A DNA stretch of 64,000 bases, from assembly GCA_943737045.1 (NCBI GenBank), contig CALSFV010000018.1, positions 372,001 through 436,000 on the forward strand, given 5' to 3'. A program made the translations under genes and the position numbers. A model generated the notes under the pieces. That model searched no databases, had not been told where the DNA came from, and saw only the letters and a list, made by a program, of their open reading frames with translations. Positions 1-64,000 of the stretch are shown here, piece after piece. Source of the stretch: Parapristionchus giblindavisi (taxonomy: Eukaryota > Nematoda > Chromadorea > Rhabditida > Diplogasteridae). How positions within the stretch are numbered: position 1 is the stretch's first letter; each line of letters starts with the position of its first letter.

Positions 1-984
1 CATTTAGTGACTTTTGCATACATGGGTATGCAAAAGTTATTGAATGCTTTCATATGTTCTCTTATTCCTTCTGATTTTGCATATCTTGAGACATTTCCCT
101 AAACCCATTGATTCAAATTAGAATACAGGAGAGATGTGCTTCGTGGTGAGAGTCTGCACCTCACGAGGTGCCCTTTTCCAGGGGGAATTAACATAATGTA
201 TTTGACAATGGTTACTATCCCTTTAAAGGGACACTTCTATTAGAGACATCCGAAACTGTCCTATTTGGATAAACTCCCACTCACATCAGTTTTGTCTGTG
301 GGAGAGTGCTTTCAGAGCGCGGGGTTTCAAATTATTACAGTTTGGAATACTTTATAAGTAATTATCGGTTATTAATTTCTAAACAATAGTTTCTAAAAAA
401 GGAAATGCGGGACTATTTTCAGATTGTTGATAACGTATTTTCACTCATAATAAACCTGAATAAGTAGATATCTATATCTCCACGGAGCAATGGAAAATAC
501 GGCGAATTCACCATATCGCACATAGAAGTACTGAAATGTTGATATAATCGGTAATAGAAGATCTTTTCTCAGCAACCGCGATGCAAGGAGAAATATTTTA
601 AAGAGATTCAAAATTAACAGCATATAATATGTTTACAAGTTATTTACCGGAACCGCTATCGCGTATCCAATTGAGTAAGTCATATCAATAATGATGAAAA
701 CGTAGGTAAAGTACCTTAAAAGCTTACACAACGCTTATTTAAAGGTACCTGATCTTGAGTACTTTTATGTAAGAATGCGAAAAAACGATTACGGTGTCTC
801 AAAAGTCTTTCCACTTTTTTTCCATTCTTTTTCAAATATCAAACGAAGCAGTTACAGTCTAGTGGTGGGATATATATCCGGATACTGTTCGCGTTTATCA
901 ATAACATCTCATTGGCAACTACATGACACTGTTCTACCAGAATTCGATGATCGTTCTCGCGTTTCACATCGGTTTGCCACACTA
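1..984 (-). other. mostly non-coding; weak receptor-like exon pair
   Basis: No complete gene is seen here. On the minus strand, about 715-640, an open stretch follows a TTTTAAG acceptor and ends at a GTAAAT donor; it encodes a hydrophobic segment (FTYVFIIIDMTYSIGYAIAV). About 610-460 is a second open stretch with a Leu-rich start and an aromatic end (SIAPWRYRYLLIQ) before a GT. These could be remnants of a chemoreceptor, but I cannot place them in a family and see no start codon. The rest of the stretch shows nothing I can support. Confidence 0.25.
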
Positions 985-988
985 CATA

Positions 989-1793
989 TAGGGTGATGTA
1001 AACAATAAATTTTGGCAAACTTGTGCTTTTTGCAGGTGTGTGACAACGGCAAACGATTGACAACTTTATCGGAGAACTTTGTTGTCAGACTTCAAAAAGT
1101 AAAACGATTGTAGTCAATGTATGAAATCAATAAATGTGGCAACAGATAGTGACTATTTTGTAGACAGACAAGAAAACTGAGGATGATACATGTCAGAACA
1201 CATTAGTTCAGCCTCTGTAATAGCGAGGCAACAAGGAATGGCTAATCACGTTTTCCAACTTATAAAGAGGGCGAGGCGGATGCCAGGCGGGTTTGGTGGG
1301 CTGCATTAGAGAGGGTGCGCGTGCGAGATGGCATCAAATGATTCTCTCTGTCACACTCTCCGCCGTGTCACCAAACCTGTCTGAGGTGCGCCGCTTTGAC
1401 TAATGAACTATCTCCTCATTATTATGAGGATGTGAAAATGCACCAAAAAATGGAATGAGTAGAGAAATGTGCTTCTTTCTATTCAGACAACAAAAAATAT
1501 TCGTTTTGATGTCAATGAGAAGGCAAGAATCGATTGACATCAAAAATAAGATTTTTTGTTGTCTGACTAGAAAGAAGCACATTTCTCTGGTCATGACTTG
1601 TATCATCCTCATTTTTCTTGTCTGTCAACAGTTCATTCATTAATTGCAACCACAAATATTTATTAGACATATTGACAACAATCTGTATTAAATTTGATGT
1701 CTGACTGCAATTGGGTGCGATAAAGTTGTCAATCCTTGTCATTCACCTGCAAAAAGCACAAGTTTGCCACAATTTATTGTTTACATCACCCTA
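989..1793 (+). mobile_element. TIR element, TA/TATA-flanked, about 805 bp (copy 1)
   Basis: The ends are inverted repeats beginning GGGTGATGTAAACAATAAAT and continuing through GGCAAACTTGTGCTTTTTGCAGGTG; the right end is the reverse complement. Both sides read TATA outside GGGTG, compatible with a TA duplication as in Tc1/mariner-type MITEs. There is no transposase. Internal sub-palindromes recur (a GAAAGAAGCACATTTCTCT block is repeated in both directions), and a GC-richer block at 1265-1390 contains a short CT-rich stretch. A near-identical copy lies in opposite orientation at 23457-24262. Confidence 0.85.
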
Positions 1794-3459
1794 TATGTAT
1801 AGAGTTTGGCCTGCGGTTTGCTAGCTGAAAAAAATAACACAAGGCATAGTGATCGGTCTCGACCGATGAAGAGTGAAGAAGGAACATTCAGATAAAGTAC
1901 AAAGACTTTTGGGAGACCCTAATATTTTGATAAGTAATTTAGATTAAAAAAAAGCCAATTTGTATGAAAATACCTGTACGAGCCTACTCGATCTGACGTA
2001 TTCAGTACTGCGTTTGTAAGAGTGACATTCAGTATTATAGAAACGGTAAGAGTTGTTATGCACCAAATAGTTTCCAATCGCATTGATACCATTGTAGAAG
2101 ATGCTGTGAGCGTGAACAATGAACTACTGTGAATACGTCGTAGATAAAGTGAGCAATAATTAGGCTGAAAGATCAGATAATGACTGCGTGGTAGATTACA
2201 TTCTACTTCACAGAATTCAATACAATGGTTTTACAATAAAACATGATTATAATATAGTAATTGGTCACATGAAAAGTCTCGTAAACAAGTCAGTGTTGTC
2301 ATCTTAAACTGTGGTTACGGGGAGTATAAGTTCTGATATAATTATGAGTACCATGCTCATTTAGTGCTTCTACACAAGAATGATGATAAACCTTGCAAGG
2401 CAATTGGTAATGAGTTTATCGCATTACAGGTAGTACGAGAAATGACATCAACAGAATAGCTATCAAAGAAAATTTGAAGTGTGGTTTTAGTAGTGGATAG
2501 AGTCAACGGCATTACTATTATAGATTGGATTGGTTATATTGCATCGGGTTCTTGTATAATCGGTAGTTTGTCCCATACCTCCTCATATATCGTGCTAATC
2601 GTACGATCGAACTCCGAGGTTTAGTCTTAAATTGGATTCTGAGTGAAAGTTACGAATAAACGAAACACATTGTCTCGATTTTTTTATATTTATTTTAATA
2701 CTGGATAGAATTATGGAAAATATGACTATTGTCCGTATAAAATGTACTTGCATAAGAAAATGACAAACTGTATGCAAATGCCGAGAAAACGGGCATTTAC
2801 ATACAGTCGCACACTCTCGCCTAAATCTCGATTACCCCTCTTCTCCCTCTCAACTAACCCGTCTGACGTTTGCCGCGCTAATTTGATGTTTAAAGGAGAG
2901 CGTTCTAGTATGCAAATCTGAACTATGTAAATCAAGAAAAATTCATAGAAAACAACAAAGAAAACAAGTGATTTTTGTATGCCCAATAATACGCATTATA
3001 CAGAAGTCTAGCCGTAAGATCCATTGTGGGAGCGAAGTGAAGGATAAGGGTGGTTATTTACAGTGTGGATTTATGAAGTTCCTTCACTGGAAATGGAAAT
3101 AATTCCGAAAGTGGGAGTCTACCGGTAAGGGGTATGTCCAAAAGTTGTTTCAAGAACAGCACCGCTGCACCATTCGATATTTTCAATCTATATTATTAAG
3201 AAGATAAACTTTACAAGATTACAATTAAACGCACGTGTTAAAAATATTTGGTAAATAGGTCAGATGTCCAACCTTCAACTTTAGCCAACCATCATTCATT
3301 TTGCCCACATCTCAGATGAATCCAATCGATGATTTCTTTTCTACAAAAAACCTAACTCACCCAATATCTCTACACAGATAAATGAAAGCATCACGTGAAT
3401 CTGCATCAAGAGACATCATCAAACCTACAAATAGTATAATCATGGAATACACTATTTTA
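1794..3459. other. intergenic, no supported gene
   Basis: Just right of the TIR element (1885-1925) is the string AAAGACTTTTGGGAGACCCT, which resembles the terminal sequence beside the mariner remnant near 62265; it may be the end of a decayed mariner. A minus-strand open stretch at 2119-1985 encodes one hydrophobic segment but has no convincing partner exons. Nothing else in the stretch could be supported as a gene. Confidence 0.4.
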
Positions 3460-4509
3460 TTATAAACTACGATCAATTGATTTTTGACGATCTTTTTCCG
3501 AAATTTTTCCGAAATTTCTCATTATTGAGTCAACAGACTCATAAGTATTTTTTAGATTGGCGGTAACATTTTTGAAAGATGCCACGAACTGAAAATATAT
3601 TAATTAAATGAGTCATAACATGTGAAATCTGTTAGGTTGCATGCTCACAGCATTTCCCAGCTTTGCCTGGTATTTCAGAAGATTCTCTGCGAACGCCTAA
3701 AAAATATATGTCGCAAAGTAAAATATCGATTAAAATGATCGCAACTATAATTCCTTTGTTTAATTTCCTTACAGCTTGATTCCATTTCGCTGCAATGACG
3801 TGAAGGTTTTCTTGATATTTCCGCCCTGTTAGACCATTGGCAGTTGCGAAAAAGTTTTGAAATTCTTCAGCTGCTTTCTCTTGCGATTCCTCGTTCATCT
3901 AATAGTAAGATATAGAATAATAGTGCTAGACTTATCTATCCATAATATTTTGAATCATCTATCCATAATCTTCATAAAACAAGAAAGTGAGCCAGAGACA
4001 GTTTGAAATGAAACGCACGTTCGAAAAATCGATAGTTGGCTTGTTCTCATCGATCGGAAGTCTAAAATTGAGATCTTTTTGTTGTTGCTTGCACAATAAA
4101 CAGAACTAACTTTTTGGTAATAATTTCTCTGATATGTTCAAGCACCTTCCTTGCATTTTGGTCAGTCCCTTCTGTTATTGTACGTTAGAAACGAAATTAT
4201 TTAAAAGGTAACCTATTTTCTCAGAACGTAAATTTCCAAGTGTTTCATTTTCAGAAACAGCATTCATATTGTTATTAAACTTTTCAATCGATTCAATAAC
4301 AGTTTTCATAGATTCAAGAGCCTTCAAAACGTTAAAGATATACAGAAAAAAGACAAAAATAGGAAAAATCACCCTTTTAGTAGATGAGTCTGGGTAGTTA
4401 TCATCCTGAAAATAAGTTGTAAGCTAGGTGAAATCTATTAGAGTGGACTTACTTGAAATGACAAAGTGATGAAAGATAATAATACTAATAGAGAAAGAAG
4501 AAGTTTCAT
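3460..4509 (-). CDS. small secreted helical protein, 7 exons, possible SXP/RAL-2-like
   Basis: Exons on the minus strand: 4509-4453, 4405-4373, 4321-4213, 4171-4111, 3898-3773, 3696-3649 and 3588-3460. The first exon encodes a classic signal peptide (MKLLLSLLVLLSFITLSFQ) ending at a GTAAGT donor, so the mature protein should be secreted. The rest is lysine/glutamate-rich and helical, with no cysteines that suggest a fold, and ends with an exon starting FVASFKNVTANL. Exon junction phases agree except between exons 4 and 5, where the donor I chose leaves a frame mismatch; that junction is either mis-drawn or broken. Length, about 200 residues, and composition recall nematode SXP/RAL-2 (DUF148) proteins, but I see no diagnostic motif, so the family is only a suggestion. 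Confidence 0.5.
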
Positions 4510-5284
4510 AGTGTTCTATATGAGAGGTATGATGAACGAATGAAACGCCATCTCTATTCTTCCAGAAAAAATGAGTCATCGTTGGAAGAAACAAATGAAT
4601 CATATCGACATTGATTAAAGTGTTTTCCTGATTTTATTGGATGGATATTTTTCAATTACATAACACGGATCTCCTGTAAGAATGAAAGAAGCCATGCGAC
4701 CGTTTTATATTTTTTTCTGCGATTTGGTTGATACTTGGTTCATTGATCATAAGGGAAAGGAGAAGGCACAACCACTTGTTTTCGCCAAATTTGCATTTTT
4801 ATCGATTTGTTGATCTATCGCTTTGGGGAACCATATCTCACTCAAATTTTGACCTACAGTGCGAAATTGTTTTTCAATCGACTCGAAATGAACTAATCTT
4901 GAAGTTACTCAACAAAATGTATGTGCGAAAACGCCATCTTTTTTTTTTGCAAGAATGCATGTATTTTTTTGTAGCGTAGATACGTCTACTTCCTGGTCTA
5001 GCCCGTTGAAGAGATACAGGCTACTTGAATTATGTGAACAATTTCTTGATTTCAACAATAGTCTTTCAACCGTTATGGAATTATTCTACGAATAGTATGA
5101 TGTCTAACATAAGATGAATGAGTTTGAACGACCAGAGAACATTATATATTCACAAAATTCTGATGTGAATCATGTAGCGATCAAGTGAACACTTTTTGCA
5201 TACACTTACATGACACCGAATTGCTTCATATCTATTTTACATATCATTTGAAGTCGGTCGTTGCAAAGTTGTAAAATCAATAAT
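4510..5284. other. intergenic between secreted-protein gene and receptor pseudogene
   Basis: This is AT-rich sequence between divergent units, so it should contain both upstream regions. I see no gene. A plus-strand open stretch at 4728-4979 lacks splice partners or recognisable motifs and was not called. Confidence 0.4.
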
Positions 5285-6795
5285 ATGTCGGAGGATGAGG
5301 ACTTTCCTGGTTTCTTTATCATGGAGACAATCATCTTCTATGTATATGGGCATGACAGTAAACGCTGTGACTATTCCTTTCTATACTCTGGTTATCTTTA
5401 TATTGATCTTCGACGGATCCAAAGATGGACTAAACAACAATGGATTCTATCGCATTTACGCTGTAAGCCTAAATTAGTAATACTTCTACGATATCTATGT
5501 TCTTTTCATATGTGGTAAAGACGAAAAAATGGTTTTACAACGAAATAATTGGTATTATAAGATAAATGAAAAGATCGATCAAGATGATTTTTTAGATTGG
5601 TGGAGTGATCGATATCACCTACATTTTGTTCAATTACTTCAGCTGCATATTTCCTGGAAGAGGCTGGTTTCTGTTGTATTCAGAGGATTATTTATCTGCT
5701 GGCTGTTTTGTAAGTGCCTCTTAATTCATTCATATGCTGTTAGTTTGTGAGCGGCCGTCTCATAACGTAATATATGAAAATCTCATTATAATAAGTTCAA
5801 AGCTATATTCTCGATATCTGATTATGCAAAAATCTTAATCCAGTACCCCTTTGGAACGGGCTGTTTTATATTTCATTCAGAAGATGATTTATGTAGCGGT
5901 TGCAAACTTAGCATCATACAGTGATTTTTCACTATTGGTTGATCGGAACTGACTTATCAAACGAAATTACGCAAGAATGAGCCATATTATACTTATTCTT
6001 TTTTATCTTTACTTTTTGCAGATTCTGACTAGAGAACATAAAAACAAGAATAAATGTGGTATTTCCACAATAAATAACACTTTTCTAATCATGTTAAACT
6101 AATGAACAAAAATCGTTAGCATTTTCCCTTGTTTTTTTCCTTTTTTATTTACAAAAATAAAGATGAAAAGAGTGAATGAAAACCAATATGACTCATGCTT
6201 TAGATATTCCGTTTGATCTAGATGATTACATTAGTTCAACTATTAATGAAAATTAATTGCATATTCACAAAGCAGAGTGGGAAATTTGACTTGTTCGAGT
6301 ATCGATTCGTCATATAAAAGGACTTTGAGGTGTGCTGTGCTTGCGGAAGGTTTTCTCGATACGGTCAAGTGTGTGTGCAATGGCTATGAATCGTTTGACA
6401 GTCGTTGTCTGGCCCTTCAAATATCATATAGTATTTGTTTATTTATTCTGTTGTACCGAGAATTCGAAGAGAAATTTCCATGAGTGGTCATTATAATCTC
6501 TTTTTAAGTGGTGGACGAATAAAGTGTGTTGGATCATAAACTTTCTTCAAGTATTTCCACCGTTTATTCTCGGCTGCGTCATCCTCACCACTTTAATTGT
6601 ACCATTGCCCAATTCACTCGGAGGATACTATTGTGTCGTTCGTTTACACGTTCTCTCATTCTGCCCTGTATATGAAAATCTCCATGAAGCTTGGCTGACC
6701 GCTTCTCTAGTAAACGTGACGGTACAACCTTCTATTGAGTTATTGTCACGTATTCTCCTTCTAAAAAAGCTGACGTTACTTTTGCTATCAAACTA

Positions 6796-7386
6796 CCGTC
6801 AAAACGAAAAAAAGTGAAACATTTGTCAAATAATTTGACAAAATTTGACAAAAGTTCACAAGATTCCCATTTTTAGCATTTTTCATGATCTTGATGATGT
6901 TTTATCTCAGATTTTGTTTTGTAGATGTGTTTGCCCAATCCAGATAGGCACGGCAAAAGTGAAAAAATTAATCAGGAGCATTGCGGAGCAGAATTGGTAT
7001 ACTGTAGCATACTGTAGAATCTTACTGTAAAACTGCTTCCATCGCTCTTTTTTCGTCTAATCATGGATATAAATAGCATTACCTGACTTCCTATAGCGAA
7101 TATGCACTGTTTGGATCATGTCGTAGATCAGACTGCAAAAGTGGTATACTGTAGAAAATCCTACCGTATACCAGTTTCACAAAACAGCGTTCACAGTGAT
7201 TCATTTAAATTTTTTTGTTCATAGGTCAAATAGGCAAGCCCAGTGATGCTCAAATACCCTATTGTCTATTTAAAAAATAGCAACCGCGTTTAGATATCAT
7301 GATTCAAAATTTTCAAAATCTTGTGAACTTTTGTCAAATTTTGTCAAATTATTTGACAAATGTTTCACTTTTTTTCGTTTTGACGG
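6796..7386 (+). mobile_element. 591-bp MITE with about 70-bp TIRs and TA duplication
   Basis: The left end CCGTCAAAACGAAAAAAAGT continues through GTGAAACATTTGTCAAATAATTTGAC to a TTCACAAGAT block; the right end is its reverse complement ending ACTTTTTTTCGTTTTGACGG. Both sides are flanked by TA. The interior repeats TATACTGTAG-type words. It sits in intron 4 of the receptor pseudogene. A second copy of the same family at 25832-26280 plus 42823-42921 is split by the 16.5-kb palindrome, and this unbroken copy supplies the pre-insertion sequence for that event. Confidence 0.85.
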
Positions 7387-8129
7387 TATTTGTCAAGATT
7401 GATGGATAAGGTCTCATTATTGGTCTTTTAATCTAGATCATCTGATCAGAGTGGAGAATTTAAGATGGATCCTTTAAAGGCACATACAGATTTAATTTTC
7501 CACTACGCTCTGACAACGCTCTATCGCAGACACACAACCGAATTTTATTTTCAGTTTGTTGATACCGAATTTGCTAACTTATGGCACAAGGTAGCGTTAT
7601 ATGTGCAGTGGACCTTTGTGACATATTTGATCATTAATTACGCTGTAGTTACGAGGATGTTTAATAAGCACTTCTCGAAGGTACATAAACACAATAATTT
7701 CATTATATTTCTCATATTATTTTTTGTTCACGAGAGATTAGTCGTCCCATTCTATTGAAGGACGTCGGTGATCGAATCAGACAAGACAATAAATTGCTCA
7801 AGATTTCTGTTATCACCTGTATCACTGAGGTAATCATCTAATATAACCTGAAATTGAAATTTGTCAATGAAGAAATGATTAGAAAATTTCTCACATTCTT
7901 TAAAATTCTATATTTTCTATACTTGAACTAGCGCGAACTACGTTCGCGCCTCAGAGAGTTTTGCGCATATTTATCTTAATCGTCATCTCAACTACGTTAG
8001 CCTAATGCTTCTCGGCCGTTTTTATCGAATTTGGTACAGTAAGGGTGGGTTACGGCAGTTGAAGATATTCTAGAAAAGTCAATACCGCTGAGTCACACAA
8101 GGAGGCAAAGAACGGAATTTTAATCGCAA

Positions 8130-8695
8130 GTTTGAAAAATAAAGTCAGTTTGCGTTAACGTAGTACTACGGTAGATGGGTTACGGTAGCTGAAAATGATC
8201 TAGAAAAATTTGTCATGTCGTTTTACACAAGGACGAACCAAGCAAGGAATTTTAATCGCAAGTTTGAAAAATAAAGTCAGTTTGCGTTAACGTAGTACTA
8301 CGGTAGATGGGTTACGGTAGCTGAAAATATTCTAGAAAAATTTGTCTCGTCGAGTTACCCGAGGAGGGACGAAGCACGGAATTTATAACGCAGGTTTGAA
8401 AAATAAAGTCAGTTTGCGTTAACGTAGTACTACGGTAGCTGGGTTAGGGTAGCTGAAAATGGTTTAGAAAAATTTGTCTTGTCGAGTTACACAAGGATTG
8501 GCCAAGCACGGATTTTTTATAGCAAGTTTGAAAAATAAAGTCAGTTTGCGTTAACGTAGTACTACGGTAGGTGGGTTACGGTAGCTGAAAATGGTCTAGA
8601 AAAATTTGTCATGTCGGTATACTCAAGAAATTACCAAGCACGGAATTTATAACGCAAGTTTGAAAAATAAAGTCAGTTCACGATAACTGAAAATC
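8130..8695 (+). repeat. tandem repeat, about five degenerate units of about 130 bp
   Basis: Each unit contains GAAAAATAAAGTCAGT, then TTGCGTTAACGTAGTACTACGG, then GGTTACGGTAGCTGAAAAT and TCTAGAAAAATTTGTC. Repeat starts are near 8137, 8265, 8397, 8529 and 8662; the last unit is truncated and a related half-unit precedes the first at 8045. The core ACGTAGTACT is close to a perfect palindrome. It lies in an intron of the receptor pseudogene. Confidence 0.75.
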
Positions 8696-9742
8696 GAGCG
8701 CGAATTCGAGCGCAATTTTGGGGATTACGGTAACATACAAACATGTTTTTGCCGATTTTCTCGGAATTTTGATAAGTGACCCCGGTTTTTTAGTTGCGTA
8801 ATCGCCTTATATCAGCAACGACAAAAAGTTATCAAAAAATGGGGATCCTAAGTGTCCAGTAAAGTAAAATGCTTATCTGTGTAAGTAAGTATGTAACACT
8901 AGATAAATCTTAACACATAGATCATTCTCATCGTGTACAGTTTCATCACGACCTACATTCGTGTATATTATGCTAACAATAATTAGTTTTCACTGAAATT
9001 GGGATATCATACAATATGTTCTACTAGCTTCATTGATGTTTGTTATCTGCTCAAGAGTGCTCAAATCGTGTTTTCGTGCAAATAAGTGCACAGCTTCGTG
9101 GGAAGAGACAAAACCTATTATTATATTTTTAGTTTAAATGACTTATTGCGAGCAAAACAAGAAAACATGTTTTCACAAGGAATGTTCTTGAAAGGGCCTA
9201 CACAGCATTACAACCTAAATAGTCAGCGTTAGTAGCTCTTTGTGTGCTTCAAGTATGTATACAAAAGATGCAGATTTTCATAATGAATGGAATTCGAAAA
9301 TTTCCATCAGGGCTTATACTTAAAAATTGAGATGTGATTGATTTTGAAGAAGAGTAAATGACGGGGGAAAAATTTCAGAATATTTATTTCAACATTTGTA
9401 TTTTCAACATCATTTTGTTTCATGGAATTATTTGACTCGTGCTCATTATTTCGTATCTATATATCATATTCTTCATAAATTTATTTGTTATTTTTAAGGT
9501 TTCGAGTAGATGTTATATGATGTTCTACACATTGTTTCATGATATCTATTCATCCCTACCACCTTATTTACTAGTCTTCTATTCAAAACCGTTTCGGAAT
9601 AGGCTATTCATATTTATTGGGTTCGATTTTATAACGAAATTTCGACTCTAATATTGGAATTTTAGATACAAAGTTGAGACAAAGAAGAATGATACGAGGA
9701 AAGCACAATCACCAAGAGCTCTAGAGCTCAAGAGCAAGAGCT

Positions 9743-10858
9743 GAATAGATCGAATGGTTTAATTGTTATGCGGATTGTGATGCTTTTGAATCATCAAACG
9801 CAAAAAAAACATTTTAGCACAACTCTCGGTGTCTTATCAGACAGCAGCAAAATGAATGTCAACACCACCCTTTTTTTCCGTATCCCCGAAATTTGAATTT
9901 TTACTGTGCATGCACTTGTTAGTCGATTCTTACGTAAACAGCCTCATATTATGACGAAGTAGTCGATTGTAGTCATTTCCCTTATATTATTTCAAAAACC
10001 ACCACAGTAATGAATTGATGACATTGAAATCAGTTATTATTAGCTACGAAAAAATAAATCACAGTGATTGACTTGTTTTTGCCTGTGGAACCAGTCGTCT
10101 GAAGGTTCATATTAACAATAGACAGTACACTCGAGACAATGCTTTTTATATATGATTATAGTTCTTTTTGAAAATTCTAGTTGTTTGCAAAGTGGAAGAA
10201 GTTGATTGCTAGCTCATAACAAATAATGCTGACCTGGCATTAATCCCTAGTATTAAACAGATCGACTACGATCTTCCTCTTTCATAATATAGTCGATAGG
10301 ATAAATATGCCATTTTATTATAGTTTTATTATTTTAAAACCTATTATCTTTTATTCAGAATAATTTATCTGAAACTGATTGATCACCCAATTATATTATA
10401 TTTTATCTACATGCACACGCATGCAACGATACAAAATTCAATTATTTGCAAAGAAAGTCCATGGTTCTATTAAATTAAATAGGTACAATTTGAATACCTT
10501 TCATATTTCGAGACCTTGCAGAATGTATATTCATAATGCAAAATCTAAATGACCATTTTTTATCGGAGTGCAGTGTTCTTAGCGGTGTTCTACAACTTAT
10601 CGGTAGTTTTTTTTCGTATTTCATTTTGAAGCCTGTCTAGAATATTGCCATCCCCTTTTAAGTTTAGCAAGGGATTCATCACTCACAATCTAATTTTATA
10701 CTCTCCTCTCTGACAACGTTGTCTCAATTTCGCTGTCAACGATAGAGTATTGATAATGCAAAATCACCATGAAGTGCGAAAAATGATTTGCTTTTTCCAT
10801 TGTTTCTATCTAAGCAAATAAATAATCTTTGCAATAAATAATTTGTGAACTGTTTGGA
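9743..10858. other. intergenic, no supported gene
   Basis: AT-rich sequence. A short word TTTTATCTACATGCACACGC at about 10402 recurs at about 14302 inside the downstream gene, in the same orientation. No open frame with splice partners was found. Confidence 0.4.
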
Positions 10859-13800
10859 ATGTCGACAAATTTTCAATCGTCGATAACATCTTCAATCGAT
10901 GATTCTTCCTTCGGTATCCTTGAGACCTACGTTACTTGGGAGGATGTGGAAAGAAGAATGAGAGAGGCATTGCATACATCAGCCAAGTTTGGTCCCAACA
11001 AGAGTGTCATGCATATTGGAGAAAGAAATGTGAGTAACTATTAGTTATTTGGTTAGCTATAAGGGAACGTTTAGTTTTTGTGAATAAATGAGTTTTAGTG
11101 AGCAATGTTTTTGTTAACAAGTTGTAAGGGAGAAAGTTTTATAGTTTAAGACACCGGCTCGGTAAGATTCGAGGGTTGAGCCAGTGACCCCGGACATCGA
11201 CCTCACCGATTTGGCTCAAAATTTTTGTGTGGATACCCCCATGGTCCCCCATCACAAAATGGGTATTCATTTGGGTTGGGCCCTTGAAACATAAATGTGG
11301 CGGGTTCTCGAAATTTGAAAACTCGATTTTCACCAAAAAAAAGTGGAGCGACCTAGGTTCAATGTTAGTGTCGGTTAATTACAAGTATGCCTAGACAACA
11401 AAAACTCGCTATAGGACGGTTCGGATATCCGATCGCAAACTGATTTTTCCACCTCCTCAATACACATTAAAATTAATTAAAATTTTAAATTACAAAATCG
11501 CACAATTATTTTTGCCTTATCTTATAGAGCAAAAAATTCCGCGTCGAATGAGGCTAAAAATTAAAAAAATCGATAAACCCCTATTTTGAGAAAAATGGGC
11601 TTGACCATGACTCGAAAATATTTTTGTTTTTAAAACCCCTCATGTTTGTACTCATATTGACGAGCTCGTCGAGTAGAACAACCTTCATGTTGAACGTTTT
11701 ATCTGAAACTCATGTACAAGAGAGTTTCACACGTTTTCCTGCAATTTTGAGTAAAACGAAAATAAAATATTTTTAAAACAAAAAAGCGCAGTCCAATTTT
11801 TGCCTCATCTTATAGAGCACAAAAATTCCGCTTCGAATGAGGGTAAAAAATAAAAAATCGATTGACCCCTATTTTGAGAAAAATGGGCCTGACCATGACT
11901 CGAAAATATTTTTGTTTTTAAACCCCCTCATGTTTGTGCTCTTATTGAAGATGTTTTTGAGTAGAACAACTTTCGCATTGGACATTTTGTCTGAAACTCA
12001 TGTACAAGAGAGATACACACGATTTTGTGACCAATTTTGAGTTAAGCGAAATAAAAATATTTTTTTTCAAAATCGTGTGTATCTCTCTTGTACATGAGTT
12101 TCAGACAAAACGTTCAACATGAAAGTTGTTCTACTCGACGAGCTCTTCAATATGAGTACAAACGTGAGGGGATTTAAAAACAAAATTTTTTCGAGTCATG
12201 GTCAGGCCCATTTTTCTCAAAATAGGGGTTTATCGATTTTTTATTTTTTACCCTCATTCGACGCGGAATTTTTTGCTCTATAAGATGAGGCAAAAATTGG
12301 ACTGCGCTTTTTTGTTTTAAAAATATTTTATTTTCGTTTTACTCAAAATTGCAGGAAAACGTGTGAAACTCTCTTGTACATGAGTTTCAGATAAAACGTT
12401 CAACATGAAAGTTGTTCCACTCGACGAGCTATTCAATATGAGTACAAATATGGGGGGTTTTAAAAACAAAAATATTTTCGAGTCATGGTCAGGCCCATTT
12501 TTCTCAAAATAGGGGTCTATCGATTTTTTAATTTTCAGCCTCATTCGACGCGGAATTTTTTGCTCTATAAGATAAGGCAAAAATAATTGTGCGATTTTGT
12601 AATTTAAAATTTTAATTAATTTTAATGTGTTTTGAGGAGGTAAAAAAAATCAGTTTGCGATCGGATATCCGAACCGTCCTATAGCGAGATTTTGTTGTCT
12701 AGGCATGCTTGTAATTAATCGACACTAACATTGAACCTAGGTTGCTCCACTTTTTTTTGGCGAAAATCGAGTTTTCAAATTTCGAGAACCCGCCACATTT
12801 ATGTTTCAAGGACCCAGCCCAAATGAATACCCATTTTGTGATGGGGGGCCATGGGGGTATCCACAAAAAAATTTTGAGCCAAATCGGTGAGGTCGATGTC
12901 CGGCACTACCGGGAGTCTTACTGAGCCGGTGTCTTAAGAAATTTACTTTCAGGGATTTATGAGTCGAATTGGTCTTATCACATGTGATTGGATTAATATG
13001 AAAGAAGGCGAAGTTCTTCCTCGTCGTTTCGCTATCAAGGTCAATTTATCATAGATTCCGAATTGGAAAACAGAAACTACGTCTGTTTCAATTATGTAAC
13101 GGATCTTGGCTTTTCGCGTGCATGTGGCTAATGATCTCAGCAAACCATCCCAGATCAAAAATATCTGATCTAGCAAGAAATACATGCACGTGAAAACCAT
13201 CATTATCGGTTATCCTATTTAAATCTGTGCAACTGGTCACGAGGGGTTCCGACGTACAATAATGAAATCTTTAGTTTATTGTTCAATATTCTGGCGTATT
13301 ATTAGTGAAGTTTTATCCATTAATAACACTCGTTTTTTACAACTTACAACTACCATGTCGCCTCAACAATTTTGCTTAATTATTTCGTTACAAACAGATC
13401 GCTTCTGGTCTACCATCACAAGGATTTAAACTCTCAGCAGAACCTATAGGGGTACCGAAAGCAGATGTAACTGCATGGCTCAAAGAAGATATGATCCGAG
13501 AGGTGCGACGACAAAATATGGAATCATTGATTTTGCTATATTGCAGGTGCACAATTTGGAAGTTGGAGTCTATGACTTCGTTCGCGGAATGAAAGAGAAA
13601 GTGGCGATGCCAAAGTGTTACTATTCTGTTCCATTCAATGCCCAGGCGAGTGACTCTTATCAACTGTCCTTCACTATAACTCTCACAATCTTGCGAATTT
13701 TTTTCATTCTTCTCCTAGTAAGCTTGAAAGTTGAGGGACCACTACCGTTAAACTTTCGGCTGATTTATACTTTTCTACAGCAATAAGTTGAATTATTTGG

Positions 13801-16800
13801 AATGTTAATTTAATGTTAATCAGGGTAATTTACACAAGGATTCATTACCATTAATTTCCATGTATCAATCTATTTATTTATATCAAGTATCTCTATGTAA
13901 AACGAGATGAACGGAGAGCCGTTCTTCAGTTCCTCTATCGTTATTAATCACCAATATGTGGGATACTCGAATCATTCTTCTTCGCATTTTACGTTTCAAG
14001 ATTGTACAATTGAACAATGATAATCGTGAACTGCAGAATCCAAATGCTGGCTGCATTGCTCTGGAGTACTTGGGCAACACAAAAGTGAATCATGCCTACA
14101 ACAATCTAACAGTCGATCAAATGAGACAGGTTATATAATTTATATTTATTTGTGACAAAATTTATATTTTCATCTGTCAAAAATCGTCCGGATATGTGGT
14201 TTGGCATTCGATATATCTAGATGTAACGCTGTATTCGTATCCCTGTGACTGATGAGAAACAGATATTATGTTGAATAATTGCTATTCATGTTATATTATA
14301 TATTTTATCTACATGCACACGCATGTAACGACACATGAAAATGAATATGATCAAAAATAAATAGGTGATGATAATGACTTCACTGTCTAGAAGAAAGAAA
14401 TAAGAAATATGTTATTAATGTATTATATCATGATGTAAATGAATCAATGAATCTGCTCAATCAGATCGCCCGTCATTTGGGAAAGATCCAAGCATTGTCC
14501 GTTGTTCATGGAATTGATAAAGTGACTCAACTTGATCTAAAGGAATTGCTGAGAGACTTCTGTTTTAATGAAAATGTGAGCAGTCGGAATATTTATTCAA
14601 GAATACAATTTGACACAAGCGTAGGCCTTTCCTTTTCATATTCTACAAAACGGTAGTGGCGTATCAAAGTTAATATCCCAAAATTTAGATGAAATAAATT
14701 AATTCTTTTTTAAACTTTTAGATGATCACGTTGTCGATATCGGCATTTAAAAGAGTGGCTCCAACAATGATTGAGGTAATATTATATGGCATACGCGAGG
14801 ACTGATTTACCCTCAAAATACGAATACATTAAGGCCGATTGTTTTTTGTTGATTTTCTGCTATTTGTGGGAAGTCGAGTGCGGAAAGCAAGAATCACCCG
14901 CTCGTTGTTTTTCGAGTGTATAAAACGCGTCCAAATTCTATAAAATGGATAGTTGATTTTATCAACTTTTACAGTAATTCGAATATCAGAGCTCTGAAAA
15001 ACGAATAGATGATTCTTGCTCTTAACGACATAAATACTTTCCAATACAAAAACTATCGTAGGCTGTGGATGGAGTCCTCAAAATCTTCCCAGAATACGTT
15101 GGAACAAATCTTACTTCTTCTATTATCACCCAAATGGGAGTTAAACCGGTCCTCGTGCACGGAGGTATCATTCCATTCATTGCGAATTCTAGCTCCAATC
15201 TCTAATATCCTGGTCCAAGCTCAAATTTCAATAAGCTACCTTATGTAATATAATAATAATAATGTTTTGGAAATATATTATTAATGAAGCTTTAGCAACT
15301 GTATGTTTTCTCAAATTTGGACACTACTGCAGAACACTGCACTAGTCCAAAAAAAAACAAGGGAACAGGCCTTTTCCACTTTACTTTTAAACTCTACTTT
15401 TGGGTCCGTTCTTATGCCACAATGCCCAAATTTGTAGCCCTCATTTTTTGGGCTATTTGAGTCCTGGTTGGAAGAAATATGTTCTGAAAGTAGTCTAGAC
15501 TATAGACCACACTTTGAGCTGAATTCGGAGTGAACTCGGTTGTTTTGTCTGATTTGAGGCCTGAATTCAATTCTTACTAGTTGTTTGGTATGAAATGAAA
15601 TGATGTATGGAGTCAGAACTAGACATCTTTATTCATTGTTTTGTCTAAAATCAAGCGTTATTTCAGACCGAATATAAGCGTTAGATCTGAATTGTCCACT
15701 CAGTTCAGGCAAAATGAGTCTGAATTCGGCTCAAAAGTATTCAATTTTCAACGTAACTAATTTCATAAGATATGAAATTATAATAGATAAATCCAAAAAA
15801 GCAGAGCACTTCTTTTTGCATTTTGCAGATTTATGGCCAGGTAATATTCTCGTGGACTGTGAAAATGGAGAGGTCAAAGCACTTATTGATTGGCAGGTAA
15901 TAAGAAATTACTGTTCATTCGAAGATTGAAGAAGACTTTTTTGTATAATAGATTTTGTGTTTTATTCATATAGTAATGTTGAATTATTGAGAGAAAGATG
16001 TAACTGTTCAATCATGAGACTATGGGGACATAGATAAGGGGACATAGTACTTCTTACTAATAGAGATATTTCAGACTGGACATCAAGGATCCGGTGTAGA
16101 GGATCTCATACGAATAATGTTCAATGGACTATCAAGCCAGACCCGGTGATGACATTCATTTTATCATTATCATAATTATGGTTATTTTGATGTTCAGACG
16201 AGAAAATATGAAGTCACTTCTTGAAGAGATGTACACAACTATGCAGACTAATCTTGGTTCAATTCCTGCTCCATATACGAGAGAAGAGGTTCGAATCGAT
16301 GATCATTTAATAAATTAAGCGGGATTTCAACACCTTTTTGATGAAGAACTATCGCTTGAGTTGTCGCTTTGCAAATTCATACAAATTTTCAAATACAAAC
16401 TGTTAATGACAAAGACTTCATTGAAAACAATAAATATTTTTCTTTTGTTTTTATAATTTTTTTTATTCATTCGGTCGTCTATACAAATAGCGAAGAAAAA
16501 TGACCGACAAATGAAAGATAGGTCACTGAAAAATTAAAGATAAAAGTATTTTCCAAGGAGAATTATATTCCAATGGTTTTTCGGTTAACAGTCTCCGAAT
16601 TTTATTTGAGGTAGTAGAAATGTTAAGATAAAACTGAACGATAATGATATTATGATATAATGATATGATATAATAATATTTATTTGACAGATGCATGAAA
16701 TGGCCGATCATCTATTCCCTCACTGTGGATTCTTCTTCCTTGCTCCGGGTAAAATGATGCTCAAGGTAAACACTATGCCGATTATATGGGAAAAAGCTTT

Positions 16801-17229
16801 ATATTAATTGTCGATGAAGTTCTGTCTTCGCTATTTCAAAACTATTACATATGAACACTTCTATTTTCCTTTGAAATAGATTTGTTAATAAAAAAGGCAA
16901 GTATACCGAAAGTGCTCTTAAAGTGAGCTTCAAGTGAACTTGTGTTTAACTTGTAGCCTACTTGCAAGCTTTCTTCAAGTAAAAACTGTTGAACACTATT
17001 TATATCTACCATAGAAGATTTCTTGATTTAGTTGATGTCTTCTCCTGGTCTGAACGATGAAGAAAAGGATCGAAGGAAATCAATCCTACTCGACAAGGTT
17101 TCTCACTTTCAAAAATAAATTTTGGCCTATTAAAATATTTTGAAGATTCGTGGTGTATGCGAAGACATTGTGGTTTATCACGAGAAGAATAAGCAGTCCA
17201 TACGTCGTTTCAAGTTCAACTATGTCTGA
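10859..17229 (+). CDS. CHK kinase-like (DUF1679-type) protein, 14 exons
   Basis: Exons, by splice signals and phase: 10859-11030, 12953-13039, 13398-13502, 13547-13645, 14001-14129, 14465-14575, 14722-14775, about 15060-15164, 15829-15897, about 16075-16146, about 16199-16290, 16691-16766, about 17033-17096 and about 17146-17229. The product is about 440 residues. The catalytic segment reads VLVHGDLWPGNILVD, with HGD as the Brenner-type catalytic loop and N as metal ligand; it is followed by ALIDWQTGHQGSGVEDLIRI, whose IDW carries the second metal-binding Asp. These are hallmarks of the EcKinase/DUF1679 (CHK) family of nematodes and insects, APH-fold small-molecule kinases proposed to phosphorylate steroids or xenobiotics; the substrate here is unknown. 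An upstream segment GCIALEYLGNTKVNHAY fits the family's hinge/N-lobe region. Intron 1 contains a 1.8-kb foldback. The exon ending at 13645 appears to use a GC donor (CAG|GCGAGT). All frames are open, so the gene seems functional. Confidence 0.88.
11146..12936. mobile_element. 1.8-kb foldback element in intron 1 of the CHK gene
   Basis: Nearly the whole element is two inverted arms of about 890 bp meeting at about 12045-12065. The ends read TTAAGACACCGGCTCGGTAAG and, mirrored, CTTACTGAGCCGGTGTCTTAA. Both flanks therefore carry TTAA, or TA if the ends are read longer, as candidate target duplications. Within each arm a roughly 280-bp block (CTCGAAAATATTTTTGTTTT ... CTCATGTACAAGAGAG) occurs twice. 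The same block vocabulary occurs in the foldback at 57998-59466. There is no transposase; the open frames inside are shadows. Confidence 0.85.
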
Positions 17230-17335
17230 TAACTCAATACTTCAAATCAAACTTTAATACTGGAGTATTGATCCATAGATAAATTTTTGAAATTGAATTT
17301 TAATAAAAAGGACTTGACAAGTACATCCGCACAAT
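17230..17335. other. 3' flank of CHK gene
   Basis: Short AT-rich spacer after the stop codon. It contains AATAAAAAG at about 17301, a plausible polyadenylation signal. Confidence 0.4.
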
Positions 17336-17547
17336 ACACTCAGAAAAATGAAGTGTTAATATGCACACCCATAGCTGTTCCGGGTGAAACTGTAACCCCC
17401 CAATGTGTTCTAATTAACAGCTTTTGGGTGTAAATTGGGAAAAAGTGTAAATTGGAACACATGGGGGTGTACAATAGAACAATTTGATGTGTTCAATAGA
17501 ACACATCAAAAGGCTATATTGATTTTTACACATTTTTTTCTGAGTGT
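17336..17547. mobile_element. about 212-bp MITE, CACTCAGAAAAA ends, TA-flanked
   Basis: The left end TACACTCAGAAAAATG and right end TTTTTTTCTGAGTGTA are inverted repeats flanked by TA. The interior repeats GTGTTC and AACACA words in both orientations. This is a typical non-autonomous Tc1/mariner-type element of nematodes. No coding potential. Confidence 0.75.
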
Positions 17548-17869
17548 AGGAATACATCAGGATATTATCATTGAAAAGTTCATTCTGGAGTAAAATAAAA
17601 TCCATGATGATTTAGTATAATGAAGGGATTTATATTTTTTCCAAAAAAACGAGTCCGAAATCTCGGACTTAGCCGATTTCTCTCTCGAGAGATAGAAGGA
17701 TAATTTTGATCTACCCACTCGTTCTCGCTGATCAATGATATTTCAGTGCATTTCTGTGCATTGAACTCGAAAAAAGCGAAGAAATAAATGAAAATCATAA
17801 CTAAAACCTAATTCTAAGAAGGAATTAATATGCAAACAATGAAATACGAACAAGCAACAATCTACTTAT
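17548..17869. other. intergenic, no supported gene
   Basis: AT-rich sequence with a self-complementary CCGAGATTTCGG-like stretch near 17656-17672 (CGAAATCTCGGACTTAGCCG region). No supported feature. Confidence 0.3.
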
Positions 17870-19786
17870 CAAAAATGGAGTCTATTCCGGCATAGATAGC
17901 CTCCCGAAGAAAATCCTCCTCATCCTGCTTATTAGTAATTATTTCATTAAATTCATCTTCATCCTCTTCCTCATCCTCGCCCTCAAAGACGTCATCTTCC
18001 ATCTCCGATTCCTCCTCCGACTAGTTTCTTCTCCGCTTACGAGTGTTCTTCGTAGTGGAAGCACAATGGAAGTTGAATAATATATGTGGTGCAAACGTCA
18101 GCTTCCCGCCACAGAAGTTGATCAAAACTCGATTTTGTAATGTGTTAGTTCGATTCTCCTGAAAATTCTCAATAATTTATGTCGGTGTGATATTTTCGAT
18201 TTTTTTTTGATTCCAACAGTCAACGGCGTCTATCTTCGTTCAAATTGATCTTAGACAAAAAATGGAAACGCTATCTTCTCCGGCACTATCAGCGCTCTCG
18301 AAAAATGATTTATATGAGATTTTAATGTATATTTTATTTTTATAGTCTCATCTCTCCTCCTGTTCCCTCGTGTATCGTCATCATTGCACTCACTGGAATA
18401 TTCAAGAAGTTTTCCGAGCTTCGGACCCTGTGGCGTGTATCCAAGATCGATTTCGTTCGTTACTGAATATTTAATTTTGAAATACTTCCATTTTGTGTTA
18501 ACTTGTAGAATATTCCCGGTGAAGTTTTCCACTCGCACCTCTCAACCCCCTTGAAATGATACATTGATTGATTGATTGACTACTATTAGTGATCAAATTA
18601 TTTATCTTATCCACTCTGATATCAATCAATAATATCTTCTCAGAGTATCTGGGTAATATACGGTACGGTATTCATCGATGTCACTCCGGAATTAGCTATA
18701 GCCATCTGCTATGCCCTCTTAACAAAGATAACTCGAGAACAATGGTTATTTATCGATTTTCAATCATTTATCGATTTTCTCATTGTTCAACTTCTTTAAT
18801 GCATTTAAGCCACGTTGGCACTTACTCGGAAACGTTCATGGTACATTTGACTTCAAAGATTCATGGATATACGAAGATGTATCGTACATGTAAAAATAGT
18901 TGTATCATGAACGGTGTGAATGGATCTGAACGGATCAGGCCGATCAAACGGGATTGTGAGCGAGAAGGCCATTTTCGTTATTTTTCTTTCTTTTCATTGT
19001 TTTTCTTTCCTTCGAATCTATTGTATTGAAAGAAATCACGCCAAAATATTGCCATTTAGCAAAAATCATTGCTTTACAAATGAATAAATTGTTCCGATTA
19101 TACGCTGAATAAATGGGTCAATTTTGGTTCATTGGAGCTATTTATTCCTCGCAAAAATGATGATTTTTGTGAAATGGCAATATTTTGGCCTAATGTATTT
19201 CAATATAGTAGATTCGATGAAAAGAAAAACAATGTAAAGAAAGAAAATAATGAAAATGACTGGATCACTCGGAATTCCGTTCAGATCCATTCACACCGTT
19301 CATGATACAACTTTTTTACATGTAGGATATTCTTCTTCCATGCATGTTTCACTCGCCACCTTGACAATAGTTTCTTAGAATTAGCCAAGGAGTCGACTGC
19401 ACCCACTCCCGAATCGATTGGATTCGAAATAAACCATTTAGGAAAAGGCGCCAAATCGTTGTGTGGTCACCCCCTGAAGCGAATTTTCAATTGGAAGGAA
19501 TTTCCAAGTACTAGTGAACTTCACTCATGGAGCCTGTAATTATCATATATAAAACAAAAAAATCCATTTTTCGTCGATACCAAAAAATGTACCAGTTGTT
19601 GAATTCTCTCAGATAGTGTTTTATATGATGTAATACGACAAGTGAAATCATTTTATACCTGGCTCTTGGAGTTGTTCAGAAGGATAATCGATAACAATCT
19701 CCAATTCCTCTTCATTTGCATGTTCATCTCCATCTACTTCTTCAAAATCATCATCTTCCTCAGGATATGCGTCACATACATAGCTG
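17870..19786 (-). pseudogene. unrecognised acidic-protein gene, interrupted by in-frame TAG
   Basis: Four exon blocks with partly agreeing phases lie on the minus strand. Block 1, about 19782-19661, encodes an acidic segment (YPEEDDDFEEVDGDEHANEE). Block 2, about 19491-19368, encodes GGDHTTIWRLFLNGLFRIQS and onward. Block 3, about 18542-18397, encodes an aromatic/basic segment containing TNEIDLGYTPQGPKLGKLLE. Block 4, about 18160-17870, encodes VLINFCGGKLTFAPHILFNF, a basic run KNTRKRRRN, then an in-frame TAG, then in the same frame an acidic tail SEEESEMEDDVFEGEDEEED ending GIDSIFDK. Phases agree across blocks 1-2-3 but not 3-4. I do not recognise the family. The stop between two plausible coding halves suggests a pseudogene, though an unseen small-intron or readthrough explanation is possible. 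A foldback occupies the intron between blocks 2 and 3. Confidence 0.4.
18888..19328. mobile_element. about 440-bp foldback element
   Basis: Arms at about 18888-19075 and 19140-19328 are inverted copies. TGTATCATGAACGGTGTGAA at the left is mirrored by TTCACACCGTTCATGATACA at the right, and GCCAAAATATTGCCATTT is mirrored by AAATGGCAATATTTTGGC near the centre. It is intronic to the acidic-protein gene. Target duplications are not clear. Confidence 0.7.
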
Positions 19787-20029
19787 AACAGTACCAAAAA
19801 TGAAAAACAAGAGTTAAAAATGAAAGAGATCGCAAAACTAATTAGAATTGGCACATAAATACAGTGATAACTTCTTGCCGGGAATGAATAGGGGGCGAGA
19901 TTACCAAAGGGGTGAAGTATACGAGAGTGTACGATGAGGTCGTTGAACAAATTCACAAAAAAAGTCACGAAAACAAAAATTAAAACCGTCAATTTTAGGC
20001 CTAAAAAATTTAATTCAACGACACGCTGC

Positions 20030-20240
20030 GCGTACGCAACGCGCGCGAGATCTAGCGCTTTTCGAGGAGAGAATCTAGCGTCTAGCGCTTTTCGGGGAGA
20101 GAATCTAGCGGATATGTGTATCTAGCGGCTATCTAGCTTTTTCCTGGATGTTTTTCTAGCCTAGCGGCTATCTAGCTTTTATCAAGTAGCTTTTCTGTAT
20201 TTTTCACGATCTAGCGACTATCTAGCTTTTTTTCGGTGAC
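20030..20240. repeat. TCTAGCG-rich low-complexity repeat
   Basis: The words TCTAGCGCTTTTCG, GAGAGAATCTAGCG and GGCTATCTAGCTTTT recur in several degenerate copies. No gene is present. It sits upstream of the acidic-protein gene on the other strand. Confidence 0.6.
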
Positions 20241-20598
20241 TATTTCGGGAGTCGAATTCTCAGAGACCTTTATCTATAGCTGAATAGTTAGACAACCTAT
20301 ATCTAAGAGAATTTGCCGTGAGTGTACAGACCTAATATTGCCCCCCCCCCTCGGATTACTGTCTTTCCGGAGATCTGCAACGTCATCTGGAAGGGAGGGA
20401 CTTCACTACAGTTGGAATGATTGAGGTCTCACTCAAGCAGTACTTCGACTCACGGCAGTCCGTCTTTTACAAGGAATGTATCTGCCTATAAATGAAAGAA
20501 TGTATCTATAAGCTGCCCACGCGTTGGCAAGGTATAGTGAGCAATGATGGTGCATACTACTAATCTCGATATATTGACATTATTAAGTAATGCGATCA

Positions 20599-20798
20599 TA
20601 GGTGGGCACGCTGGTGGAAAGGCTGTGCGCAAACCGGGGAATTGTAAGGCAAGGCTATGCGCATGGCCATTTCTTAGTAGATTTGACTGAAAATTTAACA
20701 ATTTTTGCCAGGCAATAACTTTAAAGCTATGCGCAAAGTCCCACAACGGAAGGCAAGGTTGTGTGCAAAAATAATTCGGTTTCTCTCGCCCACGTATG
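20599..20798. mobile_element. 200-bp Mutator-like MITE, 10-bp target duplication (copy A)
   Basis: The ends read TAGGTGGGCACGC and, mirrored, CGCCCACGTATG. The flanks are AATGCGATCA on the left (20589-20598) and AATGCGATAA on the right (20799-20808), a 10-bp duplication with one mismatch. The interior repeats AAGGCTGTGCGCAAA or AAGGCTATGCGCA words. Duplications of 9-10 bp are characteristic of Mutator-like transposition. A closely similar copy lies at 37195-37384. Confidence 0.8.
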
Positions 20799-20808
20799 AA
20801 TGCGATAA

Positions 20809-22907
20809 AGAAAATAGTGACAAAGACTTCTGCATCAACCTAATAATAATATCGATTGAATCGATAAACAGGTTGATTGATTGATTAATCGATTAGTATA
20901 CTTGCCAAGCAGTGTGAGACCAGATAATATGAAGAAACGTGGTTTTATTCAAACGTTTCGGAGAATATTTCTCCATCATCAGTGAGATTTTGATGACCTA
21001 CAATGAATAATATGAAAATTAGTATACTGTTTGATTGATTTATTCATCGATTTATTGATTGGTATACGTGATTGATTTATTATAGTTGGAGACAGTCGAA
21101 GTCATGCCAAATACCGATAATGCTTACATTGCACATCTTCGCATTGGTATTGATGGGTATATTTGAGTAACCTTTGTCAATTTACTCATTTGACTTGTGG
21201 GGACTCTCACCACGACATTACAACGGTGGTAATAATTGTCATATTTACTAGCTTTAATAACTCAATTAATATCCAGGGTAGTTTAATCTACTATATTTGA
21301 CAATGGTTACTCTATCTTTAAATAATCAGGAGTGATAAGTAAATGTATGATTTAAGTGATCGATACAATAACGAATCGACTTATGAAGATGATGGACAGC
21401 CAATCATTGAAGAGGTTGAATGATTATAAATCAATCAATAATGTCATGCCAATCGATAACATATCGATCCGTTTGGCTGACTTTCAACTGTTCTTTTCTT
21501 TACTTCTCTCATATCCTTTTAACACTCTCCGCACTCTGATCCCCACCGTTTTTCCTCATTTCATATTAAACACCAACCACTAGGTCGAATGAGAGCCGAT
21601 GAATAAACACCGACTGGATGATAACCATTTGTATACTTTGTCTATTCATTAGCGTTTGTCTCTCATGTGCAAATAGTTATCATCCTGTCGGTTCTCATTC
21701 ATAGGTTCTCATCCGACCTAGTGCCCACTACCATGTTTTAAGAGTATTTGATCAACTAGTTTGTTTTTTTCTCATTTCGCTAAATATTTTATGTAGAGTT
21801 TGAATAAGAGTACCGTTGCCCTGTTTTCGTTTTTTTTGCCCCACCCCAACCCAGTTGATGTATCGTATCCGTTGACTCTTCATTCAATAATTCAATTCTC
21901 CACTCTTTTTCTCTCACAATCAATACTCGTTTCAATCAATATTTGTCACATAACTCGTCCACGAGATATGGGATAAGTTCGAATAATCAGGATTGAAGTT
22001 TTTTCGTCTTTTGAAATTGTCCACCGAATTGTTTTAATAAAAATGTTGTGGAATGATACTGCGTTCAACAACAACGAAACTCACGAAAAACAATTATGGA
22101 AATGAACAATAGACTAATGATCATGTAAACTAAATATGGTAATGCTAATCCTAGACAAAGAAATGCTAAAGCAATGCAAATATTCTAATGAAATAGGAGA
22201 ACACAATAGAATCACAAAGATTAATAATGGTAGGGTTACTGTAGGTCTGGGTATCCCACTCTATCGATCCAATTTATTTATATCAATTATATAGATAACA
22301 TAGATAAAATTATACTTCTCAAATATCCCATCATCTAATAAAAGACTAGGAAGTGTTTTTAAATAATATAAAGATTTCAAAATCATGTGAATTTTTGAAA
22401 AATTTTGTCGCAAAAGGCTCACTTTTCTCGTATGGCTCTAGTTTAACAATAACAATTGTAAGTCAATTCATATTTCCGATCAAATTCGACTACATAGGAG
22501 TTTTAAATGTGTGAATTCCTAAATAAGTTTCAGTTAACTGGGCCTGTTAATCAGAAAGGTTTGTTAGAAAATATTCACAATTTCTGAAGAAGAGTATTGT
22601 ATCATTATCTTACTTTTATTTTCATTATATTTTCAGTATATCGTATGTGTAGTAAAACACGATATGTAGTAAAGCTGATTTTAAAATACAATATAAGAAC
22701 GATCGTAATATAATCATCAACGAAGTGACGATGGATAGTACACGGCTTTTCCTCATGATTGCTTGTTTTTGACAACATATGTTCATGGGTGACTGTATGC
22801 CTTAAATGTAACCACAATTTTTATACTTTAACCACGCTCATGAAATAAAAGAGATAGACAAGTGATTTGCTCAATTTTTTTCTATAAATTTCATCTCTCT
22901 CTCTGCA
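20809..22907. other. intergenic with a small foldback and simple repeats
   Basis: The stretch contains degenerate ATTGATTGATT runs (20855-21075). A 145-bp foldback at 21578-21722 has ends CACTAGGTCGAATGAGAG and, mirrored, CTCATCCGACCTAGTG. A 34-bp word near 21290 (TATTTGACAATGGTTACT) also occurs at about 199. No gene is supported. Confidence 0.4.
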
Positions 22908-23256
22908 CACGGCGGTTCATTGGAGGAAAGCCCCTACATTTAACTTTGGCTTGAAGCCTCCCGCACTACGAAAAATCGGCAAAGCTGAATTGCACCGGGC
23001 GGGATTTGAACCCACGAGGCTCGGATCGCCACCCAAAAGTTCTAGCCACTAAGCCATCTCATCATGTTTCGAGACTCGTAAAACTCGATGATAGCTCTAG
23101 TCAGAAGTGTTCGTGTGGCGAGCAGCCGCAGCAACGCGCCCATTAATATCGTATCTCAACTTCGCGCTGGGAGGACCTAATGCCTAGTGCAATTTCAATA
23201 CTCAGTTTGCGATTCCTGTGGGAGCTTCTTAATTACTATCATTGAACCGCCGTGCT
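22908..23256 (-). mobile_element. tRNA-derived (SINE-like) element bounded by inverted repeats
   Basis: On the minus strand, about 23066-22990, the sequence has an A-box-like TGGCTTAGTGGCTAG and, 46 bases on, a B box GTGGGTTCAAATCCC, in the order and spacing of a tRNA gene promoter. The acceptor and anticodon stems do not pair convincingly, so this is tRNA-derived rather than a working tRNA. The block is bounded by CACGGCGGTTCAT (22908) and ATTGAACCGCCGTG (23241-23254), an inverted pair, which is unusual for a SINE. Confidence 0.55.
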
Positions 23257-23456
23257 GCACATACAAATGTTTTAACTCTTATTTTGTTTTTTTTTAAAAT
23301 TCTATTTCTTGTTATCTATGCGAACAGTAAAAATTATTTAGTGATTATATTTTATATTTTATTTCAAGGGCCTAATAGGTAAATAATTTTCACCTAGAAT
23401 AAACGACTTCCTCATTCCTCCCCCTGTTTATTTTCTCAAAAACAATAAGTTCAATA

Positions 23457-24262
23457 TAGGGTGATGTAAACAATAAATTGTGGCAAACTTGTGCTTTTTG
23501 CAGGTGCGTGACAAGGATTGACAACTTTATCGCACCCAATTGCAGTCAGACATCAAATTTAATACAGATTGTTGTCAATGTGTCTAATAAATATTAGTGG
23601 TTGCAATTAATGAATGAACTGTTGACAGACAAGAAAAATGAGGATGATACAAGTCATGACCAGAGAAATGTGCTTCTTTCTAGTCAGACAACAAAAAATC
23701 TTCTTTTTGATGTCAATCGATTCTTGCCTTCTCATTGACATCAAAACGAATATTTTTTGTTGTCTGAATAGAAAGAAGCACATTTCTCTAGTCATTCCAT
23801 TTTTGGTGCATTTTCACATCCTCATTATAATGAGACGATAGTTCATTAGTCAAAGCGGCGCACCTCAGACGGGTTTGGTGACGCGGCGGAGAGTGTGACA
23901 GAGAGAATCATTTGATGCCATCTCGCACGCACACCCTCTCTAATGCAGCCCACCAAACCCGCCTGGCATCCGCCTCGCCCTCTTTATAAGTTGGAAAACG
24001 TGATTAGCCATTCATTGTTGCCTCGCTATTACAGAGGCTGAACTAACGTGTTCTGACATGTATCATCCTCAGTTTTCTTGTCTGTCTACAAAATAGTCAC
24101 TATCTGTTGCCACATTTATTTATTTCATACTTTTGACTACAATCGTTTTACTTTTTGAAGTCTGACAACAAAGTTCTCCGATAAAGTTGTCAATCGTTTG
24201 CCGTTGTCACACACCTGCAAAAAGCACAAGTTTGCCAAAATTTATTGTTTACATCACCCTAT
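23457..24262 (-). mobile_element. TIR element, about 806 bp (copy 2, inverted)
   Basis: This is a reverse-complement copy of 989-1793, flanked by TATA on both sides. The two copies are nearly identical over their full length, including the GC-richer internal block, so the family moved recently. Confidence 0.85.
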
Positions 24263-24610
24263 ATGACTGTGGAAAGATATTGAGGTAATTTATATGATAG
24301 CTAATGCTCTCGGCTGGCTATAGAGTGTGTTTAAAAACATTTTTTTAAAGTTACTTTAAGCTACAATACATTTCAGGATGTAGCAAAGCGCATATTCGAA
24401 ATCATGGTGCCGTTAATTACATTATAAAAGAATTTGTCTCACATTTGACAAACTTATTTGGCCATTGACTCAATCTCAAATAAATCATATTGGATTCCAT
24501 TCTTCATAAGAACAGATCTCTTGCCGCAACCCTTTCGTCAGTACCATAGTTATTTCGTTTTATTAGAGGTTTCGTTCACAGTAACGCTTTTAAATAATTT
24601 TTTTAATTAG

Positions 24611-24840
24611 ATATGTGGGCATATTTTCTCACTACTGGCTACCCCAATAAGCATCCATGTTTACTTGAAGGTAGAGCTTGCTTTTAAATATGTAAGAATA
24701 TTTTCCTATGATGTTTCAGGCAAAATTCTTCCATTTCAACCTAGCTGCAATGTTGTGCATTTGCATGGTTATTGGACCCATTTACATTTTTACTCGTCTC
24801 TATTTAATGTTGACTGAATTAAGATTTATTCAAAACGGTA
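24611..24840 (+). pseudogene. orphan Sra-superfamily chemoreceptor exons
   Basis: Two in-phase exons joined by a 49-bp intron encode a hydrophobic stretch. Exon 24611-24670 (ICGHIFSLLATPISIHVYLK) and exon 24720-24838 (AKFFHFNLAAMLCICMVIGP...) match the TM1-TM2 pattern of Sre/Srb/Srab receptors, where K.FHFNL follows TM1. No start exon and no downstream exons were found. The fragment stops where unrelated, possibly mariner-derived sequence begins. It may be a copy of part of a receptor like the one at 62.5-64 kb. Confidence 0.5.
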
Positions 24841-26280
<1,440 letters not shown>

Positions 26281-26329
26281 TAAGAGGCCTTAGAATAAGA
26301 AACTGGCGTAGAATGAAAAGAACCAGGTT

Positions 26330-27480
26330 TTCAGCCAAATCTGACAACGTCGGATTTGGCATGCCAATAAAGAAGTGTGCAATGTTGTCATGTGCATGAA
26401 ATTGTACATTTGCCAATATTGATACTTTATTTATTGTCTTCTAGTGAGATACAACAAATTGACAAAAAAGCAATGTTCAATGTTGGCAGAGTTCTCGCTG
26501 CCAAAAATGCATTGTGAATAATTGGCAAGAGGGTGAGGTAGGGGGTGTTGCCAAAAATGACGATAGCCATTTTGTCAGGGACTATGGAGACAAATTTGAC
26601 GAAGTAAATGTTGGCATTGCCAATAATGAAGGAAGCACAATTGGCGGAAATGTTCAAATTCATTTCTGCCAATTATGATGAGATCAGATTTGGCAAGTTA
26701 CATTTCCGGATTGAATGCCAAAGTTGCAATGTTCAAATTTGGCACTAGATGTAAAATTTCGAAATGCCATTTTTGACTCCTTCATTATTGGCAGAAAGGC
26801 TTAACTCAGAATTCGCCAAATATGACATCGTCAAAAATGGCAGAAATTTCGCGCAGTTGATAACATGCCAAATTTGACATCGTCATAATTGGGACAAATG
26901 TGACGAAGTCAAAATTGGCGAAGTCATGAGCGTGCCAAAAATGACAACGTCAAAGTTGGCGAAGTCATGAGAGTGCCAAAAATGACGACGTCAAAGTTGG
27001 CGAAGTCATGAGCGTGCCAAAAATGACAATGTCAAATTTGGGACAAATTCGACGAAGTCAAAGTTGGCGAAGTTGAAAAGTGCCAAAAATGACGAAGTCA
27101 AAGTTGGCGAAGTCATGAGCGCGCCAAAAATGACGAAGTCAAATTTGGCGAAGTCATGAATATGCCAAAAGTGACAACGTCAAAGTTGGCGAAGTCATGA
27201 GCGTGCCAAAAATGACAACGTCAAAGTTGGGACAAATTCGACGAAGTCAAAGTTGGCGAAGTTAAAAAGTGCCAAAAATGACGAAGTCAAAGTTGGCGAA
27301 GTCATGAGCGTGCCAAAAATGACGAAGTCAAATTTGGCGAAGTCATGAATATGCCAAAAATGACAACGTCAAAGTTGGCAAAGTCATGAGCGTGCCAAAA
27401 ATGACAACGTCAAAGTTGGGACAAATTCGACGAAGTCAAAGTTGGCAGACTGTTGCCAATTTTGACGTCGTCATTTTTGG
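26330..27480 (+). repeat. left-arm tandem repeat, about 39-bp units
   Basis: Units such as TTGGCGAAGTCATGAGCGTG followed by CCAAAAATGACAACGTCAAAG are regular from about 26900 to 27440. Variants end GGGACAAATTCGACGAAG. Before 26900 the same GCCAA/TTGGC vocabulary is spread at irregular spacing. Each unit contains opposed TTGGC and GCCAA boxes and ATGAC..GTC half-sites. Confidence 0.85.
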
Positions 27481-28549
27481 CACATTTTTGAGAACTAGTA
27501 ATGTTTCTTATTGAAATGATACAGCCTTTTGTGCACAAGACGCCGAGCGGCCACAGAAAGTGTAACGCGAAATTAGGCCCAAATTATGTCAAAATGGCTC
27601 AAATCTGATTGAAATCTTGAAAGGGACATGAGTGGGTTTCTTCGGAGCAGGCCAAACTTTGGAACAAACGAAAGGAAAATTTGAATAATAACAACTAGTA
27701 AAGAGCAATAAGAACAATTACAAAGACGTTTAGAGTAGCACATCATGATCGAGTTGTGTGCACGCGGCGCATCATTTATTTCGGAGCGAATGTCCGAATA
27801 GAGGTAGTGTTCATTAGCTTTTGAAGTGGGGATTTTCGAGTAGTTTAACACAATTCGATTATGATGCACTACAGAATGTTTTTAAAAACGTTACAAAAAA
27901 GGTGTGTGTGTACACAATTAAAAGAGGAATGGTAAGGGGTTTAGAGACTACCGAGGTCACATAATCAGGTCTCATCGTAGTAGCGGTTAGTCTCTTCTTA
28001 GCCTCTTCTTCTTCTCCTTTGCTGATCCCGAAGGTGCATCGTCATCGTCATTCCTGTAAAAGAAAACAAACATAAATAAATAAATAAATATTGATTTTCA
28101 CAGATCTTGCTCTTACTGGTACTCCGGGTTTGCAGGGTAATATTAGAGTAAGTAGCGTGAAAAAGTAACTTACTTTATACTTACTTTTTTCCCTATATGC
28201 TCATGAAAGAGCAAAACAGGAACAAAAAAGTAAGTATAAAGTAAGTTACATTTGCGCACTACTTACTATGATGCAAAACCGGAGTACCGTATTTTGAACA
28301 CCGCATTTTTTTATTTTATAAGAGTGTATTTGGAAGATAGAACACCTGTGCTTGGTGTGAAAAGGTGCAAACGTGATTTTCAATAAACTGTAAAATATGT
28401 CTCCGGACACGTTTACATTTTTTTATAACTTTTGATCCAGGAAAGCAATCAAGCTGATCTTTTCAGTCAATGTACATACTTTATTAAGGAATACAACCAT
28501 GATGTGTTGGTGATATTACATTAGTTACATTACATTGCGTAGTGGTGAC

Positions 28550-30048
28550 GCAATCGAATTACACTTTTTTGTAAAATTGTATTTCTTTAGTCGGAAGTCC
28601 TGTTCTTCTGAAACATTATGAGAGTGTAGAACCCCACTAGGGCTGCACAGCCAAACAATCCGGAATAGCTCCGACTCCGATTTCAAGCTGTAGCAGGGTT
28701 TCAACTTTGACCCCCATACTTTATAACTCATGGCGCGTTAAAATGTGGTGGTAAACCGAAAAAAAAAGCGACTTTCCGAGTGTTAAAATGCATCCTGGAA
28801 AACCGAAAATGGAAAGTCGATATTTGAATTCGCGGGCGCGAATAATGTGCGGGAATTCAAATTTGCACTCGCGACTGCGAGTTTCCGATGTAAAAAGACG
28901 AAAAGTGAAAGAAAAAGGAATTCCGGATTTACTTTCGTTTTTTAAACATAGAAATTGGCAGTCGAGAAGTCGGAATTTGAATTCCCGCACATTATTCGCG
29001 CCCGCGAATTTAAATATCGACTTTCCATTTTCTGTTTTCCAGGGTACATTTCAACACTCGGAAAGTCGCTTTTTTCGGTTTTCCACTACATTTTAACGCG
29101 CCATCAGCTTCTAGATGTGCTAACGACCCGTTCTAAAACGAGTGCTAAAACTATGCTAGTGGCGAGTAATGTTTATCCCCAGATTATGGTAGTTATAGAT
29201 CGTCATTTGCCCTCAGGGCATAAATTAATTTTTTTTTGTTGGGATGACCGATTTTGAGACACTACAATTCAGAGGGCAGGTCTTCTAAAATTATGATTCC
29301 TGCGGAAGCAGCTTGGACATGTATCATATATTTATTTCCCTTATGTTGGTTTGGTTACGATTCCCTTCAGACCCGTAGCAAAAGTTATGCTAAGGTTTAC
29401 TCGGTTTCAGCGATCAAAGATCGAAATCCAAAGATCAAAGATCGAAGTTCAGCAATAGTGTAAAAACTTTGTGAACATCTCTAACGTGCATAGGCGCTTT
29501 GCAAATAAGAGATTTCATCAATAGAGGCCCAGGGATGAGAGCAGTGAGAGAGAAAGCACAAGAGCGCGCACCGAGTAGACCTCAGCATAACTTTTGCTAT
29601 GAGTCTGAAAGGAATCGGAACCAAACCAAAATAAGGGAAATAAATATATGATACATTGCAAAGCTGCTAGCGTAGGAACCATAATTTTAGAAGACCTGCA
29701 TTCTGAACTGTAGGGTTTCAAACTCGGTCATCCCAACAAAAAAATTATTTTATGCCCTGAGGGCAAATGACGAGCTATGACTACCATAATCTGGGGATAA
29801 ACATTACTCGCCACTACCATCATTTTAGCACTTAGTACGGGTCATCAGCACATCTAGAAGCTGAGTTATAAAGTATGGGGGTCAAAAGTTGAAACCCTGC
29901 TACAGCTAGAAATCGAAGTCGGAGCTATTCCGGATTGTTTGGCTGTGCAGCCCTAGTGGGGTTCTACACTCTCATAATGTTTCAGAAGAACAGGACTTCC
30001 GACTAAAGAAATACAATTTTACAAAAAAGTGTAATTCAAACGAAAAGA
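28550..30048. mobile_element. nested foldback inside the left arm
   Basis: Inverted arms of about 180 bp (GAAACATTATGAGAGTGTAG ... at 28605, mirrored at about 29985) flank further mirrored blocks: a TCGCGGGCGCGAATAATGTG block near 28830 and 28995, and AAAATTATGATTCCTGCGGAAG-like sequence near 29290 mirrored near 29680. A related single arm, in the same rather than the inverted orientation, is at 39370-39490 in the right arm. It is therefore a separately inserted element, not part of the original palindrome. Confidence 0.65.
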
Positions 30049-31876
30049 TCGCTATGTATATCGCATTTATCGGTACGTAATCTAAATTATTATGATGTAA
30101 ATCTACACATAAAACACTCATTATCAATTTCAAAAGTCATTATCAATTTCAAAAGCGTCATATGGGGCCGTGAGAGAATCGATCAAGGGACGGCACAGCT
30201 TGATATGCTCAATTTTTCTACTTCGGATTTAGGACTATGCTTATGACGATGTACATAGTCATTTTGCATATAGTTGCGGCGTTGAGGCCCAACGCCATCG
30301 CATCGAAATCACGTTTTAAATTGCTTCTATTGCATATTAATGATAAAATTAGCGGACTATGTCCTCCGGGGTGGCGTACATGGTTCATGGTTACCCCAAG
30401 GGATAGATCAACCCTTAAATTTTTGAAAAAGTTAGTTACCCACCCCCCCCCCCCCAGAATTTCAAAAATGTCAAGTTGTGTAAGATGATTCAAAAAATGC
30501 ATCATTTCAAAAAATGTTTTTTCGCCACATTCTCCTGAGAACATCAATCCATAATCAAACAAAAATTGACCGAAAAAACCAATAATAATTATCGTGTTTG
30601 CTAGAACCATACGTGGGCAACCTTTGTCGCTGGAACTTAAAATCAGGTGGGCAGGACGCAAAAATCAAGAGGGTGGCGCCGAAATTTTGGCGAACTGTTT
30701 TTTTTTTCATTTTTAGTGAATTATGTCAAAATCGCATACTAAAACTGGGTGGGTTTTGTCGCTTCAAGTAGGTTCCAACCCAATCATATCCAAATGAAAA
30801 CAAAATCAGAAAAATCGATGAAAGGTAAATGAATAAATCGATATTCACCTGATTTCCACCGTATCCGTGACAGGGCGTCGCTCCGACATTGCTCGGAATC
30901 GCACGGCCCATCGTGTCGAAGCACATGCCTGAGTATCAATTAATTATTATAGTTAAGATTAATCAATAAAGTAAGATAGAGATCCATGGCTATCTTCTAC
31001 CGTAATTTAGTTAGTTCGCAATAACCAAGTCCCGTCAGTTGGAATCTACTAGTGTACTTAAAATTAGTTTACGATAACAACTCCTACAGTAGTTCAGTCA
31101 GTCCACGATAGCCAACAGTCGTGCTACCGTATCCTCTACTCACCAGTCGCTGCGTTATTCGCCTCGCCCCACACATTATTCTCGGGCAGCAGAGGGTAGC
31201 TCTCGGGCACGTCGTACGCAACGTTCTCCATGTACCTGTAATACACATAAATTAATACCGTAATAAGCTGCAGTCAAATTTATACCGTAATACGCTACAC
31301 AAATGTTGTGATCAAGAACGCCAATTACTCTACTATAATCCAGAAGATCAATAAATAATAGCACAAATCGATAACTTAATTTATCAATCGATAATTTGGA
31401 TACTTCACACATACATTACATAACCTATGGATAAGCAAGCTGCGCATAGATTAAGAAAGAAGAATTAGATTATAGAAAATGAGGATATTGATGCAAATAT
31501 TTAAGAGAAAATTTTACAATTCCCGAATACTCTACATACATCAAGATAACTTTATTGATCGAAAAAATATTAATTATTGATTGAATAAGTATATTACCAC
31601 TTGAATGGCTTGCACTGTAGGGCAGAGATGTCGCCGGATTGACGGTGCTGGCCGGAGGGCTCTCTGAATTGAATTCGAGAGTGAATAAGATCGACCAGTT
31701 GCATGAATCGGATAGTTCGAACTAACAAAAGTAAACGTGACCTCACAACCGCAGAGTGTAATTGTAAGCATACATTTTCATACCCACATAATGCGAGGAT
31801 CGACCCACTATATGAGGATACACTACATATCAGATAATCAACCAACAATTATAATATTATTTATGTAGAACAAGAC

Positions 31877-33496
31877 TAGCAGTGCTAGGGGGATCCATTA
31901 ATTTTTTTTTACTTCTGAGCGTTTCATTATTATACTTGAAGCACGGGAGGAGCATTGCGCTAGCGCGGAAGGGTGCTGCGCACCCTTCCGCATAGAATGC
32001 TCGAGTCGCCAAGTATGGACACTTTTCTCTTGTTTATTAGACAATTTGTCGAAAAAATATATGAAAAACGACAACATAAAACTATTTGCTTTGAATTTTG
32101 AACGGCAAAATTACTTGGAAGCAGTTGTCGTAAGCTTTTGATTGTTTTGGGGGGGACACCCCCCCCCCAACCCCCCATTTTCTATATTACATGACATGAA
32201 ACTCATTCGTGGACTCGTTCATAAGCTTTCCGACATTGTCTTAGGATCAATGTTTGTCTCACTATTATCGAAAAATTTCGTTGAACTGAATGAATGTCGT
32301 TACAGATATCAATTGAAACGAAGTAAGAGTTAAGAGTCATGCATGACATATTTTCCTGCTCAGAATGACTCAAAACAAGTTGTTTCATCATTCTTGACAC
32401 GAAAAACTACCCTAGAACACTTTCTTTCAGTCAGGAAAAATCAGCAAAAGTTTTGGATCGAACCGGGGTTCGAACCCGCTCGGTGATTTTAGAGTGGTAC
32501 CTCTTTACCTCGACGCCATGGGTTCATTTTGTTTCTAAATATAGTCATATTATACACCAATCGACGCGTAAAGAGTGGGGCTACAACTTTCTTTGCCATA
32601 TAAAACGCGTAAAACAAATTTGAAGATAAATTTACCTTCAAAAACTGGCAAAATAGTGTTTTCTCACCTTTTCGGCGATTTTTCGCGGTACAAAGAGGTC
32701 GTGCGGAGGTGAACTGACATAATTTTTCTAAATCAGTTTTTCAAGCTCTACAAGATGGGCATAGTTTGGTAGAATAAAAAAGGTGCGAAATTTCAGTTTT
32801 TTGAAAAAGTTTAAAATCGACCATTTTTCGCGACCGCACAGCTCCGCGAATACTAAACCAAATGAGTTGGGTCTAAAAGCGAAAAGTTGCGCCTCATCGA
32901 CTTCCACAATTTAGTTTCAGGAGCCGGGACGCGAAAATCACGTTGAATAGGTAAAAATCGCGAAAAACCTACTTCCCGGTTTTCTTCACAGACCTATTTC
33001 GTCATCACCAAGCCCGTTTCAGGGCACGACACTAGTGCCAAAAGATGCGCCGTAAAAAGTTGTTTAACATATGTCTCAACCAGAAAAAGTTATGGGCGAT
33101 TTTTTGAGTTGTCATATTTACCGATTTCGATTTTCGGGTTTTTTTGCTCTCCGTCAACTTCGAACGTTAATTTCACGGCAACCCGTGTTCGGGAAAAATC
33201 GGCAAAAATAAAAATTAGATTGCCCCAAGTCTTGTGGTCAGTTCCATACCCGAACTTGCAATTTTTGATATAGTTATCACCAAGTTCTGCGCCAAAATGT
33301 GCAAAAAACCCGAGAGCCGGCGTTTCACCTAAAAGACGGCTCCGGATCGGCTCGGGACCAGTGCCATTCGATCCGGCGTGGTCGAAAACCTCAGTAGCCG
33401 GAATCTGGTATAAATCACCCAACATCCTGATAGAACAAATTTGAAAAAACCTATCCCAGTAAATCGGTCGAATTGCGATCTTTTATATAGGGGTTA
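31877..33496. mobile_element. 1.62-kb left-arm-only insertion
   Basis: The right arm has an uninterrupted site (GAAACGTCTTGTTCTACATA at 35526-35545). The left arm has the same site split, with only an AC repeated at the junctions. There are no obvious terminal inverted repeats. Near the left end is a strong hairpin, GCGGAAGGGTGC-TGC-GCACCCTTCCGC (31967-31993). Further in are a C-rich run (32154-32177) and a tRNA-like block with a perfect B box GGGTTCGAACCCC on the minus strand (about 32522-32455). A minus-strand open frame of 111 codons at 33425-33090 has no recognisable relative and no proven coding character. Confidence 0.6.
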
Positions 33497-34471
33497 ACGT
33501 TTCAAGAAAAGGTTTCTCCTACGATTTCGAATTCACATTTGTTTACCAGAGGAACAGTATTTAGCAAGAGCTGAAAGTTCATATAAAATCAATATATACC
33601 TGATATAGTAGTACTTTCCATAGTCGTCCATCCAAGTCTTGACTACTCGAACCATGCTCTGCAAATGAATCAATCAATCAGTGAATCAATCAATCATCAT
33701 TCATTCAATTCATTTATAAATGCTTATTCGATTGAAGGAAAAAAAACTCTTCAAATTGACACAAAAAGATCGCTAGTACACCTTGTTGGTTATATCTTGG
33801 TATAACAGTTCAAACTAATCAGAGCAGAAAAAAGACTGAGTTCTGTTCTTCACACAATATTTCTCTTCTTTTTAACATAAGTAAAGCAGGAAATACGTGC
33901 AATAACATTAATGGAACACCCTCAGTTAATTGGACCCTCCGCTTTGGCAACGATCTCTCGTAGACAAAGAAAACGTGGGAGTAATGGCATAGTGGAGAGT
34001 TTCAAATTAGCTCGGGGTGTGACTTTAAACAAAACAACAATTCCCGCCAATTAAATTTCAGCAAACCAGCATGATTCCCTCCCCTCCCATCTAACACTCA
34101 GACGACAAGGAATCGGATAAATTGTACAAACATAGTCTAATAATGTTACATAGAAATGAATAATTGGCTGATGCACATTAAATTTAAAATTATAAAATTT
34201 TAATCAAAGCTCGCTTTAACTCTGACTAGCAATGATGCCTTTGAGAGATACGTACCGTAAAGGACTTACTCTTTCGAATGGAAATGGCGTCGAGGATTAA
34301 GCGTCCATGTCTCGGTTGTCAATCGAGAACGATCCCACGCGTCTTCGTCGTCCATCTTAGAAGGAGAAGAAGTAATTATAATAAACTGAAGATCGAAGAA
34401 CTTTATACAGAACGCAGCGAAAATAAATATGAATAGTTTTCTATTTTTTAAAAACAAAACACGAATTTCAA

Positions 34472-34579
34472 AAATGCGACCGTAACTTACGACTGTGTTT
34501 TAGTCTAAAAGTTTGATGTTTTTCCATACAATAAGAAGTGTACGCAATTGTTATCATGAACTGAAAAGTGTCGTGAAGT
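34472..34579. other. central spacer of the giant palindrome
   Basis: The arms end at CACGAATTTCAAA (left) and TTTGAAATTCGTG (right). The spacer between is unique AT-rich sequence, starting AATGCGACCGTAACTTACGA. Transcription across it would give a hairpin RNA with this as the loop. Confidence 0.8.
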
Positions 34580-35958
34580 GTTTGAAATTCGTGTTTTGTT
34601 TTTAAAAAATAGAAAACTATTCATATTTATTTTCGCTGCGTTCTGTATAAAGTTCTTCAATCTTCAGTTTATTATAATTACTTCTTCTCCTTCTAAGATG
34701 GACGACGAAGACGCGTGGTATCGTTCTCGATTGACAACCGAGACATGGACGCTTAATCCTCGACGCCATTTCCATTCGAAAGAGTAAGTCCTTTACGGTA
34801 CGTATCTCTCAAAGGCATAGAGCATCATTGCTAGTCAGAGTTAAAGCGAGCTTTGATTAAAATTTTATAGTTTTAACTTTAATGTGCATCAGCCAACTAT
34901 TCATTTCTATGTTCGTACAATTTATCCGATTCCTTGTCGTCTGAGTGTTAGACGGGAGGGGAGGGAATCATGCTGGTTTGCTGAAATTTAATTGGCGGGA
35001 ATTGTTGTTTTGTTTAAAGTCACACCCCGAGCTAATTTGAAACTCTCCACTATGCCATTACTCCCACGCTTTCTTTGTCTACGAGAGATCGTTGCCAAAG
35101 CGGAGGGTCCAATTAACTGAGGGTGTTCTATTAATGTTATTGCACGTATTTCCTGTTTTACTTATGTTAAAAAAATAAGAGAAATATTGTGTGAAGAACA
35201 GAACTCAGTCTTTTTTCTGCTCTGATTAGTTTGAACTGTTATACCAAGATATAACCAACAAGGTGTACTAGCGATCTTTTTGTGTCAATTTGAAGAGTTT
35301 TTTATATCCTTCAATCGAATAAGCATTTATAAATGAATTGAATGAATGATGATTGATTGATTCATTTGCAGAGCATGGTTCGAGTAGTCAAGACTTGGAT
35401 GGACGACTATGGAAAGTACTACTATATCAGGTATATATCGATTTTATATGAACTTTCAGCTCTTGCTAAATACTGTTCCTCTGGTAAACAAATGTGAATT
35501 CGAAATCGTAGGAGAAACTTTTTCTTGAAACGTCTTGTTCTACATAAACAATATTATAATTGTTGGTTGATTATCTGATATGTAGTGTATCCTCATATAG
35601 TGGGTCGATCCTCGCATTATGTGGGTATGAAAATGTATGCTTACAATTACACTCTGCGGTTGTGAGGTCACGTTTACTTTTGTTAGTTCGAACTATCCGA
35701 TTCATGCAACTGGTCGATCTTATTCACTCTCGAATTCAATTCAGAGAGCCCTCCGGCCAGCACCGTCAATCCGGTGACATCTCTGCCCTACAGTGCAAGC
35801 CATTCAAGTGGTAATATACTTATTCAATCAATAATTAATATTTTTTCGATCAATAAAGTTATCTTGATGTATGTAGAGTATTCGGGAATTGTAAAATTTT
35901 CTCTTAAATATTTGCATCAATATCCTCATTTTCTATAATCTAATTCTTCTTTCTTAAT

Positions 35959-36150
35959 CATACATGGGCGGGGTACCTGGAGCTCGACTCTACAGGGGCC
36001 ATCCGAACGAAAAATGGTTAAATTTACAGGGGGCTTTCCGCTTTTTCGCCAAATATTTCACCTAAACGTGTATTTTACAGGGAGCATTCCACAAATTTTC
36101 GAAAAGCCCTAATTTTACAGGGGGCACCCCCATGTCGGCGCCCATGTATG
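35959..36150. mobile_element. 192-bp hAT-like MITE, right arm only
   Basis: Perfect 12-bp terminal repeats CATACATGGGCG / CGCCCATGTATG are flanked by an 8-bp duplication TTCTTAAT (35951-35958 and 36151-36158), the size typical of hAT elements. Inside are four degenerate repeats built on TTTACAGGGGGC. The left arm has the empty site near 31455. Confidence 0.85.
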
Positions 36151-37194
36151 TTCTTAATCTATGCGCAGCTTGCTTATCCATAGGTTATGTAATGTATGTG
36201 TGAAGTATCCAAATTATCGATTGATAAATTAAGTTATCGATTTGTGCTATTATTTATTGATCTTCTGGATTATAGTAGAGTAATTGGCGTTCTTGATCAC
36301 AACATTTGTGTAGCGTATTACGGTATAAATTTGACTGCAGCTTATTACGGTATTAATTTATGTGTATTACAGGTACATGGAGAACGTTGCGTACGACGTG
36401 CCCGAGAGCTACCCTCTGCTGCCCGAGAATAATGTGTGGGGCGAGGCGAATAACGCAGCGACTGGTGAGTAGAGGATACGGTAGCACGACTGTTGGCTAT
36501 CGTGGACTGACTGAACTACTGTAGGAGTTGTTATCGTAAACTAATTTTAAGTACACTAGTAGATTCCAACTGACGGGACTTGGTTATTGCGAACTAACTA
36601 AATTACGGTAGAAGATAGCCATGGATCTCTATCTTACTTTATTGATTAATCTTAACTATAATAATTAATTGATACTCAGGCATGTGCTTCGACACGATGG
36701 GCCGTGCGATTCCGAGCAATGTCGGAGCGACGCCCTGTCACGGATACGGTGGAAATCAGGTGAATATCGATTTATTCATTTACCTTTCATCGATTTTTCT
36801 GATTTTGTTTTCATTTGGATATGATTGGGTTGGAACCTACTTGAAGCGATTTTGACATAATTCACTAAAAATGAAAAAAAAAAACAGTTCGCCAAAATTT
36901 CGGCGCCACCCTCTTGATTTTTGCGTCCTGCCCACCTGATTTTAAGTTCCAGTGACAAAGGTTGCCCACGTATGGTTCTAGCAAACACGATAATTATTAT
37001 TGTTTTTTTCGGTCAATTTTTGTTTGATTATGGATTGATGTTCTCAGGAGAATGTGGCGAAAAAACATTTTTTGAAATGATGCATTTTTTGAATCATCTC
37101 ACACAACTTGACATTTTTGAAATTCTGGGGAGTGGGTAACTAACTTTTTCAAAAATTTAAGAGTGGATCTATCCCTTGGGGTAACCATGAACCA

Positions 37195-37384
37195 TAGGTG
37201 GGCACGCTGGGGGAAAGGCTGTGCGCAAACCGGGGAAGGGTGAGGCAAGGCTGTGCGCATGGCTATTTTTTGACGAATTCGACTGGAAATTGTCCGATTT
37301 TTGCGAGGAAAGGCTATGCGCAAATCCCTCATGGGAAGGCAAGGCTGTGCGCAAAAAATATTCGTTTTCACGCGCCCACCTATG
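37195..37384. mobile_element. 190-bp Mutator-like MITE, right arm only (copy B)
   Basis: Ends TAGGTGGGCACGC / GCGCCCACCTATG, flanked by the 10-bp duplication CCATGAACCA (37185-37194 and 37385-37394). Interior matches copy A at 20599. The left arm carries a single uninterrupted copy of the target (mirrored, around 30384-30393). Confidence 0.85.
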
Positions 37385-37899
37385 CCATGAACCATGTACG
37401 CCACCCCGGAGGACATAGTCCGCTAATTTTAGCATTAATATGCAATAGAAGCAATTTAAATCGTGATTTCCACGAGACGGCGTTGGGCCTCAACGCCGCA
37501 ACTATATCACGCCTGTCACGAGAGAATCGAGCTAAAATGGCAATTCTTCGGAATGGACCGAAAATCATGAAATGAGTTAGCATCAGTTTTCGGTACCTCT
37601 AGGCATGCCCTACCATCCCCCAAAGTCCCATTGTGTAAATATCATTCTGGAGCTCCCTACACCGGGTCGGTCATCCGGGAACCCAACTTTGAACTCAAAT
37701 ATCTCGGTTCAGGTATATTTCTGTGAAAAACTACCACGAGGGAATCCCCCGCTATTTTTCCGTGCTCTATCGATCTAAACAAACCAGAGGTCATGAAAGT
37801 ACTTCCGAACAGCGCTCACTATGGGCCAAATAACTGAAAACCTGCCGATTCGGCGCGGCAAAGCCTGAAATATGTTATGTAACTTTTCGAGGGCTACAA

Positions 37900-39040
37900 A
37901 ATGAGTGGTTTACGAATAAAATACGTCCATGGAGACTTGTGGATCATCCCCTTGGAAATTTCCTGATGATTTGAAGTCATTTACGCCACCCATAATCTCT
38001 CGTTTTACAGATGCCGGTTCGAACTGTAATTCGTGAATGAAAACTGTCGACATTGTAACTTTTTGATTGAGAAAATAGGCTTTGTAACGTGCAACTCGTG
38101 AACAAAGTCTCGTAACTGTTTTGACTAAAACCCTGATCAAAGAACCACTCAATTGGAATTATGGAAATGGAACGAGTGATTTGAGAACAAGAGATGCAAA
38201 TCCGAGGATATGAAAAACGAGTCTGAGACCCAATTAGCATAGAATGTTTCGATGAAAACCAACGTTTCGGAACCGAGATTTCGGAACCAACGTTTCGGAA
38301 CCAGAGTTCGGAACCAACGTTTCAGTGTCGTTATCATTTTTCGGAACGAGCAAGGCCCTGCAAGATTTTTTTAATGAGATCTAGAGTCGATCACCCTGTT
38401 GCCCTGTTGGGAGGAACGATTTGCATTATTTCATTCTATCACCATGTGTCTAGCGATTTGCATGTCTACTAGGATTCCAAATCTCGGTTCCAAAACGTTG
38501 GTTCCGAAACGTTGGTTTTCATCAAAAAGTTCTACGCTAATTGGGTCTCAGACTCGTTTTCCATAACCTCGGATTTGCATCCCTTGTTCTCAAATCACTC
38601 GTTCCATTTCCATAATTCCAATCGAGTGGTTCTTTGATCAGGGTTTTAGTCAAAACGGTTCTCAAAGATTGCGTTCCGCACGAAAGGGTTCTAGTACCGT
38701 ATTTCCGAAGAATGGATTCTCAGATTAGAGTTCTGATTGAATTAGTTTTCATTCACGAATTACAATTCGTATCGGCATCGTTTTACACACTCTCTCGCAT
38801 ATTCCTTTTCATTCCATTCCATTCCATTCAACACCGCACGGTCTCGAGCGCGCGGTGCGGAATGAAACATATCGTTTTCTCCCTTTCTCTTCCCTGTATT
38901 TCTTTCACTCTCCGACGAGAGAGTGTGTGAAATGAGAGATTGTGGTTGGGCGAAAATGACTTCAAATCATCAGGAAATTTCAAAGGGGATGATCCACACA
39001 TCTCCATGGACGTACAAACTGTGATCGATTCTCTCACGGC
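37900..39040. mobile_element. nested foldback inside the right arm (first)
   Basis: GGAGACTTGTGGATCATCCC at about 37931 is mirrored by GGGATGATCCACACATCTCC at about 38985. Inside, CCAACGTTTCGGAACC words are mirrored around about 38400, and an ATGGAATGAA/TTCATTCCAT-type run lies near 38810. There is no counterpart in the left arm. Confidence 0.65.
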
Positions 39041-39489
39041 CCCCTATGACGCTTTTGAAATTAATAATGACACTTGAGATTTTGAGAAGGATGAGTGTTT
39101 TATGTATAGATTTACATCATAATAATTTAGATTACGTACCGATAAAAGCGATATACAGTGTAGCCTAAAAGTCATGGGACACTTTTTCACTTTTTTTATA
39201 ACTTTTGATCCAGAAAAGCAATCAAGCTGATCTTTTGAGTCAATGTACAGAATTTATCAAGGGATACAACCATGATGTGTTGGTGTAATTGATTTAGTTC
39301 AGTGATGCGTAGTGATGACGCTATCGAAATAGATTTTTTTGAAAATTTACATTTCTTTAGTGAAAGATCCTGTTCTTCTGAAACATTGTGAGAGTGGAGA
39401 CCCCCACTAGGGCTTCACAGTCACACAATCCAGAATGGCTCCGATTCCGATTTCAAGCTGTAGCATGGTCGCAACTTTGACCCCCAAAA

Positions 39490-40500
39490 TTTATGAGGCC
39501 GTTTGTTTAAGAGTCGGGCAAATCTGGGAGAGGGTTGGCACAGGCCAAAAATTTTGATACCCTCAAAACTTGTGTATAGGGGTTATCGACCATGCTGATG
39601 AACATAGGCATAGTCATTTTAACTCCAGCGGTCCCGCAACGCCTGGGCGGGATTACTGTAAGATCACTTTTTCAGGCCATTCTCGGTCCATAGTCGAGCT
39701 AGAGGTATGAAAATTGGGCTCCTAGGACAGAATTCGATGGCGATGATGGCTGTCTACATCATTAGTTTTGAAAATTTTTCAAAAGGTCGATTATTGGAAA
39801 TTTTGATGGAGACGTTTGCGCCCCAGACGAGTATGACAGTTCGAACCGGCATAACGACAGGATCACAACGATGTATTATGAGCCCATATCTCCATTGCCA
39901 TCTCAATATTGCCTCGATATAGTGATATGCGAAAGAGGTAAACAAGAGGACTCTCTCAATTCCGCGCGCTCTCTCGCACTCTCGAGAGAGCGCGGCGAAA
40001 TGAGAGAGTGCCGAGAGAGCGCGCGGAATAGAGAGACGCAGACAACTCCTCTCGATTTTGCAGATCACTATATCGAGGCAATATTAGCGGTGCAACGGAA
40101 ATATGGGCTCATAATACATCGTTGCGATCCTCTCGTCACGCCGGTTCGAACTGTCATACTCGTCTGGAGCGCAAATGTCTCCATCAAAATTTCCAATAAT
40201 CGACCTTTTGAAAAATTTTCAAAACTAATAAGGTAGACAGCCATCATCGCCATCGAATTTTGTCCCAGGAGCCAAATTTTCATTCCTCTAGCTCTACTAT
40301 GGACCGAGAATGGCCTGAAAACGTGATCTTACCGTAATCCCGCCCAGGCGTTGCGGGACCACTGGAGCCAAAATGACTATGCCTATCTTCATCAGCATGG
40401 TCGATAACCCCTATACACAAGTTTTGAGGGTATCAAAATTTTTGGCCTGTGCCAACCCTCCCCCAGATTTGCCCGACTCTTACACAAACGGCCTCATATA
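39490..40500. mobile_element. nested foldback inside the right arm (second)
   Basis: ATGAGGCCGTTTGTTTAAGA at about 39493 is mirrored by ACACAAACGGCCTCATATAG at about 40483. CTCGATATAGTGATATGCG is mirrored by GATCACTATATCGAGGC around a centre near 39990 that is rich in GAGAGAGCGCGCG. The ORFs seen in it are mirror shadows of each other. Confidence 0.7.
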
Positions 40501-41484
40501 GCGATCTTTTCGTTATAATATACCTTGATATTTTACAGTTTCTTGAAAATCACGTTTGCACCTTTTCACACCAAGCACAGGTGTTCTATCTTCCAAATAC
40601 ACTCTTATAAGATGAAAAAATGCGGTGTTCAAAATACGGTACTCCGGTTTTGCATGGTAATATCATAGTAAGTAGTGCGCAAATGTATATGCTTACTTTT
40701 TTGTCTTACTTTCTTCTTTCTTTATACTTTCTTTATACTTACTTTTTTGCTGCTGTTTTGCTCTTTCATGAGAATATAGTGAAAAAAAGTAAGCATAAAG
40801 TAAGTTACTTTTTCACGCTACTTACTATAATATTACCCTGCAAACCCGGAGTACCAGTAAGAGCAAGATCTGTGAAAATCAATATTTATTTATTTATTTA
40901 TGTTTGTTTTCTTTTACAGGAATGACGATAACGATGCACCTTCGGGATCAGCAAAGGAGAAGAAGAAGAGACGAAGAAGATTATAACCGCTACTACGATG
41001 AGACCTGATTATGTGACTTCGGTAGTCTCTAAACCCCTTACCATTCCTCTTTTAATTGTGTACACACACACCTTTTTTGTAACGTTTTTAAAAACATTCT
41101 GTAGTGCATCATAGTCGAATTATGTTAAACTACTCGAAAATCCCCACTTCAAAAGCTAATGAACACTACCTCTATTCGGACATTCGCTCCGAAATAAATG
41201 ATGCGCCGCGTGCACACAACTCGATCATGATGTGCTACTCTAAACGTCTTTGTAATTGTTCTTATTGCTCTTTACTAGTTGTTATTATTCAAATTTTCCT
41301 TTCGTTTGTTCCAAAGTTTGGAATGCTCCGAAGAAACCCACTCATGTCCTTTTCAAGATTTCAATCAGATTTGAGCCATTTTGACATAATTTGGGCCTAA
41401 TTTCGCGTTACACTTTCTGTGGCCGCTCGGCGTCTTGTGCACAAAAGGCTGTATCATTTCAATAAGAAACATTACTAGTTCTCA

Positions 41485-42770
41485 AAAATGTGCCAAAAAT
41501 GACGACGTCAAAATTGGCAACAGTCTGCCAACTTTGACTTCGTCGAATTTGTCCCAACTTTGACGTTGTCATTTTTGGCACGCTCATGACTTCGCCAACT
41601 TTGACGTTGTCATTTTTGGCACGCTCATAACTTTGCCAACTTTGACGTTGTCATTTTTGGAACGCTCATGACTTCGCCAAATTTGACGTCGTCATTTTTG
41701 GCACGTTCATGACTTCGCCAAATTTGACGTCGTCATTTTTGGCACGCTCATGACTTCGCCAAATTTGACTTCGTCATTTTTGGCACGCTCATGACTTCGC
41801 CAACTTTGACTTCGTCATTTTTGGCACTTTTTAACTTCGCCAACTTTGACTTCGTCGAATTTGTCCCAACTTTGACGTTGTCATTTTTGGCACGCTCATG
41901 ACTTCGCCAACTTTGACGTTGTCACTTTTGGCATATTCATGACTTCGCCAAATTTGACTTCGTCATTTTTGGCGCGCTCATGACTTCGCCAACTTTGACT
42001 TCGTCATTTTTGGCACTTTTCAACTTCGCCAACTTTGACTTCGTCGAATTTGTCCCAACTTTGACATTGTCATTTTTGGCACGCTCATGACTTCGCCAAC
42101 TTTGACGTCGTCATTTTTGGCACGCTCATGACTTCGCCAACTTTGACGTTGTCATTTTTGGCACGCTCATGACTTCGCCAATTTTGACTTCGTCACATTT
42201 GTCCCAATTATGATGATGTCAAATTTGGCATGTTATCAACTGCGCGAAATTTCTGCCATTTTTGACGATGTCATATTTGGCGAATTCTGAGTTATGCCTT
42301 TCTGCCAATAATGAAAAAGTCAAAAATGGCATTCCGATATTTTACATCTATTGCCAAATTGGACGATGTCATAATTGGCACTTTAGAATTTTTCGGAAAA
42401 CGCCAATTATGACAACTTATATATTGGCAAGACGACACTTTGAGAATGTTGCCAACATTGACGGCTGCAAATTTGTCATCTTTCCAATCCTCTCAATTTT
42501 AGCCCCCATGATCTAGTCTGCCAATTATGATCTCATCACAATTGTCAGTTCTGTGTCCACACCCTCTCTGCCAACATTGCATTGTTCATTTTTGTCCATG
42601 GACTGTATTTTACCGAATGCCAATAATGAAGCTTTATAATTTGGTTGACGGTTCACATGCCAAATAAGCACTTTGCACATTTGACAGACAGGCAGCTTCA
42701 ACGAAATGCCAACAATGAAAACGTCTAAATTGTCAGGCCTCTTGTGCCAAATCCGACGTTGTCAGATTTG
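41485..42770 (-). repeat. right-arm tandem repeat, about 39-bp units
   Basis: Mirror of the left-arm array, reading TTTGACGTTGTCATTTTTGG then CACGCTCATGACTTCGCCAAC. It is regular from about 41520 to 42190, then degenerate to the terminal repeat. Copy number and unit order differ from the left array, so the arrays have changed independently. Confidence 0.85.
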
Positions 42771-42822
42771 GCTGAAACCCTGGTTCTTTTCATTCTACGC
42801 CAGTTTCTTATTCTAACCCCTC

Positions 42823-42921
42823 TTATATCATGATTCAAAATTTTCAAAATCTTGTGAACTTTTGTCAAAACTTTTCAAAATTTTTGACAAATGTTTCACT
42901 TTTTTTCGCTTTGACGGTATA
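42823..42921 (+). mobile_element. MITE, right part, resumed after the palindrome
   Basis: CATGATTCAAAATTTTCAAA through ACTTTTTTTCGCTTTGACGG matches the right end of the 6796-7386 MITE, completing the element split at 26280. Confidence 0.85.
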
Positions 42922-43016
42922 TAGTGTAATATATAAACAAGAGAGTAAACTTGAAAAAAGCCATTTAGCATAAAGTTTACTATGGTGAAACTATTGTGCT
43001 TATGATGTAATCAAAT

Positions 43017-45115
43017 CTATGTGAGAGTTACTGTAGATTGTGTTTTCGTTAACTTCTTCTTCGACTCCGTTTTGTACCTAAAATTCGAGTACTGAATGAG
43101 TTTGAAAAAAATTGGAGAACGCGCCCTATGAAAGCGAATAGTCGATTCCGAAACGGTTTAGAGTAAATTAGGAGAAGATAAGGGGGAAGCGATGAATAGA
43201 TATCATGAAGGAATGTGTATAACATCATAAAGAACCTATTTGACACCTGAAAGAACAATATCTCATAATTGAATACATTCGATATCTTTAAACAAAACTA
43301 TTTAATTCATTGTACAAGAAGTAAAGTTGGCATCTGCTATGTTTCCACTTCCGAAATATAAAGCTTTTTATAATTTTTTTGTTAATTTTATATTTTTCCG
43401 CTGAGAAAATCCATTTTTGATCTTTTGGTTACTCAAAGTACCCAAAGCTTCCTTCGAATATAAAGTGAGAAGGGAATCAATAGTACTATGATTGTGATAT
43501 TTTGTGATAACTTATCTCGTACTTCTATGGATAATGTCACGCTGAATAGGGCTCAAGAATGTTTGATTTAATTCAAAGTGAAAGTATGGTCATTGCGTTT
43601 CCATAGTTCAATTCAAAATTCTATGAGCCTTTCACAGAGCTTATGAATATTACATTTCCTGTTCCTCAACACACAGTCGACTGAACAACACAATCCAATC
43701 ATTTCAGAAGGATATTCAAAAGTTGCATAGTGACTATATTTTGTCGTATAACTTACATTAAAGAAGATCGTAGTTGTAGAACTAAATGTGATGAGAATAA
43801 TCTATGGAAATTATAGGAGATTAGATTTGAATTTGGTTAATCTTATTACCTCTGTGGCACAAGCAATCAAAGCAATTTTGAGCAGTTTATTGTCTTGTTT
43901 AAGTCTATCATTCATGTTGCTGTCCATTGATTTCTGGAATAAGAATGTTTTTTTGTGAGGATGACTAGTTTTCTCGACGTTCCCCCATACAATGAAATGA
44001 TGGGTTCTTTATTAAATGTCTCTTTTAGGATAAAAGAAGAAAGGCAAAAATTTAAATAGCCAAATTCTTTTCATCTCAAAAATAGACTGTATCATTTGGT
44101 ACCTTCGAGAAATGTTTGTTGAACTTCCGCATTACAACGGTGTAATTGATGACCACATAAGTGACGAAAGTCAATTGTACAGTTATCGCTATCTTATACC
44201 ACATCGCACCAAATTCCGCATCACCAAACTGTAACTATCACCATTCTTACAAGGACACCTGCTTAATTTGAAACTCTCTCCCATCGGTAAATAGAAAAAA
44301 GATAACCAAAAAGTTTACAAAAAATGAAAGTGTAAACGAACCACACAGTAGTAGCCTCCTAGCGAATTGGGCGCCACCAGAATTTCCGTAGTGAGAATCA
44401 AAAATCCTAGAGCAAACGGAGGAACTATTTGAATGAAATTGATTACCCAGCACAGTCTGTTCGTCCACCACTTAAAGAGAATTATAATGATAGTATGAGT
44501 GGGAACTATTTGATACCAATTGATATTTGAAGGGCCAAACAACTGCAGTTAAACGATTCATAGCCATGACACAGACTGTGACTATTTGACCATATCGGAC
44601 AGACCAGCTTCCGACACAACACACCTCAATGTGATATCGAAACATTTTCATAGTTTAGTTGCTTTTTTAACGTTTTAAAGGTATACTCACGACGCAAACA
44701 GCCATTAAGTCCTCTTCTGTATAAAATATATACCAGCCCCTTCCAGGGAAAATACAGCTGAAGTAGTTCATCAACATGTACGTGATATCGATCATTCCAC
44801 CGATCTATCAATGTAAAACTATTTTTTTATGATTTGTTAAAGATTTATCAAGGTTGGATCGACAGAAGATCTGTTAACAGTTTGCTCCATTATATAAATA
44901 TTTATATTATTTCATTAGTTATGTAAGGTATCGCTTACCGCATAAATGCGATAGAATCCGTTATTGTTGAGTCCGTCTTTAGATCCACCGAAGATCAATA
45001 CAACGATGACCAAAGTGTAGAAGGGCATAGTTACAGCATCTATTGTCATTCCAATATAGAATAGCAACGATTCCATTATGTAGAAGCCAGGAAAGTCCTC
45101 TTCACCATTCGACAT
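43017..45115 (-). CDS. Srg-superfamily serpentine chemoreceptor
   Basis: Nine exons on the minus strand. The first, 45115-44938, starts MSNGEEDFPGFYIMESLLFY and ends NNNGFYRIYA. The next blocks are about 44815-44700 (IGGMIDITYMLMNYFSCIFP), about 44627-44530 (RYGQIVTV..MAMNRLTAVVWPFKY), about 44473-44345 (CWVINFIQIVPPFALGFLIL), about 44232-44110, about 43933-43850, about 43800-43753, about 43252-43130 (FYSLHDIYSSLPPYLLLIYS pattern) and a tail to 43017. The product is a seven-TM protein of about 330 residues. The NRLTAVVWPF segment at the TM3 end and PPYLL..YSKPFR at TM7 fit the Srg superfamily (Srg/Srv/Sru); I cannot choose the class. Such receptors sit in sensory cilia membranes and signal through G proteins. 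The last intron begins GGGCGCG rather than GT, so it must use a GC donor; otherwise the tail becomes RVLQFFSNSF and ends early. Divergent to the 47.2-kb paralogue. Confidence 0.82.
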
Positions 45116-47204
45116 CTTTCTTTATGTGAAAGATAATGAACACTCTAAACTCTGTTCTGCAAAAAATGTAAGAAAAAACTCGGCGGGAGTGTGAATATGG
45201 ACGCATTCACAGTGTATTCAAACAGCAAGTAACAAAACATATTTCCGCTCTATAATCATGGAATCATGGAAATATGATCAATGATCGCCCAAACGTATCA
45301 ATTTTATCAAAATCCTGGTTATCATTTGTATTTGAATAACTACGATTATAAAAATAGAATATTGTCAATTCTAATAATAACATTCAAGGTACCTTTTTGT
45401 ATAAATGAAAACTGTCAAAATTCAATGAAAATCATATGAGCGAATTTATCCGCAAAAATATGTTGGAGTTCGCTTCTTGACCCATTATGATTTCATTCGA
45501 CTAAGAAGATTCAAATGAAACAAACAAATTATGCGACAAGTATTTCAAGAAGCAATATATGGCACGTTGGAAAATATACAAACATTTTACTTACTTTTTG
45601 AATTAGACAAACAATTCAGCGTATATATTATTAGAAATTTGATGAAATATGAAACATCAGTATAGCTTATTGGGGTAGACATCGCGAAAGTTGACAACAT
45701 TGATCAGTGATTTATTCATGACTCATTTTTATTCAGAAGCAGAACGCCCTTTTAAGGTCGCATAAGAGCGCGCGAGCAAGGGTTGAGAAATCACAGAGGA
45801 TAAAACATATCGATAGTGATCTACCATGGCAAACAAGCTTGAATGTTAGATCTTGTCAACTACTTTGATGGATGATCATCAATCCAATCCATTCGTATGG
45901 TTTGTGTAGAAAATGTCGAAATTTAAATATCGCTCAGGTCGATTGCACAGATTTTGAAAACGAATTCGTAATCAGCATCGAAAACTGATTCCAGTCATGT
46001 CATTTCCATAAGGCCATGCTGACTTGGGAACTTCCCTTTGTAAGAAATTGTTTTTCATCATTATCTTTCACCGAGACGGGACGAATTTACAATTAATCTA
46101 CAGAGATAACGGACATTTGAATAATGTGGAACAACTTCACTGTAACTCGCAAAGAGTTAATAACTGTGTATAAGGGGGGGGGAGTAATCCTTCATCTTCA
46201 ATATATCTCAAAATCCCCTGAAATATTTCTGTGCTTTCTTGTAGATTTTGTTTTTGTCACGTTAGCTCATGCATTACATGCCTGGAATTCACAGTTTTTC
46301 ATTGAATTTGAAGATATCTGTGTATATATTCACATGACATGTGACATTTTAGATGAATTACATCAAACAATCATAAAACATCCTTGTTTACTATTCATTT
46401 TATACTCCGCAATATTTGCACAGTAGATAATCATTTAGTCCATTCATATTTTTGAAAAGTCGCCCTGATAATCTTTTCAATAGGTTTTACGTACTTTCAA
46501 TGAGAAAGTTCTTCTTCCTCTACGTAAGAAATTTTGATTAATTTGATTCGACCATGAAAGTAAGTACACCCAAAACAAAATGCGTCATTTTACCATCGCC
46601 CTTGCAAATCAGTGTTGAGGTAAAATTAATGATCCTGATTTTATAACCGCAAAGCACGTAACATTTTCGTAAATAAGTTATTTTAATATTTTATAGAAAG
46701 GGAGATAGAAAAAGTTATTTTCATCATCGAGAACTATTCATTTTGCACTGATTCTGTGTAGATATTTCGAATGAAAAAAATCATTCCTGAGAAAGGAGAA
46801 AATAGATCACAATGAAGATGTATATGTATTTGAAGTGTGTATTTCGTTTTTGAAATCGATTTGTCAATTGAGGGAAATACTTTTTCTCAACGTTAGCAAT
46901 AAATCTTTTGCTACGAATAACCTTTCGAATCATACATAAATGTTTTTCTTTTACATAGAATGAAACTATACAAATCTCAGTCTATTTCTCTCTTTTGAGT
47001 CGACTTCTATTTCAACTCTCGCTACTTTTTCAAAACTATTTTCATTACTATACTTCGACATATTCATCACTCGGACATATTGTCCTTCATCTTCATTGTA
47101 TCCTCTACTGGAAATAATATCGTTTTGTCGTCCATTCGTATGTGTATAGTGAATACCAGTACAATATTCGTGAACTAATATTACAGTTATAACTGCTCTC
47201 CAGG
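45116..47204. other. shared upstream region of two divergent receptor genes
   Basis: Two kilobases of AT-rich DNA between head-to-head receptor genes should contain both promoters. No gene is supported; a plus-strand open stretch at 46124-46426 has no splice partners or motif. A GC-richer patch with GAGCGCGCGAG lies near 45765. Confidence 0.45.
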
Positions 47205-48739
47205 ATGGTATACATACCAGAGAATGAGGAAGAATTTCCCGGGTTTCATATCGTTGAAACATTTTTATTCTGGCTCGGAATGATGCTAGATCTTGTAACA
47301 CTACCATTCTATTGTGCTGTTATCGTAACTCTTGTAACCGGAAACACCAAAGATGAAGTGAACAATAATGGATTCTATCGAATTTACGCGGTTCGTATGT
47401 TTTTACACAACTATCCAATTGTTCTTGAACAAGATAGTCTCGCTGATGTTTCTTAATTTAATTAATATCAGGCATTAAATGTTAAAACGTCAAACAAATA
47501 TTAGATGATGAAAACAATGAACATGTATACAGGTAGGCGGGATCATCGATATACTGTATATGTTCAATAATTACATAATGTGTATTTGGCCAACAAAGGG
47601 ATGGTACATTATCTACGATGACAAAAGTGCTACAGGGTGTATGGTAAAAAAATTATAATTAGTGAAATCACGGATTAAACAAATAATAATGTATTCATTA
47701 GGTGTGTTCTATCGGAAATTTCGGGACTCGATACGGTCAAGTGGTTACGGTGGTAACTCTTGCCATCAATCGGTTGACAGCAGTTGTATGGCCTTTCAAG
47801 TATCAAAAGGTTTTCAAAAAAAAATTTTTCAAATAAAAAAAAACATTGAAATAATTTCTTTAGTGGTGGTCGAATCGAATGTGTTGGTTCATAAACTTTC
47901 TACAAATTGGACTACCTCTTTTCTTCGCAGGACTGTTACTAGCAACTAGCTTCTATGCTATACCAACAACGGCTGGAGGATACGTTTGTGAGGTGAACAG
48001 AACAACTTTGTAAATTCTTATACTTGAGTATTTCAAGCTTATTCAGTCTTCGATAGAATCACTATTTACAGTTTTCCGATGAGGTATTTTATGAACGATA
48101 CATGAAATCGGCAGTGCTATTTCAAATCTTTTTCATAACTTATCTTATTATTAATTACTCCATTGTTCTACGCTATTTCAATAAACATCTATCAAAGGTA
48201 TCCGTTTTACTACAAGTAATTTTAAATTTTTTAAAATATTTAGAAGCAGTCATTGGACTCTAAAAGCAATGAAAGAGCGAAGCAAGACAATAAACTTCTT
48301 AAGATATCCATTATCACGTGTGGAATGGAGGTAAGTTCAAGCTATTGTTGCAGGGCTCACATATTATTTATTAATTTCATATTTATTCTAGATAGCCTGC
48401 TTCATCTTTATCACATCAACCACAATTTTCTTCCAGGTATTTTCATAACAGATAATATTAATGCTTCGCAAAATTAAAAAGTTTTCAGTCATCCGATCGT
48501 ATTTTCTTTATGTTTTATTCATTGATTCATGATGTCTACGCTTGTCTTCCTCCATACATTCTAGTGATCTGTTCTTCTCCATTTAGAAAACGTTTGATCG
48601 CTTCAGTTGGGTATGAAATTTCATCAAACAATGTGAACTAACTTCTTTCAGCAAATTCTCTTTCGTTCCCGTATTGAAGAAGGAGAAAGTCTCATTCATC
48701 ACCATTAACTCAATTGCAACAAAAGATCCAAATACATAA
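47205..48739 (+). CDS. Srg-superfamily serpentine chemoreceptor
   Basis: Nine exons join in frame: 47205-about 47390, about 47532-47644, about 47701-47809, about 47866-47990, about 48072-48198, about 48242-48330, about 48392-48436, about 48487-48610 and about 48652-48739. The product is about 335 residues. TM1 follows EEEFPGFHIVETFLFWLGMM, then GGIIDILYMFNNYIMCIWP, TM3/TM4 with VVTLAINRLTAVVWPFKYQK, CWFINFLQIGLPLFFAGLLL, LIINYSIVLRYFNKHLSK and TM7 PPYILVICSSPFRKR. The tail is FSFVPVLKKEKVSFITINSI and onward. This is the most cleanly intact member of the local trio; it has canonical donors throughout and no frame lesion. It should be a chemosensory GPCR; the ligand is unknown. Confidence 0.85.
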
Positions 48740-50040
48740 TTATTCATATGTTATCATTTGACCTAGTGCAGAATGGTTTTGACGAATCATGATCAAATGA
48801 TTTTTCGATGCATGCTTTAAAATTTTTGTCTATCTTCGATAATTTCAAGAGTGCAATTGTAGAAACTGAAAAGTTTCAAAGAAAGATAAAGATCTTATAA
48901 TTAAAAGTATACGGCTAATGGCTTTTCCATATTGAAAACATATAATCATCTCCACTTTCCTCGTTGTTTCATATTTGATCCGTCAAGCTTATTTACACCT
49001 TTTGAAGCATGCAAGAAAAATATATAGTATTATGATGATCATGCGATTATAATCAATGTCGTGCACAAAATATAAGTGAGTAATTAAGGGAAGAGAAAAA
49101 TGATGAGCACAATGTTATTTATCCATAGATACCATTCTGGATTACTATACAGGTATAGTTTAACCAATCCAAGTATGGTGTGGGTTTGTTACAAAGCTAA
49201 TTTTGGTCGTAATTCTTTTCATGATTTTGTTCAGTATTTCGACGTGCTAACCATAGATATTTAAACCTATACTCACCATTTAAATGCCAACAAAATCATT
49301 GATCTTCACAATGTCGAAATCGTCAGTTTCAGTATAGCCCGAGTGCAGTTCACATGGCATTCTGAAATGGTAGCTGTAACTTAAACGTTTAGTTGTGCTG
49401 TATTCATTATAAGAGTAAGGGTATACGGAAAGATGTTCTAAAGATTGTGTTTTTATTGGAAGTTTGGAGCTCATCACTAACAAAAGTCGTAGTATAATGC
49501 TTTTTATGTCAAAACATCCGGCCATCAAATTAAAACTTAAAATTTTCGTGCCAGAGCCAAAAATGTGTGTCTTCCTTTTCTTCTACTGTGTCCCTATTAA
49601 TATTATCCACCTAAGAGAAAAAAGTGGCAATACATAATATTATGCCTAATGTTACTATTAGTGTTTCTTGTACTCTTTCAATTATCTGTCTAGAATGCGA
49701 TAACACATGGCAATTCGACCAGAATGAACCAAAACATAATAGAAGTACTCGTAGAAGACCACGATGTTGCATACACTTCTAAGTGTAAGGACCTCACTCA
49801 CGTTTTCTTCGTTTATATACTTGATTGTTAACGAATATTACAAAAACACAGGGTAATTTGTCAGAAATATAGTGAGCGAACTCACAAGAACAAAGTGCTA
49901 AATGTTGTAAAAGGACAAAACAAGCGTGTTGGTGTTTATATTCTTCTAAGGGTAAGGACAGACGGACATTTATTGTTCATCTCTCATATTCTTTTTCCAC
50001 TCTTTTTGTCGTTTTCTTCGTCTTACTTAGTGAAGTTCGA
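48740..50040. other. intergenic, no supported gene
   Basis: AT-rich. A minus-strand open stretch at 49525-49280 has no ATG-led signal or splice partner that I could justify. The 5' end of the next gene is preceded by a pyrimidine-rich segment (49975-50035). Confidence 0.4.
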
Positions 50041-50947
50041 ATGGCTCTACCAATGTGGCTAGTACTGATTACACTTTCCTTCATTACGCATGTGAAGAGT
50101 ATTGGGTGAGTTTGAAGTTGTGATTATTTCAGTTTAATACTCAGTCCTGAAAGAAGCGAAAACCACACAATGTGTGAACTGTCTTTTTGTTGAAAGAGAA
50201 AATGTAAGTAAGAAGAAGAAAATGAAATCCACTGGAGATTAACCATAAGTATAACAAATATCGTGCAAATAATAATAAGTGATATGCTTACAGAGATGAA
50301 CTCCCAGTCTATCAGATCCGACGTTACTTAAGTGATCATAATAACATGGATAGGATAGTACAAACAAATCCTTGTTCATACTACCAGAAAAGAAGTAATA
50401 CTTATTTTTTTTCATGATATAGTATTTCTAAACATTAGGTATCATTATATTTTACTCATCCACTGAAGAGATAATAAAAATACGTTGTGAATAATATCGT
50501 TTATTTATTCCAGCTACTCGATCGATATTTGGGAAATCTGTTCAGACACCGAACGATCAGACCTCGTACAATCATCATCTTTTATCACCTACCAACCCGT
50601 CTTATTCTGGTTTCATAACTCTCATACCGCAATTTTCGCAAAATATCCCGTTTCTTGGCTCTGGTTTCCTGTCCAACTATCAACTACCCTATCCGTACAA
50701 TTTCAACAATAACTATTCTATTCCTCAAAATCTACCGTACCCATTCAATTTTGGCTATGCTCTAGGAGGGCCATATTTCTCTGGTCCGACCAGTTTCGTG
50801 TTGTCAACTCCATGTCCGTACTTCCAATTACCTCCACTTCGTTCCGAGTACAGTGCACACTCTCTATTTGTGAGACATGCGAGTATACAGAATTATAAGC
50901 GTGAATCATTGGAGAGTACTACACATGATTATGATGGAAGTGATTAG
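50041..50947 (+). CDS. secreted Tyr/Pro/Asn/Ser-rich protein, unrecognised
   Basis: Three exons with matching phases: 50041-about 50105 (signal peptide MALPMWLVLITLSFITHVKS), about 50294-50392 (DELPVYQIRRYLSDHNNMDR and onward) and about 50515-50947. The third exon is open for 430 bases and encodes a low-complexity region rich in Tyr, Pro, Asn, Ser, Phe and Leu (for example NFNNNYSIPQNLPYPFNFGY) with few charges. It ends in a charged tail with YKRESLESTTHDYDGSD. An R-x-x-R-type basic pair (YQKRTTRS) after the second exon could be a processing site. The composition recalls cuticular or eggshell-associated secreted proteins, but that is only an impression; I do not recognise the family. Confidence 0.6.
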
Positions 50948-51624
50948 ATTGTGAGAGATTCTTCGATTGAGGCATTTCATATGTCACATTATGATACGAT
51001 AATATAATAATAATAAATGATTATCGCTTGTTTATAATTGCAGTATATGTTATCTGTCATAATTGCTATAATCTGAAATAAAATTAACTTTCATTAACGA
51101 AGTTAAAGACCACACAGCAATGCAGAAACATTAGCAAACATGAGTTCAATTCAATTGCAATATTTAACATCACAACTCATTTTCAGGCTTACCTTATGAA
51201 AGCTAAATTAGAACCTTAAATTTCTCATATCGTAATATCTATTCAAAGAGTGGTCTATGCATACATACTCTTCTCAATATATCATTATAATTCTCACTAC
51301 AAACGTCGGAAATACTTCTATAAGCATACACTATAGCAATATCTCTCAATATTGTTCCCATTCTACACTAAATATCTTAATGATTCACTACCTTTCATCG
51401 TCTTTGCGAAACCCGATGACGCTACCCTCTGGCCAATCTGCGCCCATCACTTCTCCTCTGGCTAATACTATCTATTCATTGGGCCTATAGAGATGGTCAC
51501 ACGCCGAAAGGGTACAAGGAAAGCCGAACATGGATATACTCCACATATATGATCATTTCCGACTCTCGACATTGGTTTACATCAGTCTAGTACTATTCGT
51601 TCATAGTGAGATCTTACACTTACA
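50948..51624. other. intergenic, upstream of the ETS gene
   Basis: Contains tandem AATAATAATAA near 51004 as a likely polyadenylation area for the secreted-protein gene, then AT-rich sequence up to the ETS start. No gene is supported. Confidence 0.4.
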
Positions 51625-52916
51625 ATGGATCCTACTCTTACTGATCTCCTTCTTCAATCTCAAAATCAACAGTTGTTGTGGCAGTGCATGATGGCGACTA
51701 TGCAGTATAATATTGCTGGTAAGTTCGATAGGATTTCGTAGATGGGTTACTGTATTCTAACTGTAGTTGGCCATCGGTATCTGTTTAGTTGTTGTAATAG
51801 GCTTTTTCTCTAGATTCAATATGATAGTGACGAGAAGTTCCTAGAATATTGTAGAACACCATGAATATGTATATGTATTTTCGAGAACGACATTAAATAA
51901 TTCATTATCAGTGCATAATGGAAGTCGTGCGGAGATTACCGCTGAAATCAAGGAAGAGCAGAAGGTTCCTACTCCAATTAAGGTAAAAACAATGTGACCA
52001 TCTTTTTCGATAGACTTATAACAGCATAGTAATGCAAAGACAAATGATTGTTATCATTGTTTGCATAATTGTCATGTAGTTCCAATTCCCGACCTACCGT
52101 AACCATCAATCTACCGAAATTCTCAACTTACTGTAATCATTTCAGTCTTCATCTATATCTCCCTCATCATCATCTATCACTTTATGGCAGTTTTTACTCG
52201 AGATTCTAGATAGTGGTAATCATTGTGACATCATCACATGGACAAATCAGGAAGGCGAATTCAAGGTTTGATCTTTGATCTTACGTTTTAAAATTATTTG
52301 TCAAAATATTTCTGTGCATACATGAAGTAGTTTATGATGATTATTATAATATTTATTATTATTTATTATATAAAATACTTATTGTTCTACAATGGCAGTT
52401 CATTGATGCTGAAGCTGTAGCACGAATGTGGGGTGAACGAAAACCTAATGTTGGTGTCAAACCGATGACATATGATAAGATGAGTCGAGCTCTTCGTTTC
52501 TATTATGACAAGAACATCATCCAGAAGGTACAATTAATTTCGAATACATCATTTAGTATATGTGTGATTACAAAATCGGTAAATATTTTTTTAACTTGAA
52601 ACAACATAGTATCTCAATTAGAAGCGAAACAATATTCACGTTTTGTTGCATGCGCATTATAATTTTCTTAAAGATCAATTAGATTATTTCCCAATTTGAG
52701 GTGAAGCGTGCAACATTCACCTATCGATTCGTTGGTTACCCTGATAACATCGGTCAGACATGTTCATCTCCTTCATCCTCATCGACTAGTCCATCTACAA
52801 GTTCATCTACTAGTCCATATACATCATCATCAGCATCTACTGCTGCCACCCGTCTTGACTTTTGTATCGATAACATTCTAAAGAAGAGCGAAGATGATAG
52901 AAGCCCTGTTCATTGA
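51625..52916 (+). CDS. ETS-domain transcription factor, ELK/LIN-1-like
   Basis: Five exons: 51625-about 51719, about 51912-51983, about 52146-52266, about 52401-52527 and 52702-52916; product about 210 residues. After about 60 N-terminal residues the ETS domain begins [20 protein letters not shown], with the conserved Trp spacing, then [19 protein letters not shown]. The recognition helix and wing are [19 protein letters not shown] and [10 protein letters not shown]. The two DNA-contacting Arg of RALRFYY are present. YDKNII.KV and the F.Y.FV.YP end fit the ELK/TCF branch, to which C. elegans LIN-1 belongs, better than ERG or GABP. A two-residue insertion (KPNVGVKPM versus the usual KNKTNMN) precedes the recognition helix. 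The C terminus is a Ser/Thr run. It is far shorter than LIN-1 and has no visible MAPK docking motif, so it is probably one of the small nematode ETS paralogues. Confidence 0.88.
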
Positions 52917-53380
52917 TTATCGTAACAATATTGATCACTATAAGGTGAACAAATGAATTCCACCCCCACCTCCTTGTCTAGAGTCTCAGTTTCTCCTCTA
53001 ATTGAGCAATAGAGCAATTAAATCTCAATCGCATCAAGTTCGTTTTTATATGATTTAATGACAGAGTGATAGGTTTTAGTATTTATTTGTAATCTCAATG
53101 TTTTTTTGCTGTTTTATCGGTGTAAAAACAAATGTTTGGATGTGAAATTATATACCTATAAGAATTTTCTTTTTTTTGCTAATTTCATTTTATTTTTTGT
53201 ACAAATTGATAAATAACTTTAAAAAAATTAATTACTGCATCCTCTACACGGTTAAAATTGGATCTTTTAATTGATCTTTGATCTTAAACACTTCTCTTAC
53301 TGGATTTGATTATTAGGGTGTATCATATACTTGGACTCACTTTCTTGATTTGACCCTATTTCAAAAGGAATATTCAACAA
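52917..53380. other. 3' flank of the ETS gene
   Basis: AT-rich sequence with T-runs. No feature beyond a likely 3' UTR. Confidence 0.35.
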
Positions 53381-53743
53381 TGTTAAAGTTTGGTGTTTTG
53401 TGGCTCCAATTAACTATACTTGCTTCCATAATAACGTCAAATATTGGTAAAAATTGGAACGTTCATGTGCACGACTATACTTCATGTGTACTACACAGGA
53501 ATACCGAGACAATCTACAATATCTATGGGTCTACAATTCGGTGAGAGTATGCCTTGTCGACAGTCGATAACCGCATTAAATAGTTTTGAAAATGTGGACA
53601 AAACGATGACGAAACGATACATTTGAACGTGCAGTGACTGACAATTTGTAGAGGTGGGATCTTATACCGGTGTTGAGAGGAAAATGCAATCAGCTTTTGG
53701 ACAATTGCATCACAATCATTGCAAGGATTGTGACTACTGAGAT
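53381..53743 (+). CDS. possible small secreted protein
   Basis: A first exon from 53381 encodes a signal-peptide-like MLKFGVLWLQLTILASIITS ending NIG at a GTAAAA donor. An acceptor at about 53500 (TACACAG) gives an in-phase continuation GIPRQSTISMGLQFGESMPC running to a stop at 53626. A further block near 53655-53743 (VGSYTGVERKMQSAFGQLHH ... CKDCDY) looks coding, but I could not join it in phase. No family is recognised. The signal peptide is the only firm evidence. Confidence 0.35.
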
Positions 53744-53939
53744 AGAGATGTTCAAGGACACATCTCATTCATAAGAAAATGTTAATGAAATCAAAAAGTA
53801 CTTTCAGTGTTGTTTGATCTCTAGTCTTCCTTATCAACGTCACTAATAATCAAAAGTGACATCACTAAATGTACCGTACAATGAAATATTTATCGCAATT
53901 ACTCTAGTTAAACTTAATGAGATATCTGTGAAGGACGAT

Positions 53940-55655
53940 CTATGCTCGTTTACGTATTGTCGTTGGTTGGTTAACATTAGCATCGGTCGTGTGATCTTCG
54001 TTAACCTTCTCCGTCTTCTTCTCCACCTTCTTCTTTTCAAACATCTAAAAAATATTTTAATTCATTTAAAAAATGTTTTACAAATATTATCATTACCCTT
54101 CTTATGTACTTGTCGAAGAAGAACTTGCAGAAGAGTAAGAAGAATGAACCGAATACACCCAAGGTATACAGAATATTCTGCCATGTTATGTCGCACTCCT
54201 CTCCGGTCACCTAAAATTGTCCAGTCTATTCCTACCACAATGTTCTCGGGGTCTAATTTAGCAAATATATGCCTTATGTTATATAGATAATGCGATGAGA
54301 GGAACTAAAAAGGTTAATCTCAACTGATAAGAATATTCTCGCAATTTTCACTCCATTATAAAGCAAAAAGAGTTCCAAATTATTCTATTTTAAATAGACT
54401 CACCTTGAAAAAGAAAACGCTGAGTCCAATACAAAGTCCAACGATCATTTGGGATATTTGTATCGTAGTAATCAGCATCGCTATAGTCTTTGGCGTTTTG
54501 ATGTGAAGTGCTCTTATAGCGTAGTATGAATACATTAATGAATGTTCTCCATAGTTCATCCACATAAACCAACGAGCTACAAATAAACAATTAAATATCT
54601 TCAATAATTTTACTATAAACTAAAATATACAAAAGATTTATTAATTGAATCTACTGTAACCATGATTGACCTGTCGATGCCTGTTCCATGAATCCGTGCC
54701 AAGTAGCAATCATGGCTGTACAATGATGGAAGAAATGTACAAAATGGAGGGGTTTCTTTCGAAGTACAATGAATAGAGTGTCGAATAGTTGTACTGGCTG
54801 AGATTAAACATTAATACAATAAAAACTGATCTCTGGTATGTGTTTCATTCAAATGAAACATTTCTTAACTACACTAGCTATCAATGGAAAAACAACATAT
54901 TAGATTTTTCATTCATTGGTGCAATCTCCTTTTCTAATAAGATTTTCGCTTGTTCAAACATCACGACGTAAACAAATAAACATTGTAAATAACAAGTTGT
55001 TAATCGGCTATATAATAGCCTATATATGGGTCCGCAAACTGGTTTATCGTTGATTCGTTAAGTATAACAACGAGCAAAAGTGATTGTCTAAACAAATTGG
55101 ACGCAGTGTGTCTCACCTTGCTCGCAATGAACATTTCCGTCCAAAATCCTGTGACTCCGTAACCAAATGAGGTTTTGCAAACTGAATACTGTAACGAATT
55201 TTCCGCCCAGGACCAGTACCTGTGTAATATATATTGTACAATCATAGGAACGATCAACAAATCGATCGGTACCATTCCGGAGTGAATCGGGCAAAGCCAA
55301 ATATGGAGAATGTGGCCAAAGCGAGATTCCACAGAATCAATGGAACCCTTAGGGAGAGTGCTTTTCTATTTTCCATGAATTTCTTAATAGAAAAGATGAT
55401 GACGAGGTATATCGAAGATATTGTGAACGAGTGTGGCCAGAATCCCTTCAAGGAAATAGTTAATCAATCGATGGATTCATACTCGCTATGTATTCTCTCA
55501 TCGATCAAAAAATGTGTAAATACAAGATAAAGTTTCCACCGTAAAATAACTTGATCTATGAAAAATGGAAAACTTACCCTCATCCATTCGCTCCATGCGT
55601 AACAGTTCTCATAGTGCTCAAATGGAAATACGTATGAATAATTGTACATCCGCAT
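53940..55655 (-). CDS. ELO-family very-long-chain fatty acid elongase
   Basis: Seven exons on the minus strand: 55655-about 55580, about 55475-55271, about 55217-55116, about 54796-54672, about 54579-54404, about 54212-54097 and about 54043-53940; product about 300 residues. Diagnostic ELO motifs are in order: PLILWNLALATFSIFG in the second exon, TGFWTEMFIASK, LFDTLFIVLRKKPLHFVHFF leading into the HFFHH histidine box, and MNYGEHSLMYSYYAIRA, the N-x-x-x-H-x-x-MYxYY signature. The C terminus is lysine-rich (MFEKKKVEKKTEK ... RKRA), near to an ER-retention type tail. ELO enzymes condense malonyl-CoA with acyl-CoA in the ER membrane. All junction phases agree, so the gene looks functional; which substrate length it prefers cannot be read from the sequence. 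Confidence 0.9.
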
Positions 55656-57813
55656 GATCCTGAATAATAATCAGTTTAAAAAAGCACCATATTTTTGTTG
55701 GGAACTCCATTCTCTGCCAATATATATATATATATATATATGCGCGAGAATATTTTTTCTGAGCTGACTGTTTCAAGAAAGCCTGGAGGTTCTTATAACG
55801 TTAGTGTGCAAACAATAAACGACATGACAACAACTAAGGCAACTAAAAGAAGTATGGATAAGTAAGGAAAATACTAACCCGTTTTACTTCTCTTATCTTT
55901 GATAGGAATGATAGTGTACAAAGGATTTATATGCAGAATGGAGATCAAAGATCCCAAGGATAAGTTAGTATACGAAAGCAATGAATGTTTCATGAGATGA
56001 ACAGATGAGTTTTTAAAGTTCACATACTGATCCAAAACGTAATATAATTTATCGAACTTATTGATGTCATTTGCTAACTATAAGTACTTAGATGATTCCA
56101 CGATATGTTTACGCTGTTGTGCATTGTAGTTGTTGACGACATTTGTGTAAATCTCATTCCTAATTAGATCCTTTACAATCTCATACTAGAATGTTTAAAC
56201 TCTCTATAAATATGCAATTATACAGTGATTTCTCGTGATAACATAGACAGATTGCGTAATGCTTCTGTTTGAACTACTTTAGAAACGTCTCAATCGAATC
56301 TCGACATCTTTTGAGGAAGTTTTTTCTGTATTCACTCTTTCATCGGATCTCTCGTATTTGTAATCATTCTATCTTGTATTTTTCTTAATTTCTTCATTAA
56401 GATGTCGCTATGACTGTTCGGAGAACACTCTCACTTTCGTTGCCTGTGAGAGAAACATCAAAGCGTAGTGTTTCAAATAACATTTATTTTAACTTTTTAA
56501 AAAAATAGTCTAATTAGTCTAATCAACTCTTTCTGGCATGACTGGAATCATTTTTTGATGCTCATTACGAATCCTTTTTCAGAAAGTGCCTAATCGACCT
56601 GAATTTCGAGAAAATAGAGATCAAACATTCAAGCGTTGACTCCGTAGTATAATAATATTTATACGTATTCATGAATAAACTTTAACAACCCCGGATTTAG
56701 ATTTAATTATAGACATTATAGCTTCTTTCCTAGAGCGACAAGACTTTTGGTACAACCTGGCAATCAAATAGAGTTTCCCTGAATAATTATGTTTAGTCTC
56801 TATTATTCCAAAGATCAGTCCATTCTTAAACCGGTGAGCAATTCATTATCGTTAGCATAATCATCTTCTTTTATCGATTCACTTCGTGTCTTTTTGTTTA
56901 GCACACGTTTCATTGTTTATTCATGAACATGTATACATATTATTATTATAACAACGAAAAGTGTGATAAAAAGAAAAAAAGAAACGAAATGAATCGATAA
57001 TGGAGATGATAATGCTAACGATAATGAATTGCTCACGGGTTAAAGAGTAGAATAATGGACGAATCTTTAGAATAATAGAGATGAAACGTAATTTGTTAGG
57101 GAAACTCTATTTGATTGCCAGGTTGTACCAAAAGTCTTGCCGCTCTAGGAAAGAAGCTGTAATGTCTATAATTAAATCTAGATCCGGTGTTGTTAAGTTG
57201 AGCCTGTTTCGTGTGGTATAAGGGCGAAAATAGTGGAATATATGATGACATTGATCCTTTTTCGCGTTCTCTTGTGTGTAGTTAGAACATCTTTGTACTT
57301 CTGATTCAACATATCTCATTACTATCACACCTTCAATCGTCGTTGCCATTCTCAAGGAAGTCTACTCTCCAATGTCGGAAATGATTCACGAGGATAGAAA
57401 GTTAGCTTAAGTTATCATCTTCAAGCAGTAGATTTGCATGTACAATTTAAATTTATGGAATGAAATTGCAGGGAGCAGTCTATTTGCACTAAGTTGACCA
57501 AGTCGCGCAATATTATATTCAGTTTTTCATGTTTCCGTAGTCTCTGATACTAATAATTCTTCGAAGATTTAGCTGCAAATAAACGGCCTAACTATGTGGA
57601 TCTAAAAATAACTATTTCAAAATTTGAGATCTTTAAATTGAGAAGCTGACTTCGGAAAAGCCATAATTTCAGAATTCCTCTCCTCTGAACAGTAAGGTTT
57701 CAAAATCAGTCCATCCATAATTTTTTTTCTCACGTTAGACTTTGTTTAGATGTTGATGGAAGTGAATATGTTTTATACGGATTAATGTATGGTATTGATA
57801 TATTCAAAGTAAT
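55656..57813. other. intergenic with a 510-bp foldback
   Basis: A TA microsatellite lies at 55722-55741. A foldback spans about 56683-57195: left arm TCTAATTATAGACATTATAGC through CAAGACTTTTGGTACAACCT and CGGTGAGCAATTCATTATCG, mirrored at the right around a centre near 56935. The words AAGACTTTTGGTACAACCT resemble mariner-type ends. No gene is supported. Confidence 0.5.
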
Positions 57814-60800
57814 CTAGAATTTGATAGGATTGAGATTACGATCAAGAATCATCGCAGCATGTTCAATGTTGATCTTGTTAAGAATATTATCGATCATTGT
57901 GCGAGAAGCTTGTTCGACCTGTGAAAATGATTTCCTCAAAACATTGCGTTTGCAGAAAAATATTATAATTATATTAAAATATTATAATTATTATATAAGA
58001 GCGATATCACGGGAGATTGCATGAAATCCCATATTTTCGGAACATTTTTCCAAAAAGTATTTTTGATTTCTATGAAACTTTTATATGTGAGTACCCAGGG
58101 GACAAGAAAATTATTGATCCCGGTCCCAGGTCTCAAAGCCGGCTTTTAGGTATTTGACGGTTCTAAAATTCGAAAAATCATAACTTCTTTCAAAATTAGT
58201 CTGAAAAGCTGTTCGGCAACTCAAAAAATGTAGAAAAATATGACAAAAAACTTTTCTTTTGCATGTGTAATGCGCAAAACAAATAGAAAAAAGTTGTGAT
58301 TAAAAAACCTTTTTTTAAATCAATTTTTTCGTATCTTAGATGCCAGAAGGCGCAGAATTTCTATGCAGATTATTAAAGATCAGAGCAAGATTTGTTAATA
58401 AAAAAAATAAAAAAAATAAAAAAGGTATGGTGTTTTTTCACAAAATCAACCTGAAGACGACCCGAAAATATTTTTGTTTTCAAACCCCCTCATGTTTGTA
58501 CTCTCTCATGTTGAACGTTTTGTCTGTAACTCATGTACAAGAGAAATACATGAATTTAGGTTTATTGAATCCAAATTTTTTGTGTCGCTTGTATCTTGAG
58601 AACAAACGACTTTCATAGAATATGACTAACATGACAAATGATGTACTCGACGAGTTCTTTAAAATGAGTATAAACATGGCAAGGTTTCGAAAACTTTTTT
58701 TTCATGACCACTTTAGAGGCCATGTTTTCCCGAATATGGGCCAATATTTTTTTTCGTGGAACAACAAATTAAGTATGGATTTTTGAGTCCTACAATATAG
58801 GCGTAATCACTTTGTGCACAAAAAATATTTTACTTTCGATTTACTCTAAATTGTCTGAAAAAATGTGAGAATAAATTAAAATCTTGTATTTCTCTTGTGA
58901 ATGAGTATCAGACAAAACGTTCAACATGAAAGTTGCTCTGCTCGACGAGTTCTCCAATATGAGTACAAACATTAGGGGGTTTGAAAACAAAAATATTTTC
59001 GGGTCGTCTTCAGTTTGATTTTGTGAAAAAACACCATACCTTTTTTATTTATTTTTATTTTTTTATTAACTAATCTTTCTGATCTTTAATAATCTGCATA
59101 GAAATTCTGCGCCTTCTGGCATCTAAGATACGAAAAATTATTTTTGTGATTTAAAAAAGGTTTTATAATCACAACTTTTTTCTATTTGTTTTGCGCATTA
59201 CACACGCAAAAGAAAAGTTTTGTATCATATTTTTCTACATTTTTTGAGTTGCCGAACAGCTTTCCAGACTAATTTTGAAAGAAGTTATGATTTTTCGAAT
59301 TTTAGAACCGTCAAATACCTAAAAGCCGGCTTTGAGACCTAGGACCGGGATCAATAATTTTCTTGTCCCCTGAGTACTCACATATAAAAGTTTCATAGAC
59401 ATCAAAAATACTTTTTCGAAAATTGTTCCGAGCCTCCCGCAGTCTCTCGTGATACCGCTCATAATATTATAGTTTTTTTCTGTGATATAAATAACAAAAT
59501 GGATTGTTTTACCGTTAGCTCTGCATCGGGTCCTCCCATTTCGGTTTGAACCGTTCCCGGACAAAGAGAAACCACAATTATATTTTCAGTCTTCAAATCG
59601 AATCCCAGCGAGCGAGTCATCATATTTAACGATGCCTGTGAAGTTATACATTACATATATGACTAAGATTATTTAAATAAAATAACCATAAACCTGTTGA
59701 CGCCGTTAAAGATCGTCGGGTTACTTACACTTTTCTTCCAATGTTTCTTCCAATGATCTTTACCCTCCCATTTTCACTATTTTTCACGTTTTAAAATAAT
59801 AATTTAAATAAATAGTAATTAAGAACGAACTAAAAGTCTTGTGAATATATTCTACCTTGCTCATACGATAAAGTGTGGCATTCTTGGCTGTGGCACCGTC
59901 ACTCATCTCAATTGATCCCAATTCATCAGCAAGATTGACTATGATAGTACGAGAACCGGCTTTCTTGGTCGATTTACGCAGAAGAGGAAGGAAAAACTTA
60001 AATAAGATAATATTTTTGTTAATGATTAGTCGAACCTGTGTGACAATAAAGTTACTGGCAGCGTTAATCTCCATTTGGCTGCAGATCAATTTACGCATAC
60101 AATTTCCTTGAAGTATTTTAATAAACGTATTAATATTTTACATTATATCAGGCAATCAGGCAACATTTTTTAAATGACTGAATTTAAGATGGCTGTATTT
60201 TAAATGTCGTACTGCAGTTTAAATTTTTTTTGATTTAAATAAAATAGTTATTATTTCAACCTGTAATGTCATAATCATATAGGACAGCTGCATTATTAAT
60301 GAGAATATCCAATCCATCGTTTCCTACGATTTCTGTTACCTTTAAAGTGAAATATTATTGATTGAATGAATAGAATGTTTAACTTTTTGAGCAGCAGCTT
60401 TTATTTCATCATCATAGACAAGATCCACTTTTAGAATATGAAGACGATCATCTTTTATTGAACGAAGATGCTGAAATAAGAAGAACAAGGAGATTTGGGG
60501 TGCACTTCTATCACGAAGAAGAGGGGGTCAACGATCAAGTATTATGTTCTCTTCTATTTTCGATTTCTTTGTTAAACTTTAAAAAAATCTACATTACTAA
60601 CGCAAATAAAAACGAACGTATTGCTATTAATATTAATATAACGTATTGGGCATGTTGCTCATTATTTCATGTATGTGATAGAAAAATAAAAGATACCAAG
60701 ACTCGATCCAGTTTAGAATCAATGTATTTATCATAGAAACCTTTATGTCTGCAGTGTCCCTATGAGCAGCGAAAACGTTCTTGACTCTTTTATCTTTTAG

Positions 60801-60863
60801 AAGTACTTTAACCATTCCATATCCAAGTCCACGATTGGCTCCAGTTATAAGAACATTCACCAT
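57814..60863 (-). CDS. short-chain dehydrogenase/reductase, C-factor-like
   Basis: Seven exons on the minus strand: 60863-about 60741, about 60472-60387, about 60341-60262, about 60108-60036, about 59999-59859, about 59637-59512 and about 57918-57814; product about 245 residues, normal for a classical SDR. The N terminus is MVNVLITGANRGLGYGMVKV, with the TGxxxGxG cofactor loop and an Arg-rich patch after it favouring NADP(H). DILINNAAVL is the NNAG-type motif. YRMSK supplies the catalytic Tyr and Lys, followed by SLNMMTRSL and LCPGTVQTEMGG. The usual N-x-SS-x-x-G catalytic serine position reads NLADELGS, so that serine is not where expected. The start was placed at the ATG before VNVLITG; an upstream in-frame extension is not ATG-led. 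The last intron is 1.6 kb long because it contains the foldback at 57998-59466, but exon phases across it still agree (ELT|VEQASRTM). Confidence 0.88.
57998..59466. mobile_element. 1.47-kb foldback in the last intron of the SDR gene
   Basis: Ends GAGCGATATCACGGGAGATT and, mirrored, GACTGCGGGAGGCTCGGA ... CTCTCGTGATACCGCTC. The arms meet near 58720. Flanks are ATAATTATTATATAA and ATAATATTATAG. Internal blocks (CCCGAAAATATTTTTGTTTT, CCCCCTCATGTTTGTACTC, CATGTTGAACGTTTTGTCTG, CTCATGTACAAGAGA) are shared with the CHK-intron foldback, so the two are relatives. No transposase. Confidence 0.8.
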
Positions 60864-61990
60864 TATCAATTCAGACAAGTTGATTTGTTCTGAAAAAACA
60901 TAAGAATATGACTGAAAAAGAGAAAATATAATTTTCCGCAGTGCAAATAGAGGAATCTAGATCACAATGCAGACAATATATTATTTTTTAAATGGAAAAG
61001 GTAATGTAGGACGAGGGAAGACATCGATAAAGATATAAAGAAATTTGGTAAAATGTCATATATTTAGGAGATAAAGTTATAGAAATTATAAGACGTTAAG
61101 AAAATCGCCAAACGAGAAGTTCTCAATGTATAGTGAATGTTAAGGAATCAAACGAAGATTGAAAACAAAGAATAGTTAAGTGATAACTAGTTAGAGTAGA
61201 GTATACGAGTTCCATTGAGTGCATTGACTGTAAATACGCTCATAGTTTGGAATGTTCTTTTAGTATTCATTGTGAACAGGTATGAACGTGCTGTGTTCTA
61301 TGTCTTCAGATGAAGTCGAGATCATTATGAATATGAAGACACGGAAATAAACACAGTCATATTGTTATTCATCATCAACCTACATTATTTATATTGTGGG
61401 GAATAATTATGGTGGTACATTTTCGCCCCCTCAGGTGATTCCCCATGTACAGTCCGCTCTACAGCTCAGTGATCTAGTTGTCATCTCCACTTCACATCTC
61501 TATCGTTCTCGATCCATTGATTGATTGAAGAATGTATGTCGTAGTGCAACTCAGTATGATGATAGAATGGCTACTCCCTTGGAAAGATGCTAAACCTGTC
61601 CCTAAATTAAATTCGAATTGAAAGGAAGAATCACTCTCATTCTTCTTCTGCTTCTTCTGGTGTGGTATATACGAAATGTTTCCTAACTATAAGTGTCAAA
61701 CTGTTAATGTCTTCTGCAAACAATTTAAGGAGATGGTGGCCCGAGTCCTTCTCATTGTCAGTCACTTTGTGTGAGGAAACGCATTGCTTTTAATGTACAA
61801 TGCGAGGACACATTATACTAAAAAGACGCATGCTAAACTGAAGGATTTATTTTTATTTATTTCATTTTATCACATGCTCACGCGTGAACGACACAGTCGA
61901 AATAAGAGAAGAAATAATGAATGACATAATAAGTACTCTCACGACAAATGATAATGATCGAAAAACTATGAGAGGATCGAATATATTTAG
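60864..61990. other. intergenic, no supported gene
   Basis: AT-rich sequence upstream of the SDR gene. A word CACATGCTCACGCGTGAACGACACA at about 61870 resembles the ACATGCACACGCATG words at 10407 and 14307. Nothing else stands out. Confidence 0.35.
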
Positions 61991-62290
61991 ATATTGACTG
62001 GCTTCCACATCCGCTGTATTCCCCCGACCTGTTCCCTTGTGATTAATATGAACAGCTGTTTTAGTAAGGAAAAATCCAGGCCGATGTGAAACAGGAGACC
62101 AATGGATTGTTTCGCATAATGAGGAGTTCTCTCCTCAGAACTTTGTCATGCAGCTGCCTACGAGATGGAGGAAAGTTGTTTATAAATGTGGACAATATCT
62201 CACCATTTGAATGAAGCTGTTTCGTTTTTTTTTGAAAAAGTGTGGAGTATGAAAAAGTGCAAGGACTTTTGGGACAACCTTGTATTTAAT
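61991..62290 (+). pseudogene. mariner transposase 3' remnant
   Basis: Three-frame reading gives pieces of the mariner C terminus in order. DWLPHPLYSPDLFPCD corresponds to the YSPDLAPSDYHLF motif with the catalytic Asp region. After two stops and frame changes comes FVMQLPTRWRKVVYKCGQYL, the conserved LP.RW.K.V...G.Y end. The sequence then reaches GCAAGGACTTTTGGGACAAC, like a mariner terminus. The upstream two thirds of the transposase are missing. Dead copy. Confidence 0.7.
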
Positions 62291-62534
62291 AAACAACTAA
62301 ATTTATACACCCTTTTAATACGACGAGAGGGAATCTATATCAAATCATGAAACCAATCAGAGGAAATATACAAAATCTCTAATCGAAAGCCGCATTACTT
62401 TCGCATTTATACTACTCATAATGGTCTAATTTTTTATTACACATGCTCACATTTTCATTATAGTCATGATAGCTTTATTAAATATCATTATTATTCTTTG
62501 TCATAAATGATAAATATTAATTAAATTCGAGGGA
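62291..62534. other. intergenic
   Basis: Short AT-rich stretch between the mariner remnant and the receptor gene. No feature seen. Confidence 0.35.
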
Positions 62535-64000
62535 CTATGCCCATGACGATCGAAGATGATCGAAATACAATGTCCCATCGTCTATCTTTTCTGTATGAAC
62601 GCTGATATCAATCTTTCGCTTTGTCTGAAATCTGTGTGAATTCACTGAAACTCTCATCATTCTTACATTTATATTGAGATAATTTAATATAGTAACAATA
62701 GGTTCAAGGCCTTTGAATTCTTTCAAAATCATTGCATGCTTTGTAGTAGCGAGATATGTAATCAACGCTGCGTTTCTGAAGTTGAAGAATTGCAATATTT
62801 AGAAGCTGTTAAAAAAGAAAAAAAACGCACATGATTATATATAGATCATACAGTTCATAAGCGATGCTTCTCGTATGTATCCATGAATCAGGGGCTAATC
62901 TGTTTATATATATATATATATATATAGAATTTATCTGTCAATCTATCTGTCAAACCGTCAGACTGCTTCTATCTGTCAGTTTCTCATTTTCATATACTCT
63001 TAAAAGATGAACTACGAACATGTAGTATGCGAAGAACGCAAAAGACGGTAGGCAATTAATCACGGGTGGATATCCAACAACGGTGAGATACTGTAATTAC
63101 ACACACCATATCTTTAGGAAACGTAATCATTTCAAAGCAACATCACAAAAATAGGGTCGGAGAGAGTGTCCACAAGGAGGAATCGGAACAAGAACATTCA
63201 GGTATAACAATGTATTCACATAAGAGCGTGTCGACATGCGTGATTTTAGTGAATTTTAGTGGGATGAGAAACTGCTTGTGCAATGAGTCATTTCTTACAA
63301 GGGATTCTCAAATGTATCATAGAACAGAATCCAAAAAAATTTCCACCGCCTAAGTGTTGTGTTCCTTATTCGAATAGACTAACATATTATATGTAAGTAG
63401 AATGATATACCTTAGTGATAGCTACATTTTCACGAACTTGAAACACTCTAGCAACAGAGTAGAAATTCGTTTCGATATTTCCCTTGCTTAATCTTTCGAG
63501 TTCCTTCGCATTCTTCCAATAAATAAATACGAACACCTAAATCTTCAACTACCTTCACTTAAAATGTACAGTGTTTAACTAACAATTAGACTGATAACCG
63601 CAGTGAAAATGATGTAACACCCATTTAATATGATGTGAGTTTGTCCTTAAATGCATATGAAAAAATGTAATCTTATACCAGTTTAAGAATAAATTATACC
63701 CGTAAAGTAAAGATGAGCGTTAACTGCTGATGGGATAATTATCGCGATTTCACTCAGAAAAAAGACGATAAATGTTGATTTTGATCTAGTTTCATACCAG
63801 CTCCACCATTTCGTAGCGAAAAATCGCTCGATTGCGAATGATGAGATTCTAAAAATATCACCTATTCGATTGGAACGCAGTTCAAGAAATGTTATTACAG
63901 TAAACCGAAATATCCATAGAGAAATAAACGGGATATTTCGATGTAATACAGCAGAACATTGACATCTATAAAAAATAAAGTAATGAAGTTGAAGAGCACA
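62535..64000 (-). CDS. Sra-superfamily (Sre/Srab-like) chemoreceptor, partial
   Basis: The gene enters from beyond the window's right edge on the minus strand, so the 5' exons are missing. Visible blocks: about 63960-63850 (LHRNIPFISLWIFRFTVITF), about 63845-63795 (SSFAIERFFATKWWSWYE), about 63785-63695 (FIVFFLSEIAIIIPSAVNAH), about 63650-63580 (QTHIILNGCYIIFTAVISLI), 63537-63413 (VFIYWKNAKELERLSKGN ... YSVARVFQVRENV), about 63085-62990 (PSFAFFAYYMFVVHLLR), and a terminal region 62785-62535. ER..AT..W..YE after TM3 and Y.V...FQ..EN before TM6 are signatures of the Sre/Sra/Srab/Srb receptors; I cannot fix the class. The join into the terminal region is uncertain. A TA repeat lies in its last large intron (62905-62930). 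Confidence 0.6.

Follow-up and report, generated by a model that had tools for sequence, protein, structure and literature searches.

In the window, the 64,000-nucleotide stretch of DNA analysed here (C18:372001-436000), positions 26282-42824 are occupied by an imperfect palindrome of 16,543 bp with ATAT on either side. Very probably the block is a palindromic DNA element that belongs to a set of at least 44 with paired tips in the genome and was inserted whole with duplication of ATAT, likely by the cut-and-paste reaction of a transposase encoded elsewhere. Such an enzyme would recognise the tips and insert the entire palindrome, as the ends and the target-site duplications (TSDs) suggest, and it could be a Sola2-like DDE transposase supplied in trans.

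The palindrome and its insertion site

The extent of the element was determined by self-BLAST of the window and by reading its ends. Its two 80-bp tips are inverted repeats that are around 96% alike, located at 26282-26361 (forward strand, AAGAGGCC type) and 42745-42824 (reverse strand, AAGAGGGG type), and the ATAT duplications outside them are at 26278-26281 and 42825-42828. The self-comparison, for which a dot plot had been suggested, recovered the palindrome and, among the 80 of 91 matches listed, paired 26277-26361 with 42829-42745 at 96.5%, so that the outer ends are indeed the inverted repeats they were said to be in the sequence-only reading. Further inward, 26733-28398 mirrors 42363-40528 at 87.7%, 30380-31457 mirrors 37195-36151 at 96.2% and 31449-31876 mirrors 35959-35532 at 99.5%; 33497-35533 folds onto its own sequence at 91%. 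The mirror axis is near 34515, within a central, unmirrored spacer or core (34473-34579, forward strand).

That reading had also described two mirrored arms of about 8 kb facing each other across a spacer of about 108 bp. The palindrome and its axis stand, but the symmetry is patchy and the arms are unequal. Inverted matches 150 bp or longer span 52% of the left half, those longer than 300 bp have a mean identity of 89.5%, and just inside the 80-bp tips there are some 370-380 bp at each end with no mutual match among the matches listed. As judged from the gap between two mirrored pairs, an insertion of some 1.6 kb (31877-33496) is confined to the left arm, the right arm being contiguous at 35532/35533. 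Overall the two arms diverge by around 10%. Each arm also contains a subterminal tandem array of 41/189-bp units (26866-27446 on the left and 41527-42230 on the right).

The element interrupts a MITE. The left part of the MITE (25832-26281, forward strand) is 86.7% identical to 6848-7297 and the right part (42825-42920, forward strand) is 93.8% identical to 7294-7389; the unbroken copy at 6796-7386, also on the forward strand, provides a paralogous empty site. The two flank matches to this unbroken copy overlap by exactly the 4 duplicated bp, ATAT, as expected if the block had split a MITE with a target-site duplication. The identical position in another copy of the same MITE is occupied by a second element, C372, in the opposite orientation, and this shared use marks the position as a preferred target. 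For the 23 elements with both ends read, the duplications are ATAT/ATAT in 21, ACAC/ACAC in one (C18b) and ACAT/ATAT in one, and the base at -5, outside the duplication, is C or G at 40 of 46 ends. Taken together, the ends and duplications suggest an insertion target that reads (C/G)ATAT(G/C). Duplications other than ATAT were also present in the matched tip strings, namely ATTT in C232 and ATGT in C262.

Tc1/mariner-type elements are common in nematodes, and since most ends are ATAT they would be compatible as well with a duplication of TA in a fixed ATAT context. However, a 2-bp TA duplication is rejected on the ACAC/ACAC of C18b, which excludes a Tc1/mariner-type element that duplicates TA only, and the ATTT of C232 and the ATGT of C262 are likewise non-TA duplications; an origin of this type is highly improbable.

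Copies in the genome and movement of the whole palindrome

A 34-base tip pattern was used to search the genome (251 Mb, 703 contigs), in which the other loci labelled C or L are found and whose short introns and style of repeats resemble those of a nematode. There were 115 matches, 60 forward and 55 reverse, compared to 0/0 for the reversed-pattern control, and the search, which had been proposed from the window's sequence, yielded other full-length copies such as C28 and C234. A chance origin of the palindrome is excluded by the lengths of the mirrored matches together with these many copies. Among the 100 tip matches listed, 88 make 44 inward-facing pairs (paired by eye) and 12 are unpaired. 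The pairs of this first family measure 984-23,490 bp, with a median of 16,559 bp, and 36 of the 44 are at least 13 kb. A second tip family (AAGAGGGGTTAGGATAAGCCCACCGG), detected with a pattern built to exclude family-1 tips, has at least 15 pairs of 1.4-21.4 kb, a count that excludes the wider pairs C297 (38.9 kb) and C397 (59 kb) and the unpaired tips on C36, C68, C244, C270, C286, C295 and C652. When 12 other family-1 elements were fetched, nine had clearly mirrored halves, and in C212 mirrored repeats took up 37% of the half; no mirrored halves were seen in the 1-kb C214 or in the retroelement-bearing C17. Palindromes are present in family 2 also: C651 (4.0 kb at 99.9%), C375 (1.9 kb at 99.6%) and L051 (2.1 kb at 94%).

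In some copies the arms are 99-100% identical, and at L052 the palindrome does not stop at the tips but continues into flanking sequence, a pattern to be expected of a chimeric read. Both observations would suit an assembly artefact in which two haplotypes, or a hairpin read, had been joined into a false palindrome. This is nevertheless very unlikely, given that there are 44 tip pairs in the genome, that the arms of the window element differ both by their 10% divergence and by the 1.6-kb insertion, and that this same asymmetric palindrome is repeated at three loci that differ in their flanks and each have a separate TSD. Repeated, differently flanked copies of this kind appear to contradict the joining of haplotypes or loci in assembly, the outcome that the sequence-only reading had named as fatal to it.

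The three loci are the window element, C28 (in the opposite orientation) and C234; their flanks are unrelated, and C28 and C234 each have an ATAT duplication of their own. The corresponding arms of the three are 99.95-100% identical over 5,830-6,195 ungapped columns, and in the three comparisons 1104, 1281 and 1244 sites favour whole-unit inheritance with 0 against. In these whole-arm alignments the two arms of one element are only 79-81% alike, partly as unmatched insertions are forced together, and some of the sites fall where an element's two arms align poorly. A stricter block test of the window element and C28 was confined to the three of ten blocks that align well in four arms, where identity between an element's two arms is 97.7-100%, and it still gave 29 to 0 for unit inheritance. 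Since the three loci match arm for arm in spite of the difference between the two arms of each, the palindrome moves as an intact unit, just as its insertion in a single piece had been proposed, and the move of whole 16.5-kb palindromes was likely recent.

A different pattern of sites is seen elsewhere in the family. Alignment of all four arms of C14 and C1b was possible in five of ten 700-bp blocks; these are 99.5-100% identical within an element and 97.1-98.5% between elements, and the sites divide 75:0:0 for within-element sharing. For C7 and C13 (seven of ten blocks) the division is 82:0:1, all 82 located in two inner blocks; the four arms hardly differ across the outer ones. Whole-arm counts are mixed (185 within against 75 and 194 otherwise for C7/C13; 140, 160 and 2 for C14/C1b) and still stand, but the block test was trusted above them because it drops unalignable stretches. 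These site patterns indicate that the arms are homogenised within the element in some lineages.

Alternatively, the palindrome could be rebuilt from one half at each move by fold-back replication, in which case the arms would be identical at birth and gene conversion would not be required. The 99.5-100% likeness of the arms within C14 and C1b, elements that differ from each other by 1.5-2.9%, agrees with such rebuilding, as do the different axes of different lineages. However, the CC and GG tips still differ within C14, C1b and the window element, the 370 bp or so beside the tips is unmirrored, and the arms remained divergent as the lineage of the window element, C28 and C234 moved; rebuilding from a half is possible but rather unlikely. 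The tip difference kept in C14 and C1b favours internal gene conversion, which would act between the arms afterwards and keep them alike. As the mirror axes differ between lineages, the palindromes seem likely to have formed more than once. They probably arise via fold-back synthesis or template switching in post-transposition repair, and host DNA was perhaps captured by that same route.

The captured axis and the cargo of the arms

Comparison of the window's spacer with the genome (40 of 50 candidates scored) identified 39 core loci, the core being shared, in both tip families, by elements whose arms are otherwise largely unrelated. Inside a tip pair are 33 of the 39, and 32 of the 33 lie at 0.38-0.62 of the pair length (mean 0.507); the core of C297, placed by hand, is at around 0.79 of its 38.9-kb pair. 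Cores without a listed tip pair are those on C15, C403, C388, C652 and C703. The remaining core locus, C1:837099-837221, lies in a host region (C1:835100-839400) and is intergenic between two divergent genes. The gene on one side, TFIP11/stip-1, starts MDDEDGMESFSIDDRDL and matches TIP_N (E 9e-6). Its divergent neighbour has a later exon, attributed to it by position, with a match to the co-chaperone CNS1 (E 3.7e-5), and we take this gene to be TTC4-like (TTC4/Cns1-like). The match of the window's spacer to this intergenic region runs up to 34567, and the captured region is likely a promoter; it may serve both arms in that capacity.

TFIP11/stip-1 exon 1 with its GT donor flanks the spacer of the window element on both sides, at 34698-34783 (forward strand) in the right arm and 34270-34355 (reverse strand) in the left. 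This is the arrangement of family 1 (the window element, C7 and C13), in which mirrored copies of exon 1 stand on either side of the axis and the other gene has been lost; the arms of C7 and C13 hold further TFIP11 segments. In family 2 (C375) the mirrored sequence comes from the TTC4-like side, and the spacer consists of the TFIP11 exon. Since the two families mirror opposite halves of the host gene pair, the putative promoter may have become an axis at least twice. The host-derived core is absent at the axes of C1a, C651, L051 and L052.

The spacer is more conserved than the left flank in four of seven element pairs (p 0.00003-0.03) and is not in the other three (p 0.09, 0.24 and 0.55); two comparisons with the host gave p 0.05 and 0.14. 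Its conservation would also be explained by the host's own constraint or by repeated capture. An Rfam search of the core returned just one sub-threshold hairpin match. Tentatively, it could be proposed that this clan of elements has repeatedly turned palindromic around a captured divergent promoter of the host, which became the axis at least twice and would drive both arms outward, with cargo swapped behind it and conversion between the arms. Such arm-to-arm conversion would liken the elements to sex-chromosome palindromes, with the difference that here the copies sit on a mobile unit.

In the window's lineage the cargo behind TFIP11 exon 1 consists of GALNT7 exons, so the gene cargo that had been reported for the element is made up of these together with the TFIP11 exon. 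Four exon segments, equipped with splice signals and directed outward, are present in each arm and code for a portion of polypeptide GalNAc-transferase 7 (GALNT7/gly-7). In the right arm the fragment spans 35375-36759 on the forward strand (35375-35430, 35745-35810, 36373-36464 and 36680-36759) and in the left arm 30849-33655 on the reverse strand (33655-33600, 31663-31598, 31235-31144 and 30928-30849). It matches PDB 6iwq with an E of 1.3e-22 over residues 406-509, which run from late in the catalytic domain as far as the beginning of the lectin domain. At exon level there are 111 GALNT7 matches in the genome, which form inverted pairs at 13 loci and are unpaired at C212, C56 and C15; the match at C206:253754-257422 is outside every listed tip pair and is likely the parent gene. 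Introns are retained in the fragment, and capture was therefore at the DNA level.

The whole GALNT7 exon chain was found in nine of the 11 element arms tested, all open; the chain of C212 is incomplete and the left chain of C1b is divided between fetched pieces. Values of dN/dS for the fragment were 0.17-0.42 against the parent (five comparisons, a small sample) and 0.16 to 1.1 among the copies, where there are few changes; with so wide a range and so few changes, no function is claimed for this cargo. Read by hand, the TFIP11 first exon is not in frame with the GALNT7 exon into which it reads (E-A-W-F-E-stop), and in C14 there is a stop inside the TFIP11 first exon itself.

The element had been described as lacking a transposase and, accordingly, none of its 49 ORFs of at least 70 aa has a Pfam match at E 0.01. 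Five other element pieces contain 167 ORFs of 62 aa or longer; the 132 scanned (the 35 left out include many near the tips) gave TIP_N (6e-5) and five weaker Pfam matches. An autonomous partner was not found at ten loci comprising tip-variant singles and family-2 pieces (L049-L055, L057, L063 and L064, with L056 omitted), where the single Pfam match among 46 ORFs of 95 aa or longer was a weak one to DUF3402 (E 0.0055). Stretches of 4-7 kb were also read at each of the tip-variant loci C42, C245, C41 and C220. The end of C245 is single-copy, that of C42 belongs to an abundant repeat, and that of C41 is part of a 2.27-kb tandem array on C202. A 901-aa ORF of C17 was rejected as mobiliser as it is the reverse transcriptase/RNase H of a nested retroelement; together with the integrase-like ORFs of C17 it presumably represents an element of the DIRS/PAT-like kind. 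Pfam may hold no Sola model, and so these searches are weak evidence that a transposase is absent.

Elements of 15-23 kb whose inverted ends are long might also suggest a Maverick/Polinton or another virus-like giant element. Mavericks are characterised by a protein-primed DNA polymerase and a retroviral-like integrase, but no polymerase, integrase or capsid match was obtained among the 49 window ORFs or the 132 of 167 ORFs of the five other pieces, the reverse transcriptase and integrase-like ORFs of C17 fit the nested retroelement, and the TSD is 4 bp. Such an identity is the least probable of the alternatives, and we give it almost no credence.

Relation to known elements

The long inverted repeats of the element hold tandem repeats, which places it in the foldback structural class. 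It resembles foldback elements such as FB, Galileo, FARE and Tm1 in its long inverted repeats, subterminal tandem repeats and variable middle, and in that many copies are non-autonomous; it differs from them in its mirrored arms of about 8 kb and in the captured host intergenic region at its axis. In the excerpts of their descriptions, Tm1 of root-knot nematodes has composite terminal inverted repeats (TIRs) with tandem repeats and a 9-bp TSD (PMC3169594) and Galileo has a TSD of 7-8 bp (PMC4168063); the 4 bp seen here departs from these Mutator- and P-type foldback elements. The long ends of foldback elements have been ascribed, in the same excerpts on Tm1, to gradual expansion of simple ends (PMC3169594).

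Sola2 duplications, as given in a partial account, are AT-rich and 4 bp long (AWWT; ATAT, AAAT, ATTT) (PMC3627910), and Sola elements are stated, again in excerpt, to exceed 15 kb in some cases and to have TIRs of 11-1124 bp (PMC10741241). The 4-bp, AT-rich duplication found here (ATAT/ATAT in 21 of 23) would fit Sola2, with membership unproven, and neither palindromic architecture nor arms of host genes are mentioned in those excerpts (PMC3627910, PMC10741241). Teratorn, in the excerpted description a fusion of a herpesvirus with piggyBac that measures 41-182 kb and has a transposase of its own (PMC6431247), has features that were not seen here. Among the ORFs scanned, with Pfam alone, there was no candidate for a Sola-type DDD transposase.

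Pack-type elements (Pack-MULE, Pack-CACTA) carry host gene fragments between transposon ends and have no transposase. The window element likewise has a GALNT7 fragment and a TFIP11 exon between its tips and 49 ORFs without a Pfam match; it differs in that the GALNT7 fragment is present twice, mirrored around the captured intergenic region, and in its 4-bp TSD. The element thus combines two known kinds, foldback and Pack-type. Among the titles and abstract openings listed, with most subscription journals outside their scope, there was no description of this architecture in nematodes.

The presence of dozens of copies in one genome makes it possible to test how giant palindromes form, how they move without being broken up and how their symmetry is maintained. 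With a host promoter region at the axis and gene fragments behind it, every copy would be a potential gene trap, mobile and working in both directions and, by analogy with other foldback elements, the family could seed chromosomal inversions.

Inverted and tandem repeats within the window

Comparison of the window with itself revealed a further palindrome of 1.8 kb (window 11146-12937, 92%), distinct from the main 16,543-bp element; related sequence is also contained in L053, one of the loci found with the tip-variant pattern. The same comparison gave an inverted pair of around 820 bp (974-1796 and 23454-24275, 97% identity), the ends of which are of the TATATAGGGTGATGTA type, and these are probably two MITE copies. 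A (TA)58 tract (25718-25832) occupies the place expected for the outer left end of the MITE split by the main element, and a tandem repeat of 4.5 copies of a 132-bp unit lies at 8090-8678.

Tip-bearing loci elsewhere in the genome

At L052 (C423:152670-158537), another tip-variant locus, the palindrome does not stop at the tips: on either side it continues into flanking DNA, with 98% identity, so that one flank is present twice in inverted order, owing either to fold-back or to an error of assembly. C202:2443182-2525620 is a tandem array of units of around 2.27 kb, each bearing the tip-like end ATATAAGAAGGGATAGAATAAAGC, and relatives occur singly on C41 and C431.

A retroelement between family-1 tips

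On C17, two family-1 tips flank open reading frames (L025 1277-5659) for a zinc knuckle, RT/RNase H and an integrase-like protein, the last matching Phage_integrase at E 1.4e-4, a match that falls short of the curated cut-off; we take this set to be a DIRS/PAT-like retroelement.
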